Made by a program: the position numbers and the translations under genes
The notes under the pieces: generated by a model
What the model saw: only the letters and a program-made list of their open reading frames with translations
What the model was told of the DNA's origin: nothing
Database searches by the model: none
Virus record (IMG/VR): IMGVR_UViG_3300039106_000480
Location: 1-39,341 of that record
Origin: a virus
Length of the DNA: 39,341 nucleotides
Strand: one strand, 5' to 3'
Shown: positions 1 through 39,341 of the stretch, in pieces
How the letters are laid out: every line of letters starts with the position of its first letter
Position numbering within the stretch: position 1 is the first letter of the stretch

Positions 1-347
1 CAATCGTTACCTTTTTCAAGTTCTTTTAGTAAAGTTTCAACGTGATTTTCTTCAAACCAATTATCTTCATCCAAATAACAAATAACATCTGCATTAACTA
101 AAAATGAACACGCGGCATAAACACGATGCCCACACCAACCTTTACCGACATTATCTTCCAATGATATAGTTTTAATTTTTCTTTTGCCAGAATTTTTATC
201 TAGTAATGGATGAATTTTTTCATGATGTTCAATTCCATCCAAAAAAACATAATGTGTCAAATTTTCATATGTTTGTTTTTGTACACTTTGTAAACATTGA
301 TCCAAATGTTTGGTACCAATAGTTGGAGTTACAATAGCAACTTTCAT
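1..347 (-). CDS. GT-A family glycosyltransferase, N-terminal part
   Basis: The reading frame starts at the ATG ending at 347 and runs off the window edge, so only about 115 N-terminal residues are seen. The N-terminus (MKVAIVTPTIGT) is the typical first strand of a family-2 nucleotide-sugar transferase. A late acidic LDEDN stretch fits the metal-binding DxD motif. The start overlaps the stop of the upstream DUF6433 gene by ATGA. It could glycosylate phage DNA, virion proteins or host surface sugars; the acceptor cannot be told from this fragment. Confidence 0.75.
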   Translation of the reverse strand, partial: MKVAIVTPTIGTKHLDQCLQSVQKQTYENLTHYVFLDGIEHHEKIHPLLDKNSGKRKIKTISLEDNVGKGWCGHRVYAACSFLVNADVICYLDEDNWFEENHVETLLKELEKGND

Positions 348-772
348 TCAATATTAATCCCAGGCAAAGCTTCACTAATAATTTTAGGTGTCAAAAATTT
401 AACGTCTAATTTTTTATTAATCATTTTTACCAAAAGTGCTGCTTCATCTTTATGAAGAGATTCTAAAACAACGTTAAGTAATGCTTTTCTTTTTTCTTGT
501 GTTAAATTTTCAGTACCTGGAAAATTTTTAATAAATCGATACATTCTTGGCATTTCTATATCTAGATATGTCCAGTTTAATCCTGCTGGTTCCACTGCTG
601 GTCTATAGTTAGGAATCTCAACATCAAATTGGATTTTAGAATTAAAAGCCATTACTAAAAAATCACGAAATCTTGGGTGATCATATTTTTTTAAAACTTC
701 TATTTTTTCAGACCTCGTTGCGACTTGATCGAATTCGTCAAAAATTTCAGAATATAGTTTTTCTGCACTCAT
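344..772 (-). CDS. DUF6433 family protein (T4-like phage conserved)
   Basis: A 142-residue protein that I recognise as the family common in T4-like cyanophages. Shared features are an N-terminal LYxEIxDEF segment, a central YRPAxEPAGLNWTYL block and a C-terminal LVKMINKKL..FLTPKxISEALPGIN block. Length is normal for the family. Function is unknown. It is coupled by a 4-base ATGA overlap to the downstream glycosyltransferase and lies 9 bases after the RNase H gene. Confidence 0.8.
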   Translation of the reverse strand: MSAEKLYSEIFDEFDQVATRSEKIEVLKKYDHPRFRDFLVMAFNSKIQFDVEIPNYRPAVEPAGLNWTYLDIEMPRMYRFIKNFPGTENLTQEKRKALLNVVLESLHKDEAALLVKMINKKLDVKFLTPKIISEALPGINIE

Positions 773-781
773 TATTTTTCC

Positions 782-1630
782 TTAAAATTCATCGATTACC
801 TCGATTAAATTTTTCAATCGATTGGCTATCATGTAATTCATAAAATGTTGTTTATTTTTTACTTCCACACTATCGTATGTATGTAAAATAGAATTTACAA
901 TTTTATCGGGAATCTTAGAGAGATCGATCATCATTGAATTTCTGATGTAATTTCGATGCATTTCTTCGGTACAGAATTCGTTTGGTTCTTGATTAGTCCA
1001 GGTATTAACATCCGTTGTTTTGATCGGTTTTTGGCGGCCGCCTTCAACAAAGACATTATCTGTTGAGAGAATATTAGGAACACCGTCGCCTTTGTCACCA
1101 CGAATAACGTGTTCTTTCAGAAAAGAATAAGGATTGTCTTCTTTAATATGTTTTTTGAGAATAGGTGAATATTGACTGACATTCTTAAATTTCTGAAGTT
1201 GTGCAAAGTCTTTATCAGATGACAGAATCATAATTTTTTGTGTTGCAGAAAACTTTTGTGAAAGAACTGCAATAATATCATCTGCTTCACAGGTTTCTAC
1301 ACTAATAACTTTATATGGTGAATTCTGTTTTAGTTCATCACGAACTTTAGCGAGACAATCAAAGATAGCAGCCCAATCATGCCCGCTACTGTCACGAGCT
1401 TTTTTACGACCTGCTTTGTAGTATGGAAAAATTTCACGGCGCCAGTAATTTTTATCATCGCAGGCAATTACGACTTCTGGTCCATGAGTGTTTTTAAACT
1501 TCTTCACATATGTCCGAATCGTATTCAAAATCATGTGACGTACTAGATTTTCATCGACGGCTGATTTTGAAGATCCGATTTGTTCCATCAAGTTAGAAAT
1601 AGCAACTTGATTGTAATCAAAAATAATCAT
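782..1630 (-). CDS. rnh: T4 RNase H-like 5'-3' exonuclease (FEN family)
   Basis: A 282-residue FEN/PIN-like nuclease related to T4 RNase H, which removes RNA primers and flaps during lagging-strand synthesis. Acidic metal-binding positions are visible: D5 near the N-terminus, the ACDD motif near residue 58, CEADD near 115, SSDKDF near 138 and RGDKGDGVPN near 180. The last is the helix-3-turn-helix region. It overlaps the upstream 1627-2703 gene by ATGA, so both come from the promoter at about 2.75 kb. Confidence 0.88.
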   Translation of the reverse strand: MIIFDYNQVAISNLMEQIGSSKSAVDENLVRHMILNTIRTYVKKFKNTHGPEVVIACDDKNYWRREIFPYYKAGRKKARDSSGHDWAAIFDCLAKVRDELKQNSPYKVISVETCEADDIIAVLSQKFSATQKIMILSSDKDFAQLQKFKNVSQYSPILKKHIKEDNPYSFLKEHVIRGDKGDGVPNILSTDNVFVEGGRQKPIKTTDVNTWTNQEPNEFCTEEMHRNYIRNSMMIDLSKIPDKIVNSILHTYDSVEVKNKQHFMNYMIANRLKNLIEVIDEF

Positions 1631-2703
1631 TTAATAATCCTTAGTAGAATCACTTCTTTATTGATACGACCATTAAGAGCGATTTCAACGGCCTTTAGTT
1701 TAGTCAGAGCATTACGAAGAAACACTTTACCACCAGTCAAAACTTCTGGTAGAAATTCTTGTGGCTTGCGAACAGTTTTTTGTACAGATTTCGATTCATC
1801 AAAATTCTGCAAAGTGCTGCCCTTGACAGAAATACCTTCTACATCTTTTGCATGATACACACCAACTTTTCGATTCTTGACGTTATAAACCCAAACTTGT
1901 GCAGCACCAACAATTTCTTTGGGACTAACAGATTTCAGATTGAGTTCATCAAACTTTTCACAGTAGTTAAGTTTTTTAACAAGTTCGTCGGCAGTCTTAA
2001 CTTTACGTTTACGAGGTTTTTTGGTTTTTACTGTTTGTCCAATAATAATATTACAATCAACAATGATTTGATCGACAAAAGAAATTACTTTTTTAAGTTC
2101 TGTCTTTTTGAAGTTAGACCAACCTTCTTTCAGAAGTTCATCTTTAGTGTCAAGAGCTTCTGCGAACTCTTCACGCCTTTTCTTGAAGTGTTCAATAATC
2201 GATTTTGCATGAAGTGCTTTCGCACGATCTTGCATTACACCAAGAGGCGAGAAGTTTGTTTTGAACTCGCTTTGAATATAATCATCGATCATACCCTCGA
2301 GGTCACCAATAATTTCAGAAATCTTGTCAGCAAGACGTTCTTGAATCGAAACAACAGGTTTTTCTTTTTCGATTTTTACGATTTGATTTTTAGATTCGAA
2401 CAAAACATCATTTACGATTTCGTTGAATTTAACTTGATCGACAGATGACAGAACGCCACCGTTTGTCACGATTCGACAAACGAAACCAAAAGTTGCGGGA
2501 CGACTCTTTAGTGAAGAATCGTTAATTGTGATTTTGTGTTTTTTGCGGAAAAAATCGCTTGCGTATTTGTATGAATCTTTAGACAAACGATTTTGTGAAT
2601 ACCAGTTCAGAGTTTTGACGAGTTCGAATTTTTCTAGTTCACGATTGAATTTAGGCTCGGCACCAGAAAAAACTTCATTGGCATCAAGAACACGATTTTT
2701 CAT
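1627..2703 (-). CDS. Conserved T4-like phage protein, unknown function
   Basis: I chose the internal ATG at 2703 because it has a GGAGA ribosome site and lies downstream of a consensus promoter; a longer frame would start inside that promoter. The 358-residue product is Lys/Glu-rich and largely helical in the middle. It has a basic KTKKPRKRKVK stretch near residues 225-235. The C-terminal third (YNVKNRKVGVYHAKD, LTGGKVFLRNALTKL) is better conserved-looking and mixed alpha/beta. No catalytic motif was recognised. It sits directly upstream of RNase H in one transcript. Confidence 0.8.
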   Translation of the reverse strand: MKNRVLDANEVFSGAEPKFNRELEKFELVKTLNWYSQNRLSKDSYKYASDFFRKKHKITINDSSLKSRPATFGFVCRIVTNGGVLSSVDQVKFNEIVNDVLFESKNQIVKIEKEKPVVSIQERLADKISEIIGDLEGMIDDYIQSEFKTNFSPLGVMQDRAKALHAKSIIEHFKKRREEFAEALDTKDELLKEGWSNFKKTELKKVISFVDQIIVDCNIIIGQTVKTKKPRKRKVKTADELVKKLNYCEKFDELNLKSVSPKEIVGAAQVWVYNVKNRKVGVYHAKDVEGISVKGSTLQNFDESKSVQKTVRKPQEFLPEVLTGGKVFLRNALTKLKAVEIALNGRINKEVILLRIIK

Positions 2704-2725
2704 TACATTCTCCATGAATGATACT

Positions 2726-2776
2726 ATTATAACAAAGCAATCGGCACTTGTCAATAGTGTTGTTTTTTTACAACAC
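2726..2776 (-). promoter_or_regulatory. Palindrome plus sigma70-like promoter for 1627-2703 and rnh
   Basis: Minus-strand TTGACA (2749-2754) and TATAAT (2726-2731) are separated by 17 bp. Four bases upstream lies the inverted repeat GTTG-N8-CAAC (2759-2774), extended by one GT/AC pair on each side. This is the same module seen repeatedly between 12 and 28 kb. Confidence 0.85.
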
Positions 2777-2784
2777 TTTTAAAT

Positions 2785-2970
2785 TTAATCGTCATCTTCT
2801 TCTAAATCGGCAGGAAAACAATCTTCTGTTGACAAAATATCATAATATTCGTTTTTGTCAGTACCTGTATTATCAACATTTTTTTTAAAAATTTTATTCC
2901 AATTAGAATCAAATTCTTTTTGTGTAACGCTAAATGGTCTTGGTTTCGAACCTTTACCACCATCACTCAT
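2785..2970 (-). CDS. Small conserved T4-like phage protein
   Basis: A 61-residue acidic protein with an N-terminal GGKGSKPRPFSV..EFDSNWxxIF pattern that I recognise from cyanophage-type myoviruses. The tail is strongly acidic (DLEEDDD). An AAGGAAAT ribosome site precedes the ATG. Function unknown. It lies just downstream of the tRNA-Arg gene. Confidence 0.7.
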   Translation of the reverse strand: MSDGGKGSKPRPFSVTQKEFDSNWNKIFKKNVDNTGTDKNEYYDILSTEDCFPADLEEDDD

Positions 2971-2989
2971 TTTTTATTTCCTTATTGAT

Positions 2990-3065
2990 TGGTCCGACCG
3001 GCAGGAATCGAACCTGCGACTCTCTGCTTAGAAGGCAGATGCTCTATCCACTGAGCTACGGTCGG
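2990..3065 (-). tRNA. tRNA-Arg (UCU)
   Basis: A 76-nt cloverleaf with encoded CCA end. The anticodon loop CTTCTAA gives anticodon UCU. The 7-bp acceptor and the T-arm (TTCGATT) are complete. It reads AGA, a codon frequent in this A+T-rich genome. Confidence 0.95.
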
Positions 3066-3072
3066 AATATTC

Positions 3073-3147
3073 TGGAGCGGATAGCCAGATTTGAACTGGT
3101 CCTCTTTGGCTTGGAAGGCCAAGGCACAACCCCTATACCATACCCGC
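3073..3147 (-). tRNA. tRNA-Gly (UCC)
   Basis: A 75-nt cloverleaf with encoded CCA. The anticodon loop CTTCCAA gives UCC. The acceptor GCGGGTA pairs with TATCCGC with one G-U pair. Its 5' base overlaps the last base of the upstream YkuK-like gene stop codon. Confidence 0.95.
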
Positions 3148-3617
3148 TATGCTGCTAAAACAGTCTTCAATCTATCTGCTGCATATGAAGCAGCAAAAGC
3201 ATTTGGTTTTACCAGTGGAGTTACATTACAAGTTCCTTTGACATAACCAATTGCTTGTTGAACTACACAAGACGATCCATATTTTTCATTAGGATTAATA
3301 TCAAGATGCACTTCAACATACCTATCTTGAAGAACATCAGAAAGTTTATGAAACATTTCTGATACTTTAAAAACTTCATTCATCAAACGCATCGATGGTT
3401 TATTTTTGCTTTGATCATAATCTCTTTCACGAACAACTTCACCAAAGACTTTACAACCATGTCTACCACCTATATGAACAACGATTGCAATAGTGTAGTC
3501 TGCATACCAAACATCTTTGTAATTGATTCTTTCTGAATCTGCGCCCAAATAAATTTTAGTTTCTGGTGGTTGTGATTCTATAAATTTTTTAACTTCTTCA
3601 AGATTTAGTTCGCGCAT
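3147..3617 (-). CDS. YkuK-like RNase H-fold protein
   Basis: A 156-residue protein matching the RNase H-like YkuK family (formerly DUF458), also common in T4-like cyanophages. Supporting segments are IYLGADSER near residue 22 (the first acidic strand), RERDYDQSKNKPSMRLMNEV in the middle and VEVHLDINPNEKYGSS near 100. The conserved Asp residues suggest a metal-dependent nuclease fold, but activity is unproven for this family. Its stop codon touches the tRNA-Gly gene, so it and the two tRNAs are probably co-transcribed. Confidence 0.8.
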   Translation of the reverse strand: MRELNLEEVKKFIESQPPETKIYLGADSERINYKDVWYADYTIAIVVHIGGRHGCKVFGEVVRERDYDQSKNKPSMRLMNEVFKVSEMFHKLSDVLQDRYVEVHLDINPNEKYGSSCVVQQAIGYVKGTCNVTPLVKPNAFAASYAADRLKTVLAA

Positions 3618-3641
3618 TCATATCTCTTTTATCTTTATATA

Positions 3642-5087
3642 TTACATTTCACGATATTGAATAGTCTTAATAAAGATTTTGATGTTTCCGTGTTTAGGTG
3701 GCACAAAAACTAGTTCTTTAGTATCAGACGGAAGATTATTCATCAATACAGAGAATGAATGAGTCATAGAATCTTTTGTATGAGTCTTCCTATGTTCTCC
3801 ATCAAGCATATTTAATTTACCAACAAATTTTTTGTTTGAATAAATTTTAACGACATATTTTCCAGTATGACGAATCGGACCAGTTTGAATATCCATCAAA
3901 ATTGGTCGACCTCGACTAAAAATTTGTGGTAGTTGAACTGTAAGATTCTGATCGTAAATTTCTCGACCAACATCAATATGCTTAGATGAAGTCAATGAAA
4001 CAGACGCAGATTTATATTCAATCTCACTTGGTGCATAAGACACATTTGTTGTCTTTTCTAGAATTTCTTGAATGCTCAAAGTGAAATTTGTACCATCAAC
4101 GTCTAGAAAGTTATATTGTTGTTTACCCCAATCACCTTTGGGATCTGGTTGCGGTTGACGATAGAAAGTCCAGATACGATCAATATTGCCATGATGCATA
4201 TAGAACATAGGATCAGCAGCAGCATTACGCAAAGTACCCATCGTTCGATTTTTACCAAATCGTGTACCGATCCAATCGTGCCCGTCATTGTGTGGACCTT
4301 GCTCCATAAGACCTTGACCTGTTTGACGATCAGTAACTGGCTTACCACCAAATTGTTCAAACGGAACAGTCAGCATCAACTCAATATATTCTTTGCTCAT
4401 GTAGTTTAATGTTTCTGCAACATGATTTTTAGAATCTTGAGTCAGTTCATTCTCCGGATTCATATCTGATTTGTCAATTGTTGGTCCACGATTGCCATCA
4501 TACAACGCACTATTGTCAAAACCAAGACCATCATCAGACACCATGTTTTCTAGCGTTCGATCATAACCAAAGAATGGGCTTAATAGACCTTGCTCTTCGC
4601 GCTCGCGTGTATTTGGCATCTTCTTATGTACAGTCCAATCCCAATAAGGAAGCGCAAATTTACTGCCATCTAATCCTTGTTGAACAAGCGAGTATGCAAG
4701 AATGCGTTCTAAAAAATATAGATACCCACGATGCCATGGTAGAAAATGCCATGACCAATGAACTGGTGGATGATCGTCATCTGCTTCTGTACAATGAAGC
4801 GCATGAAGTTTTGCGTAATTGTCCCATTGCCGAGCATCAAGCAATTTAAAATTATTACGCATATAACCAACTGCTTTCATAAATGTTTTTAGTTCATCAT
4901 CTGTGAGATCATAAAAACTTTTACGAATACGTTGTGGCTCTTTTGATGGGTCGAAAGTTTTACCCGCTTGAATGTGGTGTGAACTATGATCGCCCGAAAT
5001 ATTAATTTTAGGAACGATCATAGTAACACCTGCACCTGCTACAGCACCAGCACCAACTTTAAAGAAATCCCTACGATTTGTACTCAT
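3642..5087 (-). CDS. Tat-exported tyrosinase / polyphenol oxidase (type-3 copper)
   Basis: A complete 481-residue type-3 copper oxidase. Residues 1-25 form a Tat signal with a twin arginine (RRDFF) and an Ala/Gly-rich core. CuA ligands appear to be H95, H110 and H119 (PWHRGYLYFLERIL); C99, four residues after H95, matches the plant-type thioether Cys. CuB ligands are H266, H270 and the HH pair at 298-299 (DPMFYMHHGNIDRIW). Residues 320-340 resemble the plant PPO DWL linker, followed by a C-terminal beta domain to 481. Members of this family oxidise phenols or catechols with O2. A folded, exported oxidase is highly unusual in a phage. An AAGG site precedes the ATG. Confidence 0.9.
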   Translation of the reverse strand: MSTNRRDFFKVGAGAVAGAGVTMIVPKINISGDHSSHHIQAGKTFDPSKEPQRIRKSFYDLTDDELKTFMKAVGYMRNNFKLLDARQWDNYAKLHALHCTEADDDHPPVHWSWHFLPWHRGYLYFLERILAYSLVQQGLDGSKFALPYWDWTVHKKMPNTREREEQGLLSPFFGYDRTLENMVSDDGLGFDNSALYDGNRGPTIDKSDMNPENELTQDSKNHVAETLNYMSKEYIELMLTVPFEQFGGKPVTDRQTGQGLMEQGPHNDGHDWIGTRFGKNRTMGTLRNAAADPMFYMHHGNIDRIWTFYRQPQPDPKGDWGKQQYNFLDVDGTNFTLSIQEILEKTTNVSYAPSEIEYKSASVSLTSSKHIDVGREIYDQNLTVQLPQIFSRGRPILMDIQTGPIRHTGKYVVKIYSNKKFVGKLNMLDGEHRKTHTKDSMTHSFSVLMNNLPSDTKELVFVPPKHGNIKIFIKTIQYREM

Positions 5088-5147
5088 AATATAACCTTTT
5101 TATTTTCAAAAACGAAGATTAATCTTCATTCATTATAATCATTGTAT

Positions 5148-5588
5148 CTATTTTGTCGCTTTTGTTGCGGTAATTTTGTTTTCGCCTTTTGTGACTGTAA
5201 CTTTATCACCATCAACAACAACGCTCATTGGTTCATTCGAATCGTTAAGTTGTTGAATAAGATCCTGAATAATTCTAATCTCAGGCTTCTCTTCTTTTTC
5301 TTTTGTGCTTGTAATTCCAGATAACATACCAATCATAGCCATTACTGCTGTAGAAACAAGACCTATTACTGCTGGTAATGATTCAGATGGCAAAAATGCA
5401 CTAGATGCTACACCAACAATAACCAATAGAACGATCCACGGAATAGCGGTTTTACCAATATACTTACTTGCTACTTCTTTTGCTGTGGATGTTGCTTCTA
5501 ATTTATTTAATTCAATATCAGCATTAGTTTTAACAAGAGTTATTTCTGCTCTTGTAACTTTACGTTCTGTATTATTGTTTTCTTCCAT
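5148..5588 (-). CDS. Two-TM membrane protein
   Basis: A 146-residue protein. A polar, charged N-terminus (about 45 residues) is followed by two hydrophobic helices around 50-68 and 74-95, then a Lys/Glu-rich cytoplasm-like tail with a short VVVDGDKVTVTK strand. The ATG at 5588 lies 10 bases from AGGAG; a GTG two codons upstream is an alternative. It lies directly before the tyrosinase gene. The two-helix layout resembles small phage membrane proteins, but no holin family is recognised. Confidence 0.65.
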   Translation of the reverse strand: MEENNNTERKVTRAEITLVKTNADIELNKLEATSTAKEVASKYIGKTAIPWIVLLVIVGVASSAFLPSESLPAVIGLVSTAVMAMIGMLSGITSTKEKEEKPEIRIIQDLIQQLNDSNEPMSVVVDGDKVTVTKGENKITATKATK

Positions 5589-5618
5589 TATCACACTTCT
5601 CCTATAAAAATGTGTGAT

Positions 5619-5630
5619 ATTATTTATGGA
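5619..5630 (-). promoter_or_regulatory. Possible T4-type late promoter (ATAAATA-like)
   Basis: The minus strand carries CCATAAATAATA about 30 bases upstream of the two-TM gene. This resembles the T4-like late element TATAAATA, and there is no TTGACA element at the proper distance. A single weak match, so low confidence. Confidence 0.25.
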
Positions 5631-5649
5631 AGTTTACCATTAACTAAAT

Positions 5650-5726
5650 TGGTCCGAGTGGAGAGATTCGAACTCCCGACCCATTGGTCCCAAACCAATT
5701 GCGCTACCTGACTACGCTACACTCGG
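5650..5726 (-). tRNA. tRNA-Pro (UGG)
   Basis: A 77-nt cloverleaf with encoded CCA. The anticodon loop TTTGGGA gives UGG. The acceptor CCGAGTG pairs fully with CACTCGG. It lies alone between the rubredoxin and the two-TM membrane gene. Confidence 0.95.
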
Positions 5727-5739
5727 TGTATAATATAAT

Positions 5740-5868
5740 TTATACTAGATCGTAATCTTCTTTTCCACAACCACATTCTGGACAAAGAAAATCATCGGGT
5801 AGTTCATCCCATTTACCTTCTGTTGCTTCATCGTGAACGTGCCCACAAACTAAACATACATGATCCAT
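5740..5868 (-). CDS. Rubredoxin
   Basis: A 42-residue protein, below usual ORF cut-offs. It has both rubredoxin knuckles: CLVCGHVHDE near residues 5-14 and CPECGCGKEDY near 29-39. The diagnostic GKWDELPDDFLCP segment lies between them. Four Cys (5, 8, 29, 32) should hold one iron. A strong GGAG site sits 6 bases before the ATG. With the SGNH gene between them, it follows a rubrerythrin that lacks its own rubredoxin domain, so it is the likely electron donor for that diiron protein. Confidence 0.85.
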   Translation of the reverse strand: MDHVCLVCGHVHDEATEGKWDELPDDFLCPECGCGKEDYDLV

Positions 5869-5877
5869 GATATCTCC

Positions 5878-6273
5878 TTATTTTGCTTTTTCTACAATGT
5901 CTTTATAACCAGCCCAAGATGGGTGGATTTTATCGGCTTGTAAACCTGTAATTGGAATTACAGTATCACCATTTTTTGCAGCAATGTCTTTTACAATCTC
6001 TTGAATGTTTGGTTTGATTGCAGGTAGAATCCAAAACACTTTAGTTGCTTTGACTTTTGCCCTAGTCTTTTCAAGTTCTTCTCGGGTTTTCACACCTGCA
6101 TGATCATTAGTTCCCAAAGAGATGATGACAGTATTGGCAGTCAGATCATTCTTCAAATAATCTCTGTTCCATTGCCAAGTATTCCATCCACCTTTTGAAT
6201 AACTAACACATTCTTTTTTAAATTGATGAGTACCTACAGCAATACTATCACCAATAATTAAACAGTCAATCAC
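5878..6273 (-). CDS. Small SGNH/GDSL hydrolase
   Basis: A 131-residue minimal SGNH hydrolase. Block I is IIGDSIAVG (Ser about residue 9), block III is SLGTNDH near 52 and block V is DKIHPSW near 114 with the Asp-x-x-His dyad. Blocks are complete although the protein is shorter than most members. There is no signal peptide, so it probably acts inside the cell or in the virion. Its start overlaps the rubrerythrin stop by ATGA. Acyl or acetyl ester substrate unknown. Confidence 0.8.
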   Translation of the reverse strand: MIDCLIIGDSIAVGTHQFKKECVSYSKGGWNTWQWNRDYLKNDLTANTVIISLGTNDHAGVKTREELEKTRAKVKATKVFWILPAIKPNIQEIVKDIAAKNGDTVIPITGLQADKIHPSWAGYKDIVEKAK

Positions 6274-6719
6274 AATGAAGCCTTAACTTCTTGATATGCT
6301 TGAGCATGACGCTTTTCAACTTTAGCAAGAGCAGCAAAACGCTTTTCTGCTTTTGCAAGAACCTGTTTGAATTGTTCTGCGTGTTCTTTTGATTCTTGTG
6401 CTTGCATTTTGGCTTCTTCTGCTGCTAATGCGTCACCTTCTTCAACAGCGATTGCTTGGAAGTTTGGATACATTTCTGTATATTCATATGTCTCGCCTTC
6501 AATAGCAAGATCAAGACATTCTTTTGTTGAAGGTTTACCAATTAGGAGTTCTAGATGACTCCATGCATGAAGCAATTCTTGATCGGCCGTATGCCAGAAG
6601 TGTTTTGCAACTTCTTCAAAACCTTCTTCACGCGCAATCTTGGCGAAGTATCGATACTTGATATGAGCCATTGATTCACCAGCAAGGGCGCTTTCAAGAT
6701 TTTTAATAGTTAGTGACAT
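6270..6719 (-). CDS. Rubrerythrin-like diiron (ferritin-like) protein
   Basis: A 149-residue ferritin-like four-helix protein. The ATG at 6719 is chosen for its GGAG site. Iron-ligand pattern: E in ALAGESMAHIKY (helix 1), ExxH in ADQELLHAW (helix 2), E in EGETYEYTEMYP (helix 3) and ESKEHAEQF (helix 4). Rubrerythrins reduce peroxide using a diiron site. This one lacks the usual C-terminal rubredoxin domain, which is encoded as a separate small gene at 5740-5868. It probably protects the infected cell from peroxide or O2; that role is inferred. Confidence 0.85.
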   Translation of the reverse strand: MSLTIKNLESALAGESMAHIKYRYFAKIAREEGFEEVAKHFWHTADQELLHAWSHLELLIGKPSTKECLDLAIEGETYEYTEMYPNFQAIAVEEGDALAAEEAKMQAQESKEHAEQFKQVLAKAEKRFAALAKVEKRHAQAYQEVKASL

Positions 6720-6750
6720 TATAATCTCCATTAAAGTTAATAATAAAACT

Positions 6751-6838
6751 TGGCGGAAGCGGTGAGATTCGAACTCACGGACCCTTTTGGATCTTCAGTT
6801 TTCAAGACTGACGGATTAAACCTCTCTCCCACACTTCC
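6751..6838 (-). tRNA. tRNA-Ser (UGA)
   Basis: An 88-nt class II tRNA with long variable arm and encoded CCA. The anticodon loop CTTGAAA gives UGA. The acceptor GGAAGTG pairs with CGCTTCC. Confidence 0.95.
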
Positions 6839-6844
6839 AATAAT

Positions 6845-6919
6845 TGGTGCCCCAGGAGAGATTCGAACTCCCGACCTACTGATTACAAATCAGTTGCACT
6901 ACCACTGTGCTACTGAGGC
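6845..6919 (-). tRNA. tRNA-Thr (UGU)
   Basis: A 75-nt cloverleaf with encoded CCA. The anticodon loop TTTGTAA gives UGU. Confidence 0.95.
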
Positions 6920-6923
6920 AATT

Positions 6924-6997
6924 TGGTGGAGGTAGAGAGAATCGAACTCTCACGAAGAGCTTGCAAAGCTCCCAGGCTCCCATTACATCATACCCCC
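6924..6997 (-). tRNA. tRNA-Ala (UGC)
   Basis: A 74-nt cloverleaf with encoded CCA. The anticodon loop TTTGCAA gives UGC. The acceptor GGGGGTA pairs with TACCTCC; the G-U pair is at position 3-70, the alanine identity pair. Confidence 0.95.
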
Positions 6998-7005
6998 AAT
7001 ATTCC

Positions 7006-7080
7006 TGGCTCCAGAGGTTGGGATCGAACCAACGACCCACGGATTAACAGTCCGTTGCACTACCGCTGTGCTACTCTGGA
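7006..7080 (-). tRNA. tRNA-Asn (GUU)
   Basis: A 75-nt cloverleaf with encoded CCA. The anticodon loop CTGTTAA gives GUU. The acceptor TCCAGAG pairs with CTCTGGA. Confidence 0.95.
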
Positions 7081-7095
7081 TTAAAAATCTATATA

Positions 7096-7172
7096 TGGTA
7101 CCCAAGGTGGGACTCGAACCCACATAACCTTGATTTTGAGTCAAGTATGTATACCAATTCCATCACTTGGGC
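7096..7172 (-). tRNA. tRNA-Leu (CAA), short variable arm
   Basis: A 77-nt cloverleaf with encoded CCA. The anticodon loop CTCAAAA gives CAA (UUG codon). The D-arm GGAATTGGTAtACA is leucine-like. Between the anticodon and T stems there are only five bases (GTTAT), where leucine tRNAs normally carry a long class II arm. Position 1-72 is a G-U pair. The identity follows the anticodon and D-arm. Confidence 0.8.
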
Positions 7173-7180
7173 ATTTAATA

Positions 7181-7267
7181 TGGTGGATGCGGATGGATTC
7201 GAACCACCAGCGTTTCTTATGTCACAGATTTACAGTCTGCTGCCTTCAACCGTTTGGCTACGCATCC
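7181..7267 (-). tRNA. tRNA-Tyr (GUA)
   Basis: An 87-nt class II tRNA with long variable arm and encoded CCA. The anticodon loop CTGTAAA gives GUA. The acceptor GGATGCG pairs with CGCATCC. Confidence 0.93.
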
Positions 7268-7408
7268 ATATTGAAACATACTCTCTTCGGACTTTCACCG
7301 AAGAATATCCCACTCTTTCGAATCTTACCCTGCTTTTACAGGTTGCTTTCTAGATTGATCCGGATCTTACTAGAAAGTTTCGGGATTTTAAAATATGTTT
7401 CAATATGG
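7266..7408 (-). ncRNA. Unassigned structured element inside tRNA cluster
   Basis: The gap between tRNA-Tyr and tRNA-Leu(UAA) is bounded by a perfect 15-bp inverted repeat (7266-7280 with 7394-7408). Inside are three hairpins: 7284-7290 with 7298-7304 (7 bp), 7329-7332 with 7339-7342 (4 bp) and 7346-7353 with 7370-7377 (8 bp, with a GATCCGGATC inner repeat). A further pairing joins 7307-7311 to 7383-7387. No reading frame fits. No known ribozyme or riboswitch consensus was recognised. It must be co-transcribed with the tRNAs. Confidence 0.55.
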
Positions 7409-7492
7409 TGCCCAAGACCGGAATCGAACCGGTACGCCCTTACGAGCGAGAGATTTTAAGTCTCTTGTGTCTACCTATTCCACCACTCGGGC
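7406..7492 (-). tRNA. tRNA-Leu (UAA)
   Basis: An 87-nt class II tRNA with encoded CCA and a normal long variable arm, unlike the neighbouring CAA isoacceptor. The anticodon loop CTTAAAA gives UAA. Confidence 0.95.
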
Positions 7493-7495
7493 ATC

Positions 7496-7572
7496 TGGTG
7501 TCTCCGGAGGGACTTGAACCCCCAACCAACGGATTATGAGTCCGCTGCTCTGACCAATTGAGCTACAGAGAC
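7496..7572 (-). tRNA. tRNA with CAU anticodon, probably tRNA-Ile2
   Basis: A 77-nt cloverleaf with encoded CCA. The anticodon loop CTCATAA gives CAU. The variable loop TTGGT and T-arm GGTTCAAGTCC match bacterial tRNA-Ile(CAU) rather than elongator tRNA-Met, which usually has GGTTCGAATCC. It is the first tRNA behind the promoter and lies directly downstream of a TilS gene, the enzyme that converts this anticodon to read AUA. Confidence 0.85.
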
Positions 7573-7593
7573 GTTTCATTCACAACAATATCT

Positions 7594-7621
7594 ATTATAC
7601 AGCATCCATCCTATTTGTCAA
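7594..7621 (-). promoter_or_regulatory. Sigma70-like promoter of the main tRNA cluster
   Basis: Minus-strand TTGACA (7616-7621), 16 bp, TATAAT (7594-7599), ending 22 bases before the first tRNA. The -35 box overlaps the last codons of tilS. No palindrome lies upstream, unlike the other promoters. Confidence 0.8.
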
Positions 7622-8231
7622 GCATTTTTTGATCGTTGTTTTCATACAACAACTTTAATTTCTTTTTTAAAACACTATGTAGTCCTGGATTGACTACCAA
7701 AGCATTCTCAACCATATTTTGTCGAATAAAATTTCTGGTATATTGTGTATCATGATTACTGGGATCATTAATATACACAATCTTTTTTCTTGATGCCCAA
7801 TCTTTAATCTTAGACTTTTCATTTAATAGAAAAGGTCTATACACATTATTTCTTTGATATGGAATTAGTGATGGTGTTCCATGCAAACAACTCCAGATCC
7901 AAGTTTCAACAACATCATCTAAATGATGACCAGTTACAACAAAATCAAATTGATCAAGAAACGCATATCGCTCTCTGCGCCAATATTCTTCTTTACTTTC
8001 TTCTTTTAATTTCTTTGAACCAATAGTACCAACAACTAGTGACAAAGAATTATTTTTGCAGTAGTGTCTTAGAAACGTTTCTGCATCATCACCATGAGGT
8101 GTTGCATGATTAAAGTATGCAACTTGCACCTCATGATTCTTTTTAAGAAAATCAAGAACAACCATACTGTCAACACCACCAGAACAAGCAACGGTAACGT
8201 TTCTTGGAATTTTACCTAGTAAATTCAGCAT
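7611..8231 (-). CDS. tilS: tRNA(Ile)-lysidine synthase, catalytic domain only
   Basis: A 206-residue N-type ATP pyrophosphatase. The PP-loop SGGVDS is at about 17-22, GHHLDDVVET at 101-110, YRPFL near 131 and DPSNHDTQYTRNFIR near 156-170, all TilS signatures. Bacterial TilS is usually 320-430 residues; the C-terminal tRNA-binding domains are missing, giving a catalytic-core version. TilS adds lysine to C34 of tRNA-Ile(CAU). The promoter of the tRNA cluster that starts with a CAU tRNA lies in its 3' end. It is coupled by TGATG to the upstream 8231-8488 gene. Confidence 0.88.
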   Translation of the reverse strand: MLNLLGKIPRNVTVACSGGVDSMVVLDFLKKNHEVQVAYFNHATPHGDDAETFLRHYCKNNSLSLVVGTIGSKKLKEESKEEYWRRERYAFLDQFDFVVTGHHLDDVVETWIWSCLHGTPSLIPYQRNNVYRPFLLNEKSKIKDWASRKKIVYINDPSNHDTQYTRNFIRQNMVENALVVNPGLHSVLKKKLKLLYENNDQKMLDK

Positions 8232-8488
8232 CACTCTTCGTCTTTGTAATTCTGTTCAAATCGTTTTTCTTGAATAGTTTTCTCTTTGAAAACTTTTCGT
8301 GGGTTAGCACACATAATACATTTAGGATTGCCACAATTCAAAGCATGATGTTTCGCATAATAATTCGGAGATTCAAACGGATCAAAATCCATCCCATAAT
8401 CTTTAAGAATATTTTTTTGACGCTTTGCTTTTACATTATCTTTATGAATTCTACGACTGCGTTTTTCTTTTACGTCTGCATCACTCAT
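8231..8488 (-). CDS. Conserved T4-like phage protein with Cys pair
   Basis: An 85-residue basic protein of a family I recognise from T4-like cyanophages: RRIHKDNVKAKRQKNILKDYG, then HHALNCGNPKCIMCANPRK and QEKRF. The CGNPKCIMC cluster could bind zinc with a nearby His. Function unknown. Immediately upstream of tilS with overlapping stop/start. Confidence 0.75.
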   Translation of the reverse strand: MSDADVKEKRSRRIHKDNVKAKRQKNILKDYGMDFDPFESPNYYAKHHALNCGNPKCIMCANPRKVFKEKTIQEKRFEQNYKDEE

Positions 8489-8510
8489 AGTGGCTCCTTT
8501 ATATACTACG

Positions 8511-8813
8511 TTACACTTCCCTTACTTTAACTTTTGTCATTGTTGACATAACTTCACCCGTTGGATGATGATACACTAGATAGCCTTCATTGTCAATAGT
8601 CGCATAACCATTGAAAAAATGTGGATCACGTTGACGAAAACGATTTAGTTCATAAATGGTACTCTCACGAACGTTAACAACCGTCTGCCCAAGCCATTCT
8701 GACAGATTGTAGTCGGCTTGTTTTGCAATTTCTTTTGCTTCTTCTTCATTTTTCGCTTCAACGACATGAATTTCATAAAATGTAGAGATCGATTCAACAA
8801 TATATTGCTTCAT
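8511..8813 (-). CDS. Hypothetical phage protein
   Basis: A 100-residue protein with an N-terminal beta-alpha unit (KQYIVESISTFYEIHVVEAKNEEEAKEIAKQ) of the kind seen in small phage proteins with an input-strand/helix repeat. Unassigned. Its ATG overlaps the stop of the 8810-9100 gene, so they are translationally coupled. Confidence 0.65.
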   Translation of the reverse strand: MKQYIVESISTFYEIHVVEAKNEEEAKEIAKQADYNLSEWLGQTVVNVRESTIYELNRFRQRDPHFFNGYATIDNEGYLVYHHPTGEVMSTMTKVKVREV

Positions 8814-9100
8814 TTCGATTTCCCCAATGAAAATTCAACACGTTTTACAGAATCCCAACGAAAACTACGCCATCCTTGACTTTCAACGTCAAAAACAGCA
8901 AGCACTTCATCGTTTTTTACTCGTGTAGAGTCTTCTTTTGGTGCAAATTGAGTGGGAATTGTGTTGGAATTGAGTGTACACTTCAAAATACGCTCTGATC
9001 CGTCTTTTTTAGTGAATGTGACTGTAGCGACTTGCTCAGTCAGCACAGATTTTAGCCAGTTTTTCGATTCAGAGGTGTCAAAAACGTCATTTTTAATCAT
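8810..9100 (-). CDS. SH3-like WYL_2 (DUF2693-type) protein
   Basis: A 96-residue protein. The segment VATVTFTKKDGSERILKCTLN followed by VLAVFDVESQGWRSFRWDSVKRVE matches the small Sm/SH3-like beta-barrel family named WYL_2 (old DUF2693), common in T4-like phages. It probably binds nucleic acid or a host factor, but no function is established. Confidence 0.7.
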   Translation of the reverse strand: MIKNDVFDTSESKNWLKSVLTEQVATVTFTKKDGSERILKCTLNSNTIPTQFAPKEDSTRVKNDEVLAVFDVESQGWRSFRWDSVKRVEFSLGKSK

Positions 9101-9112
9101 AATAAAGAAATC

Positions 9113-9433
9113 CTATTTTGAGGTTAGTACATTGTCAATAAATTTGTTGATCCATCCGAGTGATTTTTGCGTTTTTTTCGTAATCACACCGTAAAATTTA
9201 GATCCAACAAGAGTTTTTAGGTAAGATTCAGGATGAAGAAAGATTGCTTCAAAGGTTTCATCGAATTTAGCATTACCTTCTTCATCATCATAGAAGAAAA
9301 CAATGTGGTATACATCATCTTTAATGCGTTTTTCTTGTTTATATTCACCATCGTATAGAAAATACGCTAGATTGTAACCACCCGAACCATCTGGAAGAAA
9401 ATAAATGCCATCATAATCAAGAGTATCGTTCAT
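9113..9433 (-). CDS. Hypothetical phage protein
   Basis: A 106-residue acidic protein rich in aromatic residues (FLPDGSGGYNLAYFLYDGEY, YHIVFFYDDEEG), likely a beta-sheet fold. Not recognised. Its start overlaps the end of the 9417-9572 gene by 17 bases in another frame, typical of this compact operon. Confidence 0.6.
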   Translation of the reverse strand: MNDTLDYDGIYFLPDGSGGYNLAYFLYDGEYKQEKRIKDDVYHIVFFYDDEEGNAKFDETFEAIFLHPESYLKTLVGSKFYGVITKKTQKSLGWINKFIDNVLTSK

Positions 9434-9572
9434 TTAGACCCTTGCGGAAAGAATTTTCTTCTTTTGCACGATTATACATCTTGATTTTAGGAACGACACG
9501 CATACGATACTTGTCGCTACCAAGGTCTTTTGCAACGGGATTACGTTGTTTGATTGGATTTTTGTAGTTCAT
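9417..9572 (-). CDS. Small basic conserved phage protein
   Basis: A 51-residue product if the ATG at 9572 is used; the longer frame lacks a ribosome site. The pattern RNPVAKDLGSDKYRMRVVPKIKMYNRAK is a recurring small basic protein in T4-like phages. Function unknown. Confidence 0.65.
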   Translation of the reverse strand: MNYKNPIKQRNPVAKDLGSDKYRMRVVPKIKMYNRAKEENSFRKGLNERYS

Positions 9573-9693
9573 GATAATGTTTATAAAGTTTACAGAGATA
9601 ATTAAATTGGATCGGTGAATGTTCTGGATTTGGTAGATTACCAAAACTCTTTTTCATTTCATCAAGAATTTTATTCGCTTCGTCATCTGTCAT
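9541..9693 (-). CDS. Small conserved phage protein
   Basis: A 50-residue ORF starting MTDDEANKILDEMKKSFG, then LPNPEHSPIQFNYLCKLYKHY. The layout resembles short T4-like proteins. Its ATG overlaps the stop of 9690-10082 by ATGA and its 3' end overlaps the next gene by 32 bases. Function unknown. Confidence 0.6.
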   Translation of the reverse strand: MTDDEANKILDEMKKSFGNLPNPEHSPIQFNYLCKLYKHYHELQKSNQTT

Positions 9694-10082
9694 ATTTTCT
9701 CAACAATAACCTTACTCAACATATCACGCGAGAAACTGATGTTCTCATAATTAACTTTAACAAGTCCTTTTCGTGCCAGAGAAACAGAAGCAAGAAGCAT
9801 TCGAATAAAACCAACATTCTCGCCATACTCTTCTGGTGTTTCGGTAAACACACCTTCTGCACGACTTAGCATTTCTGCTAACATCATCAATTCTGATACT
9901 GCATCATCGTCATCACGATTAGCAACATTAACTAGTTCATCAAGATCAGTATCAGAAATATTCTGTAAAAATTCACCAACAGAAATATATGGTACTGTCA
10001 TAAGATACTTAGCGATACTTCTTGTTGCTTTTGAAAATGTTTTCTCTGCTGCAACATTAGGGTAATTGATATCTAGGTTCAT
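9690..10082 (-). CDS. Conserved T4-like phage protein
   Basis: A 130-residue mainly helical protein: NLDINYPNVAAEKTFSKATRSIAKYLMTVPYISVGEFL, an acidic middle (NRDDDD), then a long helix. It sits among T4-type core genes and may be a replication or late-transcription accessory protein, but I cannot assign it. TAATG overlap with the upstream gene. Confidence 0.65.
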   Translation of the reverse strand: MNLDINYPNVAAEKTFSKATRSIAKYLMTVPYISVGEFLQNISDTDLDELVNVANRDDDDAVSELMMLAEMLSRAEGVFTETPEEYGENVGFIRMLLASVSLARKGLVKVNYENISFSRDMLSKVIVEKI

Positions 10083-10261
10083 TAGGCTGTTCTCAATCGG
10101 TATACGTTACTGTAAACAAGTTTTCTTAACTTTTCTTCATCAAGTGCCAGCTCAAGTGCTTCTTCGAAAATCATTTTTCTTTTAACAATTCTGCCTTCAT
10201 ATACTACATCGTACTGATCGTTGATCTCTAGGATTTCAGCCCCAGTCAGTAGTATCTGCAT
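10082..10261 (-). CDS. Small hypothetical protein
   Basis: A 59-residue protein (MQILLTGAEILEINDQYDVVYEGRI start, charged helix, RLRTA end). First gene of the operon running down to about 8.2 kb. The stop forms TAATG with the next start. GGAGACTGCTG precedes the ATG. Confidence 0.6.
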   Translation of the reverse strand: MQILLTGAEILEINDQYDVVYEGRIVKRKMIFEEALELALDEEKLRKLVYSNVYRLRTA

Positions 10262-10309
10262 CAGCAGTCTCCAAAAAAAGTATTTAGATTATTTTCTAGT
10301 AACAGAACC

Positions 10310-10337
10310 ATTATAATGGTTTTCTAAAACTTGTCAA
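10310..10337 (-). promoter_or_regulatory. Sigma70-like promoter without palindrome
   Basis: Minus-strand TTGACA (10332-10337), 16 bp, TATAAT (10310-10315). The stop codon TGA of the upstream 54-residue gene lies inside the -35 box. It drives the small-gene operon from 10261 leftwards. Confidence 0.8.
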
Positions 10338-10498
10338 GCACTTTTTTCGGTAATTGTTTCCCATTCTTCTTTTGAGTTAGATGCTTCTTGCAGAGAATCG
10401 AATTCTTCACAACCAGAGAATTCGTTATTTTGATTGTAGTAGACAACTCGCCAGGAACTGATTTCGTTCTGGTAGAGTTCAAGAATGTATGCTTTCAT
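10334..10498 (-). CDS. Small hypothetical protein
   Basis: A 54-residue protein: MKAYILELYQNEISSWRVVYYNQNNEFSG, acidic tail. It has a good GGAG site and its own promoter. Its TGA stop is shared with the TTGACA of the next promoter. Confidence 0.6.
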   Translation of the reverse strand: MKAYILELYQNEISSWRVVYYNQNNEFSGCEEFDSLQEASNSKEEWETITEKSA

Positions 10499-10520
10499 CA
10501 CTATCTCCTATTGAAATACT

Positions 10521-10548
10521 ATTATACACTATTACCGGAAAATGTCAA
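10521..10548 (-). promoter_or_regulatory. Sigma70-like promoter for 10334-10498
   Basis: Minus-strand TTGACA (10543-10548), 16 bp, TATAAT (10521-10526). Upstream at 10553-10562 only a half palindrome (GTGTTGTATA) remains. Confidence 0.8.
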
Positions 10549-10573
10549 TAGAGTGTTGTATAAAAGAGACAGT

Positions 10574-10729
10574 TTATGCGCTGGATTTTTTTCTTTTTTT
10601 ACTCCATTGAGAATGGTGTCCACGATTCAGAATAACACCATTCCAAAATAGAGTAAGCGCAATCGATAGTTGCAGAAGAGATTGCTTTAGGTAGTATTTA
10701 CGGTATTTTGACACTTTAGTACCAGACAC
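10574..10729 (-). CDS. Possible small membrane protein (GTG start)
   Basis: A frame of 51 residues from a GTG that overlaps the end of 10716-10997. It contains a basic N-terminus, one hydrophobic helix (LLQLSIALTLFWNGVIL) and a basic tail. The ribosome site is weak. Real coding is plausible from the membrane-protein layout but not certain. Confidence 0.4.
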   Translation of the reverse strand: MSGTKVSKYRKYYLKQSLLQLSIALTLFWNGVILNRGHHSQWSKKRKKSSA

Positions 10730-10997
10730 GATGCTTTTCGGCGACCCATTCAGCACCATCATATTCTTGAATGATCCATTCAACGTCATCGGGAATTTCA
10801 ACGATTTTCAAGTCACCGAAATTGCCATTCGCTTCTTCACCAAGAATTTCAATAGTCTTGATTAACATAGGATCGTTTCGTTGAATATCACGATCATAGA
10901 ACTCACCGACCTTTTGACCAGTCAGGTCAGCATAAAGTGCTTCGGCTTCCTGTGACAGACCAAAGCCACCATAGGTACAATTAATTACAATTTTCAT
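10716..10997 (-). CDS. Conserved phage protein (FGDLKIVEIPDDVEW family)
   Basis: A 93-residue protein of a family widespread in tailed phages: MKIVINxxYGGFGLSQEA, then LGEEANGxxxDLKIVEIPDDVEWxIxEYDGxEWVAExHRxW. Full length. Function unknown. Confidence 0.75.
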   Translation of the reverse strand: MKIVINCTYGGFGLSQEAEALYADLTGQKVGEFYDRDIQRNDPMLIKTIEILGEEANGNFGDLKIVEIPDDVEWIIQEYDGAEWVAEKHRVWY

Positions 10998-11154
10998 AAT
11001 TTCGCTCCCACCAAGAATTCATTGATTGTTCGGCTTCTTCGATTGTATCGAATACTTTATTTCGTATATATTTCGTATCTTCATAAAAGACAACAATGTA
11101 TTGTTCAACATCATTACCTTTTCCTTCAATTCCAATAAAATATGCAGTTTTCAT
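10981..11154 (-). CDS. Small hypothetical protein
   Basis: A 57-residue protein starting MKTAYFIGIEGKGNDVEQYIVVFYEDT, with a helical EEAEQSMNSWWERN end. Its ATG overlaps the stop of the two-TM gene upstream (ATGA), so I prefer it over the longer frame. Confidence 0.6.
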   Translation of the reverse strand: MKTAYFIGIEGKGNDVEQYIVVFYEDTKYIRNKVFDTIEEAEQSMNSWWERNYENCN

Positions 11155-11315
11155 TGTGTCTTTGCCCAAAAGTAAATTGCTACACCAACAAAGTATAGAA
11201 TAACCATCCACCAAGATTTATATGGATTAAACCGACTGGTAGACAAACCCCAAATACCACCTAGTACAAAAGAAAACAAATTTAAAGTTGCTAAAGAAAT
11301 TTCAAAGAAGTTCAT
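11151..11315 (-). CDS. Small two-TM membrane protein
   Basis: A 54-residue protein with two hydrophobic segments (about 4-24 and 36-50) separated by a short polar loop. ATGA overlaps on both sides tie it to its neighbours. Unknown role in the host membrane. Confidence 0.6.
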   Translation of the reverse strand: MNFFEISLATLNLFSFVLGGIWGLSTSRFNPYKSWWMVILYFVGVAIYFWAKTQ

Positions 11316-11755
11316 AGCTGACCATATGCGATAAGCATAACAATCAATAGTATAATAATAATACCAACTGTTTGATCTCGCTCGCCATCACCACTACGTC
11401 TATTTGAAAGCCTTTTCGGCGAAGCCGAGGATTTTCCAACAGATCCCGATGAAGTACCCGAACTTCGCCGAAAGATACTCTTCTTTGGCTTTGGTGCTTT
11501 AATGAACTTAGGTTTACTGGGTTTTGTCGATGAACCGCCAAACGTTTTGGTTGTTCGTGTAATGAATCCCGCTGGTGATTTGTGAGTAGTAGTCTGGCGG
11601 ATAGAGCCATTTTTATTCACACTACGACTGCGAGTAATTCCAGTTGTTTTATTTTTTACTGTAACAGTTGTCCGAGTTCTTCCTGTCTTGTTATTATAGG
11701 AAGTTCTCTTTGTGCCAGCATTATGCTTCTTTGGCTTACTGTATTTGATTGCCAT
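11312..11755 (-). CDS. Very basic Ser/Thr/Lys-rich protein with C-terminal TM
   Basis: A 147-residue protein. Residues 1-125 are low-complexity, strongly positive and rich in TTRT/KPKK/SSGS repeats. Residues about 130-147 form one hydrophobic helix (GIIIILLIVMLIAYG), suggesting a tail-anchored protein with a cytoplasmic nucleic-acid-binding-like domain. No family recognised. Confidence 0.6.
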   Translation of the reverse strand: MAIKYSKPKKHNAGTKRTSYNNKTGRTRTTVTVKNKTTGITRSRSVNKNGSIRQTTTHKSPAGFITRTTKTFGGSSTKPSKPKFIKAPKPKKSIFRRSSGTSSGSVGKSSASPKRLSNRRSGDGERDQTVGIIIILLIVMLIAYGQL

Positions 11756-11785
11756 GATTATTGGTGTAGTATCGACTACTATCCG

Positions 11786-11968
11786 TTACTTTCCGATCCA
11801 CCGAGTGTCCACATAGACTTTTGCTGCTACCGAGATTACCGTGCCGAGAACGAATACAATAAGTGCATTCAGATACTCATCAAGAGATAGGTAGGTAACG
11901 AATAGTGCAAAGTAGATAGTATCGATATAGTTAAACCGATATGTAGTAAGGAACTTTAGAAATTTCAT
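11786..11968 (-). CDS. Small two-TM membrane protein
   Basis: A 60-residue hydrophobic protein with two probable helices (about 15-30 and 34-52) and a basic N-terminus. TTGGAG lies 8 bases before the ATG. Confidence 0.55.
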   Translation of the reverse strand: MKFLKFLTTYRFNYIDTIYFALFVTYLSLDEYLNALIVFVLGTVISVAAKVYVDTRWIGK

Positions 11969-12225
11969 TTTATTACTCCAAAATTTGCCGGAAATTTTCT
12001 TTCCGAGTTTTTTATAGAAAAGCCGATTTTGCTGCCGGAAAAATTTTTAGAAAAGATTCGTTAGAGAGAATTCGAAATTGATTCGTTGGTCTAAGAGATC
12101 CCTTAAGGCCACACCCTGGAACACCGATGAGACTCTGGTGGCTGTCTTCCAGCGGTTTCCGATCGGTTGTAGTGCCTGGTCCGGCAGGTGGAGACCACCC
12201 CCACCCCACCGGTAAAAAATTCCAA
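11969..12225 (-). other. Intergenic boundary of the GC-rich island
   Basis: About 257 bases with no convincing gene. The right half (12110-12225) is GC-rich, the left half AT-rich, so the composition switch lies here. The minus strand carries a G-run cluster, GGTGGGGTGGGGGTGG, at about 12199-12214 that could form a G-quadruplex. No promoter of the module type is present. Confidence 0.5.
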
Positions 12226-12414
12226 TTAGGCCACCTGGCTCGCACGGAACTCCAACTCCTCCAGCGCAGCAACCAGGGCTACCCTACCACGCCTCTCCAG
12301 TTTGGTGCTAACTGCCATTGCCAGCGCCTTGCTATACCCTTGTGCCATCATGGCATCACGCACCATGGCACCAAGCTCCAATCGATCCAGTTTGGTTTTG
12401 AACAGGTCAACCAT
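12226..12414 (-). CDS. Small hypothetical protein
   Basis: A 62-residue helical protein (VDLFKTKLDRLELGAMVRDAMMAQGYSKALAMAVSTKLERRGRV). Its ATG forms TAATG with the stop of the alternative frame of the previous gene, which supports both. Function unknown. Confidence 0.6.
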   Translation of the reverse strand: MVDLFKTKLDRLELGAMVRDAMMAQGYSKALAMAVSTKLERRGRVALVAALEELEFRASQVA

Positions 12415-12445
12415 TAGAACTCCCCATCGAAGTAGTCATTGTCCA

Positions 12446-12688
12446 TCACATAGTCCTCGTCCACACCCCAACCAGCACTAGCCAATGCGCATCACCATCA
12501 GCCTCGAGGTCGGAGATATACTGGTCACGTTCCTCGTTCATGGCGAGTTCAGCCTCACGTTGGATCACCGAGACTGCATCCACCACCAGGTACCTAGGTA
12601 CACCAAGGCGCTCCGCAATCTCCTGCACACCAACGTCCTGGTACCACAGGTCCTCAATCTCCATCATCAGGTCAGCCATGCGACTCAT
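12446..12688 (-). CDS. HTH-like phage protein with apparent frameshift
   Basis: The frame gives 80 residues: a helical N-terminus, then VGVQEIAERLGVPRYLVVDAV, a likely helix-turn-helix. After EADGDA the frame reads HWLVLVGVWTRTM. The neighbouring frame instead reads LASAGWGVDEDY...DGEF and stops at 12414, directly overlapping the next ATG. That tail looks like the natural C-terminus, so one base appears missing or two extra near 12480-12490. TAAGGAG precedes the ATG. Confidence 0.6.
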   Translation of the reverse strand: MSRMADLMMEIEDLWYQDVGVQEIAERLGVPRYLVVDAVSVIQREAELAMNEERDQYISDLEADGDAHWLVLVGVWTRTM

Positions 12689-12698
12689 TAGGTACTCC

Positions 12699-12782
12699 TT
12701 AAACCATCAAAAAGGCAAGGGTTGCAAAGATGATGCCGAAGAGGGCACCACCGAGGAATTCCATCACTTTGTTTTTCATCAT
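12699..12782 (-). CDS. Tiny one-TM peptide, probably leaderless
   Basis: A 27-residue peptide: MMKNKVMEF then a hydrophobic helix (LGGALFGIIFATLAFLMV). The first ATG is exactly seven bases after the -10 box, so transcription should begin at or next to it and no ribosome site is available. It is followed by a strong TAAGGAG for the HTH-like gene. Confidence 0.5.
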   Translation of the reverse strand: MMKNKVMEFLGGALFGIIFATLAFLMV

Positions 12783-12788
12783 GGAACC

Positions 12789-12838
12789 ATTATAGCATGA
12801 TTCAGGTAAAGGTCAAGACCTGTTGCGTTTAGGCAACA
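12789..12838 (-). promoter_or_regulatory. Palindrome-promoter module
   Basis: Minus-strand TTGACC (12811-12816), 16 bp, TATAAT (12789-12794). Palindrome TGTTGC-N6-GCAACA at 12821-12838, containing the stop codon of the upstream gene. Gap 4-5 bp. Confidence 0.8.
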
Positions 12839-13071
12839 ACCGCCTCATACCCCATCTTTTTGGCTTTGGCTTTACCGAATTCGACAATCGCGTCTGCCGC
12901 AGGACCCAGAGCCTTGATATCCTTAGCAACCGTCTTGGCGGGAACACCGTAAACCCAGCTGATCCAGTCACGACCATCGGCATCGCGGCCGTAGGTGCCA
13001 TCCCATACGAAACTCGCTTCGGTCAGAGCCACGCGCCAGATTGCTGCTTCATAGGACTTGGTAGGTTTCAT
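12829..13071 (-). CDS. Hypothetical protein in GC-rich island
   Basis: 80 residues from the ATG at 13071, chosen for AAGGAG six bases upstream; an in-frame ATGATG lies at the predicted transcript start. Sequence MKPTKSYEAAIWRVALTEASFVW..GRDADGRDWISWVYGVP, then a helical tail. The stop codon lies in the loop of the next palindrome. Unassigned. Confidence 0.65.
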   Translation of the reverse strand: MKPTKSYEAAIWRVALTEASFVWDGTYGRDADGRDWISWVYGVPAKTVAKDIKALGPAADAIVEFGKAKAKKMGYEAVVA

Positions 13072-13098
13072 TGTCATCTCCTTGTTCATCATGGTTCT

Positions 13099-13147
13099 AT
13101 TATAACTGGATCCAGGTAAAGGTCAAGTGGTGTTGTTTTTATGCAAC
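13099..13147 (-). promoter_or_regulatory. Palindrome-promoter module
   Basis: Minus-strand TTGACC (13121-13126), 16 bp, TATAAT (13099-13104). Imperfect palindrome 13132-13147, gap 5 bp, enclosing the stop of 13139-13345. Confidence 0.8.
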
Positions 13148-13345
13148 CAGACTGTACCGAACTCGGGCCAGTTTGAAGGCATCGATGAACCAATGTTCAC
13201 CAGTCTCGGTATCTCGGACCAGAACCTCATCGCGGGTGGCTTCTGATTCCACATCCACCACAACCAGCGATCCATTGGCACCACTTGCGAGCACATAGAC
13301 CTGACCGACTTCGATTCCGTATTTTTGGTATGCTTCCATGATCAT
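13139..13345 (-). CDS. Conserved phage protein, small beta fold
   Basis: 68 residues from ATG 13345 (TGATG overlap with the upstream gene). Pattern VGQVYVLASGANGSLVVVDVESEATRDEVLVRDTETGEHWFIDAFKLARVRY is a recurrent small phage protein resembling a KOW/SH3-like barrel. Function unknown. Confidence 0.65.
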   Translation of the reverse strand: MIMEAYQKYGIEVGQVYVLASGANGSLVVVDVESEATRDEVLVRDTETGEHWFIDAFKLARVRYSLVA

Positions 13346-13608
13346 CACTTGAAAACGATAAGAGCCAGAAGGAGGGTATTGGCCAGGAACCCGATGGCGT
13401 TGGATGCTACCCCAAGGCGGTCATTGATACCAATGGCACGGAGCAGGAAGAGGAACAAACCAGCCCAGACCAACAGCACCATACTGATAGGCGGCATGGT
13501 CACCTCGTAACCTAGTGCGGCCTTGATCGTGGTAGGTAGGGTAGCAGAGTGGATCAGAACCATTCCAATCCAACCAGCAGTCTCGCTAGGGTTGATCCAG
13601 ATCCTCAT
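13345..13608 (-). CDS. Membrane protein, three hydrophobic segments
   Basis: 87 residues with hydrophobic stretches near 10-25, 40-58 and 68-86. TAATG start overlap with the upstream gene. Not recognised; a small inner-membrane protein is the safest call. Confidence 0.6.
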   Translation of the reverse strand: MRIWINPSETAGWIGMVLIHSATLPTTIKAALGYEVTMPPISMVLLVWAGLFLFLLRAIGINDRLGVASNAIGFLANTLLLALIVFK

Positions 13609-13868
13609 TAGGCGCTCCAGTACGCTTCGCTATCGGGACGGCAGCACCAGGGGGTATCAGCAGGGATCACCACAGGCTCACCAGTCATCAGGCTTTTCAC
13701 CGTGATATACTCATCGGCCTTCTTGGCGACCAGGTCACGGTAGATACCGATATCGCCCATCGTGTAACCAGCACCGAGTTTGGCGACCAGGTTGATAGCC
13801 GACTTGGCGTAGGTGTAGGTCTTTTCGACCCTCAGAGTCTCGGTATGGTAGACCACGTATCCAGCCAT
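13608..13868 (-). CDS. Conserved phage protein (SLMTGEPV..ETYWSA type)
   Basis: 86 residues from ATG 13868, with AAGGA nine bases upstream. The C-terminal pattern VKSLMTGEPVVIPADTPWCCRPDSEAYWSA is common to small proteins of many phages. A YxVYxTET N-terminus is also shared. Function unknown. Confidence 0.7.
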   Translation of the reverse strand: MAGYVVYHTETLRVEKTYTYAKSAINLVAKLGAGYTMGDIGIYRDLVAKKADEYITVKSLMTGEPVVIPADTPWCCRPDSEAYWSA

Positions 13869-13901
13869 GGGTTTCTTTCCTTGTTCGTTCATCATGGAAC
13901 C

Positions 13902-13960
13902 ATTATAGCAGGTTCCAGGTAAAGGTCAACTACCGTAGGCACTGTTGTTTTTAAGCAACA
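13902..13960 (-). promoter_or_regulatory. Palindrome-promoter module, long-gap class
   Basis: Minus-strand TTGACC (13924-13929), 16 bp, TATAAT (13902-13907). Palindrome TGTTG..CAACA 13943-13960, 14 bp upstream of the -35 box. The gap contains TACCGTAGG. Confidence 0.8.
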
Positions 13961-14325
13961 ACCTTGGATCGGATGTAACCAAAGGGAAGACCAAGGTTGT
14001 ATTCCAGGAACTCCATATCGCCGTTAGTCTCAAAGGCCTCGTCCAACCAGCGGATCGCCATAGCACGGTTGCGGGCACCGAGTTCCCTCAGACCATAGAT
14101 CCGTTCCTCGAAGTCCTTGATCGCTTGCGCTTCCTGTTGTTCCCGCTGGTCTTCCTGCTCACCGATACGGGCACCAAGGCGCTGGAACTCAGCCTCGAAG
14201 TCCGCCTCAGTCCAATCCGAAACGTCATTGGTCGGGCGGAACCCATAGGCGTCCTTGAACATATCAGAGTAGGTCACGCCGTATTGTTCCAGCGTGGTCA
14301 TCTGATCCCAGGGCTTGAAGGGCAT
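13951..14325 (-). CDS. Conserved phage protein (YSDMFKDAYGFRP family)
   Basis: 124 residues from ATG 14325, with GGAGA upstream. The N-terminal YSDMFKDAYGFRP motif, a charged coiled-coil centre (residues about 45-75) and the C-terminal RWLDEAFETNGDMEFLEYNLGLPFGYI match a widespread phage family of unknown function. The stop lies inside the next palindrome. Confidence 0.75.
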   Translation of the reverse strand: MPFKPWDQMTTLEQYGVTYSDMFKDAYGFRPTNDVSDWTEADFEAEFQRLGARIGEQEDQREQQEAQAIKDFEERIYGLRELGARNRAMAIRWLDEAFETNGDMEFLEYNLGLPFGYIRSKVVA

Positions 14326-14352
14326 TCTGTTCTCCGTTGTCATCATGGAACC

Positions 14353-14400
14353 ATTATAGCAGGTTCCAGGTAGAGGTCAATACCGTTGTTTTAAAACAAC
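14353..14400 (-). promoter_or_regulatory. Palindrome-promoter module with perfect palindrome
   Basis: Minus-strand TTGACC (14375-14380), 16 bp, TATAAT (14353-14358). Perfect palindrome GTTGTTTTAAAACAAC at 14385-14400, gap 4 bp. Confidence 0.85.
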
Positions 14401-14401
14401 A

Positions 14402-14746
14402 TCAGCATCCACGCTGGTATCCAATGATGTTCCCATAGGGGTCATAGACTGGAATGCCCAGGCAGACTGGATGGCCAAACAGGTTGTAGACTGTACCAGA
14501 TTGGTCCATGTAATTCTGAGGTGCTGCCGGTGCACAGGAAGGGCAATGAACCACCTGTCCGGTGTATGGGCTGACCTGAGGGTAACCATTGTATCCATAG
14601 GGGTGTGGATGAACCACTCGTGGCATCAAAGCACCAGCGACAACGGCACCAACCACGACCGCACCAACCGTGCGTCCAAACGATCCATGGGCATGGCTAT
14701 TGAAGGTCATACCAGCGATTGCACAGGCTACAATAAATTTTTTCAT
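14402..14746 (-). CDS. Secreted Gly/Tyr-rich protein
   Basis: 114 residues from the ATG at 14746 (MKKFIVACAIAGMTFNSHAHG), a Sec signal likely cleaved after AHA. A second hydrophobic stretch (VGAVVVGAVVAGALM) follows. The rest is rich in Gly/Tyr/Pro with four Cys (two in CPSC, VCLG, and the C-terminus). Possibly periplasmic or outer-membrane associated. Family not recognised. Confidence 0.6.
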   Translation of the reverse strand: MKKFIVACAIAGMTFNSHAHGSFGRTVGAVVVGAVVAGALMPRVVHPHPYGYNGYPQVSPYTGQVVHCPSCAPAAPQNYMDQSGTVYNLFGHPVCLGIPVYDPYGNIIGYQRGC

Positions 14747-14750
14747 GGTC

Positions 14751-14930
14751 TTAGAAGGAAGGTTCCTGAACTGGAATTCCATACTCATCCTCGTCCGGAA
14801 TCACCTCATTGGCGGCTAGCATATCCCGAACATCATCTTGGCTCATCCACTTGGCGGCCATGATTAGAGCCTCACGGGCATCCAGGATCCCATCGTCAAC
14901 CAGTTCGATTAGGTAGTCACGGTAGTCCAT
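14751..14930 (-). CDS. Small conserved phage protein
   Basis: 59 residues from ATG 14930 (AGAGGA upstream). MDYRDYLIELVDDGILDAREALIMAAKWMSQDDVRDMLAANE is a small helical family found in many phages. TGATG overlap with the upstream gene; function unknown. Confidence 0.65.
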   Translation of the reverse strand: MDYRDYLIELVDDGILDAREALIMAAKWMSQDDVRDMLAANEVIPDEDEYGIPVQEPSF

Positions 14931-15091
14931 CAGTATTCCTCTCGGTAGCATTCGTCATACTCCGCACGATTCAAGGCTTCCAGCCAGTTCTCGTATGCAA
15001 TCATTTCGGAGTAGGTCATCAGTTGGTCATAGTCTTCCAACTCCAGATCAATCAGGATGCAATCGGCCAGAGTGTATCGAAGTTCGGTCAT
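14930..15091 (-). CDS. Small acidic hypothetical protein
   Basis: 53 residues, Glu/Asp/Tyr-rich (LADCILIDLELEDYDQLMTYSEMIAYENWLEAL). AAGGAG lies six bases before the ATG. First gene of a three-gene unit behind the module at 15.1 kb. Confidence 0.6.
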   Translation of the reverse strand: MTELRYTLADCILIDLELEDYDQLMTYSEMIAYENWLEALNRAEYDECYREEY

Positions 15092-15115
15092 TCCAGGCTC
15101 CTTCATCATGGTTGT

Positions 15116-15161
15116 ATTATAACTGGATTGGTAGAATTGTCAATTGTTGTTTTTATACAAC
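15116..15161 (-). promoter_or_regulatory. Palindrome-promoter module
   Basis: Minus-strand TTGACA (15138-15143), 16 bp, TATAAT (15116-15121). Palindrome GTTGT-N6-ACAAC at 15146-15161, gap 2 bp. A 21-codon GTG frame ends with its TAA in this palindrome. Confidence 0.8.
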
Positions 15162-15229
15162 GAAGGGGCACCAGATAACTTGCGGTTGTTTAAGAGTAGG
15201 CGGTATTGGTACCGCCACTCCCCCGTATC

Positions 15230-15505
15230 TTAGGCCGCCATTGCGACGACCGTAACCTTACTCGGGCGCTTCGCCACCCGCTTGGCCTTGACGCCAACAG
15301 GACCAGTCAGTTTCGCCAGCCGAGCCTTAGCCCGTTGGATCGCGGCATCCTGTTTGGCCTGTCGCTTGGCTTCACGGGCTTCCTTAGCATTGATTCGCTC
15401 CTGAGCCACAACGGCCTTGAGTTCCTTCACCTGCTGCCGAAGGGCCTTGATCATCGCCAGTTTCGATTGCAGAAGCTCCACATTGGCCGATTTTGCTTTC
15501 GCCAT
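15230..15505 (-). CDS. Basic coiled-coil protein
   Basis: 91 residues, very rich in Ala/Lys/Arg. A continuous heptad-like helix covers residues 8-70 (LLQSKLAMIKALRQQVKELK), followed by a basic tail. It may bind nucleic acid. AAGGAGTAGTAAAA precedes the ATG. Confidence 0.6.
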   Translation of the reverse strand: MAKAKSANVELLQSKLAMIKALRQQVKELKAVVAQERINAKEAREAKRQAKQDAAIQRAKARLAKLTGPVGVKAKRVAKRPSKVTVVAMAA

Positions 15506-15517
15506 TTTTACTACTCC

Positions 15518-15727
15518 TTACACCAGATTTTTGTTGATGAGGAAGAGAAATTCCTGCTCCAGGGCTTTCCTCTTGGCCTTGGGCAGTTGGTCGATCACAC
15601 CTTGGAACATAGACTGAAGGTACCCCAGAGTGTAGGCGCTGGCGTCCCTACTGTCCCACCCTTGGGATTCTCGCTTGGCGCGGATCGCATTGACCAGGAC
15701 TTCCAGGGTGTTCGGTTCGTATCGCAT
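15518..15727 (-). CDS. Hypothetical phage protein
   Basis: 69 residues from ATG 15727 with AAGGAA upstream. Central DSRDASAYTLGYLQSMFQGVI resembles other small phage proteins of unknown role. It has its own promoter module. Confidence 0.6.
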   Translation of the reverse strand: MRYEPNTLEVLVNAIRAKRESQGWDSRDASAYTLGYLQSMFQGVIDQLPKAKRKALEQEFLFLINKNLV

Positions 15728-15760
15728 TGTGGTGTTTCCTTGTTCGTTCATCATGGTGCT

Positions 15761-15807
15761 ATTATGACAGGACACCAGCATCCTGTCAAGTGTCGTTTTT
15801 ACGCAAC
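15761..15807 (-). promoter_or_regulatory. Palindrome-promoter module, degenerate palindrome
   Basis: Minus-strand TTGACA (15784-15789), 17 bp, CATAAT (15761-15766). A weakened palindrome (GTTGCG..CGAC) at 15792-15807, gap 2 bp, holds the upstream stop. Confidence 0.7.
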
Positions 15808-16023
15808 ATCCAGTTGGACCTGCAAACCTTCCCAGATACCAGCAATTCCTTTCGTGGTACCGATGCTACAGTATTCCATGGAGTCCAGCGCCTTCTGTAC
15901 AGCCGCATTGGTCTGGGTAAAATCACCAATTCCATTGCGGATCGTCTTCGCGGTGCTGTAGAAGCAGGCCTGTCCAATGATGACGCGGAACCGCTTGTTC
16001 GGGGGAAATCGCTTGATCGTCAT
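15799..16023 (-). CDS. Hypothetical phage protein
   Basis: 74 residues; AGGAACAAAGC precedes the ATG. The segment DFTQTNAAVQKALDSMEYCSIGTTKGIAGIWEGLQVQLDVA recurs in small phage proteins. Function unknown. Confidence 0.65.
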   Translation of the reverse strand: MTIKRFPPNKRFRVIIGQACFYSTAKTIRNGIGDFTQTNAAVQKALDSMEYCSIGTTKGIAGIWEGLQVQLDVA

Positions 16024-16055
16024 GCTTTGTTCCTCGTTTCGTTCAGTATGGAGTA

Positions 16056-16102
16056 ATTATAGCAGGATCTAGACGGTTGTCAAGATGTTGTTTTAAAACA
16101 AC
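16056..16102 (-). promoter_or_regulatory. Palindrome-promoter module with perfect palindrome
   Basis: Minus-strand TTGACA (16078-16083), 16 bp, TATAAT (16056-16061). GTTGTTTTAAAACAAC at 16087-16102, gap 3 bp. Confidence 0.85.
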
Positions 16103-16105
16103 ACC

Positions 16106-16258
16106 TCAGTAAGGCTTGACGTCGCCGATGTGGGCACCATCGCACCAGATAGAGCATTCGAATCCAGTGGCACGGGCGAAGTTCACGGCTTCCTCGAGTT
16201 CGGTGAATGCGCCTTTGTTCATCTGGAAATTAACAAGGTAGACGGTGTAGAGGTGCAT
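16106..16258 (-). CDS. Small hypothetical protein
   Basis: 50 residues from ATG 16258 with AAAGGGA upstream; an in-frame ATGATGAACGAA lies at the transcript start. MHLYTVYLVNFQMNKGAFTELEEAVNFARATGFECSIWCDG suggests a small alpha/beta fold. Confidence 0.55.
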   Translation of the reverse strand: MHLYTVYLVNFQMNKGAFTELEEAVNFARATGFECSIWCDGAHIGDVKPY

Positions 16259-16291
16259 CGCGGTCCCTTTCGTTTCGTTCATCATGGTTCT

Positions 16292-16340
16292 ATTATACAT
16301 GGATCCAGATGGTTGTCAACCCTTGTTGTTTTAAAACAAC
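16292..16340 (-). promoter_or_regulatory. Palindrome-promoter module with perfect palindrome
   Basis: Minus-strand TTGACA (16314-16319), 16 bp, TATAAT (16292-16297). GTTGTTTTAAAACAAC at 16325-16340, gap 5 bp. Confidence 0.85.
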
Positions 16341-16343
16341 AGG

Positions 16344-16670
16344 TCAGAAGTGTCCGTACACAATCGTATCGTTGGTCGATCCGACGTATTCACCACGATC
16401 GCACAAGTAGTCAATCACGCGGTCTTTGATTTCACCATCGTCGGTGCAATCGCTGATATCGATATCGAAATCGAATGCAATGGACTCAGGCTCGTCCTCA
16501 GCGAATTCACAGCAAAGACCGATAACGTCGAATTCAATGCTGGTCCCAGTATCCGCTTCAAGTTCCTCGAGGTAATTGAACAAAACCAGCAGTCCCTCAT
16601 CAGAAAAATTCTCAGGACGGATCGCCAGAAAGTCCGCTTTGAACTCAGAAAAACCAATCGTCTTTTGCAT
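16344..16670 (-). CDS. Acidic conserved phage protein
   Basis: 108 residues from ATG 16670 (GGAG upstream). Strongly acidic, with roughly a quarter Asp/Glu and few Lys/Arg. Family pattern: NFSDEGLLVLFNYLEELEADTGTSIEFDVIGLCCEFAE, acidic middle, then VIDYL and a C-terminal DTIVYGHF. Recurs in unrelated phages; the acidity recalls DNA-mimic anti-restriction proteins, but that is conjecture. Confidence 0.7.
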   Translation of the reverse strand: MQKTIGFSEFKADFLAIRPENFSDEGLLVLFNYLEELEADTGTSIEFDVIGLCCEFAEDEPESIAFDFDIDISDCTDDGEIKDRVIDYLCDRGEYVGSTNDTIVYGHF

Positions 16671-16702
16671 CACTTGCTCCGTTGTTCGTTCATCGTGAAA
16701 AC

Positions 16703-16760
16703 ATTATAGCACAATCACCGGACTTGTCAAGCACTATCGTTTCTGTTGTTTTTTTACAAC
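16703..16760 (-). promoter_or_regulatory. Palindrome-promoter module, long-gap class
   Basis: Minus-strand TTGACA (16725-16730), 16 bp, TATAAT (16703-16708). Palindrome GTTGT-N6-ACAAC at 16745-16760, gap 14 bp. Confidence 0.85.
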
Positions 16761-16813
16761 TGTCTCTAAAATACAACACCGTAGGTACCCTAAATACGCT
16801 CTTTTCTTCTAAT

Positions 16814-17020
16814 TCATTTACTACCAACTAGATTCTTCAATGCTTTTATCAGTAACTTCGCTTCATTTCTAGTAAATACCATACTAGTCAGATATAGATT
16901 ATCTTCGAAATAGTTTATTTTAATATGATCTTCGGGTGCTTCGGGATCAGGCATAATCTCAAAATGATGTTCTAATCCCGTAGTTGCGATATTAAATTGC
17001 GTTTCAAGTCTAGGCATCAT
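16814..17020 (-). CDS. Small hypothetical protein
   Basis: 68 residues: MPRLETQFNIATTGLEHHFEIMPDPEAPEDHIKINYFEDNLYLTSMVFTRNEAKLLIKAL. Beta-rich then helical. Sits after 17021-17329 in the same transcript. Unknown. Confidence 0.6.
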   Translation of the reverse strand: MMPRLETQFNIATTGLEHHFEIMPDPEAPEDHIKINYFEDNLYLTSMVFTRNEAKLLIKALKNLVGSK

Positions 17021-17329
17021 TTAATTGCTCGCAATAATAGCATTAATCATATCGAATGCACGTTTATCAAACCCACCAACGTGCCAGTTTGTAATTTTCG
17101 TTTTGGGTGTACCTTTAGCACCATTATAATTCTTGCCGTCTTTATAATTATAGATTGTTGCAATAGTGCCGTCATTGAATTTAACGACCCATTCTGCATC
17201 AGTCTTATACTCATCGCCTTTCATGGGAGTACCAAATAGACTTTTCAGTTTGCTATAATTGACGGTGATATATCCCTGCAGGTGTGATCCGCTAACGCCC
17301 TTGTAATTCTTTTGAGTCTGATATTTCAT
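17021..17329 (-). CDS. Conserved phage protein (DAEW..DGTIATIYNYKDG family)
   Basis: 102 residues from ATG 17329 with AAAGGAAA upstream. The pattern LQGYITVNYSKLKSLFGTP, TDAEWVVKFNDGTIATIYNYKDGKNY and ITNWHVGGFDKRAF is shared by proteins in many phages and plasmids. Function unknown. Confidence 0.72.
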   Translation of the reverse strand: MKYQTQKNYKGVSGSHLQGYITVNYSKLKSLFGTPMKGDEYKTDAEWVVKFNDGTIATIYNYKDGKNYNGAKGTPKTKITNWHVGGFDKRAFDMINAIIASN

Positions 17330-17359
17330 CGTGTTTCCTTTCTGATTCATCATGAAAGT

Positions 17360-17417
17360 ATTATAGCAGGACTGAGGTAATTGTCAACTGATACCTGCGG
17401 TGTTGTTTTTATGCAAC
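17360..17417 (-). promoter_or_regulatory. Palindrome-promoter module, long-gap class
   Basis: Minus-strand TTGACA (17382-17387), 16 bp, TATAAT (17360-17365). Palindrome 17402-17417, gap 14 bp; the stop of the upstream gene is in the palindrome. Confidence 0.82.
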
Positions 17418-17714
17418 ACTTACAAGTTTCATCAGGTTTTTGATAACATTTTTTTTCTGATACACTTGTGATTTTTCAAGGCGATTAATCATTTCACTAG
17501 TGCGATAGGAGACCGAGAATTCGATTGCATACAGTTTAAGATATGACGACCGACCCTTGGGATCATAGCCCAAGTAACTGATTTTATATTCACCGATGTT
17601 GGGAATCAGGCGCTTGAACAATTCAAGATATTCGATCGGAATATACGCCCAGTTGGTTTTGCTAGTACGATACGATTCAAAATCTTTCAGAGTCACTTTC
17701 GGCAGAATTTTCAT
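17409..17714 (-). CDS. Hypothetical protein
   Basis: 101 residues, moderately basic, mixed alpha/beta (TNWAYIPIEYLELFKRLIPNIGEYKISYLGYDPKGRSSYLKLYAIEFSVS). Own promoter. No family recognised. Confidence 0.6.
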   Translation of the reverse strand: MKILPKVTLKDFESYRTSKTNWAYIPIEYLELFKRLIPNIGEYKISYLGYDPKGRSSYLKLYAIEFSVSYRTSEMINRLEKSQVYQKKNVIKNLMKLVSVA

Positions 17715-17745
17715 TTCCTAGTTGGTTTCGGGCACTACAGAATCA

Positions 17746-17803
17746 ATTATAGCAGAACGGGTGAACTTGTCAATCGGTGAATTTTTTGTTGTTTTTATAC
17801 AAC
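17746..17803 (-). promoter_or_regulatory. Palindrome-promoter module, long-gap class
   Basis: Minus-strand TTGACA (17768-17773), 16 bp, TATAAT (17746-17751). Palindrome GTTGT-N6-ACAAC at 17788-17803, gap 14 bp. Confidence 0.85.
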
Positions 17804-18028
17804 AGTCAGTTCCAGAGTCGGATCAGTCATCATAATGCGAACTTCACTCATCATTTCAGAAATTTCCTCTTCATCCCAACCCCATTTTCGAATTTGATTT
17901 TCGATCAATTCAAGTTTCGCTTCGGTTGTTCGAAGATTAATCACCGCATATGACAAGTCGGTCGGAGTTTGAAACGGAAATTCAACGAAATGCCCGTCAC
18001 GGGTAGTAAATGCTAGGTTCATACTCAT
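17795..18028 (-). CDS. Small hypothetical protein
   Basis: 77 residues: NLAFTTRDGHFVEFPFQTPTDLSYAVINLRTTEAKLELIENQIRKWGWDEEEISEMM, with a helical second half. Second gene of a unit with 18030-18311. Stop inside the palindrome. Confidence 0.6.
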   Translation of the reverse strand: MSMNLAFTTRDGHFVEFPFQTPTDLSYAVINLRTTEAKLELIENQIRKWGWDEEEISEMMSEVRIMMTDPTLELTVV

Positions 18029-18029
18029 T

Positions 18030-18311
18030 TTATTTTACCTGATATCGGTCATAGGATCGAATTACACTTCGCTTATCAGTATTCTTCCGAACCCATTCAA
18101 TGACAATACCCTGGGCTGCAAGTTTTGTAGTAAATTTTAGTGCGTCAGAATCTTCTTCCAAATAGACTGTATCGCCTTTCTGATATGAATATGGGCTGAT
18201 ATGTTCGGCGATCCCGTATTCAGTTAGCAGTTTACGCTTCACCGCAACCCAGCCATGAGCAGGATCAGTATACAGTTTGAGTTTAATCCGAAGGTCTTTA
18301 TACACTTTCAT
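18030..18311 (-). CDS. Hypothetical protein
   Basis: 93 residues from ATG 18311; a leaderless start at 18329 (ATGATGAACGAAACG) would add six. MKVYKDLRIKLKLYTDPAHGWVAVKRKLLTEYGIAEHISPYSYQKGDTVYLEEDSDALKFTTKL has a compact alpha/beta look. Unassigned. Confidence 0.6.
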   Translation of the reverse strand: MKVYKDLRIKLKLYTDPAHGWVAVKRKLLTEYGIAEHISPYSYQKGDTVYLEEDSDALKFTTKLAAQGIVIEWVRKNTDKRSVIRSYDRYQVK

Positions 18312-18335
18312 TCTCGTTTCGTTCATCATAGGTAC

Positions 18336-18398
18336 ATTATACCGCAGAATGGTGAACTTGTCAAGCGGTACTGGTGTGGTGTTGTTTTTATACAACAC
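18336..18398 (-). promoter_or_regulatory. Palindrome-promoter module, long-gap class
   Basis: Minus-strand TTGACA (18359-18364), 17 bp, TATAAT (18336-18341). Palindrome GTGTTG-N8-CAACAC at 18379-18398; gap 14 bp to the extended stem, 16 bp to its core. Confidence 0.85.
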
Positions 18399-18642
18399 TT
18401 GCGAAATGTTCTTTTGTTTTGTCGATTGCTTTATAGAATGATGGATTATTGGATTCATCAATACCATTGTGCCACATATTTGTAATCATTTCATCGATTG
18501 TTTCTTTTACAACTAAATCAACAAGACCATTCAATTCTTCAGGGTAAAATTCGTAATACTCCTCTAGGGTGCTATCACCATAAGGACCGTATCGCTCTTT
18601 TAGCAGATGATCTTTCACATATTGTTTAATTCGTTCGTTCAT
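18388..18642 (-). CDS. MNERI-type small protein
   Basis: 84 residues from ATG 18642. It starts MNERIKQYVKDHLL, the N-terminus shared with the tandem paralogues at 23-24 kb, then diverges (YGDSTLEEYYEFYPEELNGLVDLVVKETIDEMI). Function unknown. Confidence 0.6.
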   Translation of the reverse strand: MNERIKQYVKDHLLKERYGPYGDSTLEEYYEFYPEELNGLVDLVVKETIDEMITNMWHNGIDESNNPSFYKAIDKTKEHFASVV

Positions 18643-18669
18643 TGTTTTTTCCGTTGTCATCATGGTGCT

Positions 18670-18728
18670 ATTATGACAGACCTTTCGGCACCTGTCAAGT
18701 ACCTACGGTAATGTTGTTTTTATACAAC
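18670..18728 (-). promoter_or_regulatory. Palindrome-promoter module, long-gap class
   Basis: Minus-strand TTGACA (18693-18698), 17 bp, CATAAT (18670-18675). Palindrome 18713-18728, gap 14 bp containing ACCTACGGTA. Confidence 0.82.
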
Positions 18729-19457
18729 AGCCAGATACTTCACAAAACCCGTGGTGTCTTTCTTTGCTTTGCCCTTGGCGTACAGCCCGACGATTACATT
18801 CGCAGGATCAAGAAATCGCAAATCAGAATCATCACCGTTAAATACAGCCCGACCAAGATAATCATCGGGCATTTTCTGGGTTTTCTTGAGTCCGAAAACG
18901 ACTGCAACATTATAGCCCTGGTCGATTGCTTTCTTAACGTCATTGTCATTACCATCTGCGGCCGAGAATGTCAGAGAATAGTTGGCGATATTCGATACTT
19001 TACGACCCAGGATTTTAGTGTAATCGTAAAATTGAACGTTCGAAAATGCTTCGAAGATATTGTTATATTCAACACCGTCAACCGTCACGGGATACTTTTC
19101 CCATGCAAGGTCAGAGGTGCCGTTCAGGCGAAATACGGGCGTGAGATTCAATCGTGCAGATTGTTTGATCGCAAGTTTAATATCCTTGACTAGCAGAGCC
19201 ATGAACTCGGTGCGATTTTCAAAGAAAAGGCGCGTCTTACGCTTGCGGGCTTCTTGAATGACGTTGGTCGATTCACCGCGCTTGAACATACCACCACGGC
19301 CCGCAGTATTCAAACAAGCCGCAGTACAGCCCGCGGTGCGTTTCGGGCACGTTTCATAGCCGCTGACGTTAGCAGGCGCCAGATGCAGAATGTAGGTGTT
19401 AAATCCGTGATCCAGACCCTTGAGAACCTTGGGATTGCCAGTCGAAAGTAGTTTCAT
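18720..19457 (-). CDS. GP88-like phage protein
   Basis: 245 residues. The N-terminal block LHLAPANVSGYETCPKRTAGCTAACLNTAGRGGMF, followed by ARKRKTRLFFENRTEFMALL, identifies the family named after mycobacteriophage gene 88, found in phages and plasmids. The three Cys (CX6CX3C) could bind metal. Biochemical role unknown. Transcribed alone from its own module; an AAA+ ATPase lies upstream. Confidence 0.8.
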   Translation of the reverse strand: MKLLSTGNPKVLKGLDHGFNTYILHLAPANVSGYETCPKRTAGCTAACLNTAGRGGMFKRGESTNVIQEARKRKTRLFFENRTEFMALLVKDIKLAIKQSARLNLTPVFRLNGTSDLAWEKYPVTVDGVEYNNIFEAFSNVQFYDYTKILGRKVSNIANYSLTFSAADGNDNDVKKAIDQGYNVAVVFGLKKTQKMPDDYLGRAVFNGDDSDLRFLDPANVIVGLYAKGKAKKDTTGFVKYLAVV

Positions 19458-19483
19458 TACAGCCCTCGTTCAGTACAGAATCA

Positions 19484-19531
19484 ATTATAGCAGGCCTGGC
19501 AAACTTGTCAATAGCGTTGTTTTTTTACAAC
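19484..19531 (-). promoter_or_regulatory. Palindrome-promoter module
   Basis: Minus-strand TTGACA (19506-19511), 16 bp, TATAAT (19484-19489). Palindrome GTTGT-N6-ACAAC at 19516-19531, gap 4 bp, with the stop of the upstream membrane gene inside. Confidence 0.85.
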
Positions 19532-19731
19532 GGTTTGTTTTGATCGCTCAGAGTCCGCACCGAACCAGCGATATTAAATAACAGCCCAATACCCATCGCT
19601 TGCAGAAAATCAATCTCCCGTGCTACGGTTATAGCAGGCACTAGAGCATTATTCCAGAGAAATTGAATGATAATCGCATAAACAAGTAATGCGACAGATA
19701 ATAGCAGCAGAGAGAATAATAGTTTCTTCAT
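19525..19731 (-). CDS. Small membrane protein
   Basis: 68 residues. Signal-like first helix (KKLLFSLLLLSVALLVYAIIIQFLW) and a second weak helix near 45-58. The WNNALVPA..AMGIGLLF arrangement recurs in short phage membrane proteins. Starts at the stop of the ATPase gene. Confidence 0.6.
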   Translation of the reverse strand: MKKLLFSLLLLSVALLVYAIIIQFLWNNALVPAITVAREIDFLQAMGIGLLFNIAGSVRTLSDQNKPL

Positions 19732-20630
19732 TACGCCACCAGAGTGTATTTGGCGAGGTCTTTCCAGTCAGTATTTGCAGACCGAATCTTAGTCACCGAG
19801 ATAAGAGTCCGCAAAGAAATCTCGCGGGCATCGTCTTTAATCTCACGAATAAGAGCCAGCGCATCTTTGACCGCTACTTTCTCATACTCGGGCATGAAGT
19901 CAGGCTCCATCGCAATCGTCTCCATGCGTTCGATTTTCTGATCGGTAGTCATGCTCAGGTCGATCATCATAGACCGCGAGCGGATCGCTTGATCGATTTG
20001 GTTCTGATTAAGGTTCGAAATGAAAATGACACGACCCGTGAAAACAAAAGATTTGGGCAGGTCATCGTCGCGCAAATCAGCATTCCAGGAGATAATACGC
20101 TTGCCGTAAGAGTCCAGCGCACCCTTCAGTAGATTAAGAGCCACAGGATCGCGCAGAATCGAATCGCAATCGTCAAAGATAATCACACCACCATTGTTTT
20201 CGAATAGTGTACGATACAGACCCTTTGCGGTCGAAAAGCCCTTGACCATAATGTAGGTCTTTGACCGACGCACGATCATGCCTTCTTTAAGAGCACCGAT
20301 ATCCGAGATATCAGAATAGCCCGCTTTGTCAAGAGTTTTAGTGACGGTGAATGTTTTGCCAAGACCACCCTCGCCAGTAATGATCGCTGACGCTTGCACG
20401 TTATTAGCAACCATCGAGACCAGTTTAGTGACAAAATCGAATCGTTCATTGATACCGAACGACGGAGTAGTGCGCGGCTTTTGTTGCGTCACTTCATCAC
20501 CGAACGTGACGGCATAGCCAAGATTAGCAGCCTGCGCCGCAATATACGCTTTGCTAATAGACTTAATCGTTTTGCCCTGGAGTTCCAGAGTCCACTTGCC
20601 CGTGCGCTTATCAAGATTTGCTTTCAGCAT
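19731..20630 (-). CDS. AAA+ ATPase
   Basis: 299 residues from ATG 20630 (AAGGA upstream); the longer frame needs a TTG start. Walker A GEGGLGKT at about 86-93, Walker B VIIFDDCD near 150, sensor-like FISNLN near 210 and an arginine pair RSRSMMIDL near 225. The N-terminal 60 residues look like a separate small domain. Related phage ATPases remodel nucleoprotein complexes; the client is unknown. Co-transcribed with a small membrane protein. Confidence 0.8.
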   Translation of the reverse strand: MLKANLDKRTGKWTLELQGKTIKSISKAYIAAQAANLGYAVTFGDEVTQQKPRTTPSFGINERFDFVTKLVSMVANNVQASAIITGEGGLGKTFTVTKTLDKAGYSDISDIGALKEGMIVRRSKTYIMVKGFSTAKGLYRTLFENNGGVIIFDDCDSILRDPVALNLLKGALDSYGKRIISWNADLRDDDLPKSFVFTGRVIFISNLNQNQIDQAIRSRSMMIDLSMTTDQKIERMETIAMEPDFMPEYEKVAVKDALALIREIKDDAREISLRTLISVTKIRSANTDWKDLAKYTLVA

Positions 20631-20665
20631 CGCCAATTCCTTGTTTGTCTCAGTCAACAGAACAT

Positions 20666-20715
20666 ATTATGACAGGTACCGAAGCACCTGTCAAGTAGTG
20701 TTGTTTTTTTACGAC
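20666..20715 (-). promoter_or_regulatory. Palindrome-promoter module for the AAA+ gene
   Basis: Minus-strand TTGACA (20689-20694), 17 bp, CATAAT (20666-20671). Slightly degenerate palindrome (GTCG..CAAC) at 20700-20715, gap 5 bp. Confidence 0.75.
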
Positions 20716-20882
20716 AGTTTGCGGCCGCAGTATTCACCGACGAATTCAAAGTCCGCCAGACCACCGAATCGTTGCATCAGCAGGCGGGTTGCTTGACCCT
20801 TGCTCTCGGCTTCGATCATGCAAACTTCAGAGTTGGTCTTTGACCAGATGATTTTGAAAACAAAATCGCGCAGCATCACCAT
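20709..20882 (-). CDS. Small hypothetical protein
   Basis: 57 residues, with AGGAG six bases upstream of the ATG. MVMLRDFVFKIIWSKTNSEVCMIEAESKGQATRLLMQRFGG, then FEFVGEYCGRKLS: a beta-alpha-beta small protein. Stop inside the palindrome. Confidence 0.6.
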   Translation of the reverse strand: MVMLRDFVFKIIWSKTNSEVCMIEAESKGQATRLLMQRFGGLADFEFVGEYCGRKLS

Positions 20883-20910
20883 TCGAATCTCCTATCAATC
20901 AACAGGTTCT

Positions 20911-20956
20911 ATTGTACATGGACTACCGAGGTTGTCAAGTGTTGTTTTTTTACAAC
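20911..20956 (-). promoter_or_regulatory. Palindrome-promoter module
   Basis: Minus-strand TTGACA (20933-20938), 16 bp, TACAAT (20911-20916). Palindrome GTTGT-N6-ACAAC at 20941-20956, gap 2 bp. Confidence 0.8.
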
Positions 20957-21060
20957 AGGCTGAAGCAACCGACCCACTCACGGTAATTTTGCTGAGACTC
21001 AATCCTGAGCCATTCGATTCTGCCGTTGACGGATCGCTCGACGCAAATAGTGCCACGCAT
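20950..21060 (-). CDS. Tiny hypothetical protein
   Basis: 36 residues, from an ATG with AGAGG upstream: MRGTICVERSVNGRIEWLRIESQQNYREWVGCFSLL. The predicted transcript starts about 30 bases upstream. Its stop lies in the next palindrome, as for neighbouring genes, which supports coding. Confidence 0.5.
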   Translation of the reverse strand: MRGTICVERSVNGRIEWLRIESQQNYREWVGCFSLL

Positions 21061-21096
21061 TGTGATAGCCTCTTGGTTTCGTTCAGTACAGGTAGC

Positions 21097-21160
21097 ATTA
21101 TTGCACGAATTGGTAGGGTTGTCAAGTGTTGTAAAAAAACAACTGTTGTTTTTAAACAAC
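21097..21160 (-). promoter_or_regulatory. Promoter with two tandem palindromes
   Basis: Minus-strand TTGACA (21120-21125), 17 bp, AATAAT (21097-21102). Two palindromes in tandem, with A-rich and T-rich loops on the same strand: 21128-21143 (gap 2 bp) and 21145-21160, one base apart. The only doubled site seen. Confidence 0.75.
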
Positions 21161-21162
21161 AG

Positions 21163-21477
21163 TTACCACTTCTCGCCATGGTCGAAGTTATCAAGAAAAT
21201 CATAATCGTCAATATCAACGATCCGAGGTATATCAATCGCAAAATCTTCGGGTGATAATGGTGAGCCTCGTATTAGCATCTGAGTCTGGGCAATACCTTC
21301 GGGTGTTTGTTTATAATCATATGACACCTTACGCATATTGTCACGCACATTCTCAGAAACGTCACGATTTGTATTAGAGCAGGCTTTACTACAGAAAAGA
21401 CCACGTTTCCTGTGCAGTCTATCGCATACAGGACAATTCTTTGCTTTGTAGCGATCAACAGGTCTTTTGTTTTTCAT
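21163..21477 (-). CDS. Zinc-finger phage protein
   Basis: 104 residues. N-terminal CPVCDRLHRKRGLFCSKAC (C15, C18, C29, C33) is a treble-clef-like zinc site. It is followed by a basic helix and YKQTPEGIAQTQMLIRGSPLSPEDFAID, a layout I recognise in T4-like phages. Probably a nucleic-acid-binding accessory protein. Directly follows the lipoprotein esterase gene. Confidence 0.7.
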   Translation of the reverse strand: MKNKRPVDRYKAKNCPVCDRLHRKRGLFCSKACSNTNRDVSENVRDNMRKVSYDYKQTPEGIAQTQMLIRGSPLSPEDFAIDIPRIVDIDDYDFLDNFDHGEKW

Positions 21478-22206
21478 TTATTTCAGGTAGTTATTCCAGA
21501 GAATTGAAGCATCTGCTACACCTGCTGAATTAAAATGACATTCATCATATCGTTTTATTTTTGGCACCATATCTGTATTTGGTCCAGTTTGAGTCGATTG
21601 AAATAATCCTACTTCATTATCATATTCGCTCAACAAACCACAGACCGTTGATCGTGCAGTTAAAATAATTACATCGCGGCTAATACCACTAATCAATCTT
21701 TGCCAATAATCAGAATATTCTTGAAACGTCATTTTATCTCGGGCATCACTTTCGCCTTGCTGCCAGAGAAAATAATTAACACCATATGCTGTGTTCAAAT
21801 CATTATATGCTTTTGTAAATTCTGCGTTATCAATAAATCGTTTAATCGAAGCACCGTTGATAGCATAAACAGAGAAAATAACATTTTTACCAGTTCGCTC
21901 TGAATAATCTACCATCACTTGCTGAAATAAATTAAAATAATTCGTTTCGTTAGGTGATGGGTGCAACGGTACATTCATTAATGGTGATTTTGCTGGATAG
22001 CATTTTGAATCAACATATTGAAAAACTTTTGGTGATACTTTTTCGTTTGAATTTTGTGCGACGTTGGCTGCATTCGATTGTCCAGCGATAAAGAATACAA
22101 CTGTATTTTCTTTTGGTGGGCAGACACTTTTTGCTGATGAACTTTCTCCGCCACCGCCACCACAACCATATAGAATCGCTGTAAATAAAATAATTAATTT
22201 ACGCAT
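21478..22206 (-). CDS. Lipoprotein SGNH/sialate-O-acetylesterase-like enzyme
   Basis: 242 residues from ATG 22206 (GGAAG upstream). A signal with lipobox LYGC at 12-15 and a Gly/Ser-rich linker (CGGGGGESSS) predict a lipid-anchored periplasmic protein. Catalytic blocks: FIAGQSNA (Ser), YAINGASI, FLWQQGESDA and DECHFNSAG (Asp-x-x-His dyad), as in the carbohydrate acetylesterase (CE6/SASA-like) group. It may remove acetyl groups from surface or cell-wall sugars and so alter receptors; this role is inferred. Confidence 0.8.
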   Translation of the reverse strand: MRKLIILFTAILYGCGGGGGESSSAKSVCPPKENTVVFFIAGQSNAANVAQNSNEKVSPKVFQYVDSKCYPAKSPLMNVPLHPSPNETNYFNLFQQVMVDYSERTGKNVIFSVYAINGASIKRFIDNAEFTKAYNDLNTAYGVNYFLWQQGESDARDKMTFQEYSDYWQRLISGISRDVIILTARSTVCGLLSEYDNEVGLFQSTQTGPNTDMVPKIKRYDECHFNSAGVADASILWNNYLK

Positions 22207-22321
22207 TTTTCTTCCAATATTCGTTCGATACGACACCATAGATACCGATTTTTCTCAGTAATAGGGTAGCACCGATATTTAGGGCAATGAAGATACCAAT
22301 GGTGCTGAAAATCAATAACAT
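22199..22321 (-). CDS. Small one-TM protein
   Basis: 40 residues: MLLIFSTIGIFIALNIGATLLL then a basic tail. Its end overlaps the esterase start in another frame. Ribosome site weak, so moderate doubt. Confidence 0.4.
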   Translation of the reverse strand: MLLIFSTIGIFIALNIGATLLLRKIGIYGVVSNEYWKKNA

Positions 22322-22447
22322 ACTGGTGGTCTTTTTAAGAAAAGAAAAAACACGTTTTTTTGTCTTTATAAATCAATAACTTACAAGTGCATTTTCTCGG
22401 TTTTTGACGTTTCCTGTCAATTTACTTGGTATGCTACATTCCACGCA
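22322..22447 (-). other. AT-rich intergenic region
   Basis: No gene seen. An A-run/T-run inverted repeat around 22340-22360 (AAAAAACACGTTTTTTT on the plus strand) could fold weakly. A lone minus-strand TTGACA near 22417-22422 lacks a -10 box at the usual distance. Confidence 0.35.
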
Positions 22448-22642
22448 TTAATCGCGCTTTTTAGCACCTTCTTCATAGGCTGCTTTGATCCATGCAGTCA
22501 TCTTATCAAAATGCAGAGACGCAGATTTGTTCGGATTATACAGAATTGTCATAATATCGTCATAAAATCGTTCTGAACGAAGACCGAAATTTTCTACCTC
22601 GTTGAACCATTTATTAAATGATTTTTCTAGTTTTTTATTCAT
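22448..22642 (-). CDS. Small hypothetical protein, end of paralogue chain
   Basis: 64 residues from ATG 22642: NKKLEKSFNKWFNEVENFGLRSERFYDDIMTILYNPNKSASLHFDKMTAWIKAAYEEGAKKRD. Helical. Overlaps the preceding gene end. Unassigned. Confidence 0.6.
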   Translation of the reverse strand: MNKKLEKSFNKWFNEVENFGLRSERFYDDIMTILYNPNKSASLHFDKMTAWIKAAYEEGAKKRD

Positions 22643-22895
22643 TTTCATTCCCAAAATGTTCTTCAATTCGTTCGATTGCTAATAGCCTACCGTTGATCCA
22701 ACCTTGATTATAATCAGACAATTCAGTCTGAGAAAGTTTCATAATAAAATCTGGGCGCTTCAGAATATCGACGCATTCTGCGGCTGCCAATTTAGCAAAT
22801 TTATCTAGGTTGTTTAGCCAAGAATCGGCGTTGACATTATTGCCTAGCGGACCCCAAACTTGAACAGCCCATTGCAAAATTCGTTCACGATCCAT
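22635..22895 (-). CDS. Paralogue-chain protein (KFAxLxAxECVDIL type)
   Basis: 86 residues from the second ATG of the ATGATG. Central LDKFAKLAAAECVDIL and C-terminal RIEEHFGN relate it to the MNERI/HFGVE family of the next genes. GGAG in the end of the preceding gene serves as its ribosome site. Confidence 0.65.
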   Translation of the reverse strand: MDRERILQWAVQVWGPLGNNVNADSWLNNLDKFAKLAAAECVDILKRPDFIMKLSQTELSDYNQGWINGRLLAIERIEEHFGNENE

Positions 22896-23020
22896 CATTC
22901 AACTCCAAAACAATTTTTAACAAAACTAAAGATAATCATAAAAATTGTAAAGTAAGCAGCCAAGCCCACCACTAATACATATACAACAGCCCAAACGCCT
23001 GCTCTATCTCCCTCGCTCAT
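22895..23020 (-). CDS. Small TM protein ending CFGVE
   Basis: 41 residues: MSEGDRAGVW then a long hydrophobic helix, ending SFVKNCFGVE. The terminal FGVE-stop is coded by the same GGAGTTGAATGA string as in neighbouring unrelated proteins, where it provides the ribosome site and overlapping start of the next gene. Confidence 0.6.
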   Translation of the reverse strand: MSEGDRAGVWAVVYVLVVGLAAYFTIFMIIFSFVKNCFGVE

Positions 23021-23256
23021 CATTCAACTCCGAAATGTTCTCGGAGCATATCTTCATAGTCCGACTCCATACCAACGGTATAACGAACATCACCTAATCC
23101 CAAGTGAACCTTTTCATTAAACCTTTGTTCACTCAACTGATCGTGAAGTATTCTAGTGCAATCCCAGATTACCAGTCTCAAAAAATCTCTGAGAGAGTTT
23201 TCATCAGGCATAGTGTCAAAGCAATGTGATGCAAGTTCTTGAATTCGTTCGTTCAT
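23020..23256 (-). CDS. MNERI/HFGVE paralogue
   Basis: 78 residues. Starts MNERIQELASHCFD and ends MLREHFGVE. Middle (LRDFLRLVIWDCTRILHDQLSEQRFNEKVHLGLGDVRY) is the family core. Function unknown. Start and stop overlap both neighbours. Confidence 0.68.
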   Translation of the reverse strand: MNERIQELASHCFDTMPDENSLRDFLRLVIWDCTRILHDQLSEQRFNEKVHLGLGDVRYTVGMESDYEDMLREHFGVE

Positions 23257-23519
23257 TTTTGTACTCCGAAATGTTTTTTAATCTGTTGTTCTACTTCAAC
23301 AAAAATAGCCAATGCTAAATCTGAATCCATAGTTTTGTGTGAGTTCTTTTCACTACACCAACCACGAGCAATAGCACCCAGCAGTTCTTCACGATTGACA
23401 CATTCCCGAACAATCAACTCGGCGAACTTTTTACATTCAGGCATATCCCAATGTCCTATACCAAACATATCTTCTTGATAACCAGCCTGTTCGGCAAGTT
23501 CTTTAATTCGTTCGTTCAT
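23253..23519 (-). CDS. MNERI/HFGV paralogue
   Basis: 88 residues from ATG 23519 (GGAAAG upstream). MNERIKELAEQAGY, then CKKFAELIVRECVNREELL, and KKHFGVQK at the end. Same family as 24016-24222. Confidence 0.68.
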   Translation of the reverse strand: MNERIKELAEQAGYQEDMFGIGHWDMPECKKFAELIVRECVNREELLGAIARGWCSEKNSHKTMDSDLALAIFVEVEQQIKKHFGVQK

Positions 23520-23700
23520 TTCGTTCTTTCCACATTTTAATACATTCATCGATCTCTGCAATTTGTTTGAGTCGAATATCATCCATAATGTTCAAACCAA
23601 TATACTCACTATTCATATTTCGTTCTGTCATTTTCCAGAGTTCATTTCGATGTTTTGTGAGAACATCAGTTACAACATCATATTTTTGTTCTTCATTCAT
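23503..23700 (-). CDS. Small helical hypothetical protein
   Basis: 65 residues, charged and helical: NEEQKYDVVTDVLTKHRNELWKMTERNMNSEYIGLNIMDDIRLKQIAEIDECIKMW. Overlaps both neighbours. Not recognised. Confidence 0.6.
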   Translation of the reverse strand: MNEEQKYDVVTDVLTKHRNELWKMTERNMNSEYIGLNIMDDIRLKQIAEIDECIKMWKERNERTN

Positions 23701-23876
23701 TTTAGTTTTTCCAAACCATCAATTAACATTTGGATTGCTCTAATATCAAAATTAAATTCTACCGGATCGCCAAAATAATCATAGTCGTGTATTTGAATAT
23801 AAGCCAACCGATTATCTTTTCTAAGAGTAAAATAGGGCTCACCATTTGGTTTTGTTATTTCAATTCGTTCGTTCAT
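23697..23876 (-). CDS. Small protein with MNERI start, unrelated body
   Basis: 59 residues, just below usual ORF cut-off. MNERIEITKPNGEPYFTLRKDNRLAYIQIHDYDYFGDPVEFNFDIRAIQMLIDGLEKLK. The first five codons match the paralogue chain but the body is beta-rich and different. ATGA overlaps at both ends. Confidence 0.62.
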   Translation of the reverse strand: MNERIEITKPNGEPYFTLRKDNRLAYIQIHDYDYFGDPVEFNFDIRAIQMLIDGLEKLK

Positions 23877-24016
23877 GCTTTATATTCTCCTTTTGGCAAA
23901 TCTGGTCGATACTCCCATAACCAAAAATCACTCATAGACATATGCTTGGATGGAAAATACCAGATTTTTCTGTAGCCAAGAAACTGCATAAATTTATGCC
24001 AATACCAACGAATCAT
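23873..24016 (-). CDS. Small aromatic-rich hypothetical protein
   Basis: 47 residues: MIRWYWHKFMQFLGYRKIWYFPSKHMSMSDFWLWEYRPDLPKGEYKA. Trp/Tyr-rich. TAATG start overlap and ATGA end overlap; its PKGEY codons carry the AAAGGAG ribosome site for the next gene. Confidence 0.58.
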   Translation of the reverse strand: MIRWYWHKFMQFLGYRKIWYFPSKHMSMSDFWLWEYRPDLPKGEYKA

Positions 24017-24219
24017 TATTCAACTCCGAAATGTTCAGATATAACTTTCATGGTATGAACACCAATCATACCTGGAACTTCCCTGTCAACAATGTCTAAA
24101 CAATCATGAACAATTAACTCGGCGAACTTTTCGTGATCAAAACTCATATAAGAAGTATGATTACTGCCCCTATCAATAAAACCAGCCTGTTCGGCAAGTA
24201 GTTTAATTCGTTCGTTCAT
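24016..24219 (-). CDS. MNERI/HFGVE paralogue
   Basis: 67 residues from the second ATG. MNERIKLLAEQAGFIDRG, HEKFAELIVHDCLDIVDREV, KVISEHFGVE. Family core KFAELIV is clear. Overlaps its upstream partner by TGATG. Confidence 0.7.
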   Translation of the reverse strand: MNERIKLLAEQAGFIDRGSNHTSYMSFDHEKFAELIVHDCLDIVDREVPGMIGVHTMKVISEHFGVE

Positions 24220-24431
24220 CATTTAACACCGAAATGAGTTTTCAATAGCAGAGACGCATAATCTTCATCGAACGGAAACGGATCGTGCCGACACTCATCG
24301 ATGATTCTGGTAGATTCTTTTATAATTAATTCTGCGAACTTTTCTTCATTGAATTGTTCAACATATTCACCAGAACCATCACGATATAATGTGCGACAGT
24401 CATCTGCTAATTTTTTAAGTATTTCATTCAT
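24219..24431 (-). CDS. MNEIL/HFGVK paralogue
   Basis: 70 residues. MNEILKKLADDCRTLY, EEKFAELIIKESTRIIDECRHDPFPFDED, LLLKTHFGVK. Diverged member of the same chain. Function unknown. Confidence 0.7.
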   Translation of the reverse strand: MNEILKKLADDCRTLYRDGSGEYVEQFNEEKFAELIIKESTRIIDECRHDPFPFDEDYASLLLKTHFGVK

Positions 24432-24709
24432 TCTTTCCCCCTTGCGCGGATGGCTTTAGCGCAACCGATGTAGTGGACGTACTTCGGGTTGTAGGTTTCA
24501 ATTGGTCCGCTCATGTTTTCACACACCTTCGCGCATTCTTCTCGCTCGGCTAACCGACCCGCATTATACCCTTCCAGATAGGCCGATGATGCGGCAAGAG
24601 CGGCGAAGCGTTCAAGGTCTTCATCGATACCTGTCGCCCGCAGCAAGAAGCCCTGCTCTATATTGAACCCCGCCTCCCGCGCCATTTTAATAATTTGTTC
24701 TTTAGTCAT
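24428..24709 (-). CDS. Conserved phage protein (ERFAALAA..ECAKVCE type)
   Basis: 93 residues. MTKEQIIKMAREAGFN, LERFAALAASSAYLEGYNAGRLAEREECAKVCENM, CAKAIRARGKE: a family frequent in phages of proteobacteria. Its GC content is higher than its neighbours, suggesting recent acquisition. It seems distantly related to the MNERI chain (ERFAAL/KFAEL). Confidence 0.7.
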   Translation of the reverse strand: MTKEQIIKMAREAGFNIEQGFLLRATGIDEDLERFAALAASSAYLEGYNAGRLAEREECAKVCENMSGPIETYNPKYVHYIGCAKAIRARGKE

Positions 24710-25086
24710 GAGAAATGTCTTGAAGTAAAAGAATATCCATCTTCATCGTCCCAATCATATTCGGGATTAAAATATGGGCGATCACCAGACTTGCCCTCTT
24801 CATTATGTGACAGATTCTTGTGCCCATCAGCCCGTACAGACCCAGGTGATTTTTCTTTTTCAATCATTAAAACTAACCAGTCATAGTCGATTCGATCACC
24901 ATATTCGTCTTTGATAATCTTATCTTTCAGAAATTCTTTCCATTGTTTCCATGAAGTCAGTTTTTCATAGGGATAACCTTGAAATGCAAATGCCCAACCC
25001 CATGATGCTTTACCAATATGATATTCTTCATCATAACGATTGCAGCACTCACAAAGATTTTTCGCCACATAATAATTTGTACCCAT
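24706..25086 (-). CDS. Conserved phage protein (MGTNYY family)
   Basis: 126 residues from ATG 25086 (GGAG upstream). MGTNYYVAKNLCECCNRYDEEYHIGKASWGWAFAFQGYP, then a DEYGDRIDYDW block. The CECC pair with the following His suggests a metal site. Family is widespread in phages and bacteria without known function. Confidence 0.72.
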   Translation of the reverse strand: MGTNYYVAKNLCECCNRYDEEYHIGKASWGWAFAFQGYPYEKLTSWKQWKEFLKDKIIKDEYGDRIDYDWLVLMIEKEKSPGSVRADGHKNLSHNEEGKSGDRPYFNPEYDWDDEDGYSFTSRHFS

Positions 25087-25322
25087 TATTGCTCCAGAAG
25101 TGTACGTTCTTGCATCAGCCAATAGTCAACAACCGCTTGTTTTGCTGCGATACTTGAAATGTATTGACCAAGAAAATTCTCTTGATTGACAATAATAATT
25201 TTTGCCATCCAGACTCTGGTATGTGAAATTTTATGTACCTGTCCAACAATCTTACCATCTTCACACCGATAATAGTATGAAGATTCAAAACTGTCTGGAT
25301 CCATCCAATCGTAATCTATCAT
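25086..25322 (-). CDS. Conserved phage protein
   Basis: 78 residues: YYYRCEDGKIVGQVHKISHTRVWMAKIIIVNQENFLGQYISSIAAKQAVVDYWLMQERTLLEQ, a small alpha/beta family found in several phages. TAATG overlap with the next gene. Confidence 0.68.
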   Translation of the reverse strand: MIDYDWMDPDSFESSYYYRCEDGKIVGQVHKISHTRVWMAKIIIVNQENFLGQYISSIAAKQAVVDYWLMQERTLLEQ

Positions 25323-25325
25323 TGT

Positions 25326-25415
25326 TTATCCAAAAAATATAATATAGAGAACATACAGGCAGATTGCAAAGAAAAATGCAAACACCGCAAGAGAAATCAC
25401 ACCAAGTAGAGTCAT
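25326..25415 (-). CDS. Tiny TM peptide at a promoter
   Basis: A 29-codon frame, almost wholly hydrophobic (LLGVISLAVFAFFFAICLYVLYIIFFG). Its ATG lies within the -10 box of the promoter at 25414-25419, so that promoter can only serve the in-frame GTG at 25400. Coding is uncertain. Confidence 0.35.
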   Translation of the reverse strand: MTLLGVISLAVFAFFFAICLYVLYIIFFG

Positions 25416-25461
25416 TATAGCATAAACAAAAGAATTGTCAAGACTGTTGTTTTAAAACAAC
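25414..25461 (-). promoter_or_regulatory. Palindrome-promoter module with perfect palindrome
   Basis: Minus-strand TTGACA (25436-25441), 16 bp, TATAAT (25414-25419). GTTGTTTTAAAACAAC at 25446-25461, gap 4 bp. Here the palindrome is coding (VVLKQQ) and the upstream TGA stop is inside the -35 box. Confidence 0.85.
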
Positions 25462-25644
25462 ATCGGCATCAAACCATTCCTTGTAGCCGAAATTCTCTGA
25501 AATGCTTGATTCTGTTTTATAGTCGCATTCTTTGCAATAGCAATAATAATGTTGGACAAATTTGTTACTGATGCCTAATCGAAATGATTTTTTATTACAT
25601 TTCGGGCAGATTTTTGATTCGGTAGCAGGATTACGATCCATCAT
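25438..25644 (-). CDS. Zinc-ribbon phage protein
   Basis: 68 residues from ATG 25644 (GGGAAG upstream). CPKCNKKSFRLG and CYCKECDYKTES give two CxxC knuckles (about residues 12, 15 and 36, 39). Likely a small nucleic-acid or protein-binding zinc ribbon. Its last codons form the palindrome and the -35 box of the next promoter. Confidence 0.7.
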   Translation of the reverse strand: MMDRNPATESKICPKCNKKSFRLGISNKFVQHYYCYCKECDYKTESSISENFGYKEWFDADVVLKQQS

Positions 25645-25816
25645 CTTCTTCCCAATGTCTGCAATAGAAATAATTACCGCATTTTTCAATTTCTTCTTTT
25701 GGATAACCTTCGCTAATCAACCAATTCATAAATTCTTCATCTTTTAAATTCTGTGGCATCGCTTTGGGAAATCCGTATAGCCACCCCGATGGTGGATCGC
25801 ACATAGTAACTTTCAT
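25631..25816 (-). CDS. Conserved phage protein (MCDPPSGWLYGFPK family)
   Basis: 61 residues from ATG 25816. MKVTMCDPPSGWLYGFPKAMP, FMNWLISEGYPKEEIEKCGNYFYCRHWEED: a small family seen in many phages, function unknown. Overlaps the next gene start. Confidence 0.72.
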   Translation of the reverse strand: MKVTMCDPPSGWLYGFPKAMPQNLKDEEFMNWLISEGYPKEEIEKCGNYFYCRHWEEDDGS

Positions 25817-25817
25817 T

Positions 25818-26060
25818 TTATTCGTCCCTATCATCGATAATACCTTCTTCGATGATTTGTTTTTTAACTTGCATCGATTTTACTGCATATCGTGCTTGAT
25901 TCAAATTATTATAGCGAACAGTTTGATAAAATTCACCACCAGGCTGATATTCTTTATAAGACTTCCATCGATCACCAAGAATCCATGAAGTACCGATCAT
26001 AATCTCATAATATCGTTCGCCGTTCGCGTCAGCATATTCTACGATTCTATATTTTTTCAT
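25818..26060 (-). CDS. Hypothetical phage protein
   Basis: 80 residues: MKKYRIVEYADANGERYYEIMIGTSWILGDRWKSYKEYQPGGEFYQTVRYNNLNQARYAVKSM. An N-terminal beta hairpin then helix. TCA/CAT overlap with the upstream small Cys-rich gene. Confidence 0.62.
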   Translation of the reverse strand: MKKYRIVEYADANGERYYEIMIGTSWILGDRWKSYKEYQPGGEFYQTVRYNNLNQARYAVKSMQVKKQIIEEGIIDDRDE

Positions 26061-26167
26061 TTACAGTCACACACCCTTCCTTGATTGCAATTTCCATTAC
26101 AATTAGTTTGCATAGAAAAAACATCAATTAATTCTTTGATAATAAAAGATACTGTCCACCAAGTCAT
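26057..26167 (-). CDS. Small Cys-rich conserved phage protein
   Basis: 36 residues with a C-terminal CNGNCNQGRVCDCK cluster, a signature I recognise from tiny phage proteins. A hydrophobic N-terminus (TWWTVSFIIKELIDVF). ATGA overlap with the Rap1a-like gene. Metal or disulfide role possible. Confidence 0.6.
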   Translation of the reverse strand: MTWWTVSFIIKELIDVFSMQTNCNGNCNQGRVCDCK

Positions 26168-26508
26168 GCTGCACGACCTCCGTTACCGTTTGTTGGTTGC
26201 TTTTTGCATGGCCATGTGGCACTTAGTATAGCATTGACAAACTGATCCGCACTCTTGTGCCTTTGTGATGGTGTAGTCTCAAGTAAATTTTTAACCATGT
26301 CAGTCACTTGACCAACGGTAACATTCTCGGGCGCACAATGTACAGCACCATGACCAGTATCAAAGGCACCAGCAATATAACCAAATGCAAAACCTCGTTC
26401 ATTTTCGACGCTACTTTTAATTAACTGAAGAAGTTTATTGCCAGTTAGAAATTCTGCATGAGCAGGAATTGCAAAAAGGAGAAACAGAGAAAGAATTAGT
26501 TTTTTCAT
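26164..26508 (-). CDS. Rap1a/Tai-like secreted protein
   Basis: 114 residues. Sec signal (MKKLILSLFLLFAIPAHA), then FLTGNKLLQLIKS, FAFGYIAGAFD, CAPENVTVGQVTDMVKNLLE, RHKSADQFVNAILSATWPC. These match the Rap1a/Tai immunity family, periplasmic helical proteins that protect against type VI peptidoglycan amidase effectors. Two Cys probably form the family disulfide. In phages the role is unknown; protection or cell-wall control is inferred. Confidence 0.75.
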   Translation of the reverse strand: MKKLILSLFLLFAIPAHAEFLTGNKLLQLIKSSVENERGFAFGYIAGAFDTGHGAVHCAPENVTVGQVTDMVKNLLETTPSQRHKSADQFVNAILSATWPCKKQPTNGNGGRAA

Positions 26509-26526
26509 TTGATTACTCCTGATGTT

Positions 26527-26769
26527 TTATGTATTTTCTTTTTTAGTTGATTTCTTTTCTGGCTGAAGAAGTTTTGGTACTTGTTGTTTTGCATTTTCTC
26601 CAGCAGGATCAATTACAATTCCACCAGGAACTACACGAATGTTTTCAATGTCAAGAGTTTTACCATCAACATTAATACCAATTAATAGCCTATCGGTATT
26701 ATCGTATCCATATGGCATCTGTGATCGAACAAGTTTTTCAATAATAGCGGTAAAATCTTTTACGTTCAT
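26527..26769 (-). CDS. Hypothetical phage protein
   Basis: 80 residues: a helical start (MNVKDFTAIIEKLVRSQMPYGYD), beta segment LLIGINVDGKTLDIENIRVVPGGIVIDP and a basic Lys-rich tail. Coupled to 26766-26984 by ATGA. Unassigned. Confidence 0.6.
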   Translation of the reverse strand: MNVKDFTAIIEKLVRSQMPYGYDNTDRLLIGINVDGKTLDIENIRVVPGGIVIDPAGENAKQQVPKLLQPEKKSTKKENT

Positions 26770-26984
26770 GTTTTGAACCTTTCTAGAATTTGCTTCGATT
26801 CTTTGAAATCAGAAGTCAATAGTTTACTTTCAAGTGCTTCTTCATCCAATTCATCCTGAAACCAATTCATCAGTTCAAGGGCATATTGAATATCATCTTC
26901 GCTTGCCTGTTTGTACCATTCCTGCAAACCCTTTTGGCTGACACTCATAAGGAAGTTAAGATTGTTACGATCATTTTCGTCCAT
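26766..26984 (-). CDS. Conserved T4-like small protein
   Basis: 72 residues from ATG 26984, with GGAG six bases upstream. NNLNFLMSVSQKGLQEWYKQASEDDIQYALELMNWFQDELDEEALE is a helical acidic family common in cyanophage-type myoviruses. Function unknown. Confidence 0.68.
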   Translation of the reverse strand: MDENDRNNLNFLMSVSQKGLQEWYKQASEDDIQYALELMNWFQDELDEEALESKLLTSDFKESKQILERFKT

Positions 26985-26995
26985 TTGATTCTCCA

Positions 26996-27316
26996 TTAAT
27001 TGTTTACAGTCCATTCAATGTCACGAATCTTTGTTTTTTGAATCGCAGACATACAGATAGGACAAGGTTTTGCAAGAAGAGGATTACCTTTTTTATTGTA
27101 ACGAAATACAGAAATTTTATAGGCACGATCAAGATTACGGCATTTTACGATAGCAGCAATTTCCGCATGAAGTGTAATCTTATGCGGTTCGCCAGCCTGC
27201 TCGGCATATCGTGCTTGCATCGGGTGTGTTTTGATATAGGAATTCTTACCTATGCTCAGGACACGACCACGACGGTCATAGATTATTGCCGTAATGTTTT
27301 GTTTTGTGGTACTCAT
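26996..27316 (-). CDS. Cytidine/dCMP deaminase-like protein
   Basis: 106 residues from ATG 27316; a longer frame would begin inside the -10 box. Zinc motifs TLHAEIAAI (His and catalytic Glu) near residue 50 and PCPICMSAI near 86 define the deaminase fold. Shorter than T4 dCMP deaminase and without its second zinc domain. It may act on a free nucleotide or an RNA base. Predicted transcript start is 7-8 bases past the -10 box, at the ATG, so it may be leaderless. Confidence 0.8.
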   Translation of the reverse strand: MSTTKQNITAIIYDRRGRVLSIGKNSYIKTHPMQARYAEQAGEPHKITLHAEIAAIVKCRNLDRAYKISVFRYNKKGNPLLAKPCPICMSAIQKTKIRDIEWTVNN

Positions 27317-27323
27317 AGCAAAC

Positions 27324-27372
27324 ATTATATCAAAGACTCATGGTATTGTCAATAGTGTTGTTTTTATACAAC
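27324..27372 (-). promoter_or_regulatory. Palindrome-promoter module for deaminase-like gene
   Basis: Minus-strand TTGACA (27347-27352), 17 bp, TATAAT (27324-27329). Palindrome GTTGT-N6-ACAAC at 27357-27372, gap 4 bp, enclosing the stop of the upstream gene. Confidence 0.85.
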
Positions 27373-27612
27373 AACCTGTGTGGCAGCGTTGTGGGAGACT
27401 ATAAAATTAATATATTCGCAGGCTTCATCTTCATCAATGAAATGCCGAATGATTGTTTGTCCGGTAAATGATGAAACAAAAATTAATAGAATATTGCTTC
27501 TATAGATCGAGAACTTGATATACCAGTCATTTCGAATGACTGGATACCAAGACTTCGAATTTCTTCTAATATCCAACTGAAGAATTTTGTGAAAAGGAGT
27601 ATTATCTTTCAT
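27364..27612 (-). CDS. Hypothetical protein
   Basis: 82 residues, beta-rich (WYPVIRNDWYIKFSIYRSNILLIFVSSFTGQTIIRHFIDEDEACEYINFIV). AGGAG six bases before ATG. Ends VVV with the stop in the palindrome. Unassigned. Confidence 0.6.
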   Translation of the reverse strand: MKDNTPFHKILQLDIRRNSKSWYPVIRNDWYIKFSIYRSNILLIFVSSFTGQTIIRHFIDEDEACEYINFIVSHNAATQVVV

Positions 27613-27631
27613 AGTACTCCTATGTATACTA

Positions 27632-27820
27632 CTAGAATTTTAGGTTTTGAAGTTTCTTTGCCATCAACTCATTTGTCTTTACTGCTTGCTTGACAAATGC
27701 TGTTTGTTTATCGATATATTCATACCATGTTTCACGAACCTGAAGGTCGGTAATATAGGTTGCAACAAAATATCGTTTTGCGGACTGAACATTATCAATA
27801 AATGTGTTATAAGAGAACAT
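27632..27820 (-). CDS. Conserved T4-like helical protein
   Basis: 62 residues: MFSYNTFIDNVQSAKRYFVATYITDLQVRETWYEYIDKQTAFVKQAVKTNELMAKKL. Phasin-like amphipathic helices; a recurrent small protein in cyanophage-type myoviruses. Preceded by AGAAGGGG. Confidence 0.65.
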   Translation of the reverse strand: MFSYNTFIDNVQSAKRYFVATYITDLQVRETWYEYIDKQTAFVKQAVKTNELMAKKLQNLKF

Positions 27821-27821
27821 C

Positions 27822-27902
27822 TTAACCCCTTCTGAGTTTTGCGTCAGTTCTTAATTTTTGAACTTCGGCTATTACTTCTGCGATAAAGCGTAGGAATTTC
27901 AT
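27822..27902 (-). CDS. Tiny conserved helical peptide
   Basis: 26 residues: MKFLRFIAEVIAEVQKLRTDAKLRRG, an amphipathic helix with basic tail. AGAGG lies five bases before the ATG. ATGA overlap with 27899-28039. Similar short peptides follow similar partners in T4-like phages. Confidence 0.5.
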   Translation of the reverse strand: MKFLRFIAEVIAEVQKLRTDAKLRRG

Positions 27903-28039
27903 ATGAAACCTCTACGACTGAACTTTTGAATTAACTTATTAACTTCTGCCTCAGACTTTGGGTTGTGTCTGGCAATATAACCGTCTAATTCCTGTTGGTA
28001 ATTAGATAAAGTGAAGATTTTTACTAGTCTTTTGAACAT
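27899..28039 (-). CDS. Small conserved T4-like protein
   Basis: 46 residues: MFKRLVKIFTLSNYQQELDGYIARHNPKSEAEVNKLIQKFSRRGFI. Layout (basic start, LDxYIAxxNPxSxAEV, aromatic end) is familiar from cyanophage genomes. AGGAG upstream. Confidence 0.6.
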   Translation of the reverse strand: MFKRLVKIFTLSNYQQELDGYIARHNPKSEAEVNKLIQKFSRRGFI

Positions 28040-28068
28040 TTTTTTCTCCTGTGTGTTTTTGTGTGTAG

Positions 28069-28090
28069 ATATTAGTGTTTCTACTAATAT
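28069..28090 (-). repeat. 8-bp-stem hairpin after phoH
   Basis: ATATTAGT-N6-ACTAATAT downstream of the phoH stop. No U-run follows, so it is not a classical intrinsic terminator; it may stabilise the 3' end of the message. Confidence 0.5.
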
Positions 28091-28128
28091 ATTTAGTAAA
28101 TTTTATGCTGCGACCGCACATAAATCGA

Positions 28129-28881
28129 TCAACTTTCAATTATATCTTCATACCTCATCTTGGCGACAATGTAATCCTTAACTAGCGAGGACCTGACAAT
28201 ATCTTCAACAGTAAATTCGATTCGTGTAAATGCTGCCATGTGGCTAGCAATATCAAAGAATTTAAGAATACCAGAAACGTCGCTCTTTTTCTTATTCAAA
28301 TCTGTCTGGCGATAGTCACCACACCAGATAATCTTTGAACGATAACCAACACGAGTCATAACAGTATCAATTTCTTCGAACGTCATATTCTGCATTTCGT
28401 CAACGATAATAATTGCATCATCGAATGACATACCACGAATGAATGAGGTCGATATAAATTCAACGAATCCTTGCTCTTCAAGTCTTGACCATGCGTCTTT
28501 TCTACCAAATAATGTTTCGCAAATCTGACGATATGGCTGCTGATATATGTCCATTTTATCGTCAATATCACCTGGTAGATGACCTATCTCACGCGACTGA
28601 ACCGCCGACCGAACAACAATGATTTTATTGAATGGATTAGATTTATCTAATACTTCTTCAAGTGCTTTATATAATGCACAAAACGTTTTACCCGTACCAG
28701 CAACTCCATGTAATGCTACAAAATAATCACCACGCTTGTATGCATCAAAGAATTTCTTTTGATTATCTGTTAAGGGTGAAAATGTTTTTAAATCATCTAT
28801 ACGAACTTTAAGATGATTGCTTGATGTTGGTCTTGTTGACCGTTCTTCAACCTCTGTGTTTGCTGTATTTTTACGAGCCAT
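28129..28881 (-). CDS. phoH: PhoH-like ATPase
   Basis: 250 residues. Walker A GVAGTGKT at about 59-66, a VVRSAVQSREIGHLPGD block near 95, Walker B IIIVDEMQNM near 158 and the GDYRQTD sensor region near 192. PhoH proteins are common in T4-like phages of aquatic bacteria; an RNA helicase/nuclease-linked role is suspected but not settled. Starts inside the end of the GIY-YIG-like gene. Confidence 0.9.
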   Translation of the reverse strand: MARKNTANTEVEERSTRPTSSNHLKVRIDDLKTFSPLTDNQKKFFDAYKRGDYFVALHGVAGTGKTFCALYKALEEVLDKSNPFNKIIVVRSAVQSREIGHLPGDIDDKMDIYQQPYRQICETLFGRKDAWSRLEEQGFVEFISTSFIRGMSFDDAIIIVDEMQNMTFEEIDTVMTRVGYRSKIIWCGDYRQTDLNKKKSDVSGILKFFDIASHMAAFTRIEFTVEDIVRSSLVKDYIVAKMRYEDIIES

Positions 28882-29287
28882 GTGATACCTTTCCTATAAC
28901 GTGTTTTTTGTGTATTCTACATGATATCCAAGAATTATAGTATTCTTCTTTCAATAAAGCATCACGAATGAATATTTCATATGATTCACGATAAGAGCAT
29001 TCTGCTTTCGTTTTACACAAATGAATGATTTCTCGATGAAAGTTGTCTCCTCCTAGATTTTTTACCTCCTCTTTTAATTCTTCGTTTGAACCAAAGTAAT
29101 CAATCCAATCAGATTTGACTCTGATTTTCTTTTTCTTACCCTTGATCTGTTTTGATGCGGCTTTAGTGAAAAATTTCTTTCCCACATATTTCCGATTGTT
29201 TGAAAGGTTTGTGATTATGTACACAAACCCTATGTGATCTTGTATTAATTCTTCTTGAAAGATTTCGCTTCTGTATGTCCAAGTCAT
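28871..29287 (-). CDS. GIY-YIG-like protein
   Basis: 138 residues. GFVYIITNLSNNRKYVGKKFF near 20-40 matches the GIY-YIG core (both Tyr present). It is followed by WIDYFGSNEELKEEV and FHREIIHLC. The family's catalytic Arg could be K37/K38 or R61, and the final Glu lies in SYRESYE near 110. Such stand-alone proteins in T4-like phages may be endonucleases. ATGA overlap with the zinc-ribbon gene upstream. Confidence 0.72.
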   Translation of the reverse strand: MTWTYRSEIFQEELIQDHIGFVYIITNLSNNRKYVGKKFFTKAASKQIKGKKKKIRVKSDWIDYFGSNEELKEEVKNLGGDNFHREIIHLCKTKAECSYRESYEIFIRDALLKEEYYNSWISCRIHKKHVIGKVSHGS

Positions 29288-29436
29288 TCGTCATCTTCAT
29301 TATCTGCTTCGTCTGCGTCTAGTATATATGTGGCGCAAAACGGGCAGTAAATCGGATTATCTGCACATAATTCTTTGTCGAATTTTATTGTAAATTGTGA
29401 TTCACATTCTGTACAAAAATGATTTATGCTATTCAT
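29284..29436 (-). CDS. Small zinc-ribbon protein
   Basis: 50 residues with HFCTECESQF and YCPFCATYI (two CxxC pairs, about residues 8/11 and 31/34) and an acidic tail. Typical cyanophage-type mini zinc ribbon. Overlaps both neighbours. Confidence 0.68.
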   Translation of the reverse strand: MNSINHFCTECESQFTIKFDKELCADNPIYCPFCATYILDADEADNEDDE

Positions 29437-29677
29437 TTAATCTCCTTTGGACTTGTAATTTGAGATTCAATGCAAAATTTTCCACCATCAGTTTAGTGAT
29501 GGTGGAAGCAATGATCAAATCTTTATTGGTGGATGTTTCCCATTCTTTATACATTTCCAAAACAGATAAACCAATCAATTTATACGCATCTTCTTCGTTG
29601 ACATTCAAATACTCCCATTCGATAGGGTCTTCTGACTCTATCTGCATGGCTATGTCAACGATTTCATTTAAGGTCAT
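29429..29677 (-). CDS. Conserved T4-like hypothetical protein
   Basis: 82 residues, helical: LNEIVDIAMQIESEDPIEWEYLNVNEEDAYKLIGLSVLEMYKEW. The DPIxWxxLxxxEEDAYxL pattern is familiar from cyanophages. Function unknown. Confidence 0.65.
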   Translation of the reverse strand: MTLNEIVDIAMQIESEDPIEWEYLNVNEEDAYKLIGLSVLEMYKEWETSTNKDLIIASTITKLMVENFALNLKLQVQRRLNE

Positions 29678-29787
29678 TTATTGAATAGACCTAGTATTTT
29701 TGCTTTTACAACTTTTGCCCATGTAGGCTCTGGTAAGTGCCAACCAATAAATGCGCCGACTAGAATCCAAACAATTGCTTCTAACAT
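29674..29787 (-). CDS. Tiny one-TM protein
   Basis: 37 residues: MLEAIVWILVGAFIGWHLPEPTWAKVVKAKILGLFNK. The GAFIGWxLPxPxWAK pattern recurs in T4-like phages. GGAG site upstream, ATGA overlap downstream. Confidence 0.6.
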   Translation of the reverse strand: MLEAIVWILVGAFIGWHLPEPTWAKVVKAKILGLFNK

Positions 29788-29797
29788 ATCGTTCTCC

Positions 29798-30226
29798 TTA
29801 TTTTGGTTTTAATTCACCACGTTCAATAAGTTTTTGCTTATTGTATTGATGCATTTCTTGTACCAATTCTTTATTCTCACCTTGATATAATACTGCATAG
29901 TTATTATCAATCAACCATTGATTCAAACTTGTACCATCTTCCATAATAAATACGCCAAGAATTCGCCCGAACTTATCGTCGTTTGAATCCGCTTTCAATG
30001 TTTGAATTGTTTGCCAAGAACCAACTGAAAGTTTTTCTGACAGTTTTTTCTTTGACAGTAAACCTCTTTCTTTTTCTTCTTTATTTGTAGTTCTAGATTC
30101 TGGTGTATCAATACCAGACAATCTTACTTTTTGATTAGCAAGAATGATATTGAAACCTAAATCTAAATCGATTTCGACGGTATCACCATCTAATACTTTA
30201 TTGATTTTGCATCTATATGTGTACAT
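29798..30226 (-). CDS. Thermonuclease (SNase) family nuclease
   Basis: 142 residues. VLDGDTVEIDLDL near 12, VRLSGIDTPESRT near 39 (catalytic Arg at about 40), the Glu of SRTTNKEEKERG and DDKFGRILG with the second Arg near 88. Complete OB-fold nuclease domain without signal peptide. It may degrade host DNA or RNA to feed the adjacent ribonucleotide reductase, a plausible but inferred role. Confidence 0.85.
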   Translation of the reverse strand: MYTYRCKINKVLDGDTVEIDLDLGFNIILANQKVRLSGIDTPESRTTNKEEKERGLLSKKKLSEKLSVGSWQTIQTLKADSNDDKFGRILGVFIMEDGTSLNQWLIDNNYAVLYQGENKELVQEMHQYNKQKLIERGELKPK

Positions 30227-30235
30227 GAATATCCC

Positions 30236-31216
30236 TTATGCCCAGACTTCTTCCCATGATCCAGTTAGTGCGCCTCGTGCATAGTCTGTTGCACGATTCT
30301 CAAAGAAATTAGTATGGGTTGGTGCGTTAATCATAGTCTCTACCCATGGCAGAGGATTCTTTTTAACTTTGAAAATACCTTTCATGCCAAGACCAATCAA
30401 GCGACGATCTGCAATATATCGAATATATTGTTTAACATCTTCGCTTGATAGCCCCTCCATTGCGCCCATTTCAAATGATAGATCAATAAACTTATCTTCT
30501 AGTTCTACCATTCTTTCTGCGATAGTATATATCTCGCTCTTTAATTCATCGGTCCAAATTTCTGGACTTTCTTTGATATATGTCTTAAACAGTTTCATCA
30601 TAGATTCTGCATGAATCGTTTCGTCAACGATAGACCATGTAACGATTTGGCCCATGCCCTTCATCTTACCATGGCGTGGAAAATTCAATAGCATGATGAA
30701 TGAACTAAACAACTGCATACCTTCGGTGAATGCAGAGAATACAGCAATATGTTTTGCGGTATTTTCTTTTGTGCTATTCTTATTTGAGATATCAAGAACA
30801 TAATCATGCTTCTGTCTCATTGCCTCATACTCAAGAAACTGATTATACATCGTATCTGGTAAACCAAGAGTCTCAATCAAATGCGAGTATGCTGCAATAT
30901 GTAATGCTTCACGGGCAGCAAAGCCCAATAGCATCATGCGAACTTCTGGTTGTGGAAAATATGGTAGATAATTCTTAACATAACCCCCAGCAACGTCAAT
31001 ATCACCTTGTGTGAAGAATCGGAAGATATGCGTTAGAAATTGCTTTTCTTCTTTTGATAATTTCTTCTGCCAATCTTTTACATCTTCTGCCATGGGCACT
31101 TCTGAATGCAACCAATGACTCTGCTCATGTTTTAGCCATGCATCATAGCACCATGGATAATTAAATGGTTTGAATACTGATCTTTCGCTTCTTAGATTAC
31201 TGATCTTTTTGTTCAT
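30236..31216 (-). CDS. nrdB: Ribonucleotide reductase, class Ia beta subunit
   Basis: 326 residues. The radical-site motif AREALHIAAYSHL gives E103, H106 and radical Tyr110; second-half ligands lie in FSAFTEGMQLF and WSIVDETIHAESM (E-x-x-H). With NrdA it makes dNTPs for phage replication. Length is slightly short of E. coli NrdB, normal for phage. Separated from nrdA by two genes. Confidence 0.92.
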   Translation of the reverse strand: MNKKISNLRSERSVFKPFNYPWCYDAWLKHEQSHWLHSEVPMAEDVKDWQKKLSKEEKQFLTHIFRFFTQGDIDVAGGYVKNYLPYFPQPEVRMMLLGFAAREALHIAAYSHLIETLGLPDTMYNQFLEYEAMRQKHDYVLDISNKNSTKENTAKHIAVFSAFTEGMQLFSSFIMLLNFPRHGKMKGMGQIVTWSIVDETIHAESMMKLFKTYIKESPEIWTDELKSEIYTIAERMVELEDKFIDLSFEMGAMEGLSSEDVKQYIRYIADRRLIGLGMKGIFKVKKNPLPWVETMINAPTHTNFFENRATDYARGALTGSWEEVWA

Positions 31217-31252
31217 CTTTTTACCTTATATTTCCTTAACGTTTAAACATTT

Positions 31253-32422
31253 TTATTCTTCTGCAATTAATTTAACAAGTTTTTCAGAAGTCGCTGGTGC
31301 TAATGTCCAGCCTAAATGCCCATGACCAAAGTGATAATATACACCTTTCATCTTAGATTTGCAAGTGATAGGCATCATATTTGGTGTCATGGGTCTTAAA
31401 CAAGCCCATTGTGTATATTTTCGTCTATCTATTTCTGGAAAATTTGTTTTTACCCAATTTAATAATGGCTCAATTCGATCTCTGCGAATATCATAATTAT
31501 GTCCTGTGATTTCTGCTGTACCAGCAACCCTTAGTCTATCTTTGAATGTTGCTGTTACAATTTTCGCTTGATCGTCCAATAAACTCACATTGGGTAGATA
31601 TTTAGAATCACAATCAATCGTTATAGAATACCCTTTTACTGGATAGACTAATTGTTTATCATCAATTTTCTTAGTGATTCGTGTAGCGTCAACACCATTA
31701 CAAATAATAATCTTTGAATAATTACTCTTCAATTCAACAACATCATCAACTCTATAATCAAATATAAACTTAACATTATATCGATCTGCTAGAACACGAT
31801 ACATCTCATAGCAATACTTATGAATATCACCAGTCCAATCAGATGGTGTCCACACACCACCAATGATATCATTTGATTTTAATTTAGGTTCTATCTCAAA
31901 TACTTTATTTGCATCTAGAATCTGCCACTCACAACCATTCGATTCATAAATCTCTTGCATAGACACGGCGTTCTTGAAATATTCTTCGTTCTTATAGAAA
32001 TGTAGAATGCCACAATCATTCTTGTCAAAACTTATTTTTTCTTTTTTGACAATGCTTTCATAGAGTTGTCTTGCACGAATACCCATCTGAATTGTCTGTG
32101 CAGTATTCTTTGCTTTGTCGTTGTTTGCTGTATGGTACAGAAACTTTGCGAGCCAAAGTGCTTTGTCCCAGTCTAAAGATGGTCTAATCAATAGAGGTGC
32201 ATCTTTTTTGAAAAGCCATTTCATGCCCTTGTATACATTAGACCAAGAATTCCAGACTTCGCTGTTGCTGACAGATATTTGGCCACCATTTGCAAAACTA
32301 GTTTTCATCGCTGGATATGATTCTGCTTCAAAGACAGTAACATCATATCCAGCGATTGCTAGTGCATATGCAGATGATATGCCTACAATACCAGCACCGA
32401 TAACACAAACTTTTTCGTTCAT
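31253..32422 (-). CDS. dadA: DadA-type D-amino-acid dehydrogenase
   Basis: 389 residues, full length. FAD Rossmann motif VIGAGIVGISSAYALAIAGYDVTVFE at 6-31, FANGGQIS near 43, GGVWTPSDWTGD near 200 and the C-terminal RVAGTAEITGHN and FGHGHLGWTLAPAT. DadA oxidatively deaminates D-amino acids at the inner membrane, passing electrons to quinone. Its position inside the nrd cluster, coupled by ATGA to the preceding T4-like gene, shows it is phage-borne rather than assembly chimera. Confidence 0.88.
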   Translation of the reverse strand: MNEKVCVIGAGIVGISSAYALAIAGYDVTVFEAESYPAMKTSFANGGQISVSNSEVWNSWSNVYKGMKWLFKKDAPLLIRPSLDWDKALWLAKFLYHTANNDKAKNTAQTIQMGIRARQLYESIVKKEKISFDKNDCGILHFYKNEEYFKNAVSMQEIYESNGCEWQILDANKVFEIEPKLKSNDIIGGVWTPSDWTGDIHKYCYEMYRVLADRYNVKFIFDYRVDDVVELKSNYSKIIICNGVDATRITKKIDDKQLVYPVKGYSITIDCDSKYLPNVSLLDDQAKIVTATFKDRLRVAGTAEITGHNYDIRRDRIEPLLNWVKTNFPEIDRRKYTQWACLRPMTPNMMPITCKSKMKGVYYHFGHGHLGWTLAPATSEKLVKLIAEE

Positions 32423-33060
32423 AGATTTTCGTACATTACTGTGTTTGTATCACCCAAAGACCATTTGGGTTTTTGTTCTACAACATATTTTTTAGTACAG
32501 ACTCTGAAATCAGGAAACTTTAATTCTGCTGGATTACTTGCTGCATCAAGAAACAAACATCGATTATTTGGTTGTGCTGCAAACTGACCATTATCTAGTT
32601 GAACAAAATTAAAACTCTTGTGATCTTCTGGCCACTCGGCATAACTTGTGTCTATAATATTCAAGTCTGGTGCACAATGGTCTACCGTAAAGAGATATGC
32701 ACCCTCATAGAACTTTTTATCTTTTGCATATATCTTGCAAGTGAGATTTCTTAGAAATGATTTTTGTATAACTGTGAAATCATAACTAAAGCAATCCCAT
32801 ATCTGCAATGTATCTAGTGACAGAAAATTCTTTGGATCCAGACCATCTTTACGAGAGACAAATGCGTGTAAAGGCAGTTTATCATACATTGCACCATAGT
32901 TTGGCAAATAAGACTCTATTCTAAATGCCTGCCCACGAATGCTTTTAATTGAAACCCAAATGCATGGTTCGTATTCACCGTGCCCTTTCTCAAAGTCATA
33001 AAGAAACTCTTTTCTTATATAACAATGCAACGGTGGTATATTTGCAACCAAATGCGCCAT
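32419..33060 (-). CDS. Conserved cyanophage-type protein next to nrdA
   Basis: 213 residues. AHLVANIPPLHCYIRKEFLYDFEKGHGEYEP, ESYLPNYGAMYDKLPLHAFV, WDCFSYDFTVIQKSFL and NFVQLDNGQFAAQPNNRCLF are blocks I recognise from T4-like cyanophage and pelagiphage proteins of unknown function. Lies three bases after nrdA. Confidence 0.78.
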   Translation of the reverse strand: MAHLVANIPPLHCYIRKEFLYDFEKGHGEYEPCIWVSIKSIRGQAFRIESYLPNYGAMYDKLPLHAFVSRKDGLDPKNFLSLDTLQIWDCFSYDFTVIQKSFLRNLTCKIYAKDKKFYEGAYLFTVDHCAPDLNIIDTSYAEWPEDHKSFNFVQLDNGQFAAQPNNRCLFLDAASNPAELKFPDFRVCTKKYVVEQKPKWSLGDTNTVMYENL

Positions 33061-33063
33061 AAT

Positions 33064-34863
33064 TTACCCTTCACAAGCAATGCAAACATCATCGTCTGCT
33101 GCCAATTGTTTCAAATCAATTTCTTTGATAACTTCACGTTCGATACGTTTAGATACTTTATCTGCCTTTGCTAATTTCTCAGAACGGCAGTAGTAAAGTG
33201 TTTTGAGTCCAGTTTTCCATGCCATGAAGTGAATAGCATGAAGATACTTGATATTTACGTCTGGCCGAAAGAATAGATTAATCGATTGTGCTTGATCGAT
33301 AAACTCTTGACGATCTGATGCGTGTTGAATTACCCAACGTTGATCAATCTCCATTGATGTTTTATATACATCTTTTGTCCAATCGTCCATCCACTGTAAA
33401 TGCTGAACAGAACCATCGTTTGCAATAATCGATGACCAAACTTCTTCATACCAGGATTCTATGTGGTTTTCTGCTTCTCTTTGGATAATTTTGTCGAGAT
33501 ATCTGTTTTTATTAAGAAATGATCCCGATAGAGTATCTTGACGATAAGCGTTGGCACGATAAGGTTCCACACTAGGACTAGTGTTACCCATAATGATAGA
33601 TGAAGAGGCATTGGGAGCAATGGCCATAACATGAGAAAAACGGCGACCAGTGCCCATAGCATCCGGAGCCTCGCCTCTCTCTTTGCCAAGATCAAGATTT
33701 GCTTTGTCGAGTCCACTTCTGATATGCTTGAAAATTTGAATATTTTTGCCAACTGCCATGGGCGATTCCCATGGAACATTACATTTTTGCAGGTAAGCAT
33801 GGAAACCTAGTGCGCCGATTCCAATACTACGTTCGCGCATTGCAGAGTATTTAGCCCTCTTGATTGTTTTTGATGCATTGTCGATAAAGTATTGAAGAAC
33901 ATTATCTAGCATTTCTGCTACATCACGAAGGAACAATGGATCTTTTTTCCACTCATCGTAATATTCAAGATTTAATGATGATAGACAGCAAACTGCTGTA
34001 CGATCTTTATCTGTTGGTAGAATAATCTCAGAACAAAGATTTGATTGCTTGATACTCAAACCAAGTTTCTTTTGAAACTCTGGCATTGCATTATTACTTG
34101 TGTCGATGAAGTGTAGATATGGCTCACCTGTTTGCATACGCATATCAAGAATACGTTGCCATAGTTCTTTTGCAGAAACAACTTCACGGACTTCTGACGT
34201 ATGTGGATCTTTTAGTTCCCATGAATCATCTGCGTCTTTATCAAGCATACATTTTTCAATGATATGCATGAAGTCATCTGTAATATTAATACCATGATGC
34301 AGATTCAGGCAACGCATATTCTGGTCGCCTGTTGGCTTACGCATCTCTAGGAAGATAAGAATATCCGGATGAGAAATATCCAGATAAGCAGCATAAGAAC
34401 CACGGCGAGTAGAGCCTTGACGATAAGCCAAAGAAGAAGCATCGTAAGTCCGAAGGTGAGGCATAACACCAACAGACTTATCATCAGTAGAACGAATACC
34501 AATACCGATTCCAACACCGCCTCCTAGCATCGAGAGCCAGTTAACTTCCGCCAGAGTATCAACAAGCCCTTCTGCGGAATCATGAAGATAAGGTAGAAAA
34601 CATGATATAGGAAGGCCACGCTTACTACGCCCAAAAGAAAGAATGGGAGTAGAATAACTGAGCCAATGTTTGCTGCTGTACTCATATAACCTCTGTGAAT
34701 GATCCTGATTGGACCCGAACGCTTTCGAAACATATGCAAACCTTTCTTGTGGTGAATTCTCCTCTTCACGCATATACGATTCTTTAAGTCTTTTTAAACC
34801 AAGTTCATCAAATAATTTGTCTCTGCTGTAGTCTACTTTTATGCCTTCTACAATTTCTTTCAT
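33064..34863 (-). CDS. nrdA: Ribonucleotide reductase, class Ia alpha subunit
   Basis: 599 residues, shorter than E. coli NrdA because the N-terminal ATP-cone activity domain is missing. Active-site residues: C88 (ISCF) and C292/C293 as the redox pair, N275-x-C277-x-E279 (NLCSE) for the thiyl radical, Y557-Y558 for radical transfer and C594/C597 in the C-terminal CIACEG swinging tail. Lack of the cone suggests insensitivity to dATP shut-off. ThyX lies just upstream. Confidence 0.93.
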   Translation of the reverse strand: MKEIVEGIKVDYSRDKLFDELGLKRLKESYMREEENSPQERFAYVSKAFGSNQDHSQRLYEYSSKHWLSYSTPILSFGRSKRGLPISCFLPYLHDSAEGLVDTLAEVNWLSMLGGGVGIGIGIRSTDDKSVGVMPHLRTYDASSLAYRQGSTRRGSYAAYLDISHPDILIFLEMRKPTGDQNMRCLNLHHGINITDDFMHIIEKCMLDKDADDSWELKDPHTSEVREVVSAKELWQRILDMRMQTGEPYLHFIDTSNNAMPEFQKKLGLSIKQSNLCSEIILPTDKDRTAVCCLSSLNLEYYDEWKKDPLFLRDVAEMLDNVLQYFIDNASKTIKRAKYSAMRERSIGIGALGFHAYLQKCNVPWESPMAVGKNIQIFKHIRSGLDKANLDLGKERGEAPDAMGTGRRFSHVMAIAPNASSSIIMGNTSPSVEPYRANAYRQDTLSGSFLNKNRYLDKIIQREAENHIESWYEEVWSSIIANDGSVQHLQWMDDWTKDVYKTSMEIDQRWVIQHASDRQEFIDQAQSINLFFRPDVNIKYLHAIHFMAWKTGLKTLYYCRSEKLAKADKVSKRIEREVIKEIDLKQLAADDDVCIACEG

Positions 34864-34874
34864 TTAACGCCTCT

Positions 34875-35564
34875 TTATTTTTCTTGTGATATGAATTCGT
34901 CTGTCATCGGAAATATTTTTGCTATTGCTTTTGCACATTCGATTGCTACTAGTTGATGCTCTTTCTGTGTACCATTTGCGCTACGAAGTTCAATAAAATG
35001 AATCCATGATCTAAGAGTACCATTCATGTAAATACGACTTTCAATCAGACCTTCGGGTAATACTGCCCTTGCTTGCTCTTTTGCAATACCTTTTTCTATT
35101 GCCCACTCATAGATTTCTTTTGTTTTTCGTATGAGTTCTTTTTGATTCATTTCCCATTGATATGCAATCTGTCGTTGTGCATCGTTTGTCATATCAAATT
35201 CTACACTATTCTGTCGATTTTTTGTATCTTGAAAACGTGCTTCACGAGTAACGAATTGCAAATCTTTTGTGGGATCTGCATATCGTTGTGAGAATTCTTG
35301 AAAACTGAAAGAACGATGCCGAAGAATTTGACGCGCAATATCTCGGGTAGTTGTGATTTCTAAACAAGCACTTGCCATCTCAAGAGGTGACCAATGCTTA
35401 TGTTTCACTAGATACCGAATTAACTTCTCACTTGTTTCTGTATTTAATTGATTGCTAGGATTTGAAACCCTTGCACAAAACGCAACCAAATCTTGTGCAT
35501 CTCTGATACCAACGTTTTTAAATTCATCTGTTGGCTGTGAATATGATACCAAACGTACATCCAT
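34875..35564 (-). CDS. thyX: Flavin-dependent thymidylate synthase
   Basis: 229 residues. The ThyX signature RHRSFSFQEFSQRY is at 82-95 (the consensus Asn is Gln here). KHWSPLEMASACLEI upstream and RSWIHFIELRSANGTQKEHQ near 180 complete the active site. It makes dTMP from dUMP using folate and FAD, in the same operon as ribonucleotide reductase. Confidence 0.93.
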   Translation of the reverse strand: MDVRLVSYSQPTDEFKNVGIRDAQDLVAFCARVSNPSNQLNTETSEKLIRYLVKHKHWSPLEMASACLEITTTRDIARQILRHRSFSFQEFSQRYADPTKDLQFVTREARFQDTKNRQNSVEFDMTNDAQRQIAYQWEMNQKELIRKTKEIYEWAIEKGIAKEQARAVLPEGLIESRIYMNGTLRSWIHFIELRSANGTQKEHQLVAIECAKAIAKIFPMTDEFISQEK

Positions 35565-35565
35565 A

Positions 35566-36603
35566 TTATACCTTTTTCCAAAAATTAAACATCAACATAG
35601 CCTCAATATCACGGCTGGTTCTGTTACTTATGATCGACTCAATTTTGCTTTTACTATGACCAGAAACAATCATTTCATTAATATCTTTTTGCTTGATATT
35701 ATCTGGCCAGATAACTACATTATATCCTTCTTTAATTGATTTTTCAATCAGTTTACAAATTTCTTTATTGCGTGGCTCATTATCAGAAATCAATGTCAAT
35801 TTAGATTTATCTGCACCAAGGTCGATCAGTCTTTGTGCAGCAAGTCCCAGATTTCCATCGCCACTAGCAATACAATTATCAAGGAATAAACTATCGATAG
35901 GACCTTCAACAATTTTAATACTCTTTGTAAAATCGATTCGCTCTAGTCCATAAACAAGTTTGTCGTTGGACTCATTCATGCGAATAGTTATATATCTAAG
36001 AGTTTTGTCAGAATTCTCTAAAGCACGACCAGAAATGGCAATTAATTCATTATTTTTATCATAGAACAAAATTACAAGTCTTGCGTCATTTACAATTTCT
36101 TTACCATGATTTGGTACGACTTCATCAACAAAATCTTTATATTTTGAAGTGAACAGAAATAGAGTTCTTTGTTCCTTCGGTATCTTTCTTGAATTTAAAT
36201 ACTGAATACAAAAGTGATCTTCTGGTAGTTTATCACAATATTCTGCATTAGTAAAGATTTGTTTAGTATTGATTCTATCGAACCTTGGTGATTCAATACT
36301 AATTACCTCAGAATTTACTTTGTGTTTATCCGACTTGTAATTCTCAAAAACGTATTCTTGATACAAAGAAGGATCAACGTGTTTTATTAGATTGCCAACA
36401 TTTGTACTGATACCACAATTATGGCAAGAATATAAAAGAGAGTTGCCCTTGGCGTAAACATAGCCGCGGGCTTTACTCTTGTTTCTTTGACTGTCGCCAC
36501 AGATAGGGCAACTGAAATTCCAAAGATTGGTATTCTTCTGTTTAAAATTGCGTAGACGAGAAGATATTAACCTTACATATTTTGTTTCAACTGCAATTGT
36601 CAT
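35566..36603 (-). CDS. DNA primase (T4 gp61-like)
   Basis: 345 residues. N-terminal zinc site CPICGDSQRNKSKARGY...CHNC near 32-60 and a TOPRIM domain with KIVEGPIDSLFLDN near 228 and LTLISDNEPRN near 260. Matches T4-like primases that prime Okazaki fragments with the replicative helicase. Adjacent to thyX. The C-terminus is basic. Confidence 0.85.
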   Translation of the reverse strand: MTIAVETKYVRLISSRLRNFKQKNTNLWNFSCPICGDSQRNKSKARGYVYAKGNSLLYSCHNCGISTNVGNLIKHVDPSLYQEYVFENYKSDKHKVNSEVISIESPRFDRINTKQIFTNAEYCDKLPEDHFCIQYLNSRKIPKEQRTLFLFTSKYKDFVDEVVPNHGKEIVNDARLVILFYDKNNELIAISGRALENSDKTLRYITIRMNESNDKLVYGLERIDFTKSIKIVEGPIDSLFLDNCIASGDGNLGLAAQRLIDLGADKSKLTLISDNEPRNKEICKLIEKSIKEGYNVVIWPDNIKQKDINEMIVSGHSKSKIESIISNRTSRDIEAMLMFNFWKKV

Positions 36604-36624
36604 AATATAAAATTCAAAAATAAT

Positions 36625-37098
36625 CTATTTAAATAATTTCGATAATGCGTCTAAGTTAACGTGTCCTATAATCCAACTGATGGCGATTATAGCACCGCCT
36701 ATCATCCATTTGTAGCGATCTATTTCAGAAAAAGACTCACGAAAAGACTTTTTTTCTATTTTTTCAAGTTGACCAGTTTTTATATCATTGTGTAATACTT
36801 CAAACTTCTTTTCCATGTAAAGTTCTAACTGGTCAAGGCGATCTTGCATTTCACGATTTACAGTAGTAATTCTAGAATGTAGTTCTTTAATATCTTCTTT
36901 CAATTCAGTTTCCGATTTTTCATGTTGTTCATGCTTTTGTTCGTGCAAAGAGATCATCTTGACAAGATTAGTGTTAACTTCTTGTATTTTTTCGATTGTG
37001 TCGGTTATTTTCTTATAAAAGTAATCGACCTGTCTCATATCTTTTTTCAACAATTCTACGTCCAATTTTATTTGTTGTAAGTTTTCTGAATCTGTCAT
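36625..37098 (-). CDS. Coiled-coil protein with C-terminal TM
   Basis: 157 residues. Residues 5-115 form a long charged coiled coil with heptads; a hydrophobic helix (WMIGGAIIAISWIIGHV) is near 130-147. Topology is that of a tail-anchored protein next to the lysis genes. ATGA overlap with the small secreted protein. Possibly a lysis regulator; not established. Confidence 0.65.
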   Translation of the reverse strand: MTDSENLQQIKLDVELLKKDMRQVDYFYKKITDTIEKIQEVNTNLVKMISLHEQKHEQHEKSETELKEDIKELHSRITTVNREMQDRLDQLELYMEKKFEVLHNDIKTGQLEKIEKKSFRESFSEIDRYKWMIGGAIIAISWIIGHVNLDALSKLFK

Positions 37099-37298
37099 TT
37101 CCTCTGTTTCTCCGGAACTTTCGTGCCGTCTAATTTTTTATGGACTCTGATAGTCTTGCACTCTTGCACAGTTTTGTTATTCTTCTTTACGTCTTTACAA
37201 ACTTTTTTATACTTTGGTTGAGTATCAGTTTCGGTTGTTTCAGCAAACGACACAGATATTATAGCAGATAAAAACAGGATTGTCAAAACGTTTTTCAT
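37095..37298 (-). CDS. Small secreted basic protein
   Basis: 67 residues. Sec signal (MKNVLTILFLSAIISVSFAE), then a basic mature part with two Cys (KKVCKDVKKNNKTVQECKTI) likely disulfide-bonded in the periplasm. A consensus promoter sequence is embedded in the signal-peptide codons. No family recognised. Confidence 0.65.
   Translation of the reverse strand: MKNVLTILFLSAIISVSFAETTETDTQPKYKKVCKDVKKNNKTVQECKTIRVHKKLDGTKVPEKQRK
37258..37286 (-). promoter_or_regulatory. Promoter-like sequence inside a CDS
   Basis: Minus-strand TTGACA (37281-37286), 17 bp, TATAAT (37258-37263), both perfect, inside the signal-peptide codons of 37095-37298. It could drive the coiled-coil gene and beyond, or be chance in a hydrophobic coding stretch. 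Confidence 0.45.
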
Positions 37299-37308
37299 GA
37301 TTGTTACC

Positions 37309-37764
37309 TTAGATTAGTGGTTCTTGTGATGGTGGTGGTGCTTTTTTACCGCCATATCCTCTGCCAACAGGAGTTACTGTTGTATATGAGGAGTCATAAT
37401 TCATAGATTGTGGTTGATTATAGTTACCATATCCAGTATTCATCATACCTGGGTTATTCATGCCGGAATTATAAGATGTTGGTGTCATATTGTTACCACT
37501 GGCAACACCTGCCATTTTCTCTTGACCGCGACTCCATGCAGCAACACCTAATACTGCACCCATGGCCATGTGAAATAATCCAGCGCCAGATAAAGTTATT
37601 GGATTCCATTGCTTGTCGATAACGCCATCGGTATCATATAATTGTAAAACAGACCAGAGTATAGGAAAAATAACGAAATCGAAAGTACAAACTGCCATGT
37701 ACATCCAACCCATTGCTGGACGCCATTTTGAATTCATCCAATCTTCGTGTTTTTTATTTGCCAT
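37309..37764 (-). CDS. Holin (three-TM, GTA-holin type)
   Basis: 151 residues. WRPAMGWMYMAVCTFDFVIFPILWSV near 13-38 and LFHMAMGAVLGVAAWSRGQEKMAG near 63-86 match the 3TM holin family named for gene transfer agents and found in T4-like aquatic phages. The C-terminal 60 residues are Asn/Gly/Tyr/Pro-rich and disordered. It should form the membrane lesion that releases the GH19 endolysin. Confidence 0.8.
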   Translation of the reverse strand: MANKKHEDWMNSKWRPAMGWMYMAVCTFDFVIFPILWSVLQLYDTDGVIDKQWNPITLSGAGLFHMAMGAVLGVAAWSRGQEKMAGVASGNNMTPTSYNSGMNNPGMMNTGYGNYNQPQSMNYDSSYTTVTPVGRGYGGKKAPPPSQEPLI

Positions 37765-37766
37765 GA

Positions 37767-38387
37767 TTAGTCCTTATGCGTATTGAATAACATACTACTT
37801 GCAACAATCATAACAGTTTTCATTTTTTCAAGTGTTTCCGTTTCCTCAATTTCTTCTTTCCATCCAACACTTATTTGCCCGATGAATGTACCTGGTTCTG
37901 ACGGAACACTAATTCTGCACATAAAATTTATACCAACATCTTTATATAAAAAACCAATTTGACTTTGTGGTTGTTTATATGGATGGCAAGGCATACTTCC
38001 TGCCATTAAATCAATTACGTCTTTATTGTTTTGATGATTCTTGGTGAGAAGACCGACTTGCATTCCATCGCTGCCACGAATTCTTCCACCTTTTCTTGTT
38101 TGAAGCCAAACCAGTTTTCTTGTGTTAAGAAGTGTGTTGACTTCAAATATTGCAATCAATTCAGCATTTGTATTTTTCAAAATGAATGAGACGGCTTTTT
38201 CATATTCGCCATTCATTTTAGGTAATGCTTGGTGTGCTTTGTAAGTTTGTACGAATAGATCCTTTTCGGTGTAAAGGATCCACCCTACTGCCATTAGCAA
38301 TAGTAACAAAACTACTGTAAATAATCTAAATGTGCTACTGCCGATCCACTCTAGTAATTTTAGAAGAAAGTCTTTTAATGCGCCCAT
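37767..38387 (-). CDS. Membrane-anchored protein of the lysis cluster
   Basis: 206 residues. One TM helix near 22-42 (FTVVLLLLLMAVGWILY), then a periplasmic alpha/beta domain (FILKNTNAELIAIFEVNTLLNTRKLVWLQTRKGG, IGQISVGWKEE) with three Cys. The domain looks GAF/PAS-like, so it may sense a signal for lysis timing. This is an inference; the family is not recognised. Confidence 0.6.
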   Translation of the reverse strand: MGALKDFLLKLLEWIGSSTFRLFTVVLLLLLMAVGWILYTEKDLFVQTYKAHQALPKMNGEYEKAVSFILKNTNAELIAIFEVNTLLNTRKLVWLQTRKGGRIRGSDGMQVGLLTKNHQNNKDVIDLMAGSMPCHPYKQPQSQIGFLYKDVGINFMCRISVPSEPGTFIGQISVGWKEEIEETETLEKMKTVMIVASSMLFNTHKD

Positions 38388-38390
38388 TCA

Positions 38391-39011
38391 TTAAATGTTT
38401 AAAACGTGTAATGCGTGATTATAGTGTTTGATTCTATCATCAAGACCAATATAACCACCATTAATCGCTCTGGTGAGACCCTTCACATCACCGGCATCAG
38501 CGAACCGATTCAAATTGTTGGTTTCCCAAAACCAACAGGCTGATTGTGCAGCACCTTCGAATGTTGCGAGATATTCAGGAACATCATCGATTGACATTTC
38601 CAAACTATCTGCAAATGCTTGATAGTTGTTTTTACCCGTTAATTGGATAAGCCCACGGCCACAGTATTTATAACCATCGCCAGATTCTTCTGGACCATTA
38701 CCCATTCTGTTACCATAGACACGATTAGCAATTGCTTCTTGCTTATTTGGTAAAGAAGCATACTGCTGTGCTATTTGATCATTTGGAAAATACTTTGGAA
38801 ATATTTTTCTTAAAGTTTCCCAACGATAATTTAAATTCTCTTTGATTGCTGTAAAGCCACCACTTTCATGGGCACATTGAGAAATAAATGCAGCAATTCT
38901 TTGAGGTGTATCTATTCCATAATCTGGAAATAATTGAATCAACGCCTCATGCCATTCTTCGACATATTTATTATTTGGTATTAATTGTCTTAGTTGATCT
39001 ACTGTTATCAT
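38391..39011 (-). CDS. Endolysin, glycoside hydrolase family 19
   Basis: 206 residues. Catalytic Glu in FISQCAHESGGFTAIKENLNY near 45-65, ANRVYGNRMGNGPEESGDGYKYCGRGLIQLTGKNNY near 98-132 and a C-terminal TRAINGGYIGLDDR. GH19 lysozymes cut the peptidoglycan sugar backbone. No signal peptide, so it depends on the holin. Overlaps the spanin stop by ATGA. Confidence 0.9.
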   Translation of the reverse strand: MITVDQLRQLIPNNKYVEEWHEALIQLFPDYGIDTPQRIAAFISQCAHESGGFTAIKENLNYRWETLRKIFPKYFPNDQIAQQYASLPNKQEAIANRVYGNRMGNGPEESGDGYKYCGRGLIQLTGKNNYQAFADSLEMSIDDVPEYLATFEGAAQSACWFWETNNLNRFADAGDVKGLTRAINGGYIGLDDRIKHYNHALHVLNI

Positions 39012-39341
39012 TTTATGCTCTCATATATTTTTCTTTGTTTACGATACCAGTCTTGCCAACCAAGTAATTGTTGTCTTACTTCGTTGCAGGTTCCGTAGTT
39101 TTCGGCGACTGTTCTGGTAACTTCAGAGATTTTAACGTCGGAGGTTCCTTCATAAGCACTTCCGGCACTTGTGGGAACTTCGGAACGAGCGGCTGCGTCG
39201 TGCAAGACGACAAAAGCATTAGGAACGGGATACTTAGCATCAATTTCTTTAGTGAGGTAGATCGGCACTCTTGCGACGACAACTTCTGTTTTTCCTCTGA
39301 CATATTTTATCCTTTCAACGACTTTAGTTTCTATACGAACA
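39008..39341 (-). CDS. Inner-membrane spanin (Rz-like), C-terminal part
   Basis: The frame is open to the window edge, so the N-terminal TM part is outside; a GTG at 39268 is internal. The 111 visible residues include RIETKVVERIKYV, KYPVPNAFVVLHDAAARSEVPTS and SEVTRTVAENYGTCNEVRQQLLGWQDWYRKQ, typical of phage i-spanins. It links inner and outer membranes with the nested Rz1-like lipoprotein. Confidence 0.8.
   Translation of the reverse strand, partial: VRIETKVVERIKYVRGKTEVVVARVPIYLTKEIDAKYPVPNAFVVLHDAAARSEVPTSAGSAYEGTSDVKISEVTRTVAENYGTCNEVRQQLLGWQDWYRKQRKIYESIK
39076..39303 (-). CDS. Outer-membrane spanin (Rz1-like lipoprotein), nested
   Basis: 75 residues in the +1 frame inside the i-spanin gene. 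Lipobox LSSC near residues 31-34 after a hydrophobic stretch, then a Pro-rich mature part (VPKFPQVPEVLMKEPP). AAAGGATAAAAT precedes the ATG. The nested arrangement is the classic Rz/Rz1 layout and implies a host with an outer membrane. Confidence 0.8.
   Translation of the reverse strand: MSEEKQKLSSQECRSTSLKKLMLSIPFLMLLSSCTTQPLVPKFPQVPEVLMKEPPTLKSLKLPEQSPKTTEPATK

Follow-up and report, generated by a model that had tools for sequence, protein, structure and literature searches.

A phage-borne gene that probably encodes a Tat-exported type-3 copper tyrosinase

Tyrosinases have been described in animals, plants, fungi and bacteria. What would the gene for such an enzyme do among the tRNA genes of a phage? 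We addressed this question in IMG/VR virus record IMGVR_UViG_3300039106_000480, classed as linear; the whole record of 39,341 nucleotides is here denoted the window. An open reading frame on the minus strand runs from an ATG start to a stop codon with zero internal stops and encodes 481 amino acids. Its product matches Pfam Tyrosinase PF00264 over residues 86-311 (E=3.9e-35, 122.6 bits against a cut-off of 22.6). The initial annotation had placed a full-length, phage-encoded type-3 copper oxidase of plant polyphenol oxidase (PPO) type at 3642-5087, and the reading frame, the Pfam match and the profile relatives described below bear out both the coordinates and the reading. We consider it probable that the phage carries this as an auxiliary gene whose product is a Tat-exported tyrosinase, one that may well be latent; the tyrosinase identity and the Tat signal are well supported by the sequence features listed here.

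3642..5087, minus strand: tyrosinase gene, whose product combines a Tat signal, a copper core and a beta domain at the C-terminus (open reading frame; PF00264; 19 homologous viral contigs)
5095..5101, minus strand: Shine-Dalgarno-like AAAAAGG, 7 nt upstream of the tyrosinase start (sequence)
4980..5087, minus strand: predicted Tat signal peptide, residues 1-36, NRRDFFK and a hydrophobic stretch (RRx[FL] in 14/14; hydropathy)
4731..4805, minus strand: CuA site, residues 95-119, with H95, C99, H110 and H119 (invariant in a 12-row alignment)
4191..4304, minus strand: CuB site, residues 262-299, with E262, H266, N267, H270, D271, L286, H298 and H299 (invariant in the 12-row alignment)
3645..3992, minus strand: C-terminal beta domain, residues 366-481, a probable shielding domain (AlphaFold; Foldseek to latent aurone synthase)

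The GC3 of the gene is 0.25, and the other genes of the window for which we measured GC3 span this value. In a promoter scan a -10/-35-like site came up in front of the gene, but such sites are no commoner there than in shuffled sequence.

The alignment assigned the copper ligands to H95, H110 and H119 at CuA and to H266, H270 and H299 at CuB; all six histidines, which had been claimed at the outset, are present and invariant in the 12 rows. Equally invariant are H298 (the seventh histidine), E262 (the waterkeeper) and L286 (the gatekeeper position). C99, the sole cysteine of the window protein, stands four residues after HisA1 (HxxxC) and does not vary either. This is the spacing of plant PPOs, and C99 is a candidate for the thioether cysteine of plant type that had been proposed. 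In CgAUS the thioether-linked pair is Cys97/His116 (PMC8049008). Mean pairwise identity is highest at the copper sites (0.75 for CuB and 0.65 for CuA) and falls to 0.30 for the C-terminal domain and 0.25 for the signal stretch. Two AlphaFold runs, with 12 and 17 rows, both modelled the copper core at low confidence (mean pLDDT 47).

Monophenolase activity tends to go with a Glu waterkeeper and an Asn/Asp after HisB1/HisB2 (PMC8049008, PMC7693034). With E262, N267 and D271 the window protein falls on the tyrosinase side of this comparison with catechol oxidases, which describes a tendency and no strict rule. The residues imply O2-driven oxidation of mono- and diphenols. The protein is not a MelC2 tyrosinase of the actinobacterial kind by model NF047834, scoring 55.7 bits against an equivalog cut-off of 450. 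Could it be a catechol oxidase, or an O2-binding hemocyanin-like protein, instead? Activity class is not readable with certainty from sequence alone, and hemocyanins rank first in sequence searches; with the family profile, however, they rank above plant PPOs because of their repeated domains, and the best single-domain solved relatives are polyphenol oxidases, namely aurone synthase (E=2e-36) and grape PPO (E=2e-33). As the three residues associated with monophenolase activity are also invariant, we regard this alternative as unlikely, and a tyrosinase remains the preferred reading.

AlphaFold placed a beta domain at residues 369-480 and predicted eight strands in the C-terminal domain, with block pLDDT of about 54-85. 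Foldseek ranked latent aurone synthase first, over the full length of the protein, with E=8e-9 but a TM of 0.3. Because of the predicted beta fold and this first rank, the domain is probably the shielding domain of latent polyphenol oxidases. Pfam PPO1_KFDV gave zero matches on the window domain and a weak match on the verrucomicrobial tyrosinase L055. Since that match is missing and the domain is only about 30% conserved, latency is an uncertain part of our reading.

A scan of IMG/VR for close relatives recovered two contigs; profile and motif-segment scans raised the total to 19 further contigs, and one extra scan added none. A search for viral tyrosinases flanked by T4-like genes had been proposed with the initial annotation, and two of these 19 contigs, of 109 and 297 kb, also carry a T4-type portal gene. 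The Pfam search found one tyrosinase per record, with no stop inside, in 20/20 viral contigs. Collapsing near-identical contigs reduced the 20 to 14 distinct tyrosinases. The gene is present in at least 13 phage lineages besides that of the window. Full-length phage tyrosinases are 47-61% identical to that of the window, the nearest (61%) being on contig L002 (IMGVR_UViG_3300042505_001009). Where dS could be measured, pairs gave a dN/dS of 0.08-0.18, with the more divergent of these pairs near saturation; the tyrosinase gene is under purifying selection. In a tree that included two distant bacterial tyrosinases as outgroups, both on very long branches, only the window with L002, that pair with L003, and L004 with L009 are firm groups, and most forks are unsupported.

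Two divergent members used as queries gave zero matches in 50,697 phage records, and the best plasmid match covered 69% of the query at 29% identity. The open-access literature, to which our search was confined, describes no phage tyrosinase. Both the phage-record search and the literature search agree with the earlier statement that no characterised phage example was known. The enzyme class is known; what is new, within the reach of these searches, is a recurrent and largely phage-borne tyrosinase subfamily that carries an export signal.

The window protein begins with MSTNRRDFFK, followed by a hydrophobic stretch. Pfam TAT_signal matched it weakly and under its cut-off (E=0.005). Among the 66 minus-strand window ORFs of at least 80 amino acids, the tyrosinase alone has RRx[FLI] within its first 20 residues. 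The motif RRx[FL] occurs in 14/14 distinct phage N-termini, and the remaining signal is only about 25% conserved; that the motif is kept in all 14 despite so variable a signal argues for selected Tat export. The initial annotation had reported an intact twin-arginine signal, and the sequence bears this out. On L012 a cysteine follows the hydrophobic stretch (TTAC), possibly marking a lipoprotein variant. A Tat signal implies that the enzyme would fold and load copper in the cytoplasm before export.

The gene lies between tRNA genes, as had been noted, with tRNA-Gly (3073-3147) and tRNA-Pro (5650-5726) on either side; the window has eleven tRNA genes, all inside 2990-7572. Its nearest neighbours are:

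5650..5726, minus strand: tRNA-Pro (tgg), upstream of the tyrosinase (tRNA search)
5148..5594, minus strand: upstream gene, a possible membrane protein with a holin-like match under cut-off (profile match)
3147..3617, minus strand: RNase H-like gene downstream (phrog_11311, PF04308), with a homolog also in L002 (family match)
3073..3147, minus strand: tRNA-Gly (tcc), downstream of the tyrosinase (tRNA search)
1627..2709, minus strand: phrog_11903 gene, whose L003 homolog directly adjoins the tyrosinase (PHROG match)

Phage families around the tyrosinase comprise an exonuclease (phrog_107), phrog_11903, phrog_11311, PhoH, ribonucleotide reductase subunits, a DNA primase and an endolysin. The window primase has matches in 2,357 phage records, including many T4-type phages of enterobacteria and cyanobacteria, and is nearest to that of the Methylophilales phages Melnitz (41.5%). 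The genome had been called T4-like; gene content (replication and metabolism genes of T4-superfamily type, with the primase, ribonucleotide reductase, PhoH and exonuclease) speaks for this, and the T4 portal, for which we searched, is absent from the 39-kb window fragment.

These neighbours bear on whether the gene belongs to a phage at all. A chimeric or mis-classified contig that carries a bacterial gene is one alternative: the enzyme family is cellular in its characterised members, and there is one bacterial relative. Against this, 20 viral contigs of up to 297 kb carry the tyrosinase, two of them with a T4 portal; the neighbours in the window are phage families and tRNAs, GC3 matches, and L002 and L003 share gene families with the window. 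On L002 the RNase H-like homolog occurs in the same tRNA-rich stretch, where the tyrosinase starts 25 bases after a tRNA-Arg. Because the gene recurs, and because neighbours are common to the window, L002 and L003, we reject the contig chimera that had been named as a possible pitfall; a cellular origin of the contig is extremely improbable. Only slightly less improbable is that the tyrosinase is a virion component such as a tail-associated oxidase. On L009 the gene does follow large structural-looking genes, but in the window, L002 and L012 it lies among tRNA or DNA-metabolism genes, and a virion protein, put together in the cytoplasm, would not be expected to conserve a Tat signal.

When the neighbours were compared all against all, no partner gene, such as a copper chaperone or caddie protein, emerged across the family: only the tyrosinase is common to all, and the other shared genes are confined to close phage groups. 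We observed several further genes near the tyrosinases. The window encodes a rubrerythrin (6270-6719; PF02915, E=5e-17) about 1.2 kb upstream, rare in phages (8 records matched), and a PP-loop protein (ATP_bind_3, TilS-like; 7611-8231) that adjoins the tRNA cluster and possibly modifies phage tRNA. tmRNA genes lie near the tyrosinase at L003:5905-6437, L004:4596-4983, L006:14866-15246 and L010:5414-5813, and L003 also encodes an AMP-binding (acyl-CoA synthetase-like) enzyme (4493-5944). Elsewhere in the window, a DadA-like D-amino acid dehydrogenase (31253-32422; NF009074, E=9e-130, under cut-off; no PHROG match) lies between ribonucleotide reductase genes. At 12000-16700 the GC content is about 0.52, against about 0.36 around it, and this region holds a run of small minus-strand ORFs, several of them right after near-identical sigma70-like -10 boxes, CTGCTATAATGGTTCC / CAGTTATAATAGAACC; the run looks like a repeated early-promoter cassette. 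Several small paralogous-looking ORFs of the pattern MNERIxxLAxQAGF...EKFAELIVxEC lie at 22600-24700.

What might the enzyme do for the phage? Because the phages carry a complete tyrosinase with an intact export signal, their hosts are probably made to oxidise phenols outside the cytoplasm. The sequences themselves display the intact reading frame, a complete active-site signature, the conserved Tat motif, purifying selection and recurrence across phages; we infer copper loading, activity, monophenolase ability and latency, as well as timing, host, habitat and benefit. The infected host would translate the phage gene, and the tyrosinase would fold and take up two coppers in the cytoplasm. The Tat pathway would then carry the folded enzyme into the periplasm or to the surface of the cell, where displacement or cleavage of the C-terminal shielding domain would yield active tyrosinase. 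Using O2, the activated enzyme would hydroxylate monophenols and convert catechols to o-quinones.

The neighbour comparison showed no family-wide gene partner favouring any reading of the benefit. The most likely benefit, which we put forward tentatively and with less than even confidence, is that inhibitory phenolics around the infected cell are removed or polymerised; we place it ahead of tanning of the host envelope. By the latter account the exported enzyme would turn surface tyrosines or catechols into quinones, and these would cross-link receptors or hide them, so that superinfection is blocked or the virocell becomes tougher. An enzyme with the Tat motif should reach the envelope; in several related loci, genes for secreted outer-membrane-barrel-like proteins lie a few kb off, which would fit envelope remodelling there; and the C-terminal domain weakly resembles lectin-like beta sandwiches in Foldseek. 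However, neither the window nor its closest relatives L002 and L003 have a barrel match, and the lectin-like matches, obtained with a poor model, also fit a latent-PPO domain; envelope tanning is rather unlikely. The barrel-like secreted proteins are found at L006:15337-16053 (Gcw_chp/TorF-like), L004:3129-3878, L010:7056-7775, L020:9395-10153, L024:5066-5776 and L029:12136-12849. We discarded a Gcw_chp/TorF barrel as a general tyrosinase partner, with PF09694 in only 4 near-identical contigs.

Melanin-like or quinone products could also protect from UV or radicals, or harm competing cells after export or lysis. This would fit known tyrosinase roles: for Streptomyces it has been proposed that an extracellular tyrosinase works against competitors and that an intracellular one detoxifies phenolics (PMC9454253). 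No feature of the loci speaks for such a role in particular, and we think it decidedly unlikely. Removal of phenolics is still our preferred benefit.

On L002, the contig of the closest tyrosinase relative, positions 411-1190 encode PmoC (PF04896, E=5e-122). Its nearest solved proteins are methane monooxygenases of gammaproteobacterial type (491 bits, against at most 248 bits for ammonia monooxygenases); the matched PDB entries are presumably gammaproteobacterial. A search of the tyrosinase contigs for pmoC/AmoC found L002 alone, and none on the window fragment. That the host of the window phage is a methylotroph is a guess. A broader proposal is that a mainly viral tyrosinase subfamily directly serves infection by remodelling the envelope or copper/O2/phenol chemistry, for example in superinfection exclusion by quinone cross-linking or, in the relatives with pmoC, to sustain copper-dependent methane oxidation, and that cellular copies (e.g. 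verrucomicrobial) may derive from phages; we rate its chances as low, roughly those of envelope tanning. A conserved, selected and exported copper oxidase in many phage lineages, one of them with pmoC nearby, would mean that viruses are able to steer the oxidation of phenols beyond the cytoplasm, with possible effects on how humic and phenolic carbon is turned over, on the outcome of infection and on superinfection.

Genome-collection scans found one bacterial relative, L005, on verrucomicrobial MAG contig VHCG01000074.1, 48% identical. It has the same active-site residues and Tat motif as the phage tyrosinases, but lies on a high-GC bacterial contig and has a longer C-terminal tail. We sampled 195 genomes of its phylum and 146 of its order and obtained no other full-length match, and a scan of the phylum Verrucomicrobiota found tyrosinases of any type in 4/289 genomes. 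Rarity in bacteria is provisional, because these scans use short peptide patterns and may miss relatives. The tree does not place L005 as donor or recipient.

Among characterised enzymes, plant PPOs and aurone synthase (4Z11/4Z12, 2P3X, 6HQI) have in common with the phage protein the HxxxC cysteine and a core with a beta-rich C-terminal domain. They carry a plastid transit peptide, whereas the phage protein has a bacterial Tat signal; they have two disulfides, whereas the single cysteine of the window protein leaves none for disulfides; their gatekeeper position is Phe and that of the phage protein Leu; and the phage C-terminal domain is not recognised by PPO1_KFDV. Tyrosinases built as zymogens are also known in bacteria, a freshwater lake isolate being one source (PMC9454253). 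Verrucomicrobium spinosum vsTyr (PDB 8BBQ, PMC10526336) resembles the phage protein in having a Tat signal, a tyrosinase core and an extension at the C-terminus, by which vsTyr is kept latent (PMC10526336), and in its Glu waterkeeper, Asn after HisB1 and Leu at the gatekeeper position. The vsTyr thioether is of the fungal-like CxH form (C84-H86; PMC10526336), whereas the phage family has its cysteine at the plant-like HxxxC position; the residue after HisB2 is Asn in vsTyr and Asp in the phage family; and vsTyr, a bacterial gene, scores under plant PPOs with the phage profile. Freshwater phages carrying pmoC are known and are assigned to methanotrophs (PMC7674155, whose main text makes no mention of tyrosinase). 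Like the phage tyrosinase, phage pmoC is a phage-borne gene for a copper enzyme or subunit, and L002 has both; the pmoC product is a subunit of a host membrane complex, whereas the phage tyrosinase would be a stand-alone enzyme with its own predicted Tat signal.

Follow-up and report, generated by a model that had tools for sequence, protein, structure and literature searches.

The spacer between tRNA-Leu(UAA) and tRNA-Tyr in the window (the whole 39,341-nucleotide stretch of viral DNA analysed) is, as judged from sequence comparison, one among hundreds of differently filled, helix-held RNA modules of related viruses. Comparison across loci showed a helix from the CCA of one tRNA to the next tRNA, closing a structured interior that moves between tRNA positions and varies from virus to virus. 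The class looks like a new group of virus-only small RNAs absent from databases. Taken as a whole, and with somewhat better than even confidence, we read the elements as virus-only modular RNAs of T4-like tRNA arrays, in which the helix would be a processing clasp that releases the interior RNA.

The window carries an array of eleven tRNAs, all on the minus strand, and the element is therefore to be read on the minus strand. Its gap is 138 nt long; the remaining gaps of the cluster, put at 4-23 bases by the first-pass annotation, are 3-15 bases by ARAGORN. Both flanking tRNAs are complete. On this strand, the first tRNA is preceded at a distance of 21 bp by a sigma-70-type promoter match (TTGACA-16-TATAAT), which would transcribe the element. 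As this consensus promoter precedes the array on the tRNA strand, the element is probably contained within the tRNA precursor. The features, by position in the window, are as follows.

7181..7267, minus strand: tRNA-Tyr(GUA), downstream neighbour, first two bases clasped
7266..7283, minus strand: outer helix, 3' strand, GAGUAUGUUUCAAUAUGG; the final GG is tRNA-Tyr bases 1-2
7268..7405, minus strand: element-bearing spacer between the two tRNAs, 138 nt
7284..7304, minus strand: hairpin 4, with the 7-nt loop UGAAAGU, immediately 5' of the outer 3' strand
7307..7311, minus strand: inner helix, 3' strand, GGGAU
7312..7323, minus strand: hairpin 3, a short stem with a conserved GNRA tetraloop (GAAA)
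7329..7342, minus strand: hairpin 2, CCUG/CAGG
7346..7377, minus strand: hairpin 1, CUUUCUAG/CUAGAAAG; other letters with the pairing rebuilt in three relatives
7382..7386, minus strand: inner helix, 5' strand, AUCCC; AUCCA or ACCC in relatives, with the partner changed to match
7391..7408, minus strand: outer helix, 5' strand, CCAUAUUGAAACAUAUUU; the CCA is the 3' CCA of tRNA-Leu(UAA)
7406..7492, minus strand: tRNA-Leu(UAA), upstream neighbour, CCA clasped
7594..7621, minus strand: sigma-70-type promoter match TTGACA-16-TATAAT, 12/12, a consensus match only

The perfect 15-bp inverted repeat recognized earlier was found with arms at 7266-7280 and 7394-7408, and it does engage the ends of both flanking tRNAs, overlapping bases 1-2 of tRNA-Tyr and the CCA of tRNA-Leu(UAA). 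By simple arithmetic, a perfect repeat of 15 bp within 150 nt is expected by chance about 0.01-0.02 times per window, before both arms are required to meet tRNA ends. When the tRNA-sense (minus) strand of 7266-7408 was folded as RNA, the outer helix grew to 18 pairs, and the RNA between the CCA of tRNA-Leu(UAA) and base 2 of tRNA-Tyr, both included, reads CCAUAUUGAAACAUAUUU...GAGUAUGUUUCAAUAUGG. This helix closes a four-hairpin RNA. The inner ATCCC/GGGAT helix of the first-pass annotation was recovered, as AUCCC/GGGAU, and holds three hairpins; a fourth hairpin lies outside that helix. The minimum free energy of the whole element was -53.6 kcal/mol, compared with -24.5 +/- 3.3 kcal/mol in dinucleotide shuffles (z -8.8, 0/200), and the interior alone was also more stable than shuffles (z -4.3). 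The earlier proposal of a structured RNA within the tRNA transcript is supported.

Two further observations were made around the array. Its first tRNA (7496-7572, minus strand) has the anticodon CAU, and directly upstream of the array is a TilS-type lysidine synthetase domain (TIGR02432; 7611-8234, minus strand; 115.8 bits, cut-off 93.6). From the sequence, this CAU tRNA may in truth be tRNA-Ile2, and the virus would then supply the enzyme that modifies it. In addition, a tyrosinase-domain protein (PF00264, E 4e-35) is encoded in this viral contig at 3642-5087 on the minus strand, with GDSL-lipase-like and rubrerythrin-like proteins as its neighbours.

The element was then sought in other viruses. 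A first set of loci was fetched with the TilS, rubrerythrin-like and ribonucleotide reductase proteins of the window, and was thus blind to the element. CCA-anchored helices were detected in these loci for 22 of 251 tRNAs, and the clasp was seen again in several independent tRNA gaps. Over the same 251 tRNA ends, strong stems started 14-21 times at offsets -4 to +2 from the CCA (17-21 at -4 to 0), compared with about 1-2 times per position elsewhere. Scanning of IMG/VR, whose records are fragments, with the stem pattern gave at least 119 contigs, and a second scan, aimed at longer elements, yielded at least 118. Among the 136 elements listed, the CCA of the pattern coincided with that of an annotated tRNA in 93, nearly all on the tRNA strand; about a quarter of the pattern-found elements had no recognizable tRNA immediately upstream, and 34 of those listed lacked even a T-loop motif there. 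With a tRNA-anchored detector that permits G.U pairs and one mismatch, 287 elements were counted among the 3099 tRNAs of all fetched loci. The helix is 17-22 bp long throughout the class. Its 5' strand begins at the upstream tRNA's CCA; its 3' arm either reaches one base into the following tRNA (65 cases) or stops 4-10 bases short of it. In 30 whole records the pattern occurred 0-2 times each and the reversed control never. As a side observation, some clasped elements follow a recurrent short RNA that is not a tRNA and ends in a hairpin plus CCA (L184 ~9366-9404, L192 and L228; also L164, L205 and L215), with ends such as ...CGCCGGAUUUUGUAACCGGCAACCA and ...GCCAGCAACACUGGCUACCA. The arrays may thus hold further CCA-ended RNAs that are no tRNAs.

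The carriers are, by their gene content, uncultivated T4-like viruses: the T4 capsid protein gp23 was detected in 21 of 40 carrier records, including nearly all of those above 110 kb. Searches beyond them gave no match. The strict form of the stem pattern was absent from 84,980 prokaryote genomes, and no strong CCA-anchored stem was observed at 110 tRNAs of six named phages, T4-like or jumbo, that carry tRNA arrays (T4, KVP40, Aeromonas phages 65 and Aeh1, S-PM2, and Burkholderia phage FLC9). The window element and four others gave nothing by blastn against 50,697 named phage records. For Rfam, only the tRNAs exceeded threshold in the whole window, with GOLLD, ROOL and introns absent, and 20 further elements gave chance-level matches against Rfam 15 (best, mir-5928, 28.5 bits against 59). 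The best permissive match, RAGATH-9 (RF03146), is full-length and similar in topology, but was rejected for its score and setting: at 17.6 bits (E 0.42) it is far under the cut-off of 75.2 bits, none of 29 related records exceeded the cut-off, and the best match there was without a nearby tRNA. No Rfam family matches the element. The earlier suggestion of a new phage non-coding RNA is supported.

What is conserved in the class is the outer helix, while the interiors vary. BLAST clustering of the 287 elements gave 146 interior families, of which 49 have at least two members, although fast divergence could split true families. About 65% of within-family pairs differ in the isotype of the upstream tRNA, and yet same-isotype pairs (35%) exceed the 16% of shuffles (maximum 25%), indicating both exchange and inheritance. 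Two elements of one virus usually have unlike interiors. This difference, the intact flanking tRNAs and the lack of any Rfam intron argue against a mobile-intron remnant, one of the origins considered at first. Taken overall, the interiors exceed shuffles in stability only slightly (mean z -0.52), and their G+C content is 0.47 compared with 0.39 for their loci. T-loop hairpins were observed in 28 of the 146 families, against 6.5 in shuffles, and GNRA hairpins in 18, against 7.4. Anticodon-like loops were only slightly more frequent than in shuffles (19 of 146 families; shuffles 10.8, maximum 18), and none of 24 matched the anticodon of the upstream tRNA; a decoy of the neighbouring tRNA, in the sense first put forward, is thus not supported.

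For the family of the window element, a covariance model built from three members detected seven records, representing five distinct sequences at 91-160 bits, so that the window interior has four distinct relatives; the next scores dropped to 44 bits, from elements that have only the stem in common. Within the family, the upstream neighbour is Leu(UAA), Gln, Glu or Phe, and in one case an unannotated tRNA-like end. In the five-sequence alignment 98.4% of cells are paired, and both sides had changed in 16 of 38 pairs; the absence of such compensatory change from homologous clusters would have told against the first-pass reading. When the partner was slid by 1-3 columns as a control, pairing fell to 33-50%; because the alignment is model-fitted and the sequences are related, shuffle counts for it are not probabilities. 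Helices read by hand concur, the inner helix being AUCCC/GGGAU, AUCCA/UGGAU or ACCC/GGGU. The tetraloop is GNRA in every sequence, and the loop of hairpin 4 is UGARANN in all five, consistent with the T-loop rule UNNRANN. In a second, unrelated family, both sides had changed in 15 of 39 pairs. Comparison thus showed that selection acts on the structured interior of two families or more. A long interior family of 211-239 nt, mostly behind tRNA-Glu (L036+9223, L055+8488, L202+9802 and L252-12648), was also noted; it has the conserved stretches GGUUACCAA...CCAGUAGGU and CUCUCGCUAAGUUACAUGAA and is a promising candidate for an RNA family in its own right.

The outer helix itself appears to form in RNA. 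At stem positions 11, 12, 15 and 16, which are free in the search pattern, 127 G.U pairs were counted against 0 A.C pairs, an asymmetry indicating that the tRNA-sense strand folds on itself. The arms differ in sequence with the pairing retained. At position 8, an A.C mismatch between perfect adjacent pairs was observed in 53 of the 136 elements listed, mainly behind tRNA-Lys(UUU), and could be a mark for protein recognition or cleavage. Pairing extends to tRNA bases 72-73 in 153 of 286 elements, compared with 118 in shuffles (maximum 135).

Elements are not evenly distributed among tRNAs, the preferred upstream neighbours being Lys(UUU), Glu(UUC), Gln(UUG) and Leu. In the protein-fetched loci, 19 of 31 Lys(UUU), Gln(UUG) or Glu(UUC) tRNAs carried an element, compared with 3 of 220 others (Fisher 1e-17, a value that overstates independence, as the loci come from related viruses). 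Over all loci the rates were 63% for Lys(UUU), 47% for Glu(UUC), 25% for Leu(UAG), 24% for Gln(UUG) and 14% for Leu(UAA), against 0/121 for Ser(GCU), 0/116 for Asp and 1/253 for Met. Base 72 was considered as a cause of this preference and rejected, for it tracks the isotype and not the element: tRNAs of one isotype with and without an element hardly differ at this base. As a separate observation, a U1.U72 mismatch is usual in the viral tRNA-Gln of the fetched loci, and a G1.U72 wobble in their tRNA-Glu and tRNA-Lys; such weak acceptor ends are unusual, and occur exactly in the isotypes carrying most elements.

The isotype preference is not predicted by the processing model, and it counts in favour of a regulatory lock. 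Here the helix would sequester the CCA of certain tRNAs (Lys, Glu, Gln, Leu), and in many cases bases 72-73 too. Until some condition or factor opened the helix, maturation or charging would be delayed, or the tRNA ends would be protected against host nucleases; the interior would be chiefly a spacer or sensor. The excess of pairing to bases 72-73 over shuffles also fits. However, conserved, covarying multi-hairpin interiors in at least two families exceed the needs of a spacer, and base 72 hardly differs within an isotype whether the element is present or absent. We consider the lock rather unlikely.

A helix with constant ends around a hypervariable middle is also reminiscent of integron attC sites, imperfect palindromes in which the ends are conserved and the middle is variable. 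Single-stranded DNA sites of this type, shuffling tRNA genes as cassettes, would account for one interior family standing behind different tRNAs, and one-strand folding of DNA would likewise yield the G.U bias. The enriched GNRA and T-loop hairpins are, however, RNA motifs, the interiors covary along their length, and arms that vary with the pairing kept are disfavoured under a sequence-reading recombinase. Recombination sites are accordingly quite improbable.

A decayed tRNA retained among functional ones could leave a similar spacer. In 13 of the 99 families of the first set, against 0.03 in shuffles, a full GGTTCRANTCC T-arm motif is retained, often at its tRNA-like place immediately 5' of the 3' arm, a hint that some of the elements descend from tRNAs. 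Most interiors, that of the window included, are nevertheless without tRNA homology, and the window family maintains a non-cloverleaf fold through compensatory change, so that a pseudogene is quite improbable for this family. Decay of tRNAs may account for the origin of some interiors, not for their present nature. Non-autonomous, MITE-like transposons, with the arms as terminal inverted repeats at scattered positions, are largely refuted, since same-genome copies (e.g. L192, L216 and L213) are alike in arms and not in interiors, the 30 whole records held 0-2 occurrences each in place of near-identical copies, and the arms covary through G.U intermediates only.

Among known RNAs, T4 RNAs C and D (species 1 and 2, rnaC/rnaD) are likewise small structured RNAs on the tRNA strand of a T4-like tRNA cluster, and rnaC ends in a T-arm-like hairpin when the T4 region is read and folded. 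Unlike the present elements they have no long CCA-anchored helix, the best stem, at the tRNA-Arg end, being 9 bp, and they were rejected as homologues for want of a common outer stem, interior fold or sequence relation. GOLLD and ROOL differ in being much larger (GOLLD >800 nt) and in occurring in bacterial genomes too, and we know of no CCA-anchored clasp in either. They resemble the element as structured phage or prophage RNAs often found near tRNA islands, with function unknown (PMC12286853). Neither was matched by Rfam in the window. In the literature surveyed on RNAs in phage tRNA arrays, mostly outside subscription journals, only GOLLD, ROOL and unrelated work were found.

The closest analogy for the helix is rRNA processing. 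In pre-16S and pre-23S rRNA, long complementary flanks join the RNA ends and carry RNase III sites, with tRNAs in the same transcript. The clasp shares this bracketing of a structured RNA in a tRNA-containing transcript; it differs in that the helix takes in the functional end of a neighbouring tRNA and in that conservation of the RNA inside it does not extend from one virus to another. The duplex of an RNase III stem, perfect or near-perfect, about two turns long and made from both RNA ends, is present class-wide at 17-22 bp. On this analogy, processing is the most likely role of the stem. Viral RNase III was sought and found in 0 of 38 records, so that the nuclease would need to be the host's.

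The processing clasp would then operate as follows. The tRNA array would be transcribed as one precursor, in which the outer helix forms. Host RNase III, specific for double strands, would probably cut within the clasp and set both tRNAs free for end trimming by 3' exonucleases and RNase P. The interior would persist as a stable small RNA closed by a short stem; for the window family, the predicted product is an AUCCC/GGGAU multibranch with GNRA and T-loop-like hairpins. A stem over the CCA and the first base of the next tRNA could also impede maturation instead of aiding it. Also counting against this reading are the slight overall stability of the interiors and the elements that lack a recognizable upstream tRNA. 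Because T-loops are enriched and the elements stand beside Lys, Glu, Gln and Leu tRNAs, our best guess is that the interior RNA acts on tRNA- or translation-related host machinery. More tentatively, and with considerable doubt, the elements may represent a new mode of RNA gene organization, a library of exchangeable small RNAs with a standard helix and the CCA of a tRNA as release site, placed preferentially by Lys, Glu, Gln and Leu tRNAs and directed against host defences that target tRNAs or translation.

To our knowledge, the reason for phage tRNA arrays and their extra RNAs has been an open question since the stable RNAs of T4. One odd spacer has led to hundreds of natural variants with a common, testable handle. 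Should the released RNAs prove stable, few known groups of viral small RNAs would be as diverse, and the tRNA preference would be a pointer to what they act on.

Follow-up and report, generated by a model that had tools for sequence, protein, structure and literature searches.

Phage early cassettes with an AUG at the predicted transcript 5' end preferentially keep it in frame with a Shine-Dalgarno-led start

In Escherichia coli, AUG codons at the 5' end (5'-uAUGs) of mRNAs that also carry a Shine-Dalgarno (SD)-led start (ptrB, iscR, rcnR, and pnp) were shown to bind 70S ribosomes and to be translated, at 0.1–100% of the level of the downstream gene, whose expression they raise or lower (Beck, Fleming, Janssen, 2016; PMC4965119). 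The out-of-frame cases were chosen on purpose in that study and no such phage genes were reported in it (PMC4965119). Leaderless mRNAs, with the AUG at the transcript 5' end and the −10 box 6–7 nt upstream, are represented by lambda cI and by those of mycobacteria (PMC4633059) and Deinococcus-Thermus (PMC12340547). A third related system is that of the promoter-early-stem-loop (PeSL) cassettes of the T4-type phages RB49 and phi1, in which, as far as they are outlined where PMC4503421 cites them, a strong sigma-70-type early promoter stands beside a stem-loop and is repeated among small genes. The modules described here share this last arrangement and, with the E. coli mRNAs, a 5'-end AUG (in our case predicted) followed by a normal SD-led start; unlike the E. 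coli cases, they carry the 5' AUG in a repeated phage cassette, with a preference for the in-frame position. A search of the open-access literature gave no account of 5'-terminal AUGs being frame-locked in phages.

The DNA analysed (hereafter, the window) is a whole IMG/VR virus record, a linear stretch of 39,341 bases from an uncultured virus of bacteria, and it is a piece of a T4-like phage genome. The minus strand carries nearly all of its long ORFs. The window encodes 11 tRNAs and genes of DNA metabolism (RNR, PhoH, thymidylate synthase, and primase), and the nearest isolate match of its primase, 41% identical, was that of the T4-like Methylophilales phage Melnitz. A nucleotide search of phage records found no close relatives of the region, and no families were matched in a Pfam search of the small proteins. 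Seventeen modules were present on the minus strand between 12782 and 21090, each with a strong sigma-70-type promoter, to which a stem-loop and a ribosome site are usually added. Their promoters (12789–21125) scored 11–12 of 12 consensus bases, and a consensus scan of 12500–21500 gave 28 promoter-like sites vs. 15.0 ± 3.9 in shuffled sequences. A stem of at least six perfect pairs lay no more than 60 nt upstream of the −35 box in 16 of 24 promoters (expected, 13.5%). The stem-loop beside the promoters, a putative terminator, has the consensus GTTG..CAAC (for example at 13132–13147, minus strand) and precedes most of them, further ones being located on the same strand at 12840, 13962, 14400, 15161, 16102, 16340, 16760, 17417, 17803, 18396, 18728, 19531, 20956, and 21160. 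Several module ORFs stop within the next stem-loop or a few bases ahead of it; these ends, the matches of genes 19457 and 20630 to PHROG families and the alignments of homologues of the 17329 gene support the reading frames used.

Ten modules displayed the layout TTGAC[A/C]-16/17-[T/C]ATAAT-N6-ATG on the minus strand, with the ATG at 12782, 13092, 13895, 14346, 15109, 15754, 16285, 17353, 18329, and 18663. The original prediction that an ATG begins exactly seven bases past the −10 box held in all of them, the A being the seventh base in 10/10 and the start sequence being ATGATG in 10/10. It had also placed such an ATG at many modules, which is true of these ten, but the ATG was absent from seven siblings and from the promoter of the tRNA operon. 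We infer the transcript 5' end from the spacing between the −10 box and the ATG (N6, and N7 at 27316); upstream of this predicted +1 there is no space for an SD site serving the 5' AUG. Classic leaderless genes have a single start, whereas most modules of the window have a second one, SD-led and in frame.

The combination of a predicted 5' AUG and a downstream start was found in nine modules, seven of them with a clear SD, and in all nine (9/9) the second start lay 18–27 nt past the +1 ATG in the same frame. Six second starts had been named beforehand and all exist, in the minus-strand modules at 13069–13126 (+1 ATG 13092, SD start 13071, 21 nt), 13866–13929 (13895 and 13868, 27 nt), 14323–14380 (14346 and 14325, 21 nt), 15725–15789 (15754 and 15727, 27 nt), 16256–16319 (16285 and 16258, 27 nt), and 17327–17387 (17353 and 17329, 24 nt). 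Three more were detected on the same strand, at 15089–15143 (+1 ATG 15109, SD start 15091, 18 nt), 18309–18364 (+1 ATG 18329, ATG 18311, 18 nt, no clear SD), and 18640–18698 (+1 ATG 18663, ATG 18642, 21 nt, weak SD). In-frame second ATGs had thus been listed earlier, a frame rule across all modules not being drawn out there.

The seven siblings, also on the minus strand, begin otherwise. In the module at 16021–16083 the initial sequence is ATACTGAACGAA (ATACTG) at 16049, with an SD start at 16023 (26 nt, out of frame); at 16668–16730 it is ACGATGAACGAA (ACGATG) at 16696, with an SD start at 16670 (26 nt, out of frame), the +4 ATG opening a 7-codon frame whose TGA overlaps the gene ATG (TGATG). 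TGTAGTG at 17739 precedes the start at 17714 (module 17712–17773; 25 nt, out of frame), and TGTACTGAACGAG (TGTACTG) at 19477 that at 19457 (19455–19511; 20 nt, out of frame). Two modules with TGTTGA follow, TGTTGACTGAG at 20659 with an SD start at 20630 (20628–20694; 29 nt) and TGTTGATTGATAGGAG at 20904 with a start at 20882 (20880–20938; 22 nt), both out of frame. The last one, TGTACTGAACGAA (TGTACTG) at 21090, is in frame with its start at 21060 (21058–21125; 30 nt), the gene call for this 36-aa ORF being uncertain. Several siblings retain the following bases despite the absent ATG (ATACTGAACGAA, ACGATGAACGAA, and TGTACTGAACGAA). The promoter of the tRNA cluster (7573–7621, minus strand), of the same family, has the initial sequence TGTTGTGAATGAAACG at 7587 and no +1 ATG either. 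The absence of the ATG from the seven siblings and the tRNA promoter indicated that it does not belong to the promoter as a constant element.

Spacers were 18, 18, 21, 21, 21, 24, 27, 27, and 27 nt in modules with a +1 ATG and 20, 22, 25, 26, 26, 29, and 30 nt in those without it. The second start was in frame in 9/9 of the former vs. 1/7 of the latter (Fisher P = 9e-4), and testing 9/9 against an expectation of 1/3 gave P = 5e-5; recombination may have given the cassettes a common ancestry, and the modules of the window are thus not fully independent. A weaker SD in the +1-ATG modules, as if leaderless initiation replaced it, was looked for and discarded (median −5.4 vs. −5.8 kcal/mol; P = 0.71); SD strength being equal in both kinds of modules, the 5' AUG is not clearly an SD substitute. 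No special 5' RNA fold was found in the modules (z from +0.3 to +1.3).

The frame relation was tested independently in other viral contigs, fetched by patterns that fixed the promoter, the +1 triplet and, mostly, the SD, and that left the frame free; relatives of one window protein were also taken in. The window was left out, near-duplicates were removed, and all promoters with an SD-led ORF of 40 codons or more downstream were scored. The main set was limited to contigs carrying three or more of these promoters, a restriction set after weaker unrestricted results, the excess being significant at every threshold from one to five. Records L407–L444, picked for an in-frame anchor, were excluded from the array-set, permutation, and strict-SD statistics. 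In the main set, 50 of the 80 +1 ATGs shared the frame of the SD-led gene (binomial P = 1.4e-7), whereas control triplets at +1 were in frame at the chance level of 30–36% (46/136 for ATA, 12/40 for ATC, 7/21 for ATT, 28/78 for TTA, and 19/53 for ACA). ATGs ahead of +1, which would be untranscribed, were unbiased (16/56 in frame), as were those at +6 or beyond (19/47); those at +2 to +5 leaned toward the gene frame (23/43), which may reflect ATGATG second codons and near-terminal AUGs. A frame bias limited to AUG at or near the predicted 5' end is as expected from ribosomes initiating there.

Label permutation within contigs gave P values of about 4–6e-4. With a strict SD definition 37/57 were in frame vs. 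145/441 (P = 7e-6), the spacers of +1 ATGs clustering at 21, 24, and 27 nt. Outside this strict set, spacers were free of stops in 46/50 cases of in-frame +1 AUG vs. 118/182 of in-frame non-AUG. The effect was diluted in a matched single-promoter scan with no array requirement (47/99 vs. 63/189; P = 0.02), and a comparison of all offsets with all promoters pooled reached only P = 0.07; the signal is clear when restricted to multi-promoter contigs and matched +1 triplets. The pattern was complete in some single contigs whose initial sequences differ (4/4 in L011, 6/6 in L155, and 3/3 in L218), and contig L136 went against it, with all of its +1 ATGs (3/3) in frame 2. Beyond the window 30 of the 80 +1 ATGs were out of frame, the rule being statistical, not absolute. 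A discriminator subset (ANAYNC; 17/22 vs. 33/91) was defined after the fact and carries no weight here, and upstream ORFs in frame 2 (f2 uORFs) that end in ATGA overlaps were rejected as a sign of coupling, since these overlaps are expected anyway from start codons before A. In 162 further promoters the +1 ATG opened an ORF of 40 codons or more with no SD-led gene, a count for which many source contigs had been fetched by +1-ATG patterns. Of 493 promoters that the search patterns had not selected, 51 had ATG at this offset, vs. about 10 at neighbouring ones.

On these sequence comparisons, we consider it likely that the 5'-terminal AUG works as a live, leaderless initiator and that, for the most part, only one sharing the frame of the SD start is tolerated; ribosomes would probably start on the bare 5' end of such messages. 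From the fixed spacing over unrelated genes, the original prediction had proposed selection either for leaderless AUG starts or for an AUG-rich 5' end stabilising the mRNA. The former proposal gains from the frame relation, seen inside the window (9/9) and elsewhere (50/80) for AUG at the predicted +1 only; the latter predicts frame independence and does not fit the bias. The spacing itself can partly be accounted for in another way: the modules resemble the RB49-type promoter and stem-loop cassettes, and the fixed position of the ATG is thus partly a property of a repeated cassette.

The initial sequences of RB49 (ATACCGAAACGAA and ATCAACGAAACGGGAGG) resemble those of the window, and the following bases are similar (ACCGAAACGAA and CAACGAAACG). 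The 17 RB49 early promoters that were counted by eye from the listing begin with AUA, AUC, or AUU and never with AUG (0/17), whereas the ten window modules are predicted to start with AUG; the RB49 spacers occupy all three frames. We therefore class the window modules as PeSL-like cassettes whose predicted transcripts start with AUG if, and almost exclusively if, the gene is in frame. The cassettes of RB49 and phi1 were reportedly described by Arbiol in 2010 and by Comeau in 2014. A single cassette could have been copied by recombination (PeSL-like shuffling), the frame being inherited and the 5' AUG having no translational role. Such copying would agree with the repetition of the initial sequence ATGATGAACGAA, with the stem-loops adjoining the promoters and with the comparable shared sequence in RB49. 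It is nevertheless unlikely, as the spacers vary in length (18–27) and sequence yet remain multiples of three, most siblings that have the same TGAACGAA core but lack the ATG are out of frame, and the bias, specific for ATG, is seen in unrelated phages with initial ATGATCACCAAGGAG, ATGAACACAAAGGAG, and ATGGAAACA.

A role in transcription only, AU(G) at +1/+2 aiding start-site choice, promoter escape or 5'-end stability with no initiation, would fit the +1 composition of 493 unselected promoters, where A then T at +1/+2 was enriched regardless of the third base (ATA 94, ATG 51, ATC 20, and ATT 18); it would also fit the RB49 transcripts beginning with AUA or AUC. No frame preference is predicted by it, however, and AUG has one, alone among the +1 triplets tested, so we regard this account as quite improbable. 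That the +1 ATG is simply the true start everywhere and the internal SD and ATG are incidental is very unlikely, for although no usable SD exists at 12782, 18329, and the deaminase gene 27316, the SD of most modules matches that of other phage genes in strength, an in-frame internal SD plus ATG is expected by chance within a gene in 0.8% of cases, the 17329 gene has homologues whose first residue is the internal Met, and siblings without a +1 ATG use the SD start.

In the reading with the 5' AUG as an initiator, each module is a T4-type early cassette that joins a small gene to a stem-loop, a strong sigma-70-type promoter, and a short transcript start. Transcription of the ten modules would begin on the A of ATGATG, leaving the mRNA leaderless for that AUG, and nine of them would offer the internal start 18–27 nt downstream as well, usually with an SD site. 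Ribosomes (70S by precedent) would initiate at the 5'-terminal AUG often enough for an out-of-frame one to disturb the gene, since from there they would cross the true SD and its start in the wrong frame. Because of this interference, we infer, evolution would retain mainly those 5' AUGs that share the frame of the SD start, and out-of-frame ones would be swapped for AUA, ACG, or UGU. An in-frame pair would give two co-terminal products, 6–9 residues apart. The tandem AUG may buffer a start-site slippage of 1–3 nt, since the second AUG keeps the frame.

In other phages, homologues of the 17329 gene start at its internal Met (17329), as three do, or lie behind promoters that have no +1 ATG. Such homologues speak against a conserved role for the extension; they favour either a by-product that is tolerated or a 5' AUG that recruits ribosomes, and would lend no support to selection for a useful extra isoform.

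It is possible, although doubtful, that early genes of many environmental phages are dual-initiation units, with 70S ribosomes at the 5'-terminal AUG and 30S subunits at the in-frame SD start. If so, 70S would load on the 5' AUG of a transcript that is just emerging, and early proteins would be made under either route that the infected cell favours. The frame relation provides evolutionary evidence from environmental phages that an AUG at the mRNA 5' end is read despite a good SD start nearby, and the modules are ready natural material for testing the role of 5'-terminal AUGs. For annotation, the warning is that in many early genes of phages two starts are plausible and share a frame.

The 27-residue peptide MMKNKVMEFLGGALFGIIFATLAFLMV (12699–12782) belongs to the tenth +1-ATG module (12699–12816, minus strand; promoter 12789–12816, +1 ATGATG at 12782), which has no SD and, as had been noticed, no second start. 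It looks like a single-span membrane peptide and is a candidate leaderless product; no homologues backing the membrane-peptide reading were found. The deaminase gene (26996–27316; 26996–27352 with its promoter, minus strand) had been considered similar and does lack an SD, but its ATG at 27316 is the eighth base past the −10 box (N7) and thus lies at +2. Judging from its sequence, the deaminase is most likely a true leaderless gene; its homologues align starting at residue 4–5.

In the minus-strand module 16696 (window 16668-16730) the predicted transcript start (+1) carries ACGATG, and the ATG at +4 starts a reading frame of seven codons. The TGA closing this frame and the start codon of the gene overlap as TGATG; translational coupling may take the place of the frame lock, in which an ATG at +1 shares the frame of the downstream start led by a Shine-Dalgarno (SD) sequence. 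A possible uORF-type organisation, the reverse of the frame lock, was found in contig L136, where the downstream SD start lay in frame 2 at all three promoters with a +1 ATG and a stop preceded the gene start at two of them.

Several promoters of contigs L434 (from G020) and L025 presented an ATG at +1 without SD (TATAATGTACATATGAAAGCG, TATAATGTATGCATGAGTACT), the genes behind them being apparently purely leaderless. Contigs L093, L125, L132, and L143 share a recurrent gene that starts with ATGATGAGAAAGAAACG at a distance of just 6 nt from the upstream TATAAT and also appeared to be leaderless. The 36-kb phage contig L418 (G008) displayed about 30 promoters with SD-led genes and initial sequences TTACACACACTAAGGAG, ATAGACAGCAAC, or ATCGCAACAAGGAG; a +1 ATG occurred at only one of them, in frame.

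In several modules (window 12822-20960, minus strand) the cassette stem-loop, GTTGC/T-N-TAAAAACAAC, has the stop codon of the gene in its loop. The last codons of the gene therefore come from the cassette, and proteins of quite different genes share C-termini ...VA or ...VV; speculatively, the VA ends resemble weak degradation tags. The G+C content reached 52% in window 12000-16000 vs. about 35% over most of the record, suggesting that this block of modules was acquired recently.
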